64,000 bases of DNA from Methylophaga sp. (lineage in GTDB: Bacteria > Pseudomonadota > Gammaproteobacteria > Nitrosococcales > Methylophagaceae). Below, piece by piece: positions 1 to 64,000 of this stretch. The translations under genes were made by a program, and so were the position numbers. The notes under the pieces were generated by a model that was not told where the DNA came from, ran no database searches, and saw nothing but the letters and a program-made list of their open reading frames with translations. The stretch spans positions 62,001 through 126,000 of the forward strand of contig JALSLH010000083.1 of NCBI GenBank assembly GCA_026988435.1, in the 5' to 3' direction. The number at the start of each line of letters is the position of its first letter. Position 1 is the stretch's first letter.

Positions 1-1
1 T

Positions 2-229
2 AAATTAGGCATTGCTGAACTACCAAAAGATACACGTTTTACTCAGATTGCTGGAGTATCGTTATTAGCAGGGATCGGGTTCACCATGTCTATCTTTGTT
101 GCTCAGCTTGGCTTTAGTCATAACGAAGAATTATTACTTATGGCTAAAACGGGGATCCTATCAGCATCACTATTGGCAGGTGTAGCCGGATATATTTGGT
201 TATATTTGGTCAGTGATTCAAATAAATAA
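2..229 (+). CDS. nhaA: Na+/H+ antiporter NhaA, C-terminal fragment
   Basis: An open frame runs in from the left edge and stops at TAA 227-229, giving about 75 residues. The translation contains GIGFTMSIFVAQLGF, which matches the strongly conserved last helices of NhaA (E. coli GIGFTMSIFIASLAF), preceded by the LPKDTRF loop and followed by one more hydrophobic helix. NhaA exchanges cytoplasmic Na+ for external H+ in the inner membrane and helps with pH and salt homeostasis. Only the C-terminal end lies in the window, so length and start cannot be judged. The sequence after the stop has only a tiny palindrome (ATCGAAGTTCGAT) without a T-run, so no clear terminator separates it from the metal operon. 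Confidence 0.85.
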   Translation, partial: KLGIAELPKDTRFTQIAGVSLLAGIGFTMSIFVAQLGFSHNEELLLMAKTGILSASLLAGVAGYIWLYLVSDSNK

Positions 230-324
230 TTAAAAAATCGAAGTTCGATGAAATTCCCTTCAAAAAGTATAGTCAACTATCTAACTCATTTGAATTATAA
301 AAGTGGTTGTGCAATACTTTAGTT

Positions 325-636
325 ATGAAGTCACCTTTCCTTATTTTATTTATCATATTTAACTTGCTGGCCATTAATTTGGTTTCGGCTAGTGCGATGT
401 ATGATGAGGAAATGGCAGAATCTCATTTAATTCAACTACAAGAAGAAGGTGATTTAAGTAGTTGTATTGATGAGTCTGTTTGTGATCATTTCTGTCACAT
501 CTCATCTCATATGATTGGTATGATAAGCCAAACTGTTCATGACACATCTGTGGATAGTCATAACCTTTATACTGCTATTTCTGAGCAAGTTTTACCATAT
601 ACTTTTTCCCCACCATCTCACCCACCAAAAGCCTGA
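325..636 (+). CDS. Small secreted CzcI-like protein heading the czc operon
   Basis: 103 residues from ATG 325. The track start at TTG 307 would put six residues in front of an otherwise good signal peptide (MKSPFLILFIIFNLLAINLVSASA), so ATG 325 is preferred. The mature part is short and acidic with a Cys/His cluster (SSCIDESVCDHFCHISSH) and a PPSHPPKA tail. Small periplasmic Cys/His proteins of this size commonly sit directly upstream of czcC; CzcI of Cupriavidus is the studied example and is thought to modulate expression or bind metal. Position, size and metal-ligand residues fit that role; overall similarity to CzcI is weak by eye, so the assignment is inference. Expressed together with czcCBA, 76 bp upstream of czcC. 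Confidence 0.55.
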   Translation: MKSPFLILFIIFNLLAINLVSASAMYDEEMAESHLIQLQEEGDLSSCIDESVCDHFCHISSHMIGMISQTVHDTSVDSHNLYTAISEQVLPYTFSPPSHPPKA

Positions 637-712
637 TTTAATATCCAGAAAACGATTTGTTGTGACAGCATCACAATGAATTTTTGTTTTTATTTTTAAT
701 CAGGAAATTCAC

Positions 713-1975
713 ATGAAAAATTTATATCCTCGGCAGTGTGCTGTGCGAGTAGTAGTGCTAACGTTAGCATTAGCATTTAATAGTGCGTCTAAGGCTGAAA
801 CTGTATTAGATATTGCACCATTGGCGGTATCAGACTTTGTTAAAAATAGTCTAAATCAACAACCTCGCTTACTTGCTGCACAGGCAGATATTGCAGCTTC
901 TTCTGCTAATTTACAGGCTGCAAAGCAGGCAATTTATAATCCTGAATTAGAGTTGGCATATGAAAATTCAAGTGCTAATACTAAAACAATAGGGATCAGT
1001 CAAACCTTAGATTGGGGTGACCAGCAGGGTAGTCGAACGGATCTTGCTGTGGCTGAGTTAAGTGTAATAAAGACCAATTACACGATAGCCGTACAAAATT
1101 TTGCTACTAGTCTTTTAACAGGATTAGCACAAAATCAAACGGCTAAACAGCTTGAGCAGTTGAGTGCAGAAGCGCTTAACTTAATGCAACAATTTAAACG
1201 TATTGCAGAACAACGTCACCAAGCAGGAGATTTAAATCAAGTTGATCTAAATCTTGCTCAGTTAGCATACAGTCAAGCATTAATGGAACATGCTAGTTCA
1301 TTATCACGGGTGACAGAAGTACATGAACAATTACGATCAATTGTAGGCATGCTTCCAGAACAATTGCCAGTTTTACCGGAGCAGTTATCTGAACCACTTT
1401 TGCAAGATAATCTAGATTCATTTTTGATGGAATTACCTGCTATTCGTTCCAAAATGGCCGAGGTTCAGGCAAATCGACAACAAATTGCATTACGAAAAAG
1501 CCAACAGGCTTGGAATCCCACTATTGGTGTAACAGCGGGTACAGAAGGAAGTGATAATTTAATTGGATTAAATCTTAGTATTCCGCTTAATGTTCGTAAT
1601 AACTTTAGTGCAGAAGTAGATGTTGCCTATCAACAGTTGATTGCCAGCGAGCAACGAGCACAACAGGATTATCGAAATATTCGAGCGAATATAGCGGCGA
1701 CAACGGTGCGTTATCAAAATTTACTAAGTGCTTGGGATAGCTGGCGACAAAATAGCCGGGATAGTGTTAGTCAGCAACTTATCCTGATCAATCAACTTTG
1801 GCAGGCGGGAGACATTAGTGCTTCTGATTACTTGTTACAAGTTAAACAAGCTCTTGAAATACAAGCAACAGGATTTGAGCTGAGAAATGAACTTTGGCAA
1901 ACCGCTTTTGAGTGGATGAGACTGACAGCTAGTGTGGATAAATGGCTGAATATCAATTTACAGGAAATTAATTAA
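713..1975 (+). CDS. czcC: CzcC-type outer-membrane channel of HME-RND efflux
   Basis: 420 residues, with a signal peptide ending near SASKAETV and the alpha-helical heptad-rich pattern of the TolC/OEP family in two repeats (for example AQADIAASSANLQAAKQ and EVQANRQQIALRKSQQ). OEP proteins form the trimeric outer-membrane exit duct for RND pumps. It is the first of three consecutive genes czcC-czcB-czcA, the standard order. The stop codon is directly followed by the ATG of czcB with no gap, implying translational coupling. The start has a GGAAA ribosome site about 6 bases upstream. The metal specificity cannot be read from this subunit; the name is by position and family. Confidence 0.88.
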   Translation: MKNLYPRQCAVRVVVLTLALAFNSASKAETVLDIAPLAVSDFVKNSLNQQPRLLAAQADIAASSANLQAAKQAIYNPELELAYENSSANTKTIGISQTLDWGDQQGSRTDLAVAELSVIKTNYTIAVQNFATSLLTGLAQNQTAKQLEQLSAEALNLMQQFKRIAEQRHQAGDLNQVDLNLAQLAYSQALMEHASSLSRVTEVHEQLRSIVGMLPEQLPVLPEQLSEPLLQDNLDSFLMELPAIRSKMAEVQANRQQIALRKSQQAWNPTIGVTAGTEGSDNLIGLNLSIPLNVRNNFSAEVDVAYQQLIASEQRAQQDYRNIRANIAATTVRYQNLLSAWDSWRQNSRDSVSQQLILINQLWQAGDISASDYLLQVKQALEIQATGFELRNELWQTAFEWMRLTASVDKWLNINLQEIN

Positions 1976-3160
1976 ATGATGAACTTTAAAATTTTACTAT
2001 CATTACTTTTGTTAGGTAGCACTGTTATTTATACACCTATTGCCACTGCTGCTAATGATGACCATGGCCACGAGAAAGAAAATCATGCGGAGTCTGGGGA
2101 AACCACGAAGGGCGAGACAGAACATGATGAAGCGGGGGTTGTTAAATTAACAAAGGAACAAATGAAACTAGCAGGCGTGATTGTTCAACCCCTACAATTG
2201 CAAGAAATGCAATCAATCGTTCAAGCGCCTGGTGAAGTGGCATTTAATACCTATAAAACAGTCGCTATTACGCCACGAATTACAGCTCAGCTTATCAAAC
2301 GACACGTGGTGTTAGGTGAGCATGTTAAAAAAGGGCAAGCCATTGCTACATTATCAAGTGTAGAAATGGCTGAAGCGCAAGGTAATGTCTTGGTGACATA
2401 CCAAGAATGGCGACGTGTAAAAAAACTGGGTAAAAAAATTGTTGCTGAACGGCGTTATATAGAAGCACAGATCAAGTGGGAGTTAGCAAAAGCCAAAGCT
2501 AGAGCTTATGGCATGACACAAGGCCAAATCGATAGATTGGTTAAAAGTAGTAACTTTTCACGTGCTAACGGTCGTTTTGCCCTTGTTGCCCTTATTGGCG
2601 GTACTGTTTTAAAAGAAGATTACATAGTGGGGCAACAGATAGAGCCTGGGCAAGAATTAAATGTGATTACCGATGAATCGAGTTTATGGGTGATGGCAAA
2701 TGTTGCGCCCGCTATAGCAAATCAAATTTCGGTCGGTAATAAAGCGACAGTGCAATGGGGTGACAAACGCTTTCCAGCAACTGTTTCTCAAATTTATCAT
2801 AATCTTGATGAGGTTACTCGTACCTCACGTGTTCGACTAAGTGTAGAAAATAAAGAGGACAGTTTACATGCTGGATTATTTGTTGAAACACAGATTGAAA
2901 TTTCTACTCAAAAAGAAACTGAGGAGGTATTACTGGTTCCAGAACATGCTGTTTTGCGTAGCCCCGATGGTGATTGGCAGGTACTTGTTGAGCAAGATGA
3001 AGCCGGTGAATTTAAGGGTGTTGAGGTGGAATTGTTAGATATACGTAATGGCCAAGCCATTATTGAAGGTTTAGCCATTGGAACCCCTATAGTTGTTAAA
3101 GGTGCTTTTTTTGTTCAATCTGAACTAGCGAAAAGCGGATTTGAAATTCACAATCATTAA
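1976..3160 (+). CDS. czcB: CzcB-type periplasmic adaptor (membrane fusion protein)
   Basis: 394 residues. A signal peptide (TPIATAANDD) is followed by a His/Glu-rich segment (DDHGHEKENH, ETEHDEAG) typical of heavy-metal adaptors, which is likely to bind divalent metal in the periplasm. Then come the barrel-sandwich/lipoyl halves (GEVAFNTYKTVAITPRITAQ, VVLGEHVKKGQAIATLSSVEMAEAQG), a helical hairpin, the second lipoyl half (GTVLKEDYIVGQQIEPGQEL) and the beta-barrel and membrane-proximal domains. It links the inner-membrane RND pump to the CzcC channel. Start ATGATG abuts the czcC stop; the gap to czcA is 15 bp. Family assignment is firm; substrate is not settled by this subunit. Confidence 0.9.
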   Translation: MMNFKILLSLLLLGSTVIYTPIATAANDDHGHEKENHAESGETTKGETEHDEAGVVKLTKEQMKLAGVIVQPLQLQEMQSIVQAPGEVAFNTYKTVAITPRITAQLIKRHVVLGEHVKKGQAIATLSSVEMAEAQGNVLVTYQEWRRVKKLGKKIVAERRYIEAQIKWELAKAKARAYGMTQGQIDRLVKSSNFSRANGRFALVALIGGTVLKEDYIVGQQIEPGQELNVITDESSLWVMANVAPAIANQISVGNKATVQWGDKRFPATVSQIYHNLDEVTRTSRVRLSVENKEDSLHAGLFVETQIEISTQKETEEVLLVPEHAVLRSPDGDWQVLVEQDEAGEFKGVEVELLDIRNGQAIIEGLAIGTPIVVKGAFFVQSELAKSGFEIHNH

Positions 3161-3175
3161 AAGAGAAATATTACT

Positions 3176-6100
3176 ATGTTAAATAAACTGATTGAAATTT
3201 CTATTCATAGTCGCTTATTAGTGGTATTGGCTTTGATTACTACACTACTTGGCGCGGGTATGATTTTACCTAAATTAAATTTAGATGCATTTCCTGATGT
3301 ATCGAATATTCAAGTTTCAATTAATACGGTGGCTGAAGGTTTGGCCTCGGAAGAAGTTGAGCAATTAATTACCTTTCCAGTTGAAGCGGTGATGTATAGC
3401 TTGCCTGATGTAGAAGAGGTACGTTCAATTTCTAAAACGGGCTTATCGGTGGTGACGGTTGTATTTAAAGAAGGAACCGATATTTACTTTGCAAGGCAAC
3501 TGGTGTTTGAACGTCTGCAAGCGGCTAAAGAACAAGTTCCAGCCGGAATTGGTACACCTCAAATGGGGCCGAATGTATCAGGCTTGAGTCAGGTCTTTCA
3601 ATATGCACTGATTACCGATGACTCACAAAAATACAATACATTAGCATTGCGAGGATTAAATGACTGGGTCGTCAAATTACTGCTTATGCCAGTAGAAGGC
3701 ATAACAGAAGTATTGTCTTTTGGTGGCGATGTACGCCAATATCAGGTGCAAATCGATCCGAAAAAATTATTGGCTTATGACATTACGATTAATGAAATAT
3801 CAGAGGCAATTGAAGCCAGCAATCGAAATGCCGGTGGTTGGTATATGGATCGTGGTGAAGAACAATTGGTTATTCGCGGTGTAGGATGGCTACGATCGAA
3901 TGAAGATGGACTGCATGATATTGGAAATATTCCCTTAAAGCAGGAGGACGGTATTGTTGTTCGTGTGAATGATGTGGCCACGGTTGAATTTGGCTCAGAA
4001 ATTCGTCAAGGAGCCGTAACATTATCACGGCGTGATGCTCAAGGCCAGCCTGAACATTTAGGTGAAGTAGTGACAGGCGTTATTTTAAAACGGATGGGTG
4101 CCAATACTAAGTTAACGATTGATAGTATCAAAGATCGTTTACCCTTAATCCAACAAGCATTACCTGTTGGCGTTACGATTGAAACGATTTATGATCAATC
4201 TGATCTGGTTGAAAAAGCAGTTTCTACAGTCAGCAAAGCCTTATTAGAAGCCTTTGTGCTGATTATTGTTATTTTAATGTTTTTCTTGATGAATGTGCGT
4301 GCGACATTATTAGTACTCATATCTGTACCTCTGTCCATTGGTTTAGCGTTAATGGCTATGGCCTATTGGGGGATTTCAGCTAATCTTATGTCGTTAGGCG
4401 GTTTAGCGATTGCGATAGGAATGATGGTTGATGGTTCGGTAGTGATGATGGAACATATTTTCAAACACCTCACCCATCCTGACCAACAGCATGAAAGGCT
4501 GGGGGGCGATATGATATCTACAGATAATAGTATCCAAAACCCAGGTGGAATGCCATTACGTATTATGGAATCTGCTAAAGAAGTAGGGCGACCAGTATTT
4601 TTTGCCGTGATGATCATTACCATCGTTTTTGCACCCTTATTTGCATTACAAGGTGTTGAGGGTAAGCTCTTCCAGCCAATGGCCATATCGATTGTATTAG
4701 CTATGTTGGCATCACTTTTTGTTGCTTTGATGGTTGTGCCATCATTAGCCTCTTATCTATTCAGAAAAGGAGTAAAGGAAAGACGCAACCTCTTATTTAT
4801 CTTAATCGAAAAAATCTACCAATTTATACTGTCTATTACACTGAAAGTGAAATTTCTTGTCGTAATAGCGTCGTTAGGTTTATTGATAGGGGCCGTGTCG
4901 TTATTACCCAAATTAGGGACAGAGTTTGTGCCCGAACTTGAGGAAGGAACGATAAATATACGCATTACCCTTGCCCCTTCATCCAGTTTAGATACATCAC
5001 TGAAAGTAGCCTCTGAAATGGAAAAGATTTTAATGCAATTTTCTGAAGTGTTATATGCCGCTAGCCGAGTTGGTCGAGCTGAAATTGGTGGTGATCCAGA
5101 GCCGGTCTCAAATATAGAAATATTTGTGGGGCTTAAGCCTGTCGAACAGTGGACTAATGCTAAAAACCGCAAAGAGTTACAAGTGATAATGGAAGAAAAA
5201 ATGTCGGTAATGCCGGGCCTATTATTTTCATTTTCACAGCCTATTGCTACACGTGTTGATGAATTATTATCCGGAACTAAAGCACAGCTGGCGATTAAGT
5301 TATTCGGAGCTGGTTTGGCCGTATTAGCAGAAAAAGGCACTGAAATAGAGAAAGTAGTGAAAACGATTAAAGGCAGTTCAGGTGTGGCAATGGAACAAAT
5401 AGAAGGAGAAGCCCAATTAGTGATACGACCTAATCGTGATCAACTTGCACGTTATGGTATCCCCATGGATCAAGTCATGAGTTTGGTCGGTGAAGCCATT
5501 GGTGGTCAGGCGGCCGGTCAAGTTATTAATGGCAATGAGCGCTATGATATTTATGTCAGGCTTGCCAAATCATATAGGGATAATGTTGAGGCCATTAAGG
5601 GATTGATTTTACAATCAGCGAATGGTTCATGGATACGTTTGGGAGATGTTGCAAGCGTAGCCATTGAATCAGGACCGCCACAAATACGTCGGGATGATGT
5701 ACAGCGTCGCGTGGTGATTCAGGCTAATGTACAAGATCGCGATATGGGAGGATTTGTAGCTGAGATTAATCAACGTATTACTGAAAATGTTGATTTACCT
5801 GCGGGTTACTCAGTGGTCTATGGCGGACAATTTGAAAATCAACAACGCGCTCAGGCTCGCTTGATGATTGTAGTGCCACTGTCTCTTGGTTTAATATTTT
5901 TATTATTGTATTTCATGTTTAATTCGATAGGGCAGGCACTATTGATCATGTTAAATGTGCCGTTAGCATTGATTGGAGGAATCGTCGCGCTGTATATCTC
6001 TGGCCAATATTTATCTGTACCAAGTTCTATTGGTTTTATCGCTTTATTTGGTGTCGCTGTACTCAATGGTGTGGTCATGGTCAATGCGATTAATCAACGC

Positions 6101-6355
6101 TTCGAAGGGGGGCTTGATTTCGGTAAAGCGGTATTTGAAGGCGCATCATCACGTCTTCGTCCCGTATTAATGACCGCTTCTATAGCGGCACTTGGCCTCA
6201 TTCCCATGTTGCTTGCTACCGGTGTCGGTTCTGAAATACAGCGACCATTAGCAACGGTTGTTGTCGGTGGATTAATCAGTGCCACATTGTTAACTTTATT
6301 TGTGGTACCCGTTTTGTATGAAACTTTTTCAAAACGAAAATATCGTGCTGAGTAG
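3176..6355 (+). CDS. czcA: HME-RND heavy-metal efflux pump (CzcA/CusA family)
   Basis: 1059 residues, the usual length of the CusA/CzcA family. N-terminal TM1 is followed by LDAFPDVSNIQVSINTVAEG, two large periplasmic porter loops, the central TM2-TM6 block, and a second half with TM8-TM12. The proton-relay helix TM4 reads GGLAIAIGMMVDGSVVMMEH. Relative to Cupriavidus CzcA (LDFGxxVDGAxxxxE) the second Asp and the Glu are present but the first Asp is Ala, a pattern closer to CusA-like AxGxMVD. So the symbol reflects operon order rather than proven Zn/Co/Cd specificity. It uses the proton gradient to export cations from the periplasm through the czcC channel. ATG is 15 bp after czcB. Confidence 0.88.
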   Translation: MLNKLIEISIHSRLLVVLALITTLLGAGMILPKLNLDAFPDVSNIQVSINTVAEGLASEEVEQLITFPVEAVMYSLPDVEEVRSISKTGLSVVTVVFKEGTDIYFARQLVFERLQAAKEQVPAGIGTPQMGPNVSGLSQVFQYALITDDSQKYNTLALRGLNDWVVKLLLMPVEGITEVLSFGGDVRQYQVQIDPKKLLAYDITINEISEAIEASNRNAGGWYMDRGEEQLVIRGVGWLRSNEDGLHDIGNIPLKQEDGIVVRVNDVATVEFGSEIRQGAVTLSRRDAQGQPEHLGEVVTGVILKRMGANTKLTIDSIKDRLPLIQQALPVGVTIETIYDQSDLVEKAVSTVSKALLEAFVLIIVILMFFLMNVRATLLVLISVPLSIGLALMAMAYWGISANLMSLGGLAIAIGMMVDGSVVMMEHIFKHLTHPDQQHERLGGDMISTDNSIQNPGGMPLRIMESAKEVGRPVFFAVMIITIVFAPLFALQGVEGKLFQPMAISIVLAMLASLFVALMVVPSLASYLFRKGVKERRNLLFILIEKIYQFILSITLKVKFLVVIASLGLLIGAVSLLPKLGTEFVPELEEGTINIRITLAPSSSLDTSLKVASEMEKILMQFSEVLYAASRVGRAEIGGDPEPVSNIEIFVGLKPVEQWTNAKNRKELQVIMEEKMSVMPGLLFSFSQPIATRVDELLSGTKAQLAIKLFGAGLAVLAEKGTEIEKVVKTIKGSSGVAMEQIEGEAQLVIRPNRDQLARYGIPMDQVMSLVGEAIGGQAAGQVINGNERYDIYVRLAKSYRDNVEAIKGLILQSANGSWIRLGDVASVAIESGPPQIRRDDVQRRVVIQANVQDRDMGGFVAEINQRITENVDLPAGYSVVYGGQFENQQRAQARLMIVVPLSLGLIFLLLYFMFNSIGQALLIMLNVPLALIGGIVALYISGQYLSVPSSIGFIALFGVAVLNGVVMVNAINQRFEGGLDFGKAVFEGASSRLRPVLMTASIAALGLIPMLLATGVGSEIQRPLATVVVGGLISATLLTLFVVPVLYETFSKRKYRAE

Positions 6356-6451
6356 AGTAGAGATTGCGACTTTCAATGGATTGCCATTTCAAGTTGTAGA
6401 TTATTATGAAATATCCAAAAACTATAAACAGTAATAAGGAAACTTAAAATC

Positions 6452-8389
6452 ATGTCTGATAATTGTGAAGAAGGCTCAGCTTGCGCCGTAGACTTTAGTA
6501 AAGAAAGTGAAGAAAAGGTGTCATTCACTATCAACAAGGAATATATCAAACCTGTAATAGGTCTGATTTTTTTATTGATTGGAATCGCCTTTGATTATTT
6601 TGATATAGCTTTTTTTAGCAGGGATGTATCCTTGATCTGGTTTGGTACTATTTACCTTTTGATCGGAGGTCCAATTGTTTTAAAAGCCCTGAAATTAATT
6701 TTAAAAGGTAATTTTTACAACGAATTTGTATTGATGTCTCTTGCAACGATAGGCGCTTTTTTAATTGGTGCCTATGCTGAAGGTGTTGCCGTTATGCTTT
6801 TTTATGTAATCGGTGAGCTGTTTCAAGAAGCAGCTGTTGCGAAAGCCAAACGTTCTATTGAAGCACTGTTAAAAGTACAAGTTGAAGAAGTGACCGTTTT
6901 AGAAAAGGGTAAACAGATTGTTAAACATCCTAGGGACGTGACAATTGGGCAAATCATTCAAACCAAATCGGGGCAAAAAATTGCTCTAGATGGTATCTTG
7001 CTTTCTGATGTTGCTACATTAAATACGGCAGCATTAACGGGTGAATCTGTACCAGATGATAAGAAAAAAGGTGACACTGTATTAGCAGGGATGGTTAATA
7101 TTTCTAACATCATTGAAATAAAAACGACCCGCAACTATGCCGATACAAAACTTTCAAAAATATTAAAGTTAGTACAAGAAGCCGTTGGAAGAAAAGCAAA
7201 AACACAGTTGTTAATCAGCCGGCTAGCGGGGATTTATACCCCCATTGTATTTTGGCTGGCGATTGCATTGATTGTAACTCCCTATTTTTATTTAGGTGAT
7301 GCCTATTTATTTCAAGATTGGTTTCAACGCGCCTTAATTTTTCTCGTTATATCTTGCCCTTGTGCTTTAGTAATATCTATTCCTCTAGGCTATTTTGGTG
7401 GTATTGGAGCTGGTTCAAAGAATGGTATTTTATTTAAAGGGTCAAATTTTTTAGATCTAATGACGAAAGTAAACACTGTGGTGATGGATAAAACAGGTAC
7501 ATTAACTAAAGGTGTTTTTGAAGTGCAAGACGTTGTTTCTCTGACTAGAGATAAAGATGTGTTCATTGAGCTAGTGGCTATTTTAGAAAAACATTCAACA
7601 CATCCTATTGCAGAGGCAATTGTAAAGTATGCAAAGATTGAAAACCCCAACGATGAAGTGAGTAATATTGAAGAAATACCAGGCCATGGAATGAAGGGGG
7701 TAGTAGGAAAACACAGTGTTTTAGCAGGAAATATCAAGTTATTAGAAAAGTTTAATATTTCATTTGATGAGGCACTTCGAGACAACACTGAAACCATAGT
7801 CGTAGTTGCCATAGATAATAGTTTTTCTGGTTATATCACAATTGCAGATACGTTAAAAGATGATGCGCATGAGGCGATTAGTGCCTTACATGAAATATCA
7901 CAAATTAATGAAGTTGTGATGCTTTCTGGTGATAAACAATTAGTAGTTGATAAAATTGCCAAACAATTAGGTATTGATAAAGCGATAGGTGGCTTATTGC
8001 CCGAAGGTAAAATTCGTGAAGTAGAAAAATTAAAAGCCGAGGGGAAAATCGTGGCATTCATTGGTGATGGAATCAATGACGCCCCCGTAATCACTCTTTC
8101 TGATGTTGGGTTAGCAATGGGGGGGCTAGGTTCTGATGCTGCTATAGAAACAGCGGATGTAATTATTCAAACTGACCAACCATCAAAAATTGCAACTGCG
8201 ATAAAAATTGGTAACGAAACCAACAAAATTATATGGCAAAACATCACCTTGGCGTTAGGAGTGAAAATCATAGTTTTAATTTTAGGCGCAATGGGAATGG
8301 CAACCCTATGGGAGGCTGTAATCGCCGATGTGGGTGTTGCTTTGTTAGCCATCCTCAATGCTGTAAGGGTTCAGAGAATGACATTTTAA
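6452..8389 (+). CDS. P1B-2 type Zn/Cd/Pb-exporting ATPase without HMA domain
   Basis: 645 residues. Diagnostic motifs are all present: TGES actuator (LTGESVPDDKKKG), the CPC metal-site helix (SCPCALVISIP), the phosphorylation site DKTGTLTKG, the HP motif (KHSTHPIAEAIV) and GDGINDAP. The last helices contain the conserved Lys (ALGVK) and Asp (AVIADVGVALL) that define the P1B-2 Zn2+/Cd2+/Pb2+ group (as in ZntA and CadA). The N terminus lacks the usual GxxCxxC HMA domain; instead there is only a short Cys-containing tail (NCEEGSACAVD) before the first helix. It moves metal from cytoplasm to periplasm, which the RND pump upstream could then expel. It lies 96 bp downstream of czcA on the same strand, with AAGGAAA as ribosome site. 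Confidence 0.87.
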   Translation: MSDNCEEGSACAVDFSKESEEKVSFTINKEYIKPVIGLIFLLIGIAFDYFDIAFFSRDVSLIWFGTIYLLIGGPIVLKALKLILKGNFYNEFVLMSLATIGAFLIGAYAEGVAVMLFYVIGELFQEAAVAKAKRSIEALLKVQVEEVTVLEKGKQIVKHPRDVTIGQIIQTKSGQKIALDGILLSDVATLNTAALTGESVPDDKKKGDTVLAGMVNISNIIEIKTTRNYADTKLSKILKLVQEAVGRKAKTQLLISRLAGIYTPIVFWLAIALIVTPYFYLGDAYLFQDWFQRALIFLVISCPCALVISIPLGYFGGIGAGSKNGILFKGSNFLDLMTKVNTVVMDKTGTLTKGVFEVQDVVSLTRDKDVFIELVAILEKHSTHPIAEAIVKYAKIENPNDEVSNIEEIPGHGMKGVVGKHSVLAGNIKLLEKFNISFDEALRDNTETIVVVAIDNSFSGYITIADTLKDDAHEAISALHEISQINEVVMLSGDKQLVVDKIAKQLGIDKAIGGLLPEGKIREVEKLKAEGKIVAFIGDGINDAPVITLSDVGLAMGGLGSDAAIETADVIIQTDQPSKIATAIKIGNETNKIIWQNITLALGVKIIVLILGAMGMATLWEAVIADVGVALLAILNAVRVQRMTF

Positions 8390-8449
8390 AATTAGACTTC
8401 TTGTGGTAGCTTTAGAGGTTTATTTGTAACAATATCGTCTTTATGACTA

Positions 8450-8455
8450 TATAAT
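8450..8455 (+). promoter_or_regulatory. Possible -10 box (TATAAT) before the FTR1 gene
   Basis: A perfect TATAAT lies 24 bp upstream of the Fur-like box. The only nearby -35 candidate (TTGTAA at 8424) has a long 20-bp spacing, so this is a weak promoter call. Confidence 0.4.
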
Positions 8456-8479
8456 GTACATTACTCTTTACTGTGTAAA

Positions 8480-8494
8480 TGAAAATTGTTATCA
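8480..8494 (+). promoter_or_regulatory. Fur-like operator upstream of the FTR1/cytochrome gene
   Basis: TGAAAATTGTTATCA matches the 7-1-7 Fur consensus TGATAATnATTATCA at 12 of 14 defined positions. It lies 31-45 bases upstream of the preferred ATG of the iron permease gene, within the likely 5' leader. Iron-dependent repression of an iron uptake gene is what established Fur biology predicts. Confidence 0.6.
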
Positions 8495-8524
8495 TTTGCA
8501 TTTGTCGACATGATTTTAATACCC

Positions 8525-10390
8525 ATGAAAAAAATTATTATTTATTTGATGTTTGCTGTGAGCTTATATAGTCAGGCAATCAATGCCAATAGCCAACAAC
8601 TTTTGCAATTAATCGATTATTTAGGTGTCGACTATGCTGGGGCTGTGGAACAAGGTCGAGTTATAAACGAAGCAGAATATAAAGAAATGCTTGATTTTTC
8701 TGCGGGCATTCATCAACAACTTGTAGCATTACCAGAGAATGACGTTAAAGATGAATTGTTGGTGCTAGCTGAAAAATTGTCGCAATGGGTAAGGGATAAA
8801 AGGCCTGCACAACAGATCAAATCACTTACTGATACACTTCACAGCACGGTTATCAGTGCTTATAACATCACGGTCACACCTTACACACAACCAGAGTTAA
8901 AGCAGGCGGCATTATTGTATAAGCAACATTGTGCTTCATGTCATGGTGTGACGGGAGAGGGTAATGGTTCTGAAGCTTTAGGGATGGATCCTCCACCAAT
9001 AAATTTTCATGATATTAACCGCTACCAACAACGTACCTTATATGGATTATTCAGTACCATTACCCAAGGTGTAGCGGGAACAGGTATGACAGCTTTTGCT
9101 GAATTAACTGATAAACAACGTTGGTCATTGGCTTTTTATGTGGGAAGTTTAGCTGAAAAAAATGATATAAAACCTGATGGTGTTAATAATCATCCTCTTG
9201 CTGATATGACCATGCTGACAACAATAACACCTTCTCAAGCTAAGGCTCAATATGGGGAGCAAGGTGAGCGGATAATGACCTATTTACGCTCACATCCAGA
9301 TGCACTTTTTACTGATAAAACATCACCAATCGAATTTACCAAACAAAAGTTGCGAGATTCTTTTTCGGCTTATCAAAAGCAAGAAAATGATTTGTCTTAT
9401 CAGTTAGCAGTATCAGCCTATCTTGATGGTTATGAACTGATTGAGCAAAATATTGGTGCGATGGATAAACAATTAATGTTTGATATTGAAGCAGCGATGA
9501 CGGATTTACGTAATAAGATCCGTTTAACGGTATCAATTGATTCGGTTGATAATCAGATCACGACGATCAATAAAAAACTGGATGTGGCCGCAGCACTATT
9601 AACAAGTAAAAGCTTATCAAAAGAGGCGACATTTGCGGGTGCTTTTTTCATTCTATTGCGTGAAGGTTTGGAAGCAATATTAATTATTGCCGCCCTAGTT
9701 GCTTTTTTAGTGAAAACAAAACGCCCTGATGGTTTACGTTACATACATTTTGGCTGGGTGAGTGCACTCCTTGTCGGTATTTTAACGTGGTGGGCATCTG
9801 TGTCATTATTTAACATTTCAGGCGCATCACGTGAAATAACAGAAGGCATCGCCGCGATCGTTGCGACTGTCGTTTTACTGTATGTGGGGTTTTGGATGCA
9901 TGATAAAACGAGTGCAGCGAAATGGAAAAGTTTTATTGATGATAATATGCATAAGGCGTTATCTTCAGGTACGTTATGGACATTGTCAGGTTTGTCGTTT
10001 ATTGCAGTTTATCGTGAAGCATTTGAAACTATCTTATTTTATCAAGCATTATGGGTGCAAACAGGCAGCACGGGCCAGAGTATGGTGTTGAGTGGATTTA
10101 TCACTGCCGCTGCTGTGCTTGTGGTTGTTGGCTGGTTAATTCTGCGATATAGCGTACGTTTACCATTACGACAGTTTTTTGGTGTAACAGGGTGGTTGAT
10201 GTTTATTTTAGCAATTATTTTTGCAGGAAAAGGCATCGCCGCATTACAAGAGGCAGGCGTATTGATGTCTAACCCCGTCAACTTTTTCCGAGTCGATTTA
10301 TTAGGGATCTATCCTAATTTACAAGGGTTATCGGCGCAACTCGTTTTAATTGTACTGGCACTATTTTTATTGAGGAAGAAGTCAAATTAG
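8525..10390 (+). CDS. FTR1-family iron permease with N-terminal cytochrome c domain
   Basis: 621 residues from ATG 8525, chosen over the track TTG start (which overlaps the Fur-like box) because it yields a clean signal peptide MKKIIIYLMFAVSLYSQAINA. The periplasmic N-terminal half has one haem c motif CASCH near residue 136 with a downstream Met-containing region (GMTAFAELTDKQRW). The C-terminal half is an FTR1 permease with seven or so helices and the two iron-binding REXXE-type motifs REGLE (about residue 379) and REAFE (about 497). Fusions of cytochrome c to FTR1 are known in proteobacteria; the haem domain is thought to provide Fe(II)/Fe(III) redox at the entry to the channel. It would import iron across the inner membrane. 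No EfeO/EfeB partner follows, and the Fur-like box supports iron control. Confidence 0.82.
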   Translation: MKKIIIYLMFAVSLYSQAINANSQQLLQLIDYLGVDYAGAVEQGRVINEAEYKEMLDFSAGIHQQLVALPENDVKDELLVLAEKLSQWVRDKRPAQQIKSLTDTLHSTVISAYNITVTPYTQPELKQAALLYKQHCASCHGVTGEGNGSEALGMDPPPINFHDINRYQQRTLYGLFSTITQGVAGTGMTAFAELTDKQRWSLAFYVGSLAEKNDIKPDGVNNHPLADMTMLTTITPSQAKAQYGEQGERIMTYLRSHPDALFTDKTSPIEFTKQKLRDSFSAYQKQENDLSYQLAVSAYLDGYELIEQNIGAMDKQLMFDIEAAMTDLRNKIRLTVSIDSVDNQITTINKKLDVAAALLTSKSLSKEATFAGAFFILLREGLEAILIIAALVAFLVKTKRPDGLRYIHFGWVSALLVGILTWWASVSLFNISGASREITEGIAAIVATVVLLYVGFWMHDKTSAAKWKSFIDDNMHKALSSGTLWTLSGLSFIAVYREAFETILFYQALWVQTGSTGQSMVLSGFITAAAVLVVVGWLILRYSVRLPLRQFFGVTGWLMFILAIIFAGKGIAALQEAGVLMSNPVNFFRVDLLGIYPNLQGLSAQLVLIVLALFLLRKKSN

Positions 10391-10474
10391 GTTTTGTTAC
10401 TGGATTTACTATGACCTGATTTACTCACGGGTATGTGTCTTCTAACATTTCGATTAATAATCTAAAAAGGTTTC

Positions 10475-10491
10475 TTTAAGGTAACCTTAAT
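10475..10491 (+). promoter_or_regulatory. PmrA-box-like direct repeat upstream of eptA
   Basis: TTTAAGgtaacCTTAAT is an exact match to the published PmrA box YTTAAK-N5-YTTAAK. The same bases also form a perfect 7-1-7 palindrome (TTAAGGT-A-ACCTTAA, 10476-10490). A GATAAT candidate -10 begins 9 bases downstream at 10500. eptA (pmrC) is the classic PmrA target in enterics, so location supports function; the cognate regulator in this organism is not identified. Confidence 0.6.
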
Positions 10492-10543
10492 ATTCACATG
10501 ATAATCTGGTCTTTTAACTAAACCTTGGAAAGTAAGCACTCAA

Positions 10544-12139
10544 ATGAAGAAAATAAGTCCATCAACACTGATCATCATCACCGCTATTTTCTTTGTTATT
10601 TTTAACAATATAGCTTTTTTCCAAGAAGTGCTGACCCATTACCCATTGACAGGCATAACGACCACCTTATTTATCGTATCGCTGGCCGTCGTTTTCAGTT
10701 GTGTAAATATTATTATCCTAGCATTATTATGCTATCGATATACTATTAAACCGGTATTAATTACGTTGTTATTACTTTCAGCAGCGTGTGCATATTTTAT
10801 GGATAGTTATCATGTAATTATTGATGATGTGATGATTGATAATATCCTAAAAACAGATACTGCTGAAGCCTTTGATTTGCTCAGTATTAAACAGTTTTTA
10901 TATGTATTGTTTTTAGGGGTATTACCTGCAATATGGGTTTATAGAGTTCCGATTTCTCATCCACCACTAAAAAAGGCCATTTTATCTAAAACGCTATTAA
11001 TCGGTGCGTTATTGCTTATTGCTGTTATCACTATTCTGTCGTTAGGTGGCTTTTATGCTTCATTTTTCCGCGAACACAAAGCACTTAGAAATTATGCTAA
11101 TCCTTCTTATTACATTTATTCTGTGGGAAAATATCTATCGGAACAATTCGGTGGTGAGACTCAAATATTTACACCTATTGGTTTAGATGCTCAAATTAGA
11201 TCTGCAGACCCTGATAGGGAATTAATTATTTTTATAGTGGGCGAAACAGCACGTGCGGATCATTTTTCACTCAATGGTTATGATAAAAAAACCAATCCCA
11301 GATTAGAAAAGGAAAATATTATCAATTTTGATAATGTGTGGTCGTGTGGTACATCAACAGCCATATCTGTGCCGTGCATTTTTTCACTTGATGGTCGGGC
11401 AGACTATAGTCGTAACAAGGCTCGAATGACTGGAAATTTATTAGATGTAGCTCAACATGTAGGGGCCAATGTGCTTTGGCTTGATAATAATTCCAGTTCT
11501 AAAGGGGTGGCCGACAGATCTAAATATCAAAGCTATAAAACGCCGGAGAATAATCCTATCTGTGACAGTGAATGTCGTGATGTAGGTATGCTCGCTCATC
11601 TACAAGCCTATATCGACAGCCATCCAACAGGTGATATTTTTATCATCTTGCACCAAATGGGAAATCATGGACCAGCCTATTACAAACGTTACCCTAAAGA
11701 ATTTGAGAAATTCACACCTGTCTGTCAGAGCAACCAACTGGAACAATGTAGTCGTGAAGAAATTAACAACGCTTATGATAATGCCATTTTATATACTGAT
11801 TTTTTCTTATCTGAAACAATTAAATTATTGAAAAGGAATAATAATGATTTCGAAGCGGCTTTATTGTATGTCAGTGACCACGGTGAATCGTTAGGGGAAA
11901 ATGGCTTATATTTACATGGACTGCCGTATATGCTTGCACCTGATTCACAAAAGCATGTTCCTATGTTGATGTGGTTTGGAGATAACTTTGATAGCAATGA
12001 AGTTGATCTTGATTTACTCAAGCAAAAAAGCAGTCAAAAATACACACATGATAATATTTTTCATACGATTTTAGGTTTATTAGAAATAAATAGTGAAATA
12101 TATGATCCTGCTTTAGATATTATTCCTCATCATGACTAA
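10544..12139 (+). CDS. eptA: Lipid A phosphoethanolamine transferase EptA/PmrC family
   Basis: 531 residues: five N-terminal transmembrane helices (to about residue 175, including the EptA/B N-terminal domain) and a periplasmic sulfatase-fold domain. The nucleophile region reads IVGETARADHFSLNGY with Thr at residue 235. The conserved Cys segment CGTSTAISVPCIFS and the metal ligands in SDHGESLGENGLYLHG are present. EptA transfers phosphoethanolamine from phosphatidylethanolamine to lipid A phosphates, lowering negative charge and sensitivity to cationic peptides such as polymyxin. This is a chromosomal housekeeping-type EptA; the same fold occurs in MCR proteins but nothing here indicates mobility. 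Its stop overlaps the PAP2 gene by 8 bases, and a PmrA-like box lies 53 bp upstream. Confidence 0.9.
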   Translation: MKKISPSTLIIITAIFFVIFNNIAFFQEVLTHYPLTGITTTLFIVSLAVVFSCVNIIILALLCYRYTIKPVLITLLLLSAACAYFMDSYHVIIDDVMIDNILKTDTAEAFDLLSIKQFLYVLFLGVLPAIWVYRVPISHPPLKKAILSKTLLIGALLLIAVITILSLGGFYASFFREHKALRNYANPSYYIYSVGKYLSEQFGGETQIFTPIGLDAQIRSADPDRELIIFIVGETARADHFSLNGYDKKTNPRLEKENIINFDNVWSCGTSTAISVPCIFSLDGRADYSRNKARMTGNLLDVAQHVGANVLWLDNNSSSKGVADRSKYQSYKTPENNPICDSECRDVGMLAHLQAYIDSHPTGDIFIILHQMGNHGPAYYKRYPKEFEKFTPVCQSNQLEQCSREEINNAYDNAILYTDFFLSETIKLLKRNNNDFEAALLYVSDHGESLGENGLYLHGLPYMLAPDSQKHVPMLMWFGDNFDSNEVDLDLLKQKSSQKYTHDNIFHTILGLLEINSEIYDPALDIIPHHD

Positions 12140-12821
12140 ACAGATTATTTTTACGAGCATTGCCTTAATGGTAACAATCGTATTTTTTGAATTGACCAAT
12201 ATTGACCTATTACTACAAAATTATTTTTATGATATGCAGTTACATACGTGGTTAGTGAACGATGATAATGTATTACTAGATCTTATCTTCTATAGTGGAA
12301 TTAAAAAAATCTATATTGCATTTGCTCTAGCACTGCTGACTTCATTAGTATTTTTTTATAAAAGGCCTTTAATTCAACACTACAAACAAGGCATCATTAT
12401 TGTGCTTCTTTCCTTAATTATCGTTCCTTCAACAGTTAGTCTGCTGAAAGCAAGTACTAATGTTGCTTGTCCTAAACACTTAACGCTCTATGGCGGTGAT
12501 TATCCTTATGTTAGCGTCTTAGACGCCTATCCATCAGACTTTCACCAAGAAAAGAAGGTTAAGTGCTTTCCTGCTGGTCATGCAAGTGGTGGTTTTGCAT
12601 TAATGGCGCTTTTCTTTCTTTTCAAAAGCAAAAAGAATAAGCGTATTGCATTGGTGTCAGCTATCACTATAGGATGGGGAACAGGCAGTTATAAAATGCT
12701 GATTGGTGACCATTTCCTTAGTCATACCATTGTTACGATGGTAATCGCTTGGCTACTCATTTTATGTATCACTACTATTACTCATTTAGTTTTCAAAAGA
12801 ATTGGCAGAAACATAAAGTAG
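12132..12821 (+). CDS. PAP2-family membrane phosphatase (LpxE/LpxT-like)
   Basis: 229 residues with about six helices. PAP2 motifs are of the CP variant: KASTNVACPKHL (motif 1, Cys-Pro in place of Arg-Pro), CFPAGHASGGFAL (motif 2 with the catalytic His) and GDHFLSHTIVTMV (motif 3). It is translationally coupled to eptA (8-base overlap). In many Gram-negatives a PAP2 enzyme next to eptA acts on lipid A or undecaprenyl phosphates, either removing a phosphate before phosphoethanolamine addition or recycling lipid carrier. The family is firm; lipid substrate is inferred from the neighbour only. Confidence 0.8.
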   Translation: MTKQIIFTSIALMVTIVFFELTNIDLLLQNYFYDMQLHTWLVNDDNVLLDLIFYSGIKKIYIAFALALLTSLVFFYKRPLIQHYKQGIIIVLLSLIIVPSTVSLLKASTNVACPKHLTLYGGDYPYVSVLDAYPSDFHQEKKVKCFPAGHASGGFALMALFFLFKSKKNKRIALVSAITIGWGTGSYKMLIGDHFLSHTIVTMVIAWLLILCITTITHLVFKRIGRNIK

Positions 12822-12957
12822 AACAGTATATCTGCGTAATCATTTAATCTGCAGTTTTCAGAGAACACCAGAGCTACGTTGCTATGCTTGATAAGGACTA
12901 ATCACAACCTTTAGGTTCCCTATTTTTACCCTGGAAACTCCGCACATTGAATGGTCA

Positions 12958-14196
12958 TTAGTATGTTCCTGCGGAACGTGCATGATGACGAGGTAGTTTT
13001 CTTGATTGCAATGCCGCAGCAGCGACAAATAAAGAAGAAGCGATGAGGCAACCTATCAAATTGTATTGCTGATATATCAAACCTGATAATATTGTACCTG
13101 TTAATCGTCCAGCCGCATTTGCCATATAATAAAAACCGACATTCATCGCCACCTCGTTATGGTCTGACCATTCAACGATAAGATAGGAATGCACCGCTGA
13201 ATTTAGTGCAAACACAACTGCAAATAGCCCGAGACCAATGATTATTACATAAGTAGGAGCGATTTGATTATAGAGAGCTAGCGCCATGCTTGCAGGTAAC
13301 AGCATTAGAATCAGGGCGAGTTGTTGCGTTGTTTTACCATCAGGGGAATGGCCCTGCTTTTTATTTTTAAGTAAACGGGGAGTCAATGCTTGAAGCACCC
13401 CATAAGCAATGATCCACACGGCAAAAAAACCACCTGTTTGTTCAAAATTCCAGCCTAGAGTAGTGGTTAAATAAACAGGTAAGCCGATGACAAACCAGAC
13501 ATCACGAGAACAAAACAAAAAGGCTCGAGCAGCAGATAACCAATTTATGGCAGCCTTGTTTGAGAGTAACTGTGAAAATTTAGGCTTAGATTTAGTTGTA
13601 CCTAAATCGCGTGGTAATAACCACCATGTAACAAGGAGAATAATAAATAAAGAGCCTGCAAGTACAAGTAATGCACCTCTAAAACCATAAATTGCAAGCA
13701 GCAGCCCGCCTAAGAAAAACCCAACTCCTTTAAGGGTGTTTTTAGATCCCGTTAAAATAGCGATCCACTTAAATAATTGCTTTGATGCCGCTCGTTTGCT
13801 TGTTGTTGAAGGAATAAATAACTTAACGCTAGCTTTAGCACTCATTTTGTTAAGATCTTTTGCTATTCCTGATAATGCCTGTGCAACCATGACATAGACA
13901 ATAGTGAGATATTCTGTAGGTACGGTGAGCATTAATAAAGCAAAGACTTGTAATAACATACCTAGATGCATAGTGGTATTGAGACCAAATCGAGCACCCA
14001 ACCAGCCGCCGACCAAGTTCGTTACAATGCCAAAAAACTCATAAAACAAAAATAAACTGGCAATGGCTAGCGGTGTGTAACCGAGTTGGTGAAAGTACAA
14101 CACTACCAACATACGAATGGCACCATCAGTTAGAGTAAATCCCCAATAAGCTGCTGTAATAACTGCATAATGTCGTAGGCTGTTGACTCGATTCAT
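12958..14196 (-). CDS. arsJ: ArsJ, organoarsenical (1-arseno-3-phosphoglycerate) efflux MFS transporter
   Basis: 412 residues with about twelve hydrophobic segments in MFS arrangement. The N terminus (YAVITAAYWGFTLTDGAIRM, GWLGARFGLNTTM) is characteristic of the ArsJ group. It starts 2 bases after the stop of a GAPDH gene, and an ArsR regulator precedes both. In the described pathway (Pseudomonas aeruginosa), GAPDH joins arsenate to glyceraldehyde 3-phosphate making unstable 1-arseno-3-phosphoglycerate, which ArsJ extrudes, after which it hydrolyses outside to release arsenate. The three-gene context makes this specific MFS assignment strong. No arsB, arsC or acr3 gene is present, so arsenate is handled without reduction at this locus. 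Confidence 0.9.
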   Translation of the reverse strand: MNRVNSLRHYAVITAAYWGFTLTDGAIRMLVVLYFHQLGYTPLAIASLFLFYEFFGIVTNLVGGWLGARFGLNTTMHLGMLLQVFALLMLTVPTEYLTIVYVMVAQALSGIAKDLNKMSAKASVKLFIPSTTSKRAASKQLFKWIAILTGSKNTLKGVGFFLGGLLLAIYGFRGALLVLAGSLFIILLVTWWLLPRDLGTTKSKPKFSQLLSNKAAINWLSAARAFLFCSRDVWFVIGLPVYLTTTLGWNFEQTGGFFAVWIIAYGVLQALTPRLLKNKKQGHSPDGKTTQQLALILMLLPASMALALYNQIAPTYVIIIGLGLFAVVFALNSAVHSYLIVEWSDHNEVAMNVGFYYMANAAGRLTGTILSGLIYQQYNLIGCLIASSLFVAAAALQSRKLPRHHARSAGTY

Positions 14197-14198
14197 AA

Positions 14199-15212
14199 TT
14201 AGAGTGATCGAGCCATCATCGTAGCAAGATCGATCATACGGTTAACATAGCCCCATTCATTGTCATACCAAGCGAGTACTTTTACTTGTGTATTATTAAT
14301 GACCATTGTTGAAGGTGCATCAATAATCCCTGAACGTGGATCATTGGTATAATCGATAGACACTAAAGGCCGTGTCTCATAACCAAGAATATCTTTTAAC
14401 GATAATTCGGATGCAGCTCTAAATAAGGCATTTACTTCTTCTACATTTGTTTCTCTATTCGATTCAAAGACAAAGTCAGTAAGCGAACCGTTTAATAATG
14501 GGACGCGTACAGCCAGTCCATTTAATTTACCCTCCAACTCAGGGAATATTTTGGTGATAGCCTTGGCGGAACCTGTTGTGGTTGGAATTAAAGACTGACC
14601 ACAGGCACGGGCACGGCGTAAATCCTTGTGTCCCTTATCGACAATGGTTTGGGTATTCGTGATGTTATGAATAGTGGTCATCGAACCATGTTTTATGCCC
14701 AAAGTCTCATGCATGACTTTAACTATTGGAGCAAGACAGTTTGTTGTGCATGAAGCGGCAGTCACAATGTGATGTTTAGTTGGGTCATAAAGACTATGAT
14801 TAACACCGTAAACGAGGTTAAGAGCAGGATCAGGGCATGGTGCTGACACTAAGATCTTCTGAATACCTTGGTCAAAATACGGCTGAAGCTGTTCTGATGT
14901 TTTAAATTTGCCAGAGCACTCCAGTAAAATATCAATGCCATACTGTGACCAATTTACTTCAGCTGGTGAATCGTACTGGCTAAAACTGATAACGTTATCA
15001 TCAATCTTTATCTGTGAACCTGTGCATGAAACAGCTTTATCTTCACCCCAACGACCATGTACAGAATCAAATTGCAGTAAATGTGCATGGCATTCTGCAT
15101 TACCGTTGATTTCATTAATATGTACAAACTCAATTTCATCACTGTTCCAACCAGCCTGCAAAGCCAGTTTTCCCATACGGCCAAAACCATTAATACCTAC
15201 ACGTATTGTCAT
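14199..15212 (-). CDS. gapdh: ArsJ-associated glyceraldehyde-3-phosphate dehydrogenase
   Basis: 337 residues, normal GAPDH length. Rossmann motif [10 protein letters not shown] at residues 6-15, catalytic Cys155 in [11 protein letters not shown], and [11 protein letters not shown] and [20 protein letters not shown] in the catalytic domain. It lies between arsR and arsJ in a tight leftward operon (15 bp from arsR, 2 bp from arsJ), the context that distinguishes arsenate-detoxifying GAPDH from the glycolytic enzyme. Role: oxidative addition of arsenate to glyceraldehyde 3-phosphate. Biochemically it probably also accepts phosphate; the dedicated role is inferred from context. A ribosome site is visible upstream (AGGAAT on the minus strand). 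Confidence 0.88.
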
Positions 15213-15227
15213 TTTATATTCCTAGTT

Positions 15228-15578
15228 CTAACAGCACACTTGATTCGGTCTGTCTTTCATGGTGATGAGGGCAATGCGATCTTCTTTATATGGTGAAGTA
15301 TCAGCAATGCCGGCAGTTGTTATTTGAACTGCATCGTTAATCCACGCAGGAATGTCATCGTTGATGCGGTAATAAATCCACAAACCTTGGCGGCGAGATA
15401 ACAATAAGCCTGCTTCTTTGAGTTGAGCAAGGTGGCGAGAGATGACAGGTTGTGCTAATTCTAATGAATGAGTTAACTCACAAACACAGAGCTCATCGAC
15501 CTGTTTAATTAAGATGAGTGCTCTCAATCTCATTGGATGTGATAAAACAGAGTAAAAATCATCAGCTTGTAAGTTCAT
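15228..15578 (-). CDS. arsR: ArsR-family As(III)-responsive repressor
   Basis: 116 residues with a winged-helix fold. The metalloid-binding signature ELCVCEL places Cys31 and Cys33 at the start of the DNA-recognition helix region, as in the classic ArsR of E. coli, followed by LAQPVISRHLAQLKEAGLL (recognition helix). The C terminus ends in a further Cys pair (NQVCC), possible extra As(III) ligands. First gene of the arsR-gapdh-arsJ operon; it should repress its own promoter through the long palindrome at 15600-15631 and release on As(III). The sensing of As(III) while the pathway consumes As(V) implies some arsenate reduction elsewhere in the cell. Confidence 0.9.
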   Translation of the reverse strand: MNLQADDFYSVLSHPMRLRALILIKQVDELCVCELTHSLELAQPVISRHLAQLKEAGLLLSRRQGLWIYYRINDDIPAWINDAVQITTAGIADTSPYKEDRIALITMKDRPNQVCC

Positions 15579-15599
15579 ATGTTACGGCTATAAATTAAT

Positions 15600-15631
15600 A
15601 ATTGATATATAGTAATTCATATATATCAATT
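15600..15631 (-). promoter_or_regulatory. ArsR operator: perfect 12-bp inverted repeat
   Basis: Arms AATTGATATATA and TATATATCAATT are exact reverse complements around an 8-base spacer, 21 bp upstream of the arsR start. Reading leftward, TTGTGC-N17-TACTAT is a possible promoter overlapping the palindrome, so binding would block transcription. Confidence 0.75.
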
Positions 15632-15824
15632 GCACAATATAGTCTGGCTTATTGTAATCATATCTATGTCCGCCTATTTTGGGACTAAGAATTAACTGAT
15701 ATTATTTTTAGCGACCTTGAGATATTGGTGCTTGATAGATATTTAAGTTTGCTTGCGATTGACGAGTAAAAATTATAGCAATAGATTAAGTGAAATGACG
15801 CGTCATGATTTATGATGGCTGAAA

Positions 15825-15852
15825 CAAAAAAGCCTCTGAAAATCAGAGGCTT
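15825..15852 (-). terminator. Rho-independent terminator of tRNA-Ser
   Basis: On the minus strand AAGCCTCTGA-TTT-TCAGAGGCTT is followed by a run of T, 13 bases after the 3' end of the tRNA. Confidence 0.8.
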
Positions 15853-15864
15853 AATTGATTGTGA

Positions 15865-15954
15865 TGGCGGAGAGTCAGGGATTCGAACCCTGGGTAGGGA
15901 TAAACCTACGCTGGTTTTCAAGACCAGTACATTCGGCCGCTCTGTCAACTCTCC
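15865..15954 (-). tRNA. tRNA-Ser (anticodon UGA)
   Basis: 90 nt including encoded CCA. The minus strand begins GGAGAGTTGACAGAG, with the acceptor stem closing as CTCTCC(G)CCA. It has the anticodon arm CTGGTCTTGAAAACCAG (loop CTTGAAA, anticodon TGA), a long class II variable arm and the T-loop GGTTCGAATCC. The long variable arm identifies tRNA-Ser. The track ORF 15685-15948 on this strand is a spurious reading of the tRNA. Confidence 0.93.
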
Positions 15955-16059
15955 AAGACGCGAAATAATACGCGAATCGTGCTAACAAAACAAGCTGTTG
16001 TGATAGATATATTTTATTAAGCTTGCACTTTTGGACGGAGAGGGTACGATCTTAAGGTT

Positions 16060-17067
16060 ATGTCAGAAAATAAATCCCAATTAATTGACCGTTTTGGTCG
16101 AAAGGTCACCTATGTTCGTATGTCGATTACAGATCGGTGCGATTTTCGTTGCGTGTATTGCATGGACGAAGAAATGACATTTTTGCCACGAGAACAAGTG
16201 CTTACATTGGAAGAAGTTATTTTCTTAATGCGCGCTTTTTGTGAATTAGGGGTGGAGAAGGTTCGTATTACTGGTGGTGAACCGCTTGTAAGACGCAATG
16301 TTGATTGGTTGATGGCTGAAATTGGTAAACTTAAGAAAACAACAGCACTGAAAGAATTAACGCTCACAACAAATGGGTCTCAATTACGGAAATATGCCAC
16401 GCATTTAGTTGAAGCTGGGGTTGATCGTATTAATATAAGCCTTGATTCGTTGAGAAAAGAGCGATTTAAGGCGTTAACACGAACAGGGGATTTGGATACG
16501 GTTCTAGATGGTATAGATGCAGCTAAACAGGCAGGTTTTAAGCGCATTAAACTTAATGCGGTTATTTTGAAGGGCCGCAACGATGACGAAGTTGTTGACC
16601 TTGCAGCTTTTGCTATAGAGAATGACCTTGATATCTCATATATTGAAGAAATGCCACTCGGCCATGTTACACATAAGCGTGAAGAAAGCTTTTGCTCTAG
16701 CGATGAAATATTGGACACATTGCAAGCTGTTTTTCAATTACAGCAAAGTGCTAGCAAAACAGGAGGGCCTTCTCGCTATTACCAAGTTGCGGGCACGCAA
16801 AGTAAAATAGGTTTTATTTCGCCACATAGCCATAATTTCTGTGAGAGCTGCAATCGTGTTCGAGTGACAACAGAAGGGCGCTTGTTGCTATGTTTAGGTC
16901 AGGAACATTCTGTTGATCTTCGTGGTATTATTCGCCGCTATCCGGGTGATGTTGAACGATTAAAAGAGGCGATTATTAAGTCGATGGATATTAAACCTGA
17001 AGGCCATGATTTTAATATTGCTGAGCAGCCAATTATATTTAGGCATATGAATGTCACTGGCGGCTGA
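16060..17067 (+). CDS. moaA: GTP 3',8-cyclase MoaA (molybdopterin biosynthesis)
   Basis: 335 residues. Radical-SAM cluster Cys27-x3-Cys31-x2-Cys34 (DRCDFRCVYC), TGGEPLVRR, and the second C-terminal Fe-S site (FCESCNRVRVTTEGRLLLC). It ends in the functionally important double Gly (VTGG). Catalyses the first step of molybdenum cofactor synthesis, GTP to 3',8-cyclo-7,8-dihydro-GTP. The stop overlaps the start of fdhD by 17 bases, coupling cofactor synthesis to formate dehydrogenase activation; the remaining moa/moe genes must lie elsewhere. Confidence 0.94.
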   Translation: MSENKSQLIDRFGRKVTYVRMSITDRCDFRCVYCMDEEMTFLPREQVLTLEEVIFLMRAFCELGVEKVRITGGEPLVRRNVDWLMAEIGKLKKTTALKELTLTTNGSQLRKYATHLVEAGVDRINISLDSLRKERFKALTRTGDLDTVLDGIDAAKQAGFKRIKLNAVILKGRNDDEVVDLAAFAIENDLDISYIEEMPLGHVTHKREESFCSSDEILDTLQAVFQLQQSASKTGGPSRYYQVAGTQSKIGFISPHSHNFCESCNRVRVTTEGRLLLCLGQEHSVDLRGIIRRYPGDVERLKEAIIKSMDIKPEGHDFNIAEQPIIFRHMNVTGG

Positions 17068-17875
17068 TCCACATCCTATTATGACGGATGAGGGCATTCA
17101 TTCGCTTCATATAACTCAGGTTGTTGATGAGCATGGGCAAGCCCGTGAAATAGCATTAACGGGTGAAAGACCGCTAACTATATATCTTGATAAACAAGAG
17201 ATAGTTACACTGATGACCATGGGGACGCAACCGGAGCTATTGACACTTGGCTATTTACGTAATCAAGGTTTAATACATACATTGCGCGAAATTATTGCAA
17301 TTCAAGTCGATTGGGAAGTTGAGGCGGTTGCAGTAACAACGCATCAAAAGCAGTCGAATATTGATGAGATCTTATCAAAACGAATAGTGACAAGTGGTTG
17401 TGGTCAAGGGACAATGTTTGGCAATGTAATGGCATCGCTAGATAAACTTACATTAATATGCCCAGATTTCACATCAAAGACTATTTATCAAGTGCTAGAT
17501 GGCTTGGCGGAATATAATAAAGTGTACAAACAGGCGGGGGCAGTACATGGGTGTGCATTATGCTCAAGCTCGGGCGATGTTCATGTTTTTGTTGAGGATG
17601 TTGGCAGGCACAATGCGGTTGATGCTATTTCAGGCTGGATGCTATTGAATGATATATCAGGCGCTGACAAGGTGTTTTATACCACAGGTAGGCTAACGTC
17701 CGAAATGGTTATTAAAGTTGCTCAGATGGAAGTTCCTTTGCTTCTATCACGTTCTGGAATCACAGAGATGGGCTTGAATCTTGCTAGGAATATAGGCATT
17801 GGTTTGGTTGCTCGTGCTAAAGGTAAACATTTTTTAGTTTTTAATGGCCTCGAACACTATTTTAAACAAAGTTAG
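17051..17875 (+). CDS. fdhD: Formate dehydrogenase sulfurtransferase FdhD
   Basis: 274 residues from ATG 17051; an internal ATG at 17081 (MTDEGIHSLH) is an alternative that would remove the overlap with moaA. Family signatures: LGYLRNQGLIH, the catalytic-loop equivalent TSGCGQGTMFG, AVHGCALCSSSGDV and EDVGRHNAVDAISGWML. FdhD carries sulfur from IscS to the Mo/W-bisMGD cofactor of formate dehydrogenase. The E. coli enzyme uses a CxxC pair in the loop; here only one Cys is present there (GCGQG), a variant noted in the findings. No formate dehydrogenase genes are in the window. Confidence 0.9.
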   Translation: MSLAADPHPIMTDEGIHSLHITQVVDEHGQAREIALTGERPLTIYLDKQEIVTLMTMGTQPELLTLGYLRNQGLIHTLREIIAIQVDWEVEAVAVTTHQKQSNIDEILSKRIVTSGCGQGTMFGNVMASLDKLTLICPDFTSKTIYQVLDGLAEYNKVYKQAGAVHGCALCSSSGDVHVFVEDVGRHNAVDAISGWMLLNDISGADKVFYTTGRLTSEMVIKVAQMEVPLLLSRSGITEMGLNLARNIGIGLVARAKGKHFLVFNGLEHYFKQS

Positions 17876-18082
17876 AACGCATTCTTAAGTTATTAATATA
17901 AGATATGCTACTAGGTTAATGATTTTAAGTAATTTTACTTTAATTTTACTTGTAAAGGTAGTATTATTTAAGGCGTAGTTTTTTAGGATGTTAAAAAAAG
18001 TAAAACAAAATATTGGCTAAAGATATGTGCCACTAGTGCCGATACGAAGGATATAGAATTTCGACGGAAAGAGAATGCTCAA

Positions 18083-19219
18083 ATGGCTTCAATTCAATAT
18101 AAAGATACTATAAATGAACATTATGTCTCTTACGCAACAGGCAGGAATTTAGTGAAAGTTCCTGATCTTAATAAACATGTGGTTATCGTTGATGATGAAT
18201 CAACGGGCAGAATGATCATGGGTAAAATTCTTCACCAGGTGATGGATAAAATCGTGTTGCATGAATTTGAACATCCTGCCGATGTATTAGAATGGTTAGA
18301 TAATAACCACCCTGATTTAATTGTTACTGATTATCGAATGCCGGATATCAATGGTATCGATTTTATAAAGAAAATACGTCTAAGAGAGGGCTGCCAAGAT
18401 ATTCCGATCATGATGATCACGGTTGCAGACGAGAAAACAGTGCGTTATAACGCTTTGGAAGCAGGTGCAACAGCATTTTTAACACGTCCTATCGATCATA
18501 TTGAATGTAGAACAAGTTGCAGAAACTTACTTAAATTGAGTGAGCAGCATTCAATTATTCAAAAGCGTGCGCAATGGTTGGCCGAACAAGTCGAGTTGGC
18601 AACGCAACAGATTGTTTCGCGTGAAAAAGAGACACTGTTATGCCTAGCGAAAGCGGGTGAATACCGTGATGAAGAAACCGGAAATCATGTTGTTAGAATG
18701 GCAAAATATTCACGCCAAATTGCTGAGGAGCTTGGCATGGTAGTGGATGACTGTGATTCGTTAGAATATGCAGCACCAATGCATGATATTGGTAAAATAG
18801 GGATTCCTGATGGAATACTTCTTAAACCTGGCAAACTTAATCCTGCAGAGTGGGAAATAATGCAGAAGCATGCTGAAATAGGCCACGATATATTAATTGA
18901 TAGCGATTCTAAATATATGCAAATGGGCGCTATTATTGCATTAACACATCATGAAAAATTTGATGGAAGTGGTTATCCTAAAGGTTTAAAAGGTGAAGCT
19001 ATTCCTCTGATAGGAAGAATTGTTGCCGTTGCTGATGTTTATGATGCGCTTACTTCTGAGCGACCTTATAAAAAAGCTTGGCCAATAGAAGATGCTTTAG
19101 ATTATTTAAAAGAACAATCAGGCCAGCACTTCGACCCTGAATGCATCGATGCATTTTTCAAGCGAATAAAAAAAATCAAAACAATTGAAAATGATTATGC
19201 TGACAATGATACTGAATAA
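18083..19219 (+). CDS. rpfG: RpfG-like response regulator with HD-GYP phosphodiesterase
   Basis: 378 residues: receiver domain ([15 protein letters not shown], phospho-acceptor Asp83 in VTDYRMPD) to about residue 150, a linker helix, then an HD-GYP domain with [10 protein letters not shown] at 234-243, [16 protein letters not shown] near 289-304 and [14 protein letters not shown]. All metal-ligand and GYP residues are intact, so c-di-GMP hydrolysis is expected. It is followed 41 bp later by a hybrid kinase and then the convergent DSF synthase, the rpf gene set. RpfC phosphorylates RpfG on DSF perception. A 207-bp leader upstream carries short direct repeats of TAATTTTACTT but no clear operator. 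Confidence 0.88.
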
Positions 19220-19260
19220 CTTTGGAATAGAGGTTGGGGCAAGTGTTCTAAGGAGCAAGC

Positions 19261-21813
19261 ATGTTTGGCATTGATTCATTTAAAGAACGCACAAAAAAGA
19301 TGGGGGATTCCGAGGCGGAACAAGTCATGATTAGGCTCGTTTTTGGTTTAATTGTGCTACTCTATCTTGCTTTTCCTTGGGGTGGCGGCACATTATCTGA
19401 AACATTTTCATCTACTGCTACACTCATAATGGCGGGGGCATATATAATCGGTTGGCTTATTGCCTTAGCACTATATGTTCATCCTTATAAATCTATGGCG
19501 CGACGCCTTTTCGGTAACGTTTTAGATATAGGCACATTATCATTTTTAATGTTGATATCGGGTGCAGAGAGTGTGTTTCTTTTCGGAATTTATCTATGGG
19601 TCACTCTAGGGAATGGTTTCAGATATGGCCCTAAATACTTATATTTCTCTTTAGCAATCAGCATTGTTGGTTTTATGGCAGCCATGCAATTGGGTTCGTA
19701 TTGGCAAACTCCAGATACAATGGAAATTGGTTATAGTTTACTAATATTATTGATTTTAGTTCCAATGTATACCGCATTCCTTATTAAGAAATTACATGCT
19801 GCAATAGAGAGTGCAAAACAAGCAAATGAAGCTAAAAGTCGATTCTTAGCTAATATGTCACATGAATTAAGAACGCCGCTTAACGGTGTAATTGGTTTGG
19901 GAGATTTGCTTCGAGAAACAAAGCTTGATAATGAGCAGTCTGATTTAGCCAATACCATGCACAAGTCCGCTCATACACTGCTTGGGTTAATTGAAAAAGT
20001 ATTAGATATATCTAAAATTGAAGCAGGGAAGATTGAAATATCGAAAAAACGTTTAGATCTACACGCCTTGGTCAACTCAGTGTTAGAAATGCAAAGCCCA
20101 ATTGGCAATGCAAAAGGATTAACTGTCTCATGTACTATCGATTCAAACGTGCCCTTTCTACTTGAAGGTGATCAGCAGCATATCAGGCAAGTGTTGATTA
20201 ATCTAATAGGTAATGCAATCAAGTTTACCCAGCAAGGCTCTATTAACTTACATCTTTATAGCGTGAGCAATGATGATGTCACCACTAGACTGCGCTTTGA
20301 AATAAAAGATACCGGAATAGGTATCGATGCAGATGTGATTGATAGTGTGTTTGATGATTTTACTCAGGTAGGTAAGGCTGTGGAGGGTGGAACTGGTTTG
20401 GGAACAACGATTTCAAAAGAGTTAGTAGAGTTAATGGGTGGGGAAATAGGTGTAGAAAGTAAGCGTTATAAGGGCTCAATTTTTTGGTTTGAATTACCGT
20501 TTAAAATTATTCCATATGATGCCTTGGATATTTCTGACAACAAACTACTTGTCATGTCTAAAGAACAGACGGTAGCACAATTAAAACCAATGTTAGACAA
20601 TTGGCAGATAAAATTTGATGAAGCTAGCTCACCAGTTAAAGCATTAAAATTATTGAATCAAGCTATTGAACAAGGTGAGGGGTATAAAGTCGTTTTGGTT
20701 GAACGAGCGTGTTTGGCAGATTTTACGCCGAAACAGTTTTCAGAAATGCTGAAGGCTGAGCGATTATTACATAATATTTCATGGGTATTGTTGAATAGCA
20801 GTGCTGAAGATTTAAAAGAACAAGATGTGGGTGAACATTATATATCGGTGATAAGCGATATGCATGATAAACGACTATTGTTTAATGCTATTCATGCCGC
20901 GCAAAGTATTCACTCAAATGCAGAAAATGTCGTATCGCTTTCGGATCATTATGCGAAGCAGATAGGCGCTAAGCCTTTAACCATTCTTGTTGCAGAAGAT
21001 AATTTAGTAAATCAAAAAGTTATCGATGGAATATTAAGACGAGCAGGGCATTCGGTGATTATTGCGAATGATGGAGAAGAAGCACTAGATATTTTAGAAA
21101 CAGAAATTGAAAATATTGATCTATTAATCGTTGATAAAAATATGCCAAGACGGTCTGGTGATGAAGTGGTTTTGGCAATGAGATATCTGGATATGGCGCA
21201 TTATATCCCTACAATAATGTTGACAGCAGATGCGACACCAGAAGCAAGGAAAGTAAGCACTAATGCGGGTGCAAATGAATTTTTAACCAAGCCTATAGAT
21301 GCAAAAGAATTGTTAGAAAAGATTGCGAGTCTCACAGCGCAAACGAAGAAAGATAAAATAAAAGTAGATCAAAAAATTGCTAAGTTTCCCACACAAAAAA
21401 CGAATGAAGAGAAGGTTGAAACTAGAAACGAATGGTTTGATGAAAATATTTTTCAATCGTTAATGATGTTAGGCGATACAGATTCGAGCTTTATAGAAAA
21501 GTTGGTTCATGGCTTTATAGCTGATGGCGAAAAGCATGTTAACCGCATTGATATTGCCGTTTATGACGATTATCTTGAGCTACGAGAATCATTGCATGCA
21601 CTTAAGGGATCGGCTGCTGAGTTAGGATCTATTCCGCTTGTTGATATTTGCCGAAGGGGAGAGTCGTATAAACCTTATGATATTGGTACTGATAAACTAT
21701 TTCAATTAAGCAGTGATATTAAATCTATATATATAAATACTGTAACAGCCTTAAATAATGCTGTATCCAAGGCTGTTACAGTTGATTCTAATGATAAAAC
21801 AACGGCCAGTTAG
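19261..21813 (+). CDS. rpfC: RpfC-like hybrid sensor histidine kinase (DSF sensor)
   Basis: 850 residues. Five or so N-terminal helices (residues about 25-175) with very short loops, matching the RpfC input domain. Then a HisKA (ANMSHELRTPLNGVIG, His201), HATPase_c (DTGIGIDADVI, GTGLGTTISKELVELMGG), a divergent receiver-like stretch, a proper receiver (ILVAEDNLVNQKV, Asp about 625 in IVDKNMPRRSG) and a C-terminal HPt (SLHALKGSAAELG, His about 778). Start has AAGGAG five bases upstream. The 3' end overlaps the convergent rpfF by 4 bases. Family knowledge: RpfC senses the diffusible fatty-acid signal and relays phosphate to RpfG, and can restrain RpfF by binding its own receiver domain. Confidence 0.87.
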   Translation: MFGIDSFKERTKKMGDSEAEQVMIRLVFGLIVLLYLAFPWGGGTLSETFSSTATLIMAGAYIIGWLIALALYVHPYKSMARRLFGNVLDIGTLSFLMLISGAESVFLFGIYLWVTLGNGFRYGPKYLYFSLAISIVGFMAAMQLGSYWQTPDTMEIGYSLLILLILVPMYTAFLIKKLHAAIESAKQANEAKSRFLANMSHELRTPLNGVIGLGDLLRETKLDNEQSDLANTMHKSAHTLLGLIEKVLDISKIEAGKIEISKKRLDLHALVNSVLEMQSPIGNAKGLTVSCTIDSNVPFLLEGDQQHIRQVLINLIGNAIKFTQQGSINLHLYSVSNDDVTTRLRFEIKDTGIGIDADVIDSVFDDFTQVGKAVEGGTGLGTTISKELVELMGGEIGVESKRYKGSIFWFELPFKIIPYDALDISDNKLLVMSKEQTVAQLKPMLDNWQIKFDEASSPVKALKLLNQAIEQGEGYKVVLVERACLADFTPKQFSEMLKAERLLHNISWVLLNSSAEDLKEQDVGEHYISVISDMHDKRLLFNAIHAAQSIHSNAENVVSLSDHYAKQIGAKPLTILVAEDNLVNQKVIDGILRRAGHSVIIANDGEEALDILETEIENIDLLIVDKNMPRRSGDEVVLAMRYLDMAHYIPTIMLTADATPEARKVSTNAGANEFLTKPIDAKELLEKIASLTAQTKKDKIKVDQKIAKFPTQKTNEEKVETRNEWFDENIFQSLMMLGDTDSSFIEKLVHGFIADGEKHVNRIDIAVYDDYLELRESLHALKGSAAELGSIPLVDICRRGESYKPYDIGTDKLFQLSSDIKSIYINTVTALNNAVSKAVTVDSNDKTTAS

Positions 21814-22724
21814 GCTGCAAACTTACTACTTTGGCGAGCGACTAAACGTTCCATCATTCGGAGATCTTTGGTTGATAAGTTAAGTGCAGCATCAGCCCAT
21901 ACATGAGCAATATCAATAAGTTCTTCATAAGGGATTTGTTGGCATATATCTTTGACCTTAGCCATAGAACGATAGCTGTTAGGCGCACGTTTTGCCGCTT
22001 TTATGTATTTATATAGTGCAAGTTCACCATCTCCTTTTTCAGCTAAAATATCAATAATACCCATATCATAAAGCTCCTCAGCTTTATAGATTTTGCCAGA
22101 CAGAATCATTTTTTCTGCGGCTACAGGACCTATCTTTCTTGATAGAATTGAATAAGCCCCCATACCTGGAAACAAATTGAATAGAACTTCAGGTAAGCCT
22201 AGTTTTACACCGCGCTCAGCAATAATTAGATTACTTGATAATGCTGCTTCAAAACCTCCGCCTAATGCATCACCCTGAATAAGGGATACTGTGGTGAGAT
22301 CAAGATCAAAATGGTTCATATTTTGATAAAGAATATCAATACATTGGACAGCATATGAGAAAAGACCTTCTCGGTTTTTCTCTTGTATAAGTGTGCGAAA
22401 CAGGTTCAAATCACCACCTAGATTAAAGATGCCATTTACATCAGAGCCCACTACTAAATAATCATACTTCTGATTAGAGCTGTAGGCCATTTCTGCTTTA
22501 ATATTTCCTAGGTACGCTCTTAAGTCGTTGAGCAAAGTTGGAGTAAAACATGGTCTTGGTTCGCCTTTCATCAAAAACCAGCCAATTTTATATTTACTAT
22601 CGTAATGTGTCTTTAACTGCGAGTACTGTTGATTGTGTTCTTGAATTGAGGGTGACTCTTGAAGCTGTGAAACATTTGCCAAATTGCTACCTTGAAAGCT
22701 GTCCAAACGTGCTAAATTATCCAT
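21810..22724 (-). CDS. rpfF: RpfF-like DSF synthase (crotonase fold)
   Basis: 304 residues when started at ATG 22724, preferred over the track start at 22757 because an AGGAG lies 8 bases upstream of it while the longer start has none. It shows the crotonase fold with an N-terminal extension. The two catalytic-region glutamates of RpfF are seen in QGDALGGGFEAALSSN and RGVKLGLPEVLFNLFPGMG. RpfF makes cis-2-unsaturated fatty acid signals from acyl-ACP by dehydration and thioester cleavage. It converges on rpfC (4-base overlap of 3' ends), an arrangement that could produce antisense coupling. Ordinary enoyl-CoA hydratases lack this context. Confidence 0.88.
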   Translation of the reverse strand: MDNLARLDSFQGSNLANVSQLQESPSIQEHNQQYSQLKTHYDSKYKIGWFLMKGEPRPCFTPTLLNDLRAYLGNIKAEMAYSSNQKYDYLVVGSDVNGIFNLGGDLNLFRTLIQEKNREGLFSYAVQCIDILYQNMNHFDLDLTTVSLIQGDALGGGFEAALSSNLIIAERGVKLGLPEVLFNLFPGMGAYSILSRKIGPVAAEKMILSGKIYKAEELYDMGIIDILAEKGDGELALYKYIKAAKRAPNSYRSMAKVKDICQQIPYEELIDIAHVWADAALNLSTKDLRMMERLVARQSSKFAA

Positions 22725-23171
22725 TCCCTTTTCTCCTGAAATTAATTTGTATGGCATAAATTAAATAATGTATGCACTATATTTTTGACTGAAATCAACG
22801 TATATGTCGAGAGAATTAATGTATTAGATTCAGATATAAGGTTTTAATTTTTGTCATTAAAAAACAAAATAATTAAAAAAATAACTATAAATAAAGTTCC
22901 TGAACTTAGGTGTAGCCATGGTTTATGAATGATGATAAACAATTATTTTAGCTCATTATTGTTTCAGGACCCCCAATTCTAGGGGTGGGTTAAAATATTA
23001 AAACGTGAGTCATATCACATATTTTTTTAGACGTGACGCACATTATCGGGAAATTTGCGCAAAATTCGTCACATTATGACAATTTAAGGTTTAGGAAGTT
23101 AAGCCCGTATTAAACCGCTTTTTATGCTGTTCTAGCATGAGGTCAATGATAATAATTGCTTGGCATTAAAA
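22725..23171. other. Intergenic region upstream of rpfF
   Basis: 447 bases between rpfF and hslR, all upstream of rpfF. It contains a CRP-like palindrome at 23001-23022 (separate entry), a 10-bp palindrome TTTGCGCAAA near 23055, GTCACATTATGAC near 23069, and otherwise AT-rich sequence. No ORF or RNA gene is recognised. Confidence 0.6.
23001..23022. promoter_or_regulatory. CRP/Clp-like binding site upstream of rpfF
   Basis: The core CGTGAGTCATATCACA fits TGTGA-N6-TCACA with one mismatch, and its flanks (AAA left, TAT right) also fit. It is about 280 bp upstream of the rpfF start, far for direct class I activation, so function is uncertain. Confidence 0.45.
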
Positions 23172-23576
23172 CTATTGTTTACGGGTGAATTTTATAATAT
23201 GACGGCGGTCTCGCTTATTAGGGCGGCCTTTATCAGTCCTGAAACCAAGTGGTTGGTTTTTGATTTGTTCATGTAGATCAGCACGTTTTTCTATACTAGC
23301 CTCACTTTCAATATAGAGTTGCTGTGCTTCAGGTGCTGGACGGCGCTGTTTTGATAAGCCTAACACTGTGATGATATGCTGATACGGCGGTTTTGAGATA
23401 GTGAGTATATCGTCAGGTCTGATTGTGCGACTGGGTTTAACGCGGTTTTTGTTTAGATGAATCTTGCCGCCATTAATAGCCTCAACCGCTAGACTACGCG
23501 TTTTATAAAAACGCGCAGCCCATAACCATTTATCTAATCGTTGATTATCCTCAGAAACTGTTTCTTTTTTTGCCAT
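23172..23576 (-). CDS. hslR: Ribosome-associated heat shock protein Hsp15
   Basis: 134 residues from ATG 23576, which has AGGAGG four bases upstream; the track TTG at 23579 is too close to it. The S4 RNA-binding domain occupies the N terminus (RLDKWLWAARFYKTRSLAVEAINGGKIHLN), followed by a basic tail (RPNKRDRRHIIKFTRKQ). Hsp15 rescues stalled 50S subunits carrying nascent peptidyl-tRNA after heat shock. Stands alone here. Confidence 0.9.
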   Translation of the reverse strand: MAKKETVSEDNQRLDKWLWAARFYKTRSLAVEAINGGKIHLNKNRVKPSRTIRPDDILTISKPPYQHIITVLGLSKQRRPAPEAQQLYIESEASIEKRADLHEQIKNQPLGFRTDKGRPNKRDRRHIIKFTRKQ

Positions 23577-23587
23577 CAATCCTCCTT

Positions 23588-23660
23588 GTCATTCCGGCAG
23601 ATTTTTAGCCGGAATCTGATTATAAAGCAAGACTCCGGCTAAAAGCATACCGGAGTGACG
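23588..23660. repeat. Dispersed palindromic repeat, inverted pair (copy 1)
   Basis: Two back-to-back units: GTCATTCCGG...GCCGGAATCT (23588-23616) and an inverted GACTCCGGCT...CCGGAGTGACG (23631-23660). Each unit is itself a hairpin with CCGG-centred stem. It belongs to a family found at six places in the window, always between genes. Confidence 0.8.
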
Positions 23661-23697
23661 GAGGGGCGAAAATTTACAGATTGAATGATCACGAGTG

Positions 23698-23963
23698 TAT
23701 ACCCAAATTACTTGAAGATGCAGATTTCAGAGCTTAGCACGAAGGTCAGAACAAGGCGCAATGTGAAGGCAATGACTAGTCCTTGTCGAGCATTGTAACG
23801 CAGTGCTGGCATTCGTGCTAAGCTCCCGCAGGGCAAGAGGATAAACCATTATCTTCGTCGTTATAAAACTTAGAATTAGAACGACTAATTCCTGCGTTTT
23901 ATGCCTAGAATATAATGGCTTCTTCTCTTGCTGAAACCTGCATCTTCAAGTATTTTGGGTATA
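23698..23963. mobile_element. 266-bp MITE-like element with 33-bp terminal inverted repeats
   Basis: The left end TATACCCAAATTACTTGAAG... and right end, read in reverse, TATACCCAAAATACTTGAAG... are inverted repeats of 33 bp with two mismatches. Inside is a second inverted pair, GAGCTTAGCACGAA (23730-23743) / TTCGTGCTAAGCTC (23812-23825), and a third, CCATTAT/ATAATGG, near 23847 and 23910. No ORF is encoded. Elements with these ends (TATACCCAAAT...GAAGATGCAGG) recur in marine gammaproteobacterial genomes as non-autonomous repeats. It lies between hslR and acs. With the adjacent repeat pair it accounts for nearly all of the 400-bp gap. Confidence 0.8.
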
Positions 23964-23979
23964 TATTATATATTGGCAC

Positions 23980-25944
23980 TTAAACCTTGCCCTGTAGCTG
24001 AGGCAAGATGGACTCATTTTCTAATGTCGATGTATCAGAGGTAATTTCTTCACCTTTAGCAATCGTACGTAATAAACGTCGCATTATTTTACCTGAGCGT
24101 GTTTTAGGTAGGTTATCAGCGTAGCGAATTTCATCAGGCTTGGCGATGGCACCAATTTCATTGCCTACCCAAGTACGCAGTGTTTGAGTGAGTTCATCAT
24201 CAATGCCACCTTTTGGTCGATCACCTTTGAGCACAACAAAAGCAAAGACAGATTCGCCTTTAATATCATGTGGCTTACCGACTATCGCAGCTTCAGCCAC
24301 TAAAGGATTCGACACTAACGCTGATTCAATCTCCATGGTACCTAAGCGGTGGCCAGATACGTTAAGCACATCATCAATCCGACCCATAATCCAAAATAAA
24401 CCATCTTCATCACGGCGGGCACTGTCACCTGCAAGATAGTATTTGCCATCGAAATAAGGCCAGTAGGCTTCTTTATACCGGTTATCATCGCCCCACACGG
24501 TTTGAATCATAGAGGGCCATGGCTTACGAATAACAAGATAGCCACCTTCATTCGCAGTGGTTATTTCATTACCCTCTTGATCAACAATGGCGGCATCAAT
24601 ACCCGGCAGTGCTTTTGTACACGATCCTGGTTTAGTTACTGTCACGCCTGGTACGGGAGCAAGCATATGTGCACCTGTTTCCGTTTGCCACCATGTATCT
24701 ACTATCGGACACTTTTCTTTACCAATAACGGTGTGATACCACATCCAAGCTTCTGGGTTAATCGGCTCACCAACAGTACCAAGAAGGCGTAATTTAGATA
24801 GGTCATAATTATTGGGAATTTCATCGCCTTGTTTTATCAGGGCGCGAATTGCTGTTGGGGCAGTATAAAATATAGTGACAGCGTGACGTTGACACATATC
24901 CCAAAAACGACCGGCATCAGGGTAGGTAGGCACACCTTCAAATATTACAATAGTCGCGCCTGTAGCGAGTGGGCCATAAGCAACATATGTGTGCCCTGTG
25001 ATCCAGCCGACATCTGCAGTACACCAAAACACATCAGAATCTTGAATATCAAATACCCAACGCATGGTGGTGATGGCATTAAGCAAATAACCACCGGTTG
25101 AATGTTGAATGCCTTTTGGCTTGCCTGTTGAGCCTGATGTATAGAGTAAAAATAATGGATCAGTCGCATTCATCCATTCAGGTTCACATTCTGCTGATTG
25201 GTTTAGAATGGCATTATGCCACCACACATCACGATCAGGTTTCATTGCAACATCATGGCCTGTTCGTTTAAAAACAATAACATTTTCAATACTGTTACAG
25301 CCTATTTCTAATGCAGAATCTGTTGTTGATTTAAGTTCAATAATTCTGCCGCCACGATGTCCGCCATCCGCGGTAATAACCATTTTTGCTTGTGTATCTT
25401 CAATACGATCTTTTAACGATGAAGCAGAAAAACCGCCAAATACAACGGAATGAATGGCACCAATACGAGCACATGCTTGCATTGCAATAACGGCCTCAGC
25501 AATCATCGGCATGTAAATAATTACGCGATCGCCTTTGCTTATATTCTGAGCTTTAAGTGCGTTGGCAAATATACAGACTCTTGAATGTAATTCACGATAA
25601 GTGATTTCTTCAACATCACCTGCATCACCCTCAAAGATAATGGCTTTTTTATCGGCATTTTTTTCTAATTGGCGGTCAAGGCAGTTATAAGAAACATTTA
25701 ATTTTCCATCAGGAAACCAACGGTAAAAAGGGGCATTTGATGAATCAAGTGTTGTGGTGAAAGGTGTCTGCCAATCTATTTCAGTTCGTGCTTGTGTGGC
25801 CCAAAAATCTTCATGATCTCGGTCAGCGTGGGCATATAACTCCGCTAATTTATCAGCTGAGAGTGTTGCTGTTGCTTTGAACTCTTCACTAGGTGGAAAC
25901 AGGCGATTTTCATGCAAAACAGATTGAATATTATTTTCAGACAT
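23980..25944 (-). CDS. acs: Acetyl-CoA synthetase
   Basis: 654 residues, the usual Acs length. AMP-forming ligase motifs [11 protein letters not shown], the acetate-pocket WWQTETG, and the C-terminal acetylation-controlled Lys in [14 protein letters not shown]. Converts acetate, ATP and CoA to acetyl-CoA. It follows an aldehyde dehydrogenase gene on the same strand (about 96 bp, with a terminator between them), suggesting an ethanol/acetaldehyde-to-acetyl-CoA route, though the terminator implies separate transcripts. Lysine acetylation control is family knowledge. Confidence 0.95.
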
Positions 25945-25984
25945 AATTTTAAAACCTTAGAAAGGACTTGTTTATGGAGTATAA

Positions 25985-26024
25985 ATAAAAAAACCTCTCA
26001 AAAGTAAACTTCTGAGAGGTTTTA
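25985..26024 (-). terminator. Terminator between aldehyde dehydrogenase and acs
   Basis: Reading leftward, AACCTCTCA and TGAGAGGTT form a 9-bp stem with a 12-base loop followed by seven T. It lies directly after the aldehyde dehydrogenase stop. Confidence 0.85.
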
Positions 26025-26040
26025 ATGCGACTAAATGATA

Positions 26041-27561
26041 TTAAAAGAAACCAAGTGGGCTTGTACTGTAGCTAACCAATAAGTTTTTAGTTTGCTGATA
26101 ATGATCAAGCATCATTTTATGGGTTTCACGGCCAATGCCTGATTTTTTATAGCCACCAAATGCGGCATGAGCAGGGTAGAGATGATAACAGTTCGTCCAT
26201 ACACGGCCTGCTTGAATGCCTCGGCCCATTCGGTATGCAAGGTTAGTATCGCGTGTCCATAAGCCTGCACCTAGCCCAAATTCAGTGTCATTGGCAATCG
26301 TTAGTGCTTCTGCTTCATCTTTAAAGGTTGTCACTGAAACTACAGGGCCAAAAATTTCTTCTTGGAAGATCCGCATATTGTTTGTGCCTTTAAATAAGGT
26401 GGGTTCAATATAGTAGCCAGAGTCAAATTCACCGCCAACTTGCGCGATATTTCCGCCAATCAAAAGTTCAGCACCTTCTTGTTTGCCAATTTCAACATAA
26501 TCTAAGATTTTTTCAAATTGTTGTTGGGAGGCTTGTGCACCAACTTGGGTATCAGTATCTAAAGGATTGCCACGAATGATTTTCTTAGAGCGCTCAATAA
26601 CGATTGAAATAAACTCATCATAAATACTTTCTTGAATGAGTGCGCGAGACGGGCAGGTACAGACTTCACCTTGGTTAAAGAAAGCGAGTACAGCACCTTC
26701 GGCGGCTTTGCTAATATAATCATCTTCTTGTTGCATGATATCTTCAAAGAAGATATTGGGCGATTTACCGCCAAGTTCGACTGTAGAAGGAATTAAGTTA
26801 TCTGCGGCGCATTTAAGGATATGTTGACCAACAGGCGTTGAACCTGTGAAGGCGATTTTTGCGATGCGTGTACTTGTCGCTAATGCTTCACCGGCTTCTC
26901 TGCCAAAACCGTTGACAATATTTAATACGCCCGGCGGTAATAAATCACCAATGACCTCCATTAGTTTTAAAATGGAAACAGGCGTTTGTTCTGCTGGTTT
27001 CATCACGATACAGTTGCCCGTGACTAAAGCAGGTGCTATTTTCCATGCCGCCATTAATAGGGGGAAGTTCCAAGGAATAATTTGACCTACCACACCTAAA
27101 GGTTCGTGAAATTGGTAAGAAACCGTGGTTTCATCTATCTCACCCATTGTGCCTTCTTGAGCGCGCATACAGCCAGCATAATAACGGAAGTGATCCACAC
27201 ACAGTGGCACGTCAGCATTGAGTGTTTCACGCACGGCTTTACCGTTGTCCCACGTTTCTGCAACGGCCAACATTTCAAGGTTTTCTTCAATACGATCGGC
27301 AATCTTTAATAAGATGTTTGAGCGTTCGGTGACAGATGTTTTACCCCAAGCATCTTTGGCAGCATGTGCGGCATCGAGTGCTAAGTTAATATCTTCTTCA
27401 GTTGAGCGGGGGATTTCACAAAAACCTTCGCCCGTTACCGGAGTCACATTGGTAAAGTAATTACCTTTTACCGGAGCCTTCCACTCACCATTAATATAGT
27501 TACCGTAACGTTCTTTAAACGACACTACTGCCGCTTCTGTACCTGGATTTGCATAGATCAT
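26041..27561 (-). CDS. Aldehyde dehydrogenase (AcoD/AldB/ExaC type)
   Basis: 506 residues. NAD-binding and catalytic motifs: [49 protein letters not shown] with the general-base Glu, and the nucleophile Cys in [14 protein letters not shown]. The EVCTCPSR segment is typical of the AcoD/AldB group oxidising acetaldehyde. It is divergent from an AraC-family gene 147 bp away, likely its activator, and upstream of acs. Together they suggest oxidation of acetaldehyde (from ethanol) to acetate then acetyl-CoA. No alcohol dehydrogenase is in the window. Confidence 0.9.
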
Positions 27562-27708
27562 AATCTGTTCCCAACATTAGAAATATAAAACTGAATCATA
27601 AACTAGCTAGTGGCTGTCGGGTTGATTATTATTCCTAAAAACTTGACTAAGCGTCCAAAATAGTCAGAGAATTAGTTTATTAGCTTTATTTTTAACGTGG
27701 TTACCGCG

Positions 27709-28644
27709 ATGAACGATACGCAAATAAATTTAGATAAAAGGCGCGAGAAGCGACATTTATTAATTGAAAATAAGGTTTCTTTTCAAGGGCCGGATTCTGA
27801 GTTAAGTATTTATGATACTTATCGCAGCGCATCACGTGTGGGCCTTGATGCGGATCAATTACTTTTTTGTGGCATGGTGACGGGCAAAAAAGTGATGCAT
27901 TCAGTGCATGAAGGATTAGAACTAGATCAGGTTTTTCTTCCGCATGAATCTTATGTTATGTCACCGGGAGAATATGTTGAAATAGATTTTCCTGAAGCAA
28001 ATGAAGCGCAACCAACAACCTGTTTGACGATTGAAATATCAAAAGAGCGAATAGAAAGTCTCTCTGAAAAGATGAGGGATATTACTCGGCTAGGAAAATT
28101 AGACCATGACTGGGAATATCAGCCCCATATTGTGCATACTCACCATACCGCTGCAACGCAGCAATTATTAGAAAAACTAGTCTCTTTATTTACACACAAT
28201 CACCCAGACAAAGAAATGATGGTTGATTTAGGTGTGTCTGAACTTGTAATTAGGCTGTTGAGAGAGCAAGGGCGTGAACAATTATTAAATTATAGCCGCC
28301 ACAGTCCAGATGCGAGTGGAATCACGCTGGCGATTAATCAGCTAACCCAATATAGTGCATTGCCGCTGGATATTGATGCTTTATGTCGCTTAGCTTGCAT
28401 GAGTCGGAGTAAACTTTACACTGAATTTAAAAAGCAGTTGGGTTGTTCACCAAGTGAATATTTGCAACAACAACGTTTAAAAAAATCTGCAATACTACTC
28501 CAAGCAGGTAATAAGGCGAGTGAGGTTTGTTACCAAACAGGTTTTAATGATTTAAGTCATTTTAGCCGCCGGTTTTCGCAATTTTTTGGTCAGAGCCCGA
28601 CGCAATATCGTAGTCATTATATAAGCAATAACGACAGTAAATAA
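27709..28644 (+). CDS. AraC-family transcriptional activator
   Basis: 311 residues from ATG 27709; the track GTG at 27697 adds four residues and is less likely. The N-terminal sensor domain (about 1-200) is followed by two helix-turn-helix motifs: LDIDALCRLACMSRSKLYTEFK and ASEVCYQTGFNDLSHFSRRFSQFFGQSPTQYR. Divergent from the aldehyde dehydrogenase gene, so probably regulates it in response to an alcohol or aldehyde. The intervening 147 bp contain GACTAAGCGTCCAAAATAGTC, a short inverted repeat that may be a binding site. The effector is unknown. Confidence 0.85.
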   Translation: MNDTQINLDKRREKRHLLIENKVSFQGPDSELSIYDTYRSASRVGLDADQLLFCGMVTGKKVMHSVHEGLELDQVFLPHESYVMSPGEYVEIDFPEANEAQPTTCLTIEISKERIESLSEKMRDITRLGKLDHDWEYQPHIVHTHHTAATQQLLEKLVSLFTHNHPDKEMMVDLGVSELVIRLLREQGREQLLNYSRHSPDASGITLAINQLTQYSALPLDIDALCRLACMSRSKLYTEFKKQLGCSPSEYLQQQRLKKSAILLQAGNKASEVCYQTGFNDLSHFSRRFSQFFGQSPTQYRSHYISNNDSK

Positions 28645-28747
28645 GTTAGACAATATTAACGGTTATTGTTACGATGGCCGAGTGTTTTACTCGACTATTT
28701 TTACAATAGCCCAACACTGAAATAATACAAATTCAATAGGAGTCATT

Positions 28748-29347
28748 ATGAGCGTTTTAGTAACAAAAAAAGCCCCAAAATTCACAGCAGCAGCAGTCAT
28801 GCCCGACAATACAATCAATGAAAATTTTTCATTGTCTGATTATAAAGGTCAAACGATTGTTTTATTCTTTTACCCATTGGATTTCACCTTTGTATGTCCA
28901 TCTGAAATCATTGCGCACCATCATCGTGTGGCAGAATTCAAAAAACGTGGTGTTCAAGTAATTGGTGTATCTATCGATTCACAATTCACTCATTTAGCAT
29001 GGCGCAACACGGCCGTTAAAGATGGTGGTATCGGCCAAATTGATTTCCCATTAGTGGCTGACACTGATCATAAAATCATGAAAAAATATGGTGTTAAACA
29101 TCCTGCAAGCATTGCTTTGCGAGGTTCATTCTTAATTGATCCAGAAGGCATTGTGCGTCATCAAGTCGTCAATGACTTACCCTTAGGTCGTGAAGTTGAT
29201 GAAATGCTTCGTTTAGTTGATGCACTTCAGTTTCATGAAGAGCATGGTGAAGTGTGTCCAGCAGGTTGGAACAAAGGTGATGAAGGAATGAAAGCAGATG
29301 CTGCTGGCGTTGCTGATTACCTAGCAAAACATGGCGACGAATTATAA
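28748..29347 (+). CDS. Typical 2-Cys peroxiredoxin (AhpC/Prx)
   Basis: 199 residues. Peroxidatic Cys in FYPLDFTFVCPSEI and resolving Cys in HGEVCPAGWNKGDEGM, with the C-terminal tail of the eukaryote-like Prx1 group. Reduces H2O2 and organic peroxides in the cytoplasm using thioredoxin. Strong ribosome site (AGGAG, 6 bases upstream). No ahpF neighbour. Followed by an inverted repeat pair and a bidirectional terminator. Confidence 0.92.
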   Translation: MSVLVTKKAPKFTAAAVMPDNTINENFSLSDYKGQTIVLFFYPLDFTFVCPSEIIAHHHRVAEFKKRGVQVIGVSIDSQFTHLAWRNTAVKDGGIGQIDFPLVADTDHKIMKKYGVKHPASIALRGSFLIDPEGIVRHQVVNDLPLGREVDEMLRLVDALQFHEEHGEVCPAGWNKGDEGMKADAAGVADYLAKHGDEL

Positions 29348-29374
29348 GCTAGCTCATTATTTCTGATGCTCGCC

Positions 29375-29463
29375 GTCATCCCCGTAGCTTTAAGCGGGGA
29401 TCTATTTAAGCTGCAATTATGTGATTTGTTGAGATTCTCGATTAAAACACTCGAGAATGACGG
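29375..29463. repeat. Dispersed palindromic repeat, inverted pair (copy 2)
   Basis: GTCATCCCCGTAGC...GCGGGGATCT (29375-29403) faces an inverted, sequence-diverged unit GATTCTCGATT...CTCGAGAATGACGG (29433-29463). The outer GTCAT/ATGAC ends are conserved while the stems have co-varied. Confidence 0.65.
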
Positions 29464-29505
29464 TGTGTAAAAATGGAAGTTATGATAAAGCTCGTTACTT
29501 ATCCA

Positions 29506-29539
29506 TAAAAAAGCCCCGACTTGTCGGGGCTTTTTTTGT
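29506..29539. terminator. Bidirectional terminator between prx and dksA
   Basis: AGCCCCGAC-tt-GTCGGGGCT with an A-run on the left and T-run on the right; serves both converging genes. Confidence 0.92.
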
Positions 29540-29562
29540 TTTACTGAATGAACTGAGTTTAT

Positions 29563-29985
29563 TTAAACGCGGTTCTTTTCACGAATTTCATCTAATGTTT
29601 TGCAATCAATACATAATGTAGCAGTCGGTCTAGCTTCAAGACGACGAATACCAATGTTGGTACCACATGATTCGCAGTAACCATAATCACCTTTATCGAG
29701 ATCTTCAAGTGATTGCGTTATCTTTTTGACCAATTTGCGCTCGCGATCACGTGTGCGTAACTCGAGGGTAAATTCTTCTTCTTGTGAAGCACGATCATTA
29801 GGATCGGGAAAGTTAGCCGCATCATCTTGCATATGATGCACCGTGCGATCAACTTCTTCCATTAATTCGCTTTTCCACGATTCAAGAATTGTTCTGAAAT
29901 GTGCGTATTGATCGTCGTTCATGTAATCCTCACCCTTTTTTTCTTCATAGGGTGTGAATTTCCCATCAAACTGTGTAGAACCCAT
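29563..29985 (-). CDS. dksA: RNA polymerase-binding factor DksA
   Basis: 140 residues. The start at 29985 is supported because the segment before the internal Met ([21 protein letters not shown]) aligns with E. coli DksA (PYQEKPGEEYMNEAQLAHF). Coiled-coil tip [21 protein letters not shown] carries the key Asp residues, and the zinc finger CESCG...CIDC has four Cys. DksA works with ppGpp to reset transcription at stress. Confidence 0.95.
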
Positions 29986-30099
29986 GTAAACCTCAAAATA
30001 TGTTTTTCAAAATCAAGGGCGCATCTTATACCAGAAACTCCCTACGCGTGCAAAAAATTTGTTATCATTTTACCCTATTTTCTAACTAAAAAGCGTGAT

Positions 30100-30861
30100 A
30101 TGACACAATTAAAAGCAGTTATTTTTGATGTAGATGGTACATTAGCCGAAACCGAACGCGATGGACACCGTGTTGCATTCAATCTTGCATTCTCTGACGC
30201 AGGTTTAGATTGGAATTGGGATGAGGAATTATATGGTAAATTGCTAGCTGTAACAGGCGGTAAAGAACGTATTCGTTATTTCTTGTCTGAATTTAATCAA
30301 GGCTTTCAATGTGATGGTGACTTAGGCCAATTTATCGCATCATTACACGCAGAAAAAACCAAACATTATGTGACATTATTAGAATCAAATGCGATTGCGT
30401 TACGACCGGGTGTGGTTAGATTAATAAATGAGATAAGAGAGCGCGGTTTGCGGTTGGCTATTGCGACAACAACTACGCCTGCTAATGTTACTGCATTAGT
30501 GACCAATACACTGGGTGCTGAAGCACTAAATTGGTTTGATTGTATTGCGGCGGGTGACATTGTTCCCGCTAAAAAGCCGGCTCCTGATATTTTTGATTAT
30601 TGCTTAGAGCAAATAGGCTTTAATGCAGATGAATGTTTAGTTTTTGAAGATTCTGCTAATGGCGTACTTTCATCTTGTGGGGCTAATATTCCAACTGTAG
30701 TGACGTTAAATAACTACACTAAAGATGATGATTTTAGCGGTGCTGTAACCGTATTAGACCATTTAGGTGAAGCCGATCTAGCATGCACTGTTATTTCCGG
30801 CAAGAAGATAAGTGGCTCTTTTGTAACAGTAGATGATTTAAAACAGCTTCACGCGCAGTAA
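30100..30861 (+). CDS. CbbY-like HAD-superfamily phosphatase
   Basis: 253 residues from ATG 30100; the longer track start runs back through the dksA promoter and is rejected. HAD motif I VIFDVDGTLAETERDGHRVAFN, cap region with TGGKERI, motif III KKPAPDIFDYCLE and motif IV VFEDSANGVLSS. The motif I extension ETERDGHR is typical of CbbY, which dephosphorylates xylulose-1,5-bisphosphate, a Rubisco inhibitor. No Rubisco genes are in this window, so the substrate here is open. Eight bp upstream of the aminotransferase. Confidence 0.8.
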   Translation: MTQLKAVIFDVDGTLAETERDGHRVAFNLAFSDAGLDWNWDEELYGKLLAVTGGKERIRYFLSEFNQGFQCDGDLGQFIASLHAEKTKHYVTLLESNAIALRPGVVRLINEIRERGLRLAIATTTTPANVTALVTNTLGAEALNWFDCIAAGDIVPAKKPAPDIFDYCLEQIGFNADECLVFEDSANGVLSSCGANIPTVVTLNNYTKDDDFSGAVTVLDHLGEADLACTVISGKKISGSFVTVDDLKQLHAQ

Positions 30862-30869
30862 AAATCGGT

Positions 30870-32036
30870 ATGCTTGCACAACGCGCGAAAGATATTACGC
30901 CATTTCATGTAATGGATATTCTAGCTCAAGCTAAAAAACTTGAGTCGCAAGGCAGAGATATTATTCACCTAGAAGTAGGTGAACCTGATTTTGAAACGCC
31001 TCAACCCATTATTAATGCGGGGATTGCGGCACTCAAATCGGGCAAGACGCATTATACGCCCGCACTAGGTTTGCCCGAGCTACGAGAAGCGATAGCTAAC
31101 TGGTATCAGACACGTTATAGCGTGTCTATATCACCAGAACGGATTGTGGTTACCCCAGGAGCATCAGGTGCGTTAATGTTACTAATGGGCGCGTTGTTAG
31201 AACGTGATAACAAAGTAATGCTGGCCGATCCCGGTTATCCTTGTAACCGAAACTTTGCTCGGTTTGTTGAGGGCAAGGCGCAGTCTATTGCTGTGGATGC
31301 ATCGAGTAACTATCAACTCACAGCTGACCATATAAACGAGCATTGGCATGACGATACAGCGTTAGCACTCGTGGCATCACCATCAAATCCAACGGGCACA
31401 GTATTATCCCAACAACAATTAACGGATTTAGCGACAGCCGTGAAGGCAAAGAATGGTTATTTGGTTGTTGATGAGATTTATCATGGTTTGACATACGATG
31501 GTCTGGAAGCATCGACGGTTTTATCAGTCGATCAAAATGCCTTCGTAATTAATAGTTTTTCGAAATTCTTTGGCATGACGGGCTGGCGATTAGGCTGGCT
31601 AGTGGCACCAAAAGAATATGTGCCAGTGATGGATAGGCTGGCGCAAAATCTATTTTTAGCTGCCCCCACAATGTCTCAATATGCGGCATTATCAGCATTT
31701 AACGATGATACCCTTGCAATTTTGGAGCAGCGACGGCAAAAATTTGAACAACGCAGAAATACATTATTGCCTGCCCTACAAGATTTAGGGCTTGAAATAA
31801 AAGCTACGCCACAAGGCGCATTTTATATTTATGCTAAAGCCACACAGCTATTCAGTGATAAAATATCGGATAGTATGACTTTAACAAAGCATTGGCTACA
31901 GCAAGCAGGCGTAGCCGTTACACCCGGCAATGATTTTGGTCAGCATCAAGCCGAGCAATACATTCGCTTTGCTTATACCGCAGAACCAAGCCGGTTATTG
32001 GAAGCAATCGAACGCATTAAAACTTTAGGATATTAA
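30870..32036 (+). CDS. Class I/II PLP-dependent aminotransferase
   Basis: 388 residues. Substrate and PLP motifs: LEVGEPDFETP, TPGASGALML, ASPSNPTGTVLS, DEIYHGLTYDG, and the Schiff-base Lys in NSFSKFFGMTGWRLGW. Fold type I aminotransferase; resembles the aspartate/alanine/N-succinyl-DAP aminotransferase branch, but amino-donor specificity cannot be assigned by eye. It directly abuts the isocitrate dehydrogenase start codon. Confidence 0.85.
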   Translation: MLAQRAKDITPFHVMDILAQAKKLESQGRDIIHLEVGEPDFETPQPIINAGIAALKSGKTHYTPALGLPELREAIANWYQTRYSVSISPERIVVTPGASGALMLLMGALLERDNKVMLADPGYPCNRNFARFVEGKAQSIAVDASSNYQLTADHINEHWHDDTALALVASPSNPTGTVLSQQQLTDLATAVKAKNGYLVVDEIYHGLTYDGLEASTVLSVDQNAFVINSFSKFFGMTGWRLGWLVAPKEYVPVMDRLAQNLFLAAPTMSQYAALSAFNDDTLAILEQRRQKFEQRRNTLLPALQDLGLEIKATPQGAFYIYAKATQLFSDKISDSMTLTKHWLQQAGVAVTPGNDFGQHQAEQYIRFAYTAEPSRLLEAIERIKTLGY

Positions 32037-34265
<2,229 letters not shown>

Positions 34266-34278
34266 AAATGGAGATATA

Positions 34279-34725
34279 ATGCCTAACAAACAAATAGGTT
34301 CGGCAACATCGCAATTGCTTTTATGGGTATTAGTGATTATCAATAGCCTTGGATTAGCATGTTTATATTATCTAAATCAAAAGCCTATGGATAAAGATAT
34401 TCCTAAGCTGATTGGCACATGGAGTGGTGAGAATGTCACCGTTTCTGATTCCAAGGGCTATAAAGAATGGGATAACAAAACAATTACAATAACCGAACAA
34501 AAAGATCGTCGTTTTCGTGGCACATTTACCTATGCCGATGGCACTAAAAACTTCTTCGGTGTAATTTATCCCGATAATATTTCATTTACTTGGGTTTCAA
34601 CCCCGAGCAAAGGCTTTGTTCAGGGGCGAATTCTTGATGATAATACGATTGGTGCATGCTACCTTGAGGCCTATGAACAAGCAACGGCAGGGTGTGCCAC
34701 GCTTAAAAGAGAAAATAATAAATAA
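34279..34725 (+). CDS. Unrecognised membrane-anchored small protein
   Basis: 148 residues. One hydrophobic helix near the N terminus (LLLWVLVIINSLGLACLYYL) would anchor a periplasmic domain rich in predicted beta strands (KLIGTWSGENVTVSD, RFRGTFTYADGTKNFFG, NISFTWVSTPSKGFVQGRI). Two Cys near the end (GACYLEAYEQATAGCATL) could form a disulfide. The IGTWSG...FxGTFTY pattern recalls small lipocalin/streptavidin-like barrels, but no family is recognised. Starts 13 bp after icd with GGAGA as ribosome site, so likely cotranscribed. Confidence 0.6.
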   Translation: MPNKQIGSATSQLLLWVLVIINSLGLACLYYLNQKPMDKDIPKLIGTWSGENVTVSDSKGYKEWDNKTITITEQKDRRFRGTFTYADGTKNFFGVIYPDNISFTWVSTPSKGFVQGRILDDNTIGACYLEAYEQATAGCATLKRENNK

Positions 34726-34733
34726 ATTCTATT

Positions 34734-36611
34734 TTAAAGAGTATAGGTGGAAATCAACTTTTTAAGATCGGCAGCAATCGTATTGATCTGGATGCTTGAT
34801 TGACTGGCTTCATTAGCCTGAATAGCCGTTTCTTGTGCTGTTTCATTAATATCTGTGACACTATTACTGATACTGGTTGAAATAGCACTTTGCTCTTCAG
34901 ATGCCGTTGCAATACTGGTATTAAGATCAAATATTCTGCTTACTGTATTACTTATTTTGTCCAACTCCTGAGTTGCAGTGAGAGCATCAGTGGCGGTTAA
35001 TGATGCACCAGCTGAACTGTCTTGCATAATGGAAACCGTGTTTTTTACGTTTGTTTGAAGGCTTTCGATAAAAGATTGTATTTGGGTCGTTGAATCTTGA
35101 GTACGACTTGCCAGTGTTCTTACTTCATCAGCAACAACGGCAAAACCTCGACCATGTTCACCTGCTCGGGCAGCCTCAATAGCCGCATTTAATGCGAGCA
35201 AATTTGTCTGTTCTGCAATCCCTCGGATAACATCAAGTACTGTACTAATATTTTGACTGTCATCTTCAAGTTCCTTCGTTGCTTCAGCTGATGAGTGTAA
35301 TTTGTCGGCTAAAGTACTTATTGATGAACCGACTTCTTCTATCGCAGATTTACCTTTTTGCACTGTTTCGTTTGCTTCCTCTGCCGCGTTAGCCGCAATA
35401 TGAATATTGCTTGTTATTTCTTCAGTAGCATTGACCATTTGTTGAACTGCTTCTCGCACATGATCTGATTTTTCTTGTTGGGAAGAAGCGAGTTGGTATG
35501 TTTGTTTTGCAATCTCTGTGTTTTCGTTAGAGACTTGTTCTAGGTTGTCAGAAAAGGCAGGTATTTGGCGAAAGGTTTCTTTTAGACTTGCTACAAATTG
35601 ATTAAATAGTCGGGCAATGTCGGTTACTTCATCTTCACCCTCGATATTGAGCGATGCTGACAAATTACCTGAGCTCATCACTACTTGATTTAAATGGTCT
35701 TTGATGATGCCTAAACGTGCATTAATTGATCTAGAAATAAATACGATTGATGCAACAATTAAGAACATAAAGAAAGCGGTGAGTATTAATAATTTGCTAT
35801 AAAGCTGTGTTGTTTGACTATCAATAACTGTAGACAATTCATTGGTTAGGGAATTAAAAATATCTTCTGTTTGATGAACATTATTGCGCATTTCACCATG
35901 TAACCCTGTTTTTGGTGTAAGACCTAACTTGAGATAGCCTTTAGTAAGATCTAAAAACATGGATTGATGGGCATTCATCTTTGTAGAAATCAATTTTTTA
36001 TCGGTATAACTGAGTGTTGATTCTTGTAGGTGTTGATTAAAAACGGCATAGTTTTTTTGGAACTTGCCAATATATTTTTCTAGTTTTCGTAACATAAAGT
36101 CTTTTTCATTACGACGGAGCATAAGCATATCGGCAATTAACTGGATTGCAGCTGTCTCTTTTAATTTTGCTTCGGCATCATGTACCGAGGCTCGTAACTG
36201 ACCACGCAAACCTGATTTGGGGGTTAAGCCAATATCCTGATTAATTTTAATCACATTATCAAAAGAGCGATTATAGTCATTTAAGTATTCGATTAATAAA
36301 CTCAAGTCATCAGCTTTATTGAGCTTAAGCGCGTTTAAATTGTTTTGAACTAAGTGAATATCGTCTATTAATGTATCAAAATTATGGGTGAATTTTTGTT
36401 GGTATTTAAGATCAAGGCGTGCAAGAAAATCTTTTTCATTTCTACGTAAGGTTAGCATGTCTGACTTACTTTTTTGAACTAAAATAAGCGTTTCATCCAA
36501 TAATTTTATCGTGGAGAATGAGTTAACTGTAACCGCGGAAAGTGCAATAAGACAGATGATAGTCAATGCGGCTAAACCATATAGTTTTTGTTTTATTGTT
36601 ATATTTTTCAA
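34734..36611 (-). CDS. Methyl-accepting chemotaxis protein with HBM-type sensor
   Basis: 625 residues: TM1, a long periplasmic helical domain (about 35-275), TM2, HAMP, and a cytoplasmic signalling domain with the hairpin tip [23 protein letters not shown]. The periplasmic part contains two similar segments, [14 protein letters not shown] and [14 protein letters not shown], and paired [16 protein letters not shown] / [16 protein letters not shown], the internal duplication typical of helical bimodular (HBM) sensors that bind organic acids such as TCA intermediates. No pentapeptide tail. An orphan receptor with no che genes near. Confidence 0.88.
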
Positions 36612-36764
36612 GGCTTTTTCCTTAGTTCACTAAATTATTAAAAATTCGATATTAATAGTATCGTCATCAATATTGGATCCTTTAGGAATAATAGTCATCA
36701 CCAACGGAGATTTTAGGTATAAGAACGTGTACTAGATTGTGATTGAAAAATAATTTGGGAAAGT

Positions 36765-37496
36765 CTAATTCTTAAAGTTATCCAAATATAGCGCAGTGGC
36801 TCCTGCTACGGCAGCAGGAATCACCAAAAAGTTCACAAAAGGAATCATGGTTGCTGCCAGTGTCGCACCACCAAATCCTAAGGCGAGTGAACGTTTTTGT
36901 TGCAATAATGCGCGCTGTGCAGGGAATTTTAGTAGATGATTTCCCATTGGATAATCATGATAATCAAGTGCTAACATCCAGCTTGAAAAGACGATCCATA
37001 ATACTGGAGCGATGATATTTAGCACCGGTATCCACGAGAAAATAAACAGCGGTACCATCCAAAGTAATACATATATTAACTTGCGAATTTCATTCCATAG
37101 TAATTTTGGGGCATCTTTTAAGATTTCCTTAAATGAAAGACTGGGTGGTGTTTCGCCTAATAGTTTTGTTTCTACGGCTTCGGCTAATACACCATTAAAT
37201 GGTGCGGCTAATAGATTGGCGATAATCGAAAAGCTAAAGAAGACGATTAAAATAAGTAAACCTGCAAATAAAGGCCAAATAAGCCACATTACCCAGCTTA
37301 GTAGCCATTCGGGTATCCACGTTGGAATAAAGCTGTTTATCCATTGGTCAAATTTGCTCACGCCTAGCCAAATAGCGAAGCTGAATAGTAGGGTGTTGAT
37401 AGCCATGGGAATATACGCAAAGCGGCGAATACCTTTTTTGTGGATTAAAGAAAAACCTTTCAATAAATAGCCTGCGCCTTTAAATAATTCATTCAC
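36765..37496 (-). CDS. cysZ: CysZ-like sulfate transporter (EI24 domain)
   Basis: 243 residues with four to six hydrophobic segments. Starts GAGYLLKGFSLIHKKGIRRFAYIPMAINTLL and has the family signature AAPFNGVLAEAVE. CysZ brings sulfate into the cytoplasm for cysteine synthesis. Overlaps the upstream sugar kinase gene by 4 bases. The EI24 family also has non-sulfate members, so function is probable rather than certain. Confidence 0.8.
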   Translation of the reverse strand: MNELFKGAGYLLKGFSLIHKKGIRRFAYIPMAINTLLFSFAIWLGVSKFDQWINSFIPTWIPEWLLSWVMWLIWPLFAGLLILIVFFSFSIIANLLAAPFNGVLAEAVETKLLGETPPSLSFKEILKDAPKLLWNEIRKLIYVLLWMVPLFIFSWIPVLNIIAPVLWIVFSSWMLALDYHDYPMGNHLLKFPAQRALLQQKRSLALGFGGATLAATMIPFVNFLVIPAAVAGATALYLDNFKN

Positions 37497-38767
37497 GATT
37501 TAAAACTTCCTTTAGCTAACAAGGCAGCACCATAGGCTGCATCAGTATGTTGGGGTGTGATAAAGGGTACGCCAATGCACTTTTGGCGTAAAGTTTGCCA
37601 AACATTATTAACAGCGCCTCCACCTACCGTACGAAGTGATGTTAAAGGCGTGGCTCCAGCATCTTGCAAACATTGATACGCCTGTTGTTCGATTTTAGCG
37701 ATGCCCGTCAATAGTCCATGCAAAAATTCAGCATCATCTGCTGGGCGAGGCGTGAGTTTGGGTTGAAGATGAGGATCATTGACAGGAAAGCGTTCGCCAA
37801 CACTCAATAAAGGGTAATAATCAACGGGCGTTTTATCCAAGTTAATCTGCTGGCTTAAGAGATTAAGGCGTTGATTGTCAAAATAATGCTTAAGTACCGC
37901 GCCGCCAGTATTTGATGCGCCGCCGACTAACCAGTTGTCACCCAGCCGGTGACTATAAATACCTTGTTCGGCAATAAAGAGTGGTTTATCGCTAATCAGT
38001 TTAACCACTAATGTAGATCCTAATGATGTCACCGCATCACCAATATTATTTGCCCCTGTGGCTATTAACCCCGCGATGCTGTCTGTTGTGCCAGCCATAA
38101 TTTTTGGGGTGTAGCTTAATTTTAATTGTTGGCATAATGATTTTGATAATGTCCCAATTGGCGTACCGGGAGCAACAATTTTGGGTAACAATGATTTGTC
38201 CGTGAGAGAGTCAATCCAATTGGGCCAGCATTGTTCAACAGGATCATAGCCTGTTTTAAGCGCATTATTATGATCGCTAATACCTAATGGCGCACCGAGC
38301 TTGAAATTAATCCAATCGGCTTGATGTAATAATTGTGTATCGGCTGATAGCACAGTGTGTTGTTGTAAATAAAGTAGTTTTGCCAAACCACTTGAACTAC
38401 CATGAGCAGCTGATTCTTTTGGGGCGATATTGGCAATGAGATTGCTTTGTTCAATTGATCTTGCATCGTTATACATCAAGATAGGACTAAGTGGTTGTCC
38501 TAAACTATCCGTTAGTAATATAGAGCCAGAGGTGGCATCTACAGCAATCGACCGAACCTTATAATCGCGGCATTGTGAAATGACTTGAGTTAAGGTTTGC
38601 AAAACTACTTGCCATTGATAATCAGGATCTTGTTCTGATTTGGGTGGAATAGTAGGCGGGATGAACAGTGCTTGTTGATCGCTGGCAATGATATTAGGTT
38701 GTTCATCAATGGCAATCACTCGACACCCTGAGGTGCCGAGATCGATGCCTATATATACGTTACGCAT
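37493..38767 (-). CDS. Short FGGY-family carbohydrate kinase (possible D-ribulokinase)
   Basis: 424 residues against about 480-520 for ordinary xylulokinases. N-terminal phosphate loop YIGIDLGTSGCRVIAID and C-terminal ATP site LRTVGGGAVNNVWQTLRQ. The shortened length and NDARS substrate motif match the SePSK/AtXK-1 group, shown for its cyanobacterial member to act on D-ribulose; that assignment is inference. Followed by cysZ (4-base overlap), with no other sugar genes nearby. Confidence 0.8.
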   Translation of the reverse strand: MRNVYIGIDLGTSGCRVIAIDEQPNIIASDQQALFIPPTIPPKSEQDPDYQWQVVLQTLTQVISQCRDYKVRSIAVDATSGSILLTDSLGQPLSPILMYNDARSIEQSNLIANIAPKESAAHGSSSGLAKLLYLQQHTVLSADTQLLHQADWINFKLGAPLGISDHNNALKTGYDPVEQCWPNWIDSLTDKSLLPKIVAPGTPIGTLSKSLCQQLKLSYTPKIMAGTTDSIAGLIATGANNIGDAVTSLGSTLVVKLISDKPLFIAEQGIYSHRLGDNWLVGGASNTGGAVLKHYFDNQRLNLLSQQINLDKTPVDYYPLLSVGERFPVNDPHLQPKLTPRPADDAEFLHGLLTGIAKIEQQAYQCLQDAGATPLTSLRTVGGGAVNNVWQTLRQKCIGVPFITPQHTDAAYGAALLAKGSFKS

Positions 38768-38772
38768 TCAGC

Positions 38773-38801
38773 GTCATTCCGGTCGCTTGTAGCCGGAATC
38801 T
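38773..38801. repeat. Dispersed palindromic repeat, single unit (copy 3)
   Basis: GTCATTCCGGTCGCTTGTAG...CCGGAATCT directly upstream of the sugar kinase start. Same family as the units at 23588 and 42328. Confidence 0.75.
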
Positions 38802-38874
38802 ATAGCGGCTCAACAAACGCTCGAATATAAATCTAGCCATTAATTATTTTCTTTTCGGTTAGCGTAGTCTTAGT

Positions 38875-38904
38875 AAAAAATTCCCACTAACAATATGTGG
38901 GAAT
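38875..38904 (-). terminator. Terminator of queF
   Basis: Reading leftward ATTCCCAC-loop-GTGGGAAT followed by a T-run, 13 bases past the queF stop. Confidence 0.8.
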
Positions 38905-38916
38905 GGCGGTGTTAAT

Positions 38917-39306
38917 TTAAGGCAAAACAACTGGCGTAGGCGCAACCCAGCCTTCTTTTCTATGCTCAGCAACCACATTAGTATAAACACCACCACGCAC
39001 ATTAAAAATGCCAGTTACACGCATAAAACGTGGATTGGTTGCTGCCACTAAATCATCTAAGATCTGGTTGGTGACTTTTTCATGAAATGCGCCTTCTTCA
39101 CGATAGGTCCACATGTATAATTTGAATGATTTTAATTCGACACATTTTAGATCAGGCACATAATCAATTTTAATGGTGGCAAAGTCAGGTTGCCCCGTCA
39201 TTGGACATAGACAAGTAAATTCAGCTGTCTCGATGTGGATGGTATAATCACGGTCAGGAATGGCATTGTCGAAGGTATCTAATTGTTTGCTTGGTTTTGT
39301 GGACAT
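38917..39306 (-). CDS. queF: NADPH-dependent 7-cyano-7-deazaguanine reductase QueF
   Basis: 129 residues, the short unimodular form. Active Cys in [16 protein letters not shown], the family motif [20 protein letters not shown] and [14 protein letters not shown]. Reduces preQ0 to preQ1 in queuosine tRNA modification. Divergent from zipA (48 bp). Confidence 0.95.
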
Positions 39307-39354
39307 GATGAACTCTCAAATTACTAAAATCTAGACATATTATAAGGCTACTTA

Positions 39355-42166
<2,812 letters not shown>

Positions 42167-42209
42167 CAGTAAAAAACACGTCATTGCTGAGATCTTTACT
42201 TATATTATT

Positions 42210-42253
42210 CCCGATACTGTGCTTACGTCACTCCCGATACTGTGCTTACGTCA
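42210..42253 (+). repeat. Tandem direct repeat, 2 copies of about 21-23 bp
   Basis: CCCGATACTGTGCTTACGTC (first 20 of 21 identical bases) occurs at 42210 and 42233. The second copy runs directly into a dispersed palindrome unit. Together with the two following palindromic entries it fills most of the 344-bp gap between ligA and trpD2. Confidence 0.85.
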
Positions 42254-42279
42254 TTCCCGAGATCTTTTATCGGGAATCT
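42250..42279. repeat. Dispersed palindromic repeat, single unit (copy 4)
   Basis: GTCATTCCCGAGATC...TATCGGGAATCT, with stem bases CCGA/TCGG instead of CCGG. Confidence 0.75.
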
Positions 42280-42327
42280 AGGCTACATAAACCCGTGACC
42301 ATTTGAATATGCAGTTTTCACCACATC

Positions 42328-42482
42328 GTCATTCCGGTAGGTTTTTAGCCGGAATCTATAGTACAAATGCTATCCCTGAAATTATTGAAGATGCAGGCTT
42401 TCACTTCTTATCATTCTGGCATGTTGCAAATGAGTGTCTCGTTTACACTCAGATTCCGGCTAAGAGCCTACCGGAATGACGG
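42328..42482. repeat. Dispersed palindromic repeat, long inverted pair (copy 5)
   Basis: GTCATTCCGGTAGG...GCCGGAATCT (42328-42356) and inverted AGATTCCGGCTAAG...CCGGAATGACGG (42451-42482) enclose about 95 bp. The interior includes GAAATTATTGAAGATGCAGG, which resembles the end of the MITE at 23698. The whole could be a small non-autonomous element. Confidence 0.75.
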
Positions 42483-42510
42483 CATCTATTATAATTCAAT
42501 AGGAACAAAC

Positions 42511-43557
42511 ATGACTGCACTAGCACAAGCCATAAAAAAAGTAGCCACCGGGCCTCACTTAAGCAAAGACTTAACACAACAAGAATCTAGGCTTGCTATG
42601 GATGAGATTTTATCTGGAAAAGCCGATTTAGTTCAAGCGGCAATCTTTCTAATTGCTTTGCGAATGAAGCGAGAAACAGATGAAGAAAACCTAGGTTTAT
42701 TACAATCAATTCAATCAGTAACGACTCAAACCTCATCCAAAATAGATAATCTGTTAATTATCTCTGATCCCTTCAATGGTTATAATCGCCACTGCCCAAT
42801 TGCTGCTTTTTTACCCGCTGTTTTAGCCGCGTCTGGCTTGCCCACTATCACACAAGGTGTGAAAGAAATGGGGCCAAAATTTGGGGTGACGCATTCACAA
42901 GTATTAGAATACGCAGGGGTGTCCACTATGCTTTCGGTCGCAGATGCAACTGACCGTGTGAATAATTCAGACATAGCATGGGCGTATCTTGATCAAGCAA
43001 AAACGACGCCTAACTTATACGCATTACAAGATTTACGCACTCGAATAATAAAACGACCAAGCCTAGCAACACTCGAAAAACTTGTTATGCCGATTAAAGC
43101 GAAAAACACATATTTACAAATTGGCTTTGTTCATAAAGCCTATCCGCCTGTTTTAGCATGGTTAGCACGCCAAGCAGGGTTTGCCTCTACATTGATGGTT
43201 CGTGGTATTGAAGGCGGCGTATTGCCAACCTTACGTGAGGAATCTAACTGTTTTAGTGAAAAAAAAGGGATTGCAGTATCTTATCCTGTCTCACCAATTG
43301 AATTTGGTGTTCAACAAGACACGCGAGGCGTGCTGCCGCAGCAAAATGAGCATGTAACAGTAGCAGAAACAGTAGAGCAGGGCTTAAACGCATTGAGTGG
43401 ACAATCAGGCGCAGCTTTTGATAGCCTAGTGCTAGGCGCCGCAATGGCACTAAATCACTTTGAATTACAAGCATCACCACAGCTCGCAGCCGATCATGTT
43501 CGGCACGTTATTAAATCAGGCAAAGCAAAAGCCTATTTTGAAAGGGGAAAAGATTAA
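42511..43557 (+). CDS. TrpD2/YbiB-like glycosyltransferase-fold protein
   Basis: 348 residues from ATG 42511, which has AGGAAC upstream; the track extension to 42367 reads through a repeat and is rejected. Resembles anthranilate phosphoribosyltransferase (EILSGKADLVQAAIFLIALRMKRETDEE, FNGYNRHCPIAAFLPAVLAASG, GVKEMGPKFGVTHSQVLE) but lacks the usual TrpD phosphate loop sequence. The YbiB/TrpD2 group binds nucleic acids and is damage-inducible in E. coli rather than making tryptophan. It overlaps yjbQ by 1 base. Confidence 0.82.
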   Translation: MTALAQAIKKVATGPHLSKDLTQQESRLAMDEILSGKADLVQAAIFLIALRMKRETDEENLGLLQSIQSVTTQTSSKIDNLLIISDPFNGYNRHCPIAAFLPAVLAASGLPTITQGVKEMGPKFGVTHSQVLEYAGVSTMLSVADATDRVNNSDIAWAYLDQAKTTPNLYALQDLRTRIIKRPSLATLEKLVMPIKAKNTYLQIGFVHKAYPPVLAWLARQAGFASTLMVRGIEGGVLPTLREESNCFSEKKGIAVSYPVSPIEFGVQQDTRGVLPQQNEHVTVAETVEQGLNALSGQSGAAFDSLVLGAAMALNHFELQASPQLAADHVRHVIKSGKAKAYFERGKD

Positions 43558-43973
43558 TGGTTTTTCAACAAACCTTGAGTTACAAAACAGCTGGACGCAG
43601 CACAATAAATATCACAGAAGAGATACAGCAACTAGTGCAACAATCAGGCATTCAAATTGGTACATGCCACATCTTTGTACAGCACACCAGTGCATCGTTG
43701 ATGTTATGTGAAAATGCCGATCCTGATGTACGCGTAGACTTAGAAACCTATATGCAACACATAGTGCCCGATGGCGATCCCATGTTTTTACATCAAGATG
43801 AAGGCCCCGATGATCTGAGCGCCCATATCAGAACAGTGTTAACCAACCCAGATTTAACCGTACCCGTCAGCAATGGGCGTTGTGACCTAGGTATATGGCA
43901 AGGTATTTATTTGTGGGAACACCGCACCCATAGCCATCATCGGCGTGTGATTGTGACTGTTCAAGGGGAGTGA
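43557..43973 (+). CDS. YjbQ-family protein (UPF0047)
   Basis: 138 residues: HIFVQHTSASLMLCENADPDV, PDGDPMFLHQDEGPDDLSAHI, NGRCDLGIWQGIYLWEHR. Small beta-barrel family with conserved His/Glu; E. coli YjbQ has weak thiamine phosphate synthase activity. ATG overlaps the trpD2 stop (TAATG). Confidence 0.9.
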   Translation: MVFQQTLSYKTAGRSTINITEEIQQLVQQSGIQIGTCHIFVQHTSASLMLCENADPDVRVDLETYMQHIVPDGDPMFLHQDEGPDDLSAHIRTVLTNPDLTVPVSNGRCDLGIWQGIYLWEHRTHSHHRRVIVTVQGE

Positions 43974-44016
43974 TGGGTTTGTATCCCCAGGCCTTGATGC
44001 ATATTTTCTAGCCGTT

Positions 44017-44385
44017 TCAATTACCCGCTAAAAGAGATTCCGCTGGAATACCTAAGTCTTTATGCAAGTTTTTTATCATAGGCAATGTGAGGGGCCGTTT
44101 GCCGTTTAGGATTTCATAAACTCGGTTCGTTCGCCCAATCATGGGCGTTAAATCTTTAGCCGTTAACCCTCTCTGCTCCATCACAAACTTAATTGCTGCA
44201 ATAGGATCAGGAAAATCAATGGGGTAATGTTTACGTTCGTAATCTTCAACTAGCGTAACAAGTACATCTAAGCGGTCACCCTCGTCCGAGCCTAGTTTAG
44301 CCATCATTAAGCCTTCAATTTCTTGAAGTGAATTTTGATAATCATCATTTGTTTTTATTGGATGTATATTCATCGTTATCACCAT
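44017..44385 (-). CDS. higA: HigA-like antitoxin (HTH)
   Basis: 122 residues. C-terminal helix-turn-helix of the XRE type: IKFVMEQRGLTAKDLTPMIGRTNRVYEILNGKRPLTLPMIKNL. The N-terminal half is the HigA dimer/toxin-neutralising region. Starts within the stop of the toxin gene (1-base overlap), the toxin-first order typical of higBA. It should neutralise the toxin and bind the promoter palindrome at 44699-44715. No attC-like site follows its stop, so it may mark the downstream border of the cassette array. Confidence 0.88.
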   Translation of the reverse strand: MVITMNIHPIKTNDDYQNSLQEIEGLMMAKLGSDEGDRLDVLVTLVEDYERKHYPIDFPDPIAAIKFVMEQRGLTAKDLTPMIGRTNRVYEILNGKRPLTLPMIKNLHKDLGIPAESLLAGN

Positions 44386-44687
44386 TAAATTTCTTGTGCG
44401 TCTATTTTATCGTATTGCTTATGTGTTCCGATAAAGCGAATGTAAATGACTTTGTAATCGTAGTTTATCCAAACAATTAAGCGATACTTGTTACCGCTAA
44501 TATTAAAAACAACCCGCCCATCTTTAAGAATACTTGCATTCCCAAAATCAGACTTAACTTTACTTGGGCTTTCCCAATTCGCCTTTAATGCATGACGATA
44601 CCACGCCATTATTGATTCTTTAGCATCATTGTATTCTGATGATTCACCCCAGAAAGCTTTGAGCGTAGACAGTGCAATAATTCTCAT
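44385..44687 (-). CDS. higB: HigB-family mRNA interferase toxin
   Basis: 100 residues of the HigB/RelE-like fold: MRIIALSTLKAFW, KSDFGNASILKDGRVVFNISGNKYRLIVWI and YIRFIGTHKQYDKID are typical of the HigB (YgjN) family, ribosome-dependent mRNA endonucleases. First gene of higBA with a strong self-contained promoter, as expected for toxin-antitoxin modules that stabilise integron arrays. Confidence 0.9.
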   Translation of the reverse strand: MRIIALSTLKAFWGESSEYNDAKESIMAWYRHALKANWESPSKVKSDFGNASILKDGRVVFNISGNKYRLIVWINYDYKVIYIRFIGTHKQYDKIDAQEI

Positions 44688-44693
44688 GAATCA

Positions 44694-44722
44694 ATTATAG
44701 TCCCACCTAGGGACTCATGCAA
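44694..44722 (-). promoter_or_regulatory. higBA promoter with palindromic operator in the spacer
   Basis: Leftward: TTGCAT, exactly 17 bases, TATAAT. The spacer is filled by the palindrome AGTCCC-TAGGT-GGGACT (44699-44715), ideally placed for HigA to exclude RNA polymerase. Confidence 0.82.
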
Positions 44723-44793
44723 GCTCTAATCTTATCTGCGCCATATATTATTTTTTAATGGAAAAGAAACAAGCGGACTTAATTAAGAAAATT

Positions 44794-44892
44794 AAATAAC
44801 GACCAAGCTCACCAGCTGCCAAAAGTGGTGTGGCTGTAGCGTAGTGAAAGCCGCGCCGCTTTTGGCAGTCTGAGTGCAGCGCCTTGTTATAC
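44794..44892 (-). other. attC-like site 1 (integron cassette recombination site)
   Basis: About 99 bp imperfect palindrome: outer cores GTTATAC (44886-44892) and AAATAAC (44794-44800), perfect inner stem CTGCCAAAAG/CTTTTGGCAG, and a second stem near GGTGTGGCT/AGCCGCGCC enclosing a loop with AGCGTAGTG. In the leftward direction it begins at the stop codon of the 91-residue ORF, as attC sites usually do. Confidence 0.75.
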
Positions 44893-45162
44893 GTTTTTAT
44901 CACCTGCCACCCAGCTATACTTTATTGCATTTACTTCTCTGTCAAATTCTGATTTTGACATGGCTTTATTATTTTTTATTGACTCAAGTAATTTGTTATT
45001 GCTTTTTCCTTCGATTACGGAGGCATAAGCAACATAAAACTTAAAATTTTCTTTTGGTAAAGGGCGTGGGGCAATTAAATATTCTGTTGGCTGTGCGTGA
45101 TTACCAAAGAGCGTAATAACTTCTCTTAGTTTGGCTCTATTTGTTTGAATTCTTATGAACAT
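44887..45162 (-). CDS. Unrecognised 91-residue protein coupled to the methyltransferase
   Basis: 91 residues, no family recognised. Basic/hydrophobic N terminus MFIRIQTNRAKLREVITLFG and a Lys-rich middle (EGKSNNKLLESIKNNK). No helix-turn-helix is apparent, so it is not an obvious controller protein. It starts in the last base of the methyltransferase stop, implying translational coupling, and its own stop lies inside attC-like site 1. It may be an accessory part of the restriction-modification unit or an independent passenger. Confidence 0.6.
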   Translation of the reverse strand: MFIRIQTNRAKLREVITLFGNHAQPTEYLIAPRPLPKENFKFYVAYASVIEGKSNNKLLESIKNNKAMSKSEFDREVNAIKYSWVAGDKNV

Positions 45163-46088
45163 TAAAATAGCTCTTCCTGCTCAACTTCTTTCGAATTATT
45201 TTTTAATGAAATACCATATTTTTCATTTACGGCCTTTTTAAATACCTCTAAAGCATTTTCATGATTTTTTAAAAACCAATTTATATGATTCTCTAAATAT
45301 TCGTCTCTTATTTCAGGTTTTCTAAGGTCGTTTGGTACTCGTTCCATTCTTGGATCGACACTATCAAACCCAGCAAAAGGTTCTTTGAGCCTTAAATTTG
45401 TCATTTCAATATAATCGGGGTTTAATTCAAACCCTATCGCATTACGATTTAATTGTTGGCATACACGCATAGTAGTACCGCTACCAGAAAATGGATCTAA
45501 AACGATACCATTTTCATTACTTGATGCCATAACCATTCTTTCTATAATGCCCTCTGGCTTTTGTGTAGGATGGTTTTGTCTATTTGGATTACAATAATGA
45601 ACATGAGAAAACTTCCAAACATCCCCTGGGTTTGCACCACGCATGTTATTTCTGGAACGGTAGTATTTTTGAGGTACTCGCACATTATCTAAATTAAACG
45701 TGAATTTGCTGGATTTAGTAAACATCAAAATATCATCGTGTCTTGGTGAAAAACCTTTGGTTTTTCCTAAGCCTTGAGTGTAATGCCAAACAATCCAGCT
45801 ATTGAAAAATAACTCTAAATCTCTATCTAGAATATCGTATAAATAAGATATGAACCTAACACCCATAAACACATATATAGTGCCTGTTGGTTTAAGAACC
45901 CTTTTTGCTTCGGATAACCACGATTTTGTAAAATCAATATATTCATCGAATCCTTTTAAATCATGATTATTCCCGTAATTTTTTCCGAGGTTATAAGGGG
46001 GGTCTGCAACAACAAGATCAACTGATGAGCTTTTTATTTCCTTAAATAGCTCGATAGCATCACCACAACGTAAATCAATTTTAGACAT
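45162..46088 (-). CDS. Type II DNA methyltransferase (class beta, N4/N6 amino)
   Basis: 308 residues. Catalytic motif IV DPPY at residues 29-32 precedes the SAM motif I FSGSG at 200-204, the class beta order. Further segments are KRVLKPTGTIYVF and the conserved CNPNRQNHPTQKPEGIIERM. A C-terminal extension of about 80 residues (PFAGFDSVDPRMERVPNDL onward) is extra to the core. It modifies an adenine or cytosine amino group to protect against the adjacent nuclease. The start is directly next to the stop of the 255-residue gene. Target sequence cannot be read by eye. Confidence 0.9.
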   Translation of the reverse strand: MSKIDLRCGDAIELFKEIKSSSVDLVVADPPYNLGKNYGNNHDLKGFDEYIDFTKSWLSEAKRVLKPTGTIYVFMGVRFISYLYDILDRDLELFFNSWIVWHYTQGLGKTKGFSPRHDDILMFTKSSKFTFNLDNVRVPQKYYRSRNNMRGANPGDVWKFSHVHYCNPNRQNHPTQKPEGIIERMVMASSNENGIVLDPFSGSGTTMRVCQQLNRNAIGFELNPDYIEMTNLRLKEPFAGFDSVDPRMERVPNDLRKPEIRDEYLENHINWFLKNHENALEVFKKAVNEKYGISLKNNSKEVEQEELF

Positions 46089-46856
46089 CTATTTAATCCA
46101 CCCATTTTTCTCTGCATATTCAAGCCACTGATCGTAACCTTTTTTAGAAGCAATGAATTTTTTGTCAAGTAATTGACAAAACTCCCATGCAGTACGAGTT
46201 TCGATTGTTACATAATGAATATCCCTGATCTGAATTTGCCCTGTACCAAGTGCAGGATTGTAGCTTATGTCTGAATTTGATAAATACTTTAGATCGTAGG
46301 CATTAAAATCAACAACCTCCATAATACCCATCATCATTTTTGTTTTTTTATCTCTTGTACTAGAAACGCTATGTTTTATCGAAAGAACTATAAATATATA
46401 GTCGGGATCTTGAACATATGCCGATCGGATTCTGGCAAAAGATGTAATATTGGGTGATTTTCCACTATTAGCTATATCTTTTGAAGTTGCTTTCACATCA
46501 ACATGACTTGTAACAGAAGAACTTCTTTTTCTTGTTTTTTTAAACTGTAAAATAACATCAGCCATGTTGAGTCTTTCCCCGGCCTCAACATTTATAAGCT
46601 CATAAGTATTCTTTCCATCTTCAAGAGATTCTGTAAATATCTCGAATGCCCATGCTTCTACAAATGGACCTGCGATTTTATTCACATTTTCCATAGGTAT
46701 GCCCAGCTTCAAATTGGTGTTTATAATTATTTTGTTTCGCCCAGAATCCATTGCATCTTTCATAATTGACTCAATGGACTGAACCACAAAATTTGAACAC
46801 TCTTCATAGTCCTTAGACTCTATGGGCTTTTTTAAATCAAGTTTTTCATAAGGCAT
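46089..46856 (-). CDS. Type II restriction endonuclease (PD-(D/E)XK-like)
   Basis: 255 residues with a candidate PD-(D/E)XK core: Asp100 in RLNMADVILQ and Asp120-Val-Lys122 in SHVDVKATSK, with an upstream Glu (VEAWAFEIF). Directly upstream of and adjacent to the DNA methyltransferase (no gap), which identifies it as the cognate nuclease. Not similar to a nuclease of known specificity as far as can be recognised. First gene of a 2.1-kb cassette; the core site GTTATACG lies about 40 bases upstream of its start. Confidence 0.75.
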   Translation of the reverse strand: MPYEKLDLKKPIESKDYEECSNFVVQSIESIMKDAMDSGRNKIIINTNLKLGIPMENVNKIAGPFVEAWAFEIFTESLEDGKNTYELINVEAGERLNMADVILQFKKTRKRSSSVTSHVDVKATSKDIANSGKSPNITSFARIRSAYVQDPDYIFIVLSIKHSVSSTRDKKTKMMMGIMEVVDFNAYDLKYLSNSDISYNPALGTGQIQIRDIHYVTIETRTAWEFCQLLDKKFIASKKGYDQWLEYAEKNGWIK

Positions 46857-46897
46857 ATAATTATTTCCAGTATTTCTGTTGATTGATTGTTTTTGAC

Positions 46898-46973
46898 GTA
46901 TAACGCCTGCATAACTGGCGTGGAACGAAGCGACAGCGTAGTGGAACGTCCACGTTTATGCACTTGTTAGAAC
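46898..46973 (-). other. attC-like site 2
   Basis: 76 bp: outer cores GTTAGAAC (46966-46973) and GTATAAC (46898-46904). Inner pairing is TGCATAA against TTTATGCA and CGTGGAACG against CGTCCACG, leaving single unpaired bases as in true attC sites, with a loop containing AGCGTAGTG as in site 1. It starts two bases after the stop codon of the VOC-like gene. Confidence 0.8.
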
Positions 46974-46975
46974 GT

Positions 46976-47299
46976 TTATTTTGGGGTGTAGTTTGCTTCT
47001 GGCCATAGCTCATTAATTTCGTCCGCCTGTTGTTGCGCACTAAACCTTTCCCAAGTTATACCATTAACATCTTTTTCTTCACTAAAATTTGATGCTTCGT
47101 CATCTTCCCAGCCTAAGTGCCTTAATTCACCTGGCGTGCATGATTGATCTTGTCTTATTGAAACATTTAATGAGTCTGTTCGCCAAAGTGCATATTCGTT
47201 TTTTACATATGAGCATGGCTCCATACCAAGGCGCACACTATAATCTTTAATTGTTTCTTCAATTATATTTGTAGAAATGGCGATATGTAATTTCTTCAC
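46976..47299 (-). CDS. Small VOC/glyoxalase-like cassette protein
   Basis: 107 residues, GTG start with AAGGAAA about 6 bases upstream. KKLHIAISTNIIEETIKDYSVRLGMEP and ELRHLGWEDDEAS resemble half of a vicinal-oxygen-chelate fold; small proteins of this kind are frequent in environmental integron cassettes. No substrate known. Entire cassette (core to core) is about 0.42 kb. Confidence 0.65.
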   Translation of the reverse strand: MKKLHIAISTNIIEETIKDYSVRLGMEPCSYVKNEYALWRTDSLNVSIRQDQSCTPGELRHLGWEDDEASNFSEEKDVNGITWERFSAQQQADEINELWPEANYTPK

Positions 47300-47314
47300 T
47301 ATTTTTCCTTTTGA

Positions 47315-47445
47315 GTTCTAACGCCAAATTCAGTGGCCGCTGGCAGATATAAGATGAACTCTGCAAACACACTGAACTTTGATGTAAAAGTGACCTCTGA
47401 TAAAAACTGCGCTGCCAGCGGTCGACTGGAATTTATTGTTATAAC
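47315..47445 (-). other. attC-like site 3 (long-loop type)
   Basis: 131 bp: cores GTTATAAC (47438-47445) and GTTCTAAC (47315-47322). Left arm AAATTCAGTGGCCGCTGGCAG-region pairs with CTGCCAGCGGTCGACTGGAATTT-region (GCCAGCGG/CCGCTGGC perfect). The terminal loop is about 65 bases, much larger than in sites 1 and 2. The stop codon of the 124-residue gene lies inside the outer core. Confidence 0.78.
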
Positions 47446-47813
47446 CGTTCATTTTCTATTCTGTGTAATTCTTGAATATCTGGCTCTGGAAAATTTTCAC
47501 AAACTATATATTCTTGAAGGTTTAACACATTAACTTTTTGTAATGCTAACAGCTCTTCAACGGCTCTTTTTTCAACGCTTATTTTCCCTGAACCTGCCCA
47601 GTGACGATTACTTCCTTTTTGTTTAATCCCTGAGATCCAGTATTCATTTCCATTCGAAAAATCAAAGTAATTACCCGAAACACCATGCCCCTTTTTTAAA
47701 GACATTTGATTAAAATAGATTGTTGAACCGCTACGTGACTCTTTAATAGTAGCAATCCAAGCAGGCCCGGAGTCCCCGAAATCAGATTTTAGTTCAATAT
47801 ACTTAATCATCAT
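47439..47813 (-). CDS. Orphan cassette protein (unknown function)
   Basis: 124 residues. Segments IKYIELKSDFGDSGPAWIATIKESRSG, TIYFNQMSLKK and GIKQKGSNRHWAGSGKISVEKRAVEELL recall a family common in integron cassettes without known role. First cassette of the array; a core-like GTTATAAC lies 14 bases upstream of its ATG. Confidence 0.65.
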   Translation of the reverse strand: MMIKYIELKSDFGDSGPAWIATIKESRSGSTIYFNQMSLKKGHGVSGNYFDFSNGNEYWISGIKQKGSNRHWAGSGKISVEKRAVEELLALQKVNVLNLQEYIVCENFPEPDIQELHRIENERL

Positions 47814-48124
47814 TTAGATATTTTGAGGTTATAACAATTATTATACACCCCTAAAAGGTGCATAAAAAACAACCTAAAGGTGTATAACCAAATTTAAATA
47901 TTATTTTACCCATATAAAACAATCCATTAGTAAATGTAAGTGCACCTTTAGTTAAAAGTAAATACACCTTGTGAAGTTGTTAGACTAATTTTGTTCAAAA
48001 TGTCGTTTTAAAGCATTCTAGCATGTGTGTTGAGAAAAGTTATGCCGACTGCGATAGGCGGTCTAGTCTGTTGATGAAAAAATCCCCGGTTAACGCATGT
48101 TTTCGTTAACCGAGGTATTTAATA
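47814..48124. other. Motif-rich leading end of the cassette array
   Basis: 311 gene-free bases between the first cassette gene and creD. It contains a recombination-core-like GTTATAAC (47828-47835) and a hairpin TTATACACC-cctaaaa-GGTGCATAA (47841-47865). Five copies in both orientations of a motif AAGGTGyAT are seen (47841, 47851, 47873, 47937, 47961), plus a further GTTAGAC core-like heptamer at 47979-47985. It may be a remnant attI or a leading attachment site. It ends with the creD terminator. Confidence 0.45.
48077..48113 (-). terminator. Terminator of creD
   Basis: Leftward CGGTTAACG-AAAACATG-CGTTAACCG, then GGGGATTTTTT, 12 bases past the creD stop. Confidence 0.85.
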
Positions 48125-49645
48125 TTATGCCTTTTCTGAACCAATATTACGCGTCAAAAACATCATCACCGCTAGCACTATAAGCAACAGTACGGTGCCA
48201 CCCATTAAGGCATGATCTTCTAGTTTTAGTAATGAATACAACATAAAATAGAGCCCTGATAGTAATGTTGCGATTAGACCTGTTCGTCCTATACTTCTTA
48301 ATGCGGCATAGGCATAGAGGCTAATCATGCTAATGATGATGCCGGCGGCAGATAGGTAGGCGGTGAAAAAGCCGGTTTGTTCAGCTAATGACAATAGCGT
48401 TAAATAGAACATAGAAAGTGCTAGACCAATCATGCCATATTGCACGATATGTAGGCGCTTGCCGATGCCTAATTCAAATAAAAGAAACGTGATGTAGGTC
48501 AGAATAAAGAACAGTGAACCGTATTTAATGGCACGGGTTATTTTTGAATACAGTGAATCGGCTTCAAATAAATTAACACCGGCTGTAAATTCTTCAACAT
48601 CGAAGTTTTGAGTTTCTAATGTCCATAGTTGGGGGTAACTTCTGGCTAGATGTGGCACTGACCAGTTTGCCTTAAAGCCTTCATCGCTGATGGTGGGTTC
48701 TTCTGGCAGGACATTGCCTTGGAAGCTAGGATGTGGCCAGTTAGAGCTAATGGTCACATTTGTTGTTTTACCAAAAGGACTAAAATAAAAGCCGTTGCTA
48801 CCATTAATGTTCATCGTTAGTGAGAAGTTAAAACTATCTTGTTGAGACTCTGTGCCTTCGGCTGGAATAGTGAGCGGGGCGTGAAAGCCATTAACAATGG
48901 TTTTGCTTAATTTAGTGCTGGGTCCAAAGTCGACTTGTTGATGTGCTGTATTAGGCATGTTCCACGATAAACTTGAAATTTTATTAATGGCTTGCGTGTC
49001 TGATATTCCTAGGGTAAACCATGCTTTATCCCAATGGATTTCATCGATGTGTTTCGATAGGCTGCTGATATCTGGGCGCTTAAAGTTACCTGATATTTTA
49101 ACATCGGCAGTATAAACCAAGGCTTCATAAAGACTTCGCTTGCGAGTTGTTGAAAGCAGGTTTGCATCGATATTTAAATCTTCAGGCAATATAATGGCTG
49201 TGCGTTCATTGTAATGCGTTTTGTCTACTTTTCGTTCAAAACCATTGGCATCTGTGAGCACTTTTACGGTGGTGATTTTTTCTGTGTAGGGCACGATTAA
49301 TACTGGGCCTTGTAGGTTTTGTTGTTGCCCCCAAGTGCTCGAAATATCATGCAATACATCGTGGTAGAGTGCATTACGTTCATTGACTATATCGGCCACC
49401 ATGCCGAGTGGAATATTCATTAAGCCCACTAACACGGCAATTAAACCAAATCGAAAAATAAGCGAGCTATTGAGCCGCTTAAAATCAGAAAGATAGCTTT
49501 TTACGTTGTTTCCTTCTGTCCTCATACCTTCTGTTGAGGGCTTTAAGAATCCGATCTTTCGCGCCATAAAGATAGCAAAAAAGACAATTCCTGCCATTCC
49601 TGCCAGTAAAAATAAAAGCCCAATCAATCCAAATATAATTTCCAT
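48125..49645 (-). CDS. creD: Inner-membrane protein CreD
   Basis: 506 residues with an N-terminal helix pair, a large periplasmic domain (YNERTAIILPEDLNIDANLL, LYEALVYTADVKISGNF) and five to six C-terminal helices, matching CreD (Cet). In E. coli creD is the strongest CreBC target and influences envelope stress and colicin tolerance. It lies 174 bp after creC, with a dispersed repeat in between, so it may have its own promoter. Confidence 0.9.
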   Translation of the reverse strand: MEIIFGLIGLLFLLAGMAGIVFFAIFMARKIGFLKPSTEGMRTEGNNVKSYLSDFKRLNSSLIFRFGLIAVLVGLMNIPLGMVADIVNERNALYHDVLHDISSTWGQQQNLQGPVLIVPYTEKITTVKVLTDANGFERKVDKTHYNERTAIILPEDLNIDANLLSTTRKRSLYEALVYTADVKISGNFKRPDISSLSKHIDEIHWDKAWFTLGISDTQAINKISSLSWNMPNTAHQQVDFGPSTKLSKTIVNGFHAPLTIPAEGTESQQDSFNFSLTMNINGSNGFYFSPFGKTTNVTISSNWPHPSFQGNVLPEEPTISDEGFKANWSVPHLARSYPQLWTLETQNFDVEEFTAGVNLFEADSLYSKITRAIKYGSLFFILTYITFLLFELGIGKRLHIVQYGMIGLALSMFYLTLLSLAEQTGFFTAYLSAAGIIISMISLYAYAALRSIGRTGLIATLLSGLYFMLYSLLKLEDHALMGGTVLLLIVLAVMMFLTRNIGSEKA

Positions 49646-49770
49646 TATTTCACCTTGTGTCAGTTGTTAAAAAGTAACGGTTACAAGTGTAGGTGTTAGA
49701 TATGGAGTTCTTGTGGTGTAAATAAGGAGTTTTTGTGCAGATTTGATTTTCTATTGAATGTTTGGGATAG

Positions 49771-49801
49771 AGATCCCGGCTAAAAGCCTACCGGGATGAC
49801 G
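49771..49801. repeat. Dispersed palindromic repeat, single unit (copy 6)
   Basis: AGATCCCGGCTAAAAGCC...CCGGGATGACG between creC and creD, inverted relative to copies 3 and 4. Confidence 0.75.
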
Positions 49802-49819
49802 AAAACAAACTGAACTATC

Positions 49820-51373
49820 TTATCCAGAGTTCAGGGTAATAATAAAATGAGCACCAATGTCAGTGGGTTCAGCATGGATAGTGCCTCTCCATGCTTTAAG
49901 CGTAGATTCAATAATACCTAAACCCAGGCCTGTGCCACCCGTGTCACGGCGAGTAGTGAAAAAAGGTGTAAAAATACGGCTTCGATTAGCAGGTGAAATG
50001 CCGGTGCCATTATCATGGATAGAGAGTTGTAGTTGTTCATCGCTATGGCTCAATTTAATAAGCACTTTATTCGCTTTATGTTGCAGGCTATTGTCGAATA
50101 AATTAGCAAAGACAAGTGTTAATGCCTCGACTGAGACGCTTATATTTTCATCGAGGCTATCATCTAAGATCAGCTTAAGTTGTTTTGCTTTATAAATAGC
50201 TTGTAACTGGTTTAAAACCTGCAAAATATTACAGGTTTCTGTTGATGCTTGCAGTGCATCCGCTCTAGCCTGTTGTAGTAGACGTGTGACCAGATTTTCT
50301 AATCGTTTGGTATCTTGTTGAAGATTATCCAAAAAGCGCTGGCGCTGCTCAACGGGCATCTCATCTAAATGATCTTGTAAAAGTTCTAATGTGCCTTGTA
50401 TTGATGTGAGCGGGGTTTTAAATTCGTGCGACACATGTGCTGCAAATTGCTCAATATATTGCGTGCGTTCATGCACTATTTGTGACATTTCAGCAAAGCT
50501 GTTTGACAGTTCAGCTAGCTCATAGGTGCCAGGTTGTTGAATGGCATTAATTGTTTCAACTTCGCCTCGTGTTACTTTTTTTGTTTGGTCGATTAATTCT
50601 CGAATAGGTCGTGATAAACGCGATGAGATAAATAAGACGATTAGGCTAGTGACACCTAGCAATAAAAGGGCAATAAAAAATACCCGGCCTTTAATGCCAT
50701 CAAGGTGTTTTAATATGTTTTGAGGTGTGCGAGATAGGTAGACCACGCCGTAAACACGACCTTGATCGATGATCGGAAAGGCGGTGAACACTCGAATTCC
50801 AGTGCCACGGCTCAGTGATGCAAGGGGAGGTTGCGCTTGATCAGATATCCGCTGACGCAATACAGAACGGTATTTGCCTTTTAATGCGGCTTGAACTTCT
50901 TCAATGTGAGCAAATGACAAGCCTATTTCTTCACGCCCCGCGATGACGATGCCATTTTCATCAAGAATTCTGATCCCTGCCAAGGTAAATTGTTGGGTAT
51001 TACGCAAGATAGTTTGCATTTTTTGCCCAGCTTGTTTTGCTACTAGATTTTCAGATGCTGGACTATCTAAAACTATTCCATCGGGGCGAGGAGGCAATGT
51101 TTGTTGTTTTGATAGATCTAATTCAGGTTTGATAGGGGTGTAATGACCACTTAATAAAGTGTGGTTCTTATTAATTAATTGGCGGTATACAGCTGCAAAA
51201 GCAGCCGACTGCGTGATTAGCTCTAATTCAGTCTTTTGAACGAGCTCATTTTCATAAAAACGAAAGAAATATAAACTGCCGAGAGGTAAAAGTAATATGG
51301 ATAACATGAGCAGTAATAAGATAGTGCGAAGCCGAAATAGTCGCTTGCTCTGAGGTGTTGCGTTTATATGCAT
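49820..51373 (-). CDS. creC: Sensor histidine kinase CreC
   Basis: 517 residues: two helices flanking a periplasmic sensor (about 40-230), HAMP, HisKA (FAAHVSHEFKTPLTSIQGTLELL) and HATPase (LANLFDNSL, DNGTGISPANR, GTGLGLGIIEST). Partner of the regulator just upstream (10-base overlap) and of creD downstream, giving the creBCD set. Confidence 0.88.
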   Translation of the reverse strand: MHINATPQSKRLFRLRTILLLLMLSILLLPLGSLYFFRFYENELVQKTELELITQSAAFAAVYRQLINKNHTLLSGHYTPIKPELDLSKQQTLPPRPDGIVLDSPASENLVAKQAGQKMQTILRNTQQFTLAGIRILDENGIVIAGREEIGLSFAHIEEVQAALKGKYRSVLRQRISDQAQPPLASLSRGTGIRVFTAFPIIDQGRVYGVVYLSRTPQNILKHLDGIKGRVFFIALLLLGVTSLIVLFISSRLSRPIRELIDQTKKVTRGEVETINAIQQPGTYELAELSNSFAEMSQIVHERTQYIEQFAAHVSHEFKTPLTSIQGTLELLQDHLDEMPVEQRQRFLDNLQQDTKRLENLVTRLLQQARADALQASTETCNILQVLNQLQAIYKAKQLKLILDDSLDENISVSVEALTLVFANLFDNSLQHKANKVLIKLSHSDEQLQLSIHDNGTGISPANRSRIFTPFFTTRRDTGGTGLGLGIIESTLKAWRGTIHAEPTDIGAHFIITLNSG

Positions 51374-52053
51374 GCGCTTAGTTTATAGCCAACACCGTGT
51401 TGAGTCTCGATAATATTGTTACAGCCTGCTGTTGAGAATTTTTGACGAATATGACGGATATGACTATCAATAGTGCGGTCACTGACCACAATATTATGTT
51501 GATAAGCACCATCCATAATGGCATTTCGACTATAAATGATTTTAGGGTTGTTAATCATTTGAGCTAAGATTGAAAACTCTACGGCAGTGAGTGAAATATC
51601 TTTTTCATCCCAGCGAACAGTGTGTTGTTCGATATTGATCTGTAATCGACCATGAATTAGGTCTTTTTCATCCGCATCGCCGACTTTTTGAGCTTGTGTA
51701 CGTTTTAGAATGGCTTTAATCCGGGCAACTAACTCTCTAGGGCTAAAAGGTTTGGTGACATAATCATCACCGCCAATCTCAAGCCCGAGAATGCGGTCAA
51801 TTTCATCATCACGAGATGATAAAAATAAAATGGGAATATCTGATATTTTACGGATTTCTCGGCAACACTCTAGCCCGTCCATTTCAGGCATATTTATATC
51901 TAAAACGATTAAGTCGAAAGACGATTGTTTTAACAGCGTGATCGCTTGTTGGCCATGAGTCGCATTGCTGACCCGTAAGTCAGCTTTTTCAAGAGCAAAA
52001 TTGATGACTTCGCGAATATGTAAATCATCATCTACGATTAGAATATTTGCCAT
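51364..52053 (-). CDS. creB: Response regulator CreB
   Basis: 229 residues of the OmpR/PhoB type: ILIVDDDLHIREV, acceptor Asp in LIVLDINMPEMDG, KPFSPRELVARIKAIL, and winged-helix DNA-binding region ending RTIDSHIRHIRQKFSTAG. Coupled to creC. Binding sites with the E. coli cre tag (TTCAC-N6-TTCAC) were looked for before creD and not found. Confidence 0.88.
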   Translation of the reverse strand: MANILIVDDDLHIREVINFALEKADLRVSNATHGQQAITLLKQSSFDLIVLDINMPEMDGLECCREIRKISDIPILFLSSRDDEIDRILGLEIGGDDYVTKPFSPRELVARIKAILKRTQAQKVGDADEKDLIHGRLQINIEQHTVRWDEKDISLTAVEFSILAQMINNPKIIYSRNAIMDGAYQHNIVVSDRTIDSHIRHIRQKFSTAGCNNIIETQHGVGYKLSACI

Positions 52054-52061
52054 GAATTCTA

Positions 52062-53048
52062 CTAATTTGCCCGAATAAATAATTGTGCTTTTTTCATTAA
52101 ATCAAAAGGTGCTGATTGGCTACCCATAAATACTTTTAAAAAGTCATCACTGGTGAGTGGTTGCTCAGGATCGATGCTGATTAGTAATTGATTAGGTTGT
52201 TGGGTAAATTTTATAAGTTCTTCAATCATTAGTGAGTAAACTGGGTTGTAATCGTGCAAGGCAGATTGCATTTGCCGTAATTGAGTAACAGCTTGCTGAG
52301 TTAATTGCTCATTGCTTAAGCCTGTTTGTTTTGACGATACGGTACGTATTTTTTCGATTAAACCCGTATTATTAAAGCTGATAGAAAGGCTATTTAAGGT
52401 GGTTGCTAATAAATCGAGTGTTAAATTATCTGACAGAAGCGACTCATTAGTTTTGACATAGGCTAACCAGCCTGTATTACCTAAAGATACATTCGCTTTA
52501 ATACTAAAATTATCGTTAACAGATTGTTGGATTAGTGCTGTTAGCAGCCCTGTTTTTTCATCCATATTGTAGTTTGCATGAGTAGAAAAATGTAGCTCAT
52601 TTCCCATTACATCGACAAAGGATTGTAAGTCGGGATCATTACCGATCATGTCATCATCTAAAATTATCATTCCATCTGAGATATCGATACTCATTGACAA
52701 GGGTAGGTGATCTTGATTTTTTGCAGAAAATGCCTGCCAGTTTAAACCTGAAATAACGAGTTTACCCAAAACAATATCGGGTTCTTGTTCGTTACCCTGA
52801 ATTTTAAAATTTTGTAGGGTAATGCTACGGGCTAAAGGTGAGGTATCAATTGCATCGTAGCTAAGATCAACACCTTGTATTTTGGCATCTTCGACCATTG
52901 ATAGCATCGATTGTTCAGCTTGTGAGTCGGCTTGATTATCAATATAGGCATAGAGGCCAGCTACGATTAGGGTGATTAATATTATAATTGTGATAATTGA
53001 TACATTGCCGCGCTTTTTATTGATTGCTAATTTCACCGGTAACTCCAT
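52062..53048 (-). CDS. Unrecognised membrane-anchored periplasmic protein
   Basis: 328 residues. One N-terminal helix (VSIITIIILITLIVAGLYAYI) then a soluble domain rich in alternating strands (ITLQNFKIQGNEQEPDIVLGKLVISGLNW), the look of AsmA/DUF945-type proteins. It lies 8 bp upstream of creB on the same strand, so likely cotranscribed with creBC. No function can be given. Confidence 0.6.
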   Translation of the reverse strand: MELPVKLAINKKRGNVSIITIIILITLIVAGLYAYIDNQADSQAEQSMLSMVEDAKIQGVDLSYDAIDTSPLARSITLQNFKIQGNEQEPDIVLGKLVISGLNWQAFSAKNQDHLPLSMSIDISDGMIILDDDMIGNDPDLQSFVDVMGNELHFSTHANYNMDEKTGLLTALIQQSVNDNFSIKANVSLGNTGWLAYVKTNESLLSDNLTLDLLATTLNSLSISFNNTGLIEKIRTVSSKQTGLSNEQLTQQAVTQLRQMQSALHDYNPVYSLMIEELIKFTQQPNQLLISIDPEQPLTSDDFLKVFMGSQSAPFDLMKKAQLFIRAN

Positions 53049-53196
53049 TTTAGGGTCATTTTCAAGGGTAGAGTAGCGATAATACGCTAATTATTAATTA
53101 GCTGAAATGCAAATACGTCACAAATTTGAACAGTACAAATGATAATGGCCATATACGGTATAATGGGCAGTTAAATTTATCTTAAGGAAGCATAAT

Positions 53197-54687
53197 ATGC
53201 TGTTATCAGCGAAACAAGACTGGCTGGGGAATATTAGAGGAGACATTCTTGCCGGAATTGTTGTTGCTTTGGCGTTAGTGCCAGAAGCGATTGCTTTTTC
53301 AATTATTGCTGGCGTTGATCCTAAGGTGGGGCTTTATGCCTCATTTGCCATCGCTGTGATGATTGCTATTGTCGGTGGGCGAGCCGGAATGATTTCTGCG
53401 GCAACGGCGGCAACGGCTTTATTAATGGTGACATTAGTAAAAGATCACGGTTTACAGTATTTATTAGCTGCGACCGTGTTAGCGGGTGTTTTACAAATTG
53501 TGGCGGGTTACCTTAATCTTCATAAGTTTATGAGCTTTATTTCTAAGTCAGTGATGACAGGTTTTTTAAATGCTTTAGCTATTCTTATCTTCATGGCGCA
53601 ACTTCCAGAGTTAACAGGTGTAACGTGGCATGTCTACGCTTTAACAGCGCTAGGACTGGGGATCATCTACTTATTCCCCTATGTACCCAAATTAGGGCAA
53701 TTACTACCTTCTCCTCTAGTTAATATTGTGGTGATCACACTGATTGTTTATTTTATGGGCATTGATGTTCGTACTATCGGTGATATGGGTGAGTTGCCAG
53801 ATACTCTGCCCATATTTTTGTGGCCTGATGTACCACTTAATTTTGAAACATTACAAATTATCTTCCCATATTCAATTTCGATAGCCATTGTGGGTTTATT
53901 GGAATCATTAATGACAGCCAATGTAATTGATGAATTAACCGATACGGAAAGTGATAAAAAACGCGAATGTAAAGGGCAGGGTATTGCTAATATCGGTTCA
54001 GGCTTGATTGGCGGTATGGCAGGTTGTGCGATGATTGGTCAGTCCATAATCAATGTAAAATCGGGTGGCCGTGGCCGCTTGTCTACCATGGTTGCGGGGA
54101 CATTTTTATTGATCTTAGTCGTCTTTTTAAGTGATATTTTATCCATTGTGCCGATGGCGGCTTTAGTTGCAGTGATGATTATGGTGTCTATTGGTACCTT
54201 TGACTGGGGTTCTATCAAGTCACTTAAAACCAACCCAACCAGTGCCTCAACAGTGATGGTTGCAACAGTGATTGTGGTGGTGTGGACACATAACCTGGCA
54301 TTTGGTGTGTTTACTGGTATTTTGATTGGCTCATTATTTATGGCGCAACGCTTAAGCCAGTTTATGTATGTTGATTCTGATTATAATGAGGATACAGATA
54401 CACGAACGTATACAATTATCGGGCAGGTTTTCTTTAATTCATCAGATAAATTTATTGCCTTTTTTGATTTTAAAGAAGCCGTTGATAAAATAGTGATTGA
54501 TGTTCATCGTGCCCATTTTTGGGATATTACTGCAGTTGCCGCTCTTGATAAAGTGGTGATTAAATTGCGTCGTGAAGGTGCAGATGTCAGTATTATCGGT
54601 TTAAATGATGCTAGTGAAACCTTGCTTGATAAATTTGCCGTGCATGATAAACCTGAAGAGATTGAAAAAATTATGGGGGGACATTGA
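53197..54687 (+). CDS. SulP-family anion transporter with STAS domain
   Basis: 496 residues: SulP N terminus ([35 protein letters not shown]), about ten to twelve helices, and a C-terminal STAS domain ([20 protein letters not shown] ... [22 protein letters not shown]). Sulfate, bicarbonate or another anion are possible substrates; sequence alone does not decide. Its stop overlaps a universal stress protein gene by 4 bases. Confidence 0.87.
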
Positions 54688-55559
54688 AAATGAGTTCAAC
54701 TAAAAAGTGCGTGCTTGCGTGCATTGATGGATCTGAGTTGGGTAATGCTGTTTCAGGTTACGCTATTTGGCTATCACAAAATAGCCAGTCTCCGATCAAG
54801 TTTTTACATACTATTGAGCATTCACATCGCACTGAACATGCCCACCATGAAGGCACTATCACGCCCAATATGAAAGAGCACTTATTAGATGAATTATCTG
54901 ATGAAGAGCGTTCTGAAAGCAAGCAGCTTATTGCCCAAGGCAAGGATATATTGAATAAAGCTCGCCAAATGGCTGAGCAAGCAGGCTTAAGTGAAATCAT
55001 TGCTAAACAACGCCATGGCACGCTGCCTGATGCGTTATCAGATTTAGAATCTGAAATAGTGATGGTTGTATTAGGTTCAAAAGGCGAAGATCATGATGGC
55101 CATAAAAAAGGTTTAGGATCGCAACTAGAAGAAGCGATTCGGGCGATTCATACACCGGTGTTTATTGTAAAAGATGAAAAGCTATCTGAACCTAAAAAGT
55201 TGATGTTTGCATACAATGGCAGTCCAACATCTAAAATAGCGCTAGAGTTTATAAAACAAGGCACTTTTTGCACTGCCTCATTAGAGGTTCATTTAGTTTG
55301 TGTTCATAAAAACTTGGTGGATGCGGAGAAATTAGTCGTAGAAGGACAACGTGTTTTAGCTGAGGGTGATATCAATACAAAAACAAAAGCGCTGGAGGGC
55401 GAAGCCGCTGAAGAGCTAATTCGTTATCAGCAAGACAATGACATTGATACCATAGCAATGGGTGCGTTTAGTCATGGCAAAGTCCATGGTTTGTTTTTCG
55501 GTAGTTTTACTACACAAATGCTATTAGAAAGTAGCGCTAACTTTTTGTTAATACGATGA
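54684..55559 (+). CDS. Tandem universal stress protein (UspA family)
   Basis: 291 residues with two Usp domains: VLACIDGSELGNAVSGYA and KLMFAYNGSPTSKIALEF as the two starts. The second domain keeps a nucleotide-site-like MGAFSHGKVHGLFFGSFTTQML. Coupled to the SulP transporter (4-base overlap) and to darP downstream (4-base overlap). SulP-Usp pairs are common; the Usp may regulate the transporter. Confidence 0.85.
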   Translation: MKMSSTKKCVLACIDGSELGNAVSGYAIWLSQNSQSPIKFLHTIEHSHRTEHAHHEGTITPNMKEHLLDELSDEERSESKQLIAQGKDILNKARQMAEQAGLSEIIAKQRHGTLPDALSDLESEIVMVVLGSKGEDHDGHKKGLGSQLEEAIRAIHTPVFIVKDEKLSEPKKLMFAYNGSPTSKIALEFIKQGTFCTASLEVHLVCVHKNLVDAEKLVVEGQRVLAEGDINTKTKALEGEAAEELIRYQQDNDIDTIAMGAFSHGKVHGLFFGSFTTQMLLESSANFLLIR

Positions 55560-56071
55560 AAAAATTTGGCGAAGAAGGGTCATATGAAGATGAATGGGAA
55601 TTTGAGAAAAGTAAATCTCAGATAAAACGTGAATTATTAGCCTTAAAAGACTTAGGCAAAGAATTACTTAAATTACCGGTTAAAGATCTTGATAAACTTA
55701 ATTTGTCTGAACGTTTGTATGAGGCGCTTGTAAAAGCCCAAGGCATGACAAAAGGCGCCTTAAAACGGCAAACGGGTACGATTGGCGGTTTAATGGTCCA
55801 TGAAGACTACGATGAGATTAAACTGAGTATTGACAAAATACGCCAGCAGCACAATGGTGAAATTAAACAGTTTCACCAACTCGAAATATGGCGAGATCAA
55901 CTGCTGACTGGTGATAATGAAGTGATGACTACGTTACGCAATCGATTCGAAGCGTTTGATATTCAGCATGTTAGGCAATTAATCAGAAATGCTAATAAAG
56001 AAGTTGAGCAAGAAAAACCGCCAAAATCGGCGCGTATTTTATTTAAATACCTACAACAGCTTAGCTCTTAG
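55556..56071 (+). CDS. darP: Ribosome assembly factor DarP/YjgA (DUF615)
   Basis: 171 residues with the family segments EWEFEKSKSQIKRELLALKDLGKELLKLP and REAL-type LSERLYEALVKAQ plus HVRQLIRNANKEVEQEKPPKSARILFKYL. Acts in late 50S assembly. Third gene of the coupled sulP-uspA-darP set; its 3' end overlaps the convergent kinase by 11 bases. Confidence 0.9.
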   Translation: MKKFGEEGSYEDEWEFEKSKSQIKRELLALKDLGKELLKLPVKDLDKLNLSERLYEALVKAQGMTKGALKRQTGTIGGLMVHEDYDEIKLSIDKIRQQHNGEIKQFHQLEIWRDQLLTGDNEVMTTLRNRFEAFDIQHVRQLIRNANKEVEQEKPPKSARILFKYLQQLSS

Positions 56072-57416
56072 GTAGCTGAATAACAAAACGTGCGCCTCCG
56101 ATAGGGCTTTGTTTTAAGCTGAGCTTACCTTGATAAGCATTGACAATATCACTGGCTATTGCCAAACCTAAACCTTGTCCATCGACTTGAGTGTCTATCC
56201 GTTTTCCACGTTTAAGGATGGCATCATATTGGTGTTGCGGCACACCTGCGCCATCATCATCAATTATAATTTCTAAAAAATCAGCTTGCCAAAAGGCCTG
56301 AATATGAACACGTTTATTACAATATTTATAAGCATTATCAAGTAAGTTTCCCAATAATTCATAAAGATCACCCTCATCAGCATGAACAAAAATATCGTTT
56401 TCAATTTGAAATTGATGTCGAATATGTTTTGCCAGATAAACTTTATTGAGTGATTTTAGTATCTTATTAATGACATCCCCGAGTGAAACAGGGGCTTGCA
56501 AACTGCTTTGTCCTTCAGTTGATGCGCGTTGTAATTGATAATCTACTAGATCTGAAATGCGGTTTAATTGTTCGTGGGTGGTGATGCGAAGATCAGAAAT
56601 ATTGCTATTGTTTTCAAACTCTCCCCTTAATACAGCTAATGGGGTTTTCAAGCTATGAGCTAAATCTGCCAATGAATTTTTATAGCGTTGACGGCGTGAA
56701 TGTTCGTGATCGAGCAGAATATTTATATTCTGGGTAAGCTGATTAAGTTCTATCGGATAGTCTTTAGATAAGCGCCTCTTGTCACCACTTTTAATGGCAT
56801 TAAGATCGTTTGAGACTTCATTTAAAGGACGTAAGCTCCAATGCAGTATTAATGCTTGTGCAATTAAAAGTATTAAGCCTGTGCCGCCCAACCAATACCA
56901 TAAACTTCGTTGAAAACCGGCTTTTTCTTGTTCAATAGTGCTTAATGCTTCAGCTATATTGATAGTATAGTTATATTCTTGTCCAAAATCATTTTCCCAA
57001 ACGATTCCATAAGCAAGGTTGATAAATTCACCTTCATTTTCAATATTAAGTACTGATATTTGTTCATTTGAGGGGCCTTCAGGCTTTTCAGGTAATGCCA
57101 AATATCGACCTAAGGTTGATGCTGATTGCCAAATAACGTTCTGTCCAGTTGATATTTGAGCATATAGTCCCGAATTGGGGATAGAAAACTCGGGTTCAGC
57201 TAATTTAATAGGCATGGTGACTAGACCGCTATTACTAAACTCTGCGGCGGATAAAATACTATAAACGTAATTTTGTAGTCTTTGATATTGTGCTTTATCG
57301 GCACTGGTTTTAAATGCGTTATTTAAACTAAAGGCAGACAATCCTAAAAAGGCGATTAGCACAAGGCTAACAACTAAAAGTAAACGATTGCGAAAAGAAA
57401 GTTGTTTACTGAGCAC
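56061..57416 (-). CDS. phoQ: PhoQ-like sensor histidine kinase
   Basis: 451 residues: TM, periplasmic domain (about 35-170), TM, HAMP, HisKA with the PhoQ-type LADLAHSLKTPLAVLRGE, and HATPase (LLGNLLDNAYKYC, DDDGAGVP, GQGLGLAIASDIVNAY). Overlaps its regulator by 11 bases. In related bacteria such PhoPQ systems respond to divalent cations and cationic peptides. Confidence 0.82.
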   Translation of the reverse strand: MLSKQLSFRNRLLLVVSLVLIAFLGLSAFSLNNAFKTSADKAQYQRLQNYVYSILSAAEFSNSGLVTMPIKLAEPEFSIPNSGLYAQISTGQNVIWQSASTLGRYLALPEKPEGPSNEQISVLNIENEGEFINLAYGIVWENDFGQEYNYTINIAEALSTIEQEKAGFQRSLWYWLGGTGLILLIAQALILHWSLRPLNEVSNDLNAIKSGDKRRLSKDYPIELNQLTQNINILLDHEHSRRQRYKNSLADLAHSLKTPLAVLRGEFENNSNISDLRITTHEQLNRISDLVDYQLQRASTEGQSSLQAPVSLGDVINKILKSLNKVYLAKHIRHQFQIENDIFVHADEGDLYELLGNLLDNAYKYCNKRVHIQAFWQADFLEIIIDDDGAGVPQHQYDAILKRGKRIDTQVDGQGLGLAIASDIVNAYQGKLSLKQSPIGGARFVIQLPKS

Positions 57417-58086
57417 GTGCTAAGGTGAAGCGATATCCACGCCCACGTAATGTCTCAATGGGATTTATTGTTTTATCGGGGTCAAGTTTAGCTCGCAGAC
57501 GTTTTATAAATACTTCAATAACATTACTGTCACGATCATGGTCTTGATCATAGATATGTTCAGTGAGTTCAGATTTAGATAATACCTCACCTGCATGCAA
57601 CATCATATAGTGTAGTAGGCGGTATTCATAAGCTGTTAAATCAATAGGGATATCGTTGTTGGTAACATCTTGGCTTGACGGATTTAAGCAGATAGAACCA
57701 CATTGTAGAGAAGCACTTGCCCATCCAGATGCGCGTCTTGCAAGGGCATTGAGTCGGGCTAAAAGCTCTTCAAAATGAAATGGTTTGACGAGATAATCAT
57801 CAGCGCCGGCTTCGAGGCCTTCAACTTTATCTTGCCAGCGTCCCCTTGCCGTTAAGATAAGTATTGGGAAATCTTTGTTTTTTTCACGTAGCTTTTGAAT
57901 AACTTCAATGCCAGATAATTTAGGCAAACCTAAATCAATAATAGCGACATCATAGGGGTGTTCTAGACCTAGGAAAAGGCCTTCATCACCATCTGGTGCG
58001 ACATCAACCGTTAAATTTTGATTTTGAAGTTGTTGTGTGATCTGTTCACGAATTTGGCGTTCGTCTTCGACTAATAAAATACGCAT
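57406..58086 (-). CDS. phoP: PhoP-like response regulator
   Basis: 226 residues, OmpR class: LLVEDERQIREQI, IIDLGLPKLSGIEV, the PhoP hallmark LTARGRWQDKVEGLEAGADDYLVKPFH, and DNA-binding helix DSNVIEVFIKRLRAKLDP. Cotranscribed with a PepSY protein (10 bp upstream) and the kinase. It is the best candidate in the window to act on the PmrA/PhoP-type box before eptA, though that is inference. Confidence 0.85.
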   Translation of the reverse strand: MRILLVEDERQIREQITQQLQNQNLTVDVAPDGDEGLFLGLEHPYDVAIIDLGLPKLSGIEVIQKLREKNKDFPILILTARGRWQDKVEGLEAGADDYLVKPFHFEELLARLNALARRASGWASASLQCGSICLNPSSQDVTNNDIPIDLTAYEYRLLHYMMLHAGEVLSKSELTEHIYDQDHDRDSNVIEVFIKRLRAKLDPDKTINPIETLRGRGYRFTLARAQ

Positions 58087-58096
58087 TGTATATTAT

Positions 58097-58360
58097 TTAT
58101 TTTGGTGGAAGCCCAGTTAAGGCATCAAGCTTGTAGATTTTTACTTTGCCATCTTTATGTAGAACTTTAATAAGAAAAATAACTTTCTTATCGGCATTAT
58201 CTTTATCAACGGATAAAATCTTGCCTTTAGATTCAACTTGAATAATGTCAGCGGCAGACTGTTTGGTCAGCGGTAACTCAACAGTATCTTCTGCCCAAGC
58301 AGAGCTAATACTCATAGTAGATAGAATGAGTAGTGTAAAAAATAGGCGTAAATAATACAT
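58097..58360 (-). CDS. Small periplasmic PepSY-domain protein
   Basis: 87 residues. Signal peptide ending SSAWAEDTVELP, then a single PepSY-like domain (SAADIIQVESKGKILSVDKD ... FLIKVLHKDGKVKIYKLDALTG). It is the first gene of the phoPQ-like operon. Small PepSY proteins with two-component systems are proposed to modulate sensing; role here is inferred from position. Confidence 0.75.
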   Translation of the reverse strand: MYYLRLFFTLLILSTMSISSAWAEDTVELPLTKQSAADIIQVESKGKILSVDKDNADKKVIFLIKVLHKDGKVKIYKLDALTGLPPK

Positions 58361-58394
58361 AAGGTTAATATTACACTAGAGCAAGAAAGTAATA

Positions 58395-58445
58395 CATAAA
58401 AAACAACAGCCCCCTAAACAAGGAGAAGAATAGAGGGCTGTAAAA
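58395..58445 (-). terminator. Terminator after the cytochrome c gene
   Basis: Leftward ACAGCCCTCTA-loop-TAGGGGGCTGT followed by TGTTTTTTAT. Confidence 0.75.
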
Positions 58446-58476
58446 ACGTATTTTTAATTCATGTCTAACGCATTAT

Positions 58477-58896
58477 TTATTTTGCTTTTTTAGGTTTTTC
58501 GTTACCAATTGCACCATCAGAACGTGCAAGCAAGTAATTATAGATTAACTCTTTATCTTTCATTACTTTCGCATTGGCTTTCCATGCTGGCATACTACCA
58601 ATTTGGCCTGATTTACCATTTTCTACAGTGCTAAAGAAGTCTTCTTTTGAAAGTATTTTTAAGCTTTCAGTTAAATCTGCACCAAGCCCACCGTCATTAA
58701 GACCTTCACCGTATTTAGCATGGCAACGCGCACACCAGTTGCGGAATAGTTTAAAGCCTTTATAAGTGTCAGCATCAAGATATTTACCATCTGTTACTGT
58801 GTAAGGTTTATCATCTGCAAAAGTCGGCAATGATACGGCACTAAAAGCAATGGTTGCCGCACTGGCAAGTATGATAAGTTTTTTATTCAATTTCAT
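58477..58896 (-). CDS. Small class I c-type cytochrome
   Basis: 139 residues with signal peptide (SAVSLPTFADDKP) and one haem motif CARCHAKYGEG; likely distal Met in GSMPAWKANAKVM. The order VTDGKYLDADTYKGFKLFRNWC...GLGADLTESLK...LLARSDG resembles periplasmic cytochromes linked to PQQ alcohol/methanol oxidation, but no dehydrogenase is adjacent. It is an electron carrier of uncertain partner. Confidence 0.8.
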   Translation of the reverse strand: MKLNKKLIILASAATIAFSAVSLPTFADDKPYTVTDGKYLDADTYKGFKLFRNWCARCHAKYGEGLNDGGLGADLTESLKILSKEDFFSTVENGKSGQIGSMPAWKANAKVMKDKELIYNYLLARSDGAIGNEKPKKAK

Positions 58897-59094
58897 TTTC
58901 CTCTCCGATTAAAAATTTTTACTTCAACTTGAAGTATAGCCTTCCTAATAAACAGCTCCAGCTCTCTTTTCATGGCTGTTATGAGCTACTTTAGCAAACC
59001 CAAGCTGAACGTAAGCTGAATGAAGTGTGATTTATACCTCGAGACGTAAAATACCATGATTTAGCCCAGTATTACCAGTCTAAACTGTAATATT

Positions 59095-59646
59095 TTAGTA
59101 ATAATTGTCCACAGGGCGTACCGAAACTTCAACTGGGATCCGTTTTCCAGGGTGGTGCTCCATATATGTAGTATATGATTGTCCATTATAACGATAGGTA
59201 ACACGATAACCGTCACGTCGTTCTTCTTCATGATAACGATCAATCATGCGACATTGCTCAACAGTATTGTTATTAGAATGATGTTGTGAATTATTGTGAT
59301 TATAATCTCGGCCGACAGAACCACCAAGCAAAGCACCAGCAACCGTCATTATTTTTTTACCATTGCCACCGCCAAATTGATTGCCTACAACACCACCGAC
59401 AAGTCCACCTGCAATGGTGCTAGTATAAGATTTATATTGATTATGACTGGGTCGGTATTGTTGTTCTTGCCAACATTCACGTTGCGGTGTTGAAACGCGT
59501 ACCGTTTTATATAAAGATTCTACATGTGTCACACGCGCAGTATCTTGAAAGTTGTTTTTAGATTGGTAATGATTATTGTCGGCATATAATGGTAATGACA
59601 ATACTAATGTTGCCGATAAACTGAGTGTTGAAAGTAGTTTTTTCAT
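59095..59646 (-). CDS. Glycine-zipper outer-membrane/surface protein
   Basis: 183 residues: signal peptide (LVLSLPLYADNN), a glycine-zipper segment GGLVGGVVGNQFGGGNGKKIMTVAGALLGGSVG typical of the 17-kDa surface antigen/2TM glycine zipper group, then a His/Asn-rich linker and a basic region VEVSVRPVDNYY. No Lpp-type lipobox seen. The family is envelope-associated, function unknown. Confidence 0.75.
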   Translation of the reverse strand: MKKLLSTLSLSATLVLSLPLYADNNHYQSKNNFQDTARVTHVESLYKTVRVSTPQRECWQEQQYRPSHNQYKSYTSTIAGGLVGGVVGNQFGGGNGKKIMTVAGALLGGSVGRDYNHNNSQHHSNNNTVEQCRMIDRYHEEERRDGYRVTYRYNGQSYTTYMEHHPGKRIPVEVSVRPVDNYY

Positions 59647-59849
59647 AGCAGCTCCTCCTTATTTTGTGTAGCTGTGAGATAAAGCTTAACAAGGGATAAA
59701 TGAACCAAAGCTGAATATAATGGACTTTTATCTTTATTTTTATACACTAAATATTATAAAAGGATCGATACACAGATCGGACTTAGGTGAAATGTTGATA
59801 TACTTGACTTTAGTCACCTCTAATAAAACTTATTACAGACGGATATAAA

Positions 59850-62216
59850 TTGAAGGTAGCAGAACCTAACTTACAAACTGAGTCATCACAGGAGTTAGCT
59901 CTTTATAAGATGCGACTAAGCTTGTTGGTGAAACAAACTCCAGCAGGTGTGTGGGCTGGAATTGCATCTGGTTTCTTATTTATATATTTGGCCTGGGGTA
60001 CAGTTAGTACTGATGTTCTTATTTTATGGATCGTTTGTTTTTCGCTGGGTTCGATATCGCATTTATTTCTCACTCGTTATGTAAAAAGTAAACTTGTCGA
60101 AGAGGAGGTAACAAGTTCTCTTTCTAAATTAAATTGGCTTGAACGATTGATGATGGTCAGTTTTCTTATAGGGGGAATAGTATTTGGTTTTATAGGCTTG
60201 ATGATGAAAGTAGATTGGCCGGTTCATTTACTTGTTGTAGTACCGTTATTAGCAGCGGGTGCTGTAGCAGGATCGCTAAGTTCGAATCAAGGTAGTTTTA
60301 GTGGGTATTTGAACTTTATAAGCCCTATAATGTTTATGGTGGCATTTGGATTTTTTAGAATTGGAATGCCAATATTAGGTGCTTTTGTGTTGATTTTCTA
60401 TATTGTGATGGTAGTGACAGGTAAATTAACGCATCAGGCACTTATAGATAGCTTTAGATTTAGAGTTAATAATCTAGAATTAATAGAGAATTTAACACGG
60501 AATAGTCAGGAGCAGAGCCAATTATTAGAACAATTGCGTAAAAGTGAACAATTGGCAAATGGTGCTTTTGATGCTTCAGGCATGGCAATGGCATTGGTTG
60601 ATCGTGATGCAAGCATATTCAAAGTGAATCAAGCAGCTTGTGACTTATTTCAGTTTTCTGAGGCGGGTTTATTAGGTAAAAAATTCATTGCTGCTTCACA
60701 AGAAAGTGATCGTACAAAAGAATTAGCGCTATTTAAAGAGCTCATTGATGGCGATCGTCATCAGTATCAATCAAAAGATAGCTATTTGGTCGGGGAGAAT
60801 GAAGGAACAATAAATATTTGGGTCGAAGTTACTGTTGCAGCAGTAAGAGATGATGAAGGACAATTTGAATATGCGGTAATGCATGTCAAAGATATTAGTC
60901 AAGAATATAAGCTAACACAAAGATTGACGTATCAAGCCCAACATGACGCATTAACAGGCTTACCAAATCGTTATGCATTTGAAACAAAACTACAGTTACT
61001 ATTAGATACTGATAACAATGATGAACATGTTCTTTGTTATATCGATTTAGATCAGTTTAAGGTTGTGAATGATACCTGTGGCCATATTGCTGGCGATGAT
61101 TTATTAAAGCAACTAGCACTTTTACTTAAACAAGAACTTCGTAAGTCTGATTTGTTAGCACGTATTGGTGGTGATGAATTTGCAATATTATTGTTTAATT
61201 GTTCTATGGATATGGCGGTCAAACAGCTTGAGAAATTATTGGCCTCGCTACGAAAATTTCGATTTATTTATGAAGGGCAAAGTTTTAATGTTGGGGCAAG
61301 CATAGGCTTAGTTGAAATAGGTAATAACAGCTCAATGACTGAGGTATTGAAACAGGCTGACAGTGCCTGTTATGCAGCAAAAGATGCGGGCCGCGGCCGT
61401 TTACATATTTATCGGCAAGATGATGAAGCTTTAGCCCAGCGTAGCGGGGAGATGGAATGGGTCACGCGTATTCAATCTGCGATTGAACAAAATAACTTCG
61501 TGCTCTACTACCAAGAAATAGTACCCATTAAGGGTGAAGAAACAATACCACATTATGAGTTACTTATTAGAATGCTAGACGCGGATGGCAGTATTATTCC
61601 TCCGGGATTATTTTTACCGGCTGCGGAACGTTATAATCTGGCGGCAGAAATTGATGTATGGGTAGTGAAACATACCATAGATACACTTAATATAGCCCGC
61701 GTCTACGGAAAGGATATTTCGGGTATCTATGGCGTGAATTTATCTGGACAGTCTTTAGGTGATGCTCGTTTTTATGAAGAGATCATCGAATTAATACATG
61801 AGAATGATTTTAGAGGAACGGGGGCGGTTATTTGTTTTGAAGTGACCGAAACAGCGGCAATATCAAATATAACAGCTGCTTTGCGGTTGATGACTGACCT
61901 ACGTGAGATTGGTTGTCAATTTGCTTTAGATGATTTTGGTAGCGGTTTATCCTCTTTTGCTTATTTAAAACAAATGCCCATTGATTATCTAAAAATTGAT
62001 GGCATGTTTGTTAGGGATTGTTTGACTGATCCGGTAAACCTAGCAATGATTGATTCAATTAATGGCATCGGCCAAGTTATGGGTTTAAAAACGATTGCTG
62101 AATTTGTTGAAAATGGTGCTATTTTTAGTAAGCTGTCGGAACTAGGCGTTGATTATGCCCAAGGTTATTGGAATGGACCGCCTAAGCCGTGGGTGATAGA
62201 TGAGTTAGCAGATTGA
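59850..62216 (+). CDS. Membrane PAS-GGDEF-EAL cyclic-di-GMP enzyme
   Basis: 788 residues: four to six helices (about 35-195), coiled linker, PAS (about 235-340), GGDEF with intact motif (ARIGGDEFAILL) and EAL with HYELLIR, NLSGQSL, EVTETAAI, LDDFGSGLS, KIDGMFV and AEFVENGAI, so both halves look catalytic. Start is uncertain: TTG 59850 has a weak ACGGA upstream; ATG 59910 is an alternative. The 3' end overlaps hrpA by 12 bases. Confidence 0.85.
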   Translation: MKVAEPNLQTESSQELALYKMRLSLLVKQTPAGVWAGIASGFLFIYLAWGTVSTDVLILWIVCFSLGSISHLFLTRYVKSKLVEEEVTSSLSKLNWLERLMMVSFLIGGIVFGFIGLMMKVDWPVHLLVVVPLLAAGAVAGSLSSNQGSFSGYLNFISPIMFMVAFGFFRIGMPILGAFVLIFYIVMVVTGKLTHQALIDSFRFRVNNLELIENLTRNSQEQSQLLEQLRKSEQLANGAFDASGMAMALVDRDASIFKVNQAACDLFQFSEAGLLGKKFIAASQESDRTKELALFKELIDGDRHQYQSKDSYLVGENEGTINIWVEVTVAAVRDDEGQFEYAVMHVKDISQEYKLTQRLTYQAQHDALTGLPNRYAFETKLQLLLDTDNNDEHVLCYIDLDQFKVVNDTCGHIAGDDLLKQLALLLKQELRKSDLLARIGGDEFAILLFNCSMDMAVKQLEKLLASLRKFRFIYEGQSFNVGASIGLVEIGNNSSMTEVLKQADSACYAAKDAGRGRLHIYRQDDEALAQRSGEMEWVTRIQSAIEQNNFVLYYQEIVPIKGEETIPHYELLIRMLDADGSIIPPGLFLPAAERYNLAAEIDVWVVKHTIDTLNIARVYGKDISGIYGVNLSGQSLGDARFYEEIIELIHENDFRGTGAVICFEVTETAAISNITAALRLMTDLREIGCQFALDDFGSGLSSFAYLKQMPIDYLKIDGMFVRDCLTDPVNLAMIDSINGIGQVMGLKTIAEFVENGAIFSKLSELGVDYAQGYWNGPPKPWVIDELAD

Positions 62217-64000
62217 CCACTGCTTATCTAAGCGTTTAGCAGAGATAGGGTAGGCGGTTTTAATGCCTTGAGCATAGATTGATATCCGAAATTCTTCTAC
62301 CATCCAGCGGTAATCTTCGAACTCAGTGGTCGTGTTTGAATTAAAATGACTTAAATAGTGTTGCCAATACGGTACCACCTCAGCCATCCACTGTTTATCA
62401 CGCGATGGATTGTCAGCAAGTTTATCGAGCCTTTGACCGATAGCCTGAAAATATAGGGGTAACCGTTTTAATACACTATCAGGCGTGTGATGAACAAAAC
62501 CTTGATATAACAAATGGTTTAATTGCTCACGAATTTCTTTGATGGCATGAATTGCCGTTAACGGCATTTTGTTAGATAAGCGTTTAGCAATAGCATGGTA
62601 TTCAGCTAAAGGCTTAGCGACCTGTTTTGCTAGGGCACTGGCAATATTGATTAATTCACTACGTTTTGCTTCTAAGCGCTGCTCAAAGTCTTGTTTGTTT
62701 GCTATCGGTGCTTGATCTAATAAAAAACAGCGATCAAAAGCAACATGAATAAGGTCGGTTTTAAGCTGTTCACAGGGGGTTAGTTTGTCGTCTTTCAGCT
62801 CATTACTAAAAGGCGAAGGGGGCACATTCGCATAATGCATGCACATTGTTTTAATATCAGGCAGGTGTTTACGTAAATATTTAATAGAATCAGCTTGGGC
62901 TAGCATAAATAAACGACGTAAGCCTTGAGCCGTAAAATCTACCGATTGTTTACGTGTATCCATCAATGTTAAATCAACATGGTCACCTCTATCTACTAAG
63001 GCCGGATATGCAGTCATTTCAAGGCCATTTTGTTGCAAAGTGATGCTCTCTGGTAATTCATCAAAAGACCATGAAGTTAAACCTTGTTGCTCATAATCAC
63101 TATCGGGTAACTGCCTAAAGCTAGCGGCGGCTTGTTTAGCCCACTTGTGTTGAAGTTGAACCAAATCTCGGCTTTCATCAAGTAATTTTCCATCATCATC
63201 GACTACTTTAAAATTCATTTGAAGATAATTGGGTAATTCAGCTATTTTCCAATCTGATATGGCAATATCGACGCCTGTTTGTTTACGTAATTGTTCGCTT
63301 AAAGCAGCTAATAATGCGCCTGATTCAGCGGACATGTTTTTTAAGCAATTATCAGCATAATTGGGCACAGGGATAAAGTGACGACGTTGTGATTTAGGTA
63401 GGCTCTTAATTAAAAATATGACTTTATCTCGCAATAAGCCCGGCACTAACCATTCATAACGTTCAGCATTCGTTTGGTTGAGCAGAGATAAAGGAATAGT
63501 CTGTGTAATCCCATCATGCGCCTTGCCCGGTTCAAAATGATATTCCAAACTAAGCGGTACTAGATTAACCAACATTTGATCGGGAAATGCATTATCGGTT
63601 ACATGATCGGCTTGATGCTGCATTAAATCATTACGATCTAAAAACAATAATTGAGGCTGTTCTCGCTCAGCTTTTTTACGCCATTTATCAAAGCCCGCAC
63701 CATTAATAATATGGTTAGGGATGCGTTCTTTGTAAAATTGGAATAATACTTCATCATCAACTAATACATCACGACGACGTGATTTTTGTTCCAGCTGTTC
63801 AATGCTTTTGATTAGATCTAAATTGTGCTGAAAGAAAGGCGCACGACAGTGCCAATCACCTTGCACTAAGGCATCACGAATAAAGATTTCATGTGACAAA
63901 ACCGGGTCAATCGGGCCAAAATGAATTCGGCGACGGGCAACGATGGGCAGGCCATATAATGAAACTTGTTCAAAGGCGACCACTTGAGCCGGCTTTTTCT
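62205..64000 (-). CDS. hrpA: ATP-dependent helicase HrpA, C-terminal part
   Basis: 598 codons visible; the frame stays open to the right edge (KKPAQVVAFEQVSLYGLPIVARRRIHFG), so the helicase core lies outside. The visible portion is the C-terminal HrpA-specific region including DUF3418 (LPESITLQQNGLEMTAYPALVDRGDHVDL ... YRWMVEEFRISIYAQGIKTAYPISAKRLDKQW). HrpA is a DEAH-box RNA helicase that rescues stalled or collided ribosomes. Confidence 0.9.
   Translation of the reverse strand, partial: KKPAQVVAFEQVSLYGLPIVARRRIHFGPIDPVLSHEIFIRDALVQGDWHCRAPFFQHNLDLIKSIEQLEQKSRRRDVLVDDEVLFQFYKERIPNHIINGAGFDKWRKKAEREQPQLLFLDRNDLMQHQADHVTDNAFPDQMLVNLVPLSLEYHFEPGKAHDGITQTIPLSLLNQTNAERYEWLVPGLLRDKVIFLIKSLPKSQRRHFIPVPNYADNCLKNMSAESGALLAALSEQLRKQTGVDIAISDWKIAELPNYLQMNFKVVDDDGKLLDESRDLVQLQHKWAKQAAASFRQLPDSDYEQQGLTSWSFDELPESITLQQNGLEMTAYPALVDRGDHVDLTLMDTRKQSVDFTAQGLRRLFMLAQADSIKYLRKHLPDIKTMCMHYANVPPSPFSNELKDDKLTPCEQLKTDLIHVAFDRCFLLDQAPIANKQDFEQRLEAKRSELINIASALAKQVAKPLAEYHAIAKRLSNKMPLTAIHAIKEIREQLNHLLYQGFVHHTPDSVLKRLPLYFQAIGQRLDKLADNPSRDKQWMAEVVPYWQHYLSHFNSNTTTEFEDYRWMVEEFRISIYAQGIKTAYPISAKRLDKQWSIC

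Follow-up and report, generated by a model that had tools for sequence, protein, structure and literature searches.

A tandem PmrA/QseB/BqsR-type box before eptA in Methylophaga is very probably a conserved operator of lipopolysaccharide modification genes

The 17-base site before eptA at 10475–10491 (+) of the window, by which we mean the whole 64,000-nucleotide stretch of Methylophaga DNA analysed here, is very probably a binding site for a regulator of the PmrA/QseB type, and the prediction is very probably real because the same tandem repeat stands before eptA and other cell-surface genes throughout the family. The reading that we prefer, with a probability of roughly 0.83, is that of a class II-type activator operator for a PmrA/QseB-clade regulator, most likely the one encoded on contig C20 of the same genome, which would drive both the eptA-pap2 operon and an LPS modification operon.

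The site reads TTTAAGGTAACCTTAAT and a motif check of the window gave 0 mismatches to YTTAAKNNNNNYTTAAK, as had been claimed in a sequence-only reading of this DNA, which described an exact PmrA-box match upstream of eptA. As in PmrA-type operators, it is made up of two YTTAAK hexamers arranged head to tail and 5 bp apart, TTTAAG at 10475–10480 (+) and CTTAAT at 10486–10491 (+), separated by the spacer GTAAC, with a mean information content across eptA promoters of 1.47 and 1.30 bits per column, respectively. The box lies within a 153-bp gap between the end of an FTR1-type gene at 10390 and the eptA ATG at 10544, at a distance of 52 bp from the latter. Comparison with the aligned promoters points to a -10-like element, TAATCT (10502–10507, +), 10 bp after the box, the alternative being GATAAT (10500–10505, +), 8 bp after it; when the eptA and methyltransferase promoters are aligned, a TAnnnT-like signal is seen 10–15 bases downstream of the box, and the TAATCT element before eptA in this genome is weak. 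No sigma-70 consensus promoter was detected at eptA by a simple scan, as would be expected if the box takes the place of the -35 element, the layout anticipated for an activator of the OmpR family.

The gene downstream, eptA (10544–12139, +), encodes a lipid A phosphoethanolamine transferase with the Pfam domains EptA_B_N and Sulfatase, which belongs to NCBIfam family NF028537 (E 5e-203, 675 bits against a cut-off of 500) and does not reach the cut-off of the EptA equivalog NF008619 (528 of 660). The MCR families were also considered for this protein and rejected, the best of them being MCR-6 with 470 bits against a cut-off of 1235. A PAP2-family phosphatase gene (12132–12821, +; Pfam PAP2) overlaps eptA by 8 bp, forming an eptA-pap2 operon, and the best NCBIfam matches of its product are the lipid A PAP2 phosphatase and then PAP2_near_MCR1, both below cut-off. 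Directly upstream of the box, a cytochrome c domain is fused to an FTR1 iron permease domain in a single protein (8528–10390, +; Pfam Cytochrom_C and FTR1). Three efflux genes (CusA-like) with the gene for a Zn/Cd-type heavy-metal P-type ATPase after them occupy 713–8389, and genes for an MFS transporter, a GAPDH-like and an ArsR-like protein, the ArsR domain of which was confirmed, stand in a row at 12958–15578 (-), resembling an ArsJ/GAPDH/ArsR arsenate-resistance cluster.

Evidence for the function of the box was obtained by comparing relatives. We gathered EptA homologues across 57 genomes of the family and scanned 160 bp in front of each gene, promoters being non-redundant in all promoter counts and a box being accepted with at most 1 mismatch. 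A box was found in 9/14 eptA promoters (0.53 expected, P 7e-11), mostly 66–78 bp before the start, and in 13/17 promoters of a methyltransferase operon (0.46 expected, P 1e-18), small P values which overstate certainty because relatives share ancestry and are not independent samples. Exact boxes precede eptA in six of the 14 (0.02 expected), and a box stands at the head of the regulator's operon in 7/8 non-redundant cases (0.38 expected), or 10 of the 11 relatives examined. At the same threshold, 39 of 52 target genes had a box as compared to 11 of the 361 remaining genes of the loci retrieved, and among the few exact matches in these controls some had themselves been fetched by motif or adjoin an eptA operon. 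The box therefore stands in the promoter of the target gene and is conserved along with that target, as in PmrA-type operators.

In the aligned promoters the hexamers hold 1.3–1.5 bits per column, the spacer 0.4–0.7, the flanks about 0.1–0.4, with 0.1–0.2 on the upstream side, and the 25 bp upstream in eptA promoters 0.22, and it is this divergence of flanks and spacers that supports constraint on the hexamers. The earlier assignment of a PmrA-type box to eptA is thus borne out, since the hexamers are conserved before eptA and two other operons and the flanks diverge. Five of the 14 non-redundant eptA promoters are boxless, three of them preceding an EptA 70–73% identical to the one described here, and in one boxless case (L120) eptA lies downstream of another two-component pair. 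When the whole 153-bp intergenic DNA was searched for in relatives no match was obtained, so it is not conserved as a whole.

Within the genome under study, a second site, CTTAAGTATCCCTTAAT, is located on contig C53 in front of the methyltransferase operon counted above, which encodes a SAM methyltransferase, a Kdo/WaaP-family LPS kinase, a carbamoyltransferase and a sulfatase-fold protein. Of the 18 genomes that encode the methyltransferase, 17 also have an orthologue of the C20 regulator, and in the remaining one, G021, the methyltransferase gene (L178) is interrupted by a stop. A different layout was observed in G038 and G041 (L242 1–8809 and L243), where an operon consisting of dgkA, PAP2, a second PmrA/QseB-type regulator, kinase and eptA genes is divergent from the sulfatase-fold, methyltransferase and LPS kinase genes, and the box between the two, CTTAAGCGTTGCTTAAG, reads on both strands.

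The regulator itself is present as an orthologue in 17/17 genomes with a close eptA and in 16/40 other genomes (Fisher 8e-6), a co-occurrence that could partly reflect genome size. Four genomes (G014, G016, G020 and G023) have eptA immediately after the regulator operon in the same orientation, and a box with no more than 1 mismatch is present between the two. In relatives this operon comprises genes for T_hemolysin-like, AMP ligase, haem-oxygenase-like, SDR and TPR proteins, the regulator and the kinase, followed by a cupredoxin, an FTR1-like protein and one unknown gene. No box was found immediately upstream of the regulator gene itself (0/22, used as a control), the box being placed at the operon head instead, which from its position suggests self-regulation in relatives. 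The first gene of the operon (T_hemolysin-like) was sought in the present genome and was not found, and the operon head is unseen here because contig C20 begins inside the operon. The FTR1-type gene before eptA differs from the FTR1-like gene of the relatives' regulator operon, and only the gene neighbourhood suggests a link to iron.

Counting within one genome gives a different impression. In this 2.57-Mb, 95-contig assembly, the closest relatives of which are Methylophaga, the exact box is found 21 times as compared to 26 times for the reversed pattern, with 12 of the 21 inside ORFs, and raw enrichment was absent from both window and genome. These counts are what favours a chance match in A+T-rich intergenic DNA, which we nevertheless regard as very improbable, the least probable of the alternatives, given that the box recurs at the same position in front of orthologous genes much more often than expected and more often than at the 361 other genes, and that the second site in the same genome is likewise 52 bp from its start codon. 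Dinucleotide shuffling of the 153-bp gap gave a probability of 0.002 for one box on the + strand; when the downstream TAnnnT was included, three matches were left in this genome, two of them being eptA and the methyltransferase operon, and in G036 the eptA promoter was the sole match. A site that resembles noise by one-genome counting can in this way appear as a conserved operator once relatives are compared.

The same DNA contains, as had been pointed out, a 7-1-7 palindrome (TTAAGGT and ACCTTAA around a central A; 10476–10490, no strand) that is perfect over 15 bases, and this had led to the proposal that the site could bind an unrelated dimeric regulator. Such a symmetric dimer might be, e.g., of the TetR, MerR or LysR type. 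The perfection of the repeat and the low probability of a palindromic box arising by chance in the 153-bp gap (P about 1e-4) speak for this proposal, but the palindrome is not independent of the box, since TTAA is self-complementary and cores 11 bp apart give 4/7 pairs automatically, and the window has many 7-1-7 palindromes (10 vs 6.2 expected). All other conserved boxes have 4–6/7 pairs, mostly imposed by the TTAA cores and with no full palindrome among them, and the 17-mer, with up to one mismatch, occurs in no other of the 57 family genomes. The palindrome was rejected as a conserved unit, being full only in this copy, while the tandem repeat is kept; because the spacer and the flanking bases vary and full palindromy is not seen in any other conserved box, the operator is best described as a direct repeat, and on these comparisons we judge the palindrome to be incidental to this copy. 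There is also no conserved dyad between -35 and -10 elements as in MerR-type operators, and the spacing from box to -10 is unsuited to a MerR-type promoter. A symmetric operator is thus highly unlikely here. No intrinsic terminator was found at the palindrome.

The remaining alternative concerns the protein that would bind the box. Seven OmpR-family regulators are encoded in the genome and two of them in the window, namely a CreB/BaeR-like one (51364–52053) and a PhoP-like one (57406–58086, -); the latter had been correctly recognised as PhoP-like, though its description as the window's sole such regulator has to be extended by the former. Use of the box by the PhoP-like protein is favoured by its location in the same window, its grouping with E. 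coli PhoP (89/95) and the adjoining PhoQ-like histidine kinase (56061–57416, -), for which the best NCBIfam match is PhoQ (E 2e-67, below cut-off, spanning residues 180–446). Its recognition helix, NVIEVFIKRLRAK, has F-I-K-R and not H-x-H-[NH], so that it is without the PmrA helix residues; the box published for PhoP is unlike that of PmrA; and it is a regulator of the PmrA/QseB type that has a conserved box of its own and is encoded next to eptA in relatives. The PhoP-like protein, which had been put forward as a binder, is therefore very unlikely to be the main one.

A true PmrA/QseB-clade regulator is encoded on another contig (G000:C20:1018-1677) and is the best candidate. It has the Response_reg and Trans_reg_C (Pfam) architecture of OmpR-type regulators, falls in a clade of 13 with E. 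coli BasR and QseB (99/99) and is the only one of the seven that groups with BasR/QseB and has H-x-H. Its recognition helix, NTIEVHIHHLRKK, resembles those of BasR (NTLEVHIHNLRDK) and QseB (NAVEVHVHHLRRK), and it has Asn188, His193 and His195 of the PmrA residues known to take part in DNA recognition (Asn188, His193, His195 and Asn196; PMC3973317, PMC4660055). Its partner kinase is QseC-type, with 2CSK_N, HAMP, HisKA and HATPase domains. An Fe-sensing kinase of the PmrB/BqsS type was considered and rejected, EKAE being found in this genome only and ExxE being unconserved in the orthologues.

From the geometry and conservation of the box, and from the class, co-occurrence and linkage of the regulator, all obtained by computation, we infer the following mechanism. 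The QseC-like kinase would phosphorylate the C20 regulator, two copies of which would bind TTTAAG and CTTAAT head to tail in place of the -35 element and place RNA polymerase at a -10 element some 10 bp further on. Such binding would activate rather than repress eptA-pap2, and lipid A, the presumed substrate of EptA, would then receive phosphoethanolamine. Further targets of this regulator would be the LPS methyltransferase/LPS kinase/carbamoyltransferase operon and, among relatives, the operon in which it is itself encoded, with the cupredoxin, FTR1-like and haem-oxygenase-like genes.

The closest parallel is PmrAB (BasSR) of Salmonella, E. coli and Klebsiella, which uses the same tandem hexamers with N5 in boxes before eptA/pmrC and arn, and for which both the consensus and head-to-tail binding have been described (PMC3973317, PMC10729948). 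In E. coli K-12 the distance from the end of the box, CTTAAGGTTGGCTTAAT, to the eptA ATG is 46 bp, as compared to 52 bp here, and H-x-H and Asn188 are shared by the recognition helices of PmrA and the C20 protein. The present system departs from PmrAB in that the regulator gene is separate from this eptA, the kinase resembles QseC, with 2CSK_N as its sensor domain and no conserved ExxE, and the predicted regulon includes the LPS methyltransferase/kinase/carbamoyltransferase operon. BqsRS/CarRS of Pseudomonas aeruginosa is Fe(II)-responsive and has the operator TTAAG-N6-TTAAG (PMC4682146, PMC12666569), which is nearly that of the family boxes (TTAAG-N6-TTAA[GT]), a likeness at the level of the operator; an activator, cationic-stress targets and an association with iron are further points of likeness. 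BqsS senses iron via the Glu residues of its ExxE motif (PMC12666569), which is not conserved in the kinase described here. With E. coli QseBC there are in common the clade (99/99), a helix with VHIHH here and VHVHH in QseB, and the kinase domains 2CSK_N, HAMP, HisKA and HATPase, although the present box is different from the QseB consensus of PMC10729948 and the targets here are LPS-modification genes.

In our search, which misses most subscription journals, no literature was found on lipid A regulation or such a regulon in Methylophaga. The operator type (the PmrA box, nearly the BqsR operator) is known, and the Methylophaga regulon would be a new member of the PmrA/QseB/BqsR type, which adds marine methylotrophs to the range of this kind of lipid A control and points to a candidate regulator, to two additional operons as targets and to a link with metals that can be tested. 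As a tentative idea, which we consider possible but rather doubtful, this Methylophagaceae switch of the PmrA/QseB type, the kinase of which lacks a conserved PmrB/BqsS-like iron motif but shares its operon with genes for cupredoxin, FTR1-like and haem-oxygenase-like proteins, may receive metal or redox state as its signal and couple it to a wider LPS remodelling (phosphoethanolamine, methyl, phosphate and carbamoyl), FTR1 having been recruited a second time beside eptA here.

The gene pair is also reminiscent of the mcr-1-pap2 and Moraxella eptA-pap2 cassettes, in which an eptA-type gene overlaps or adjoins a PAP2 gene; by contrast, the present pair is below the MCR and PAP2_near_MCR1 cut-offs, is chromosomal and belongs to a marine methylotroph lineage. 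Three eptA-pap2 copies in differing neighbourhoods were found in genome G008 (L119, L137 and L144), suggesting a mobile or duplicating cassette. Another overlap of box and palindrome was seen in E. coli K-12, where a 14-2-14 palindrome with T-rich DNA after it, perhaps the adiC terminator, coincides in part with the PmrA box of eptA (L149 5641–5670).
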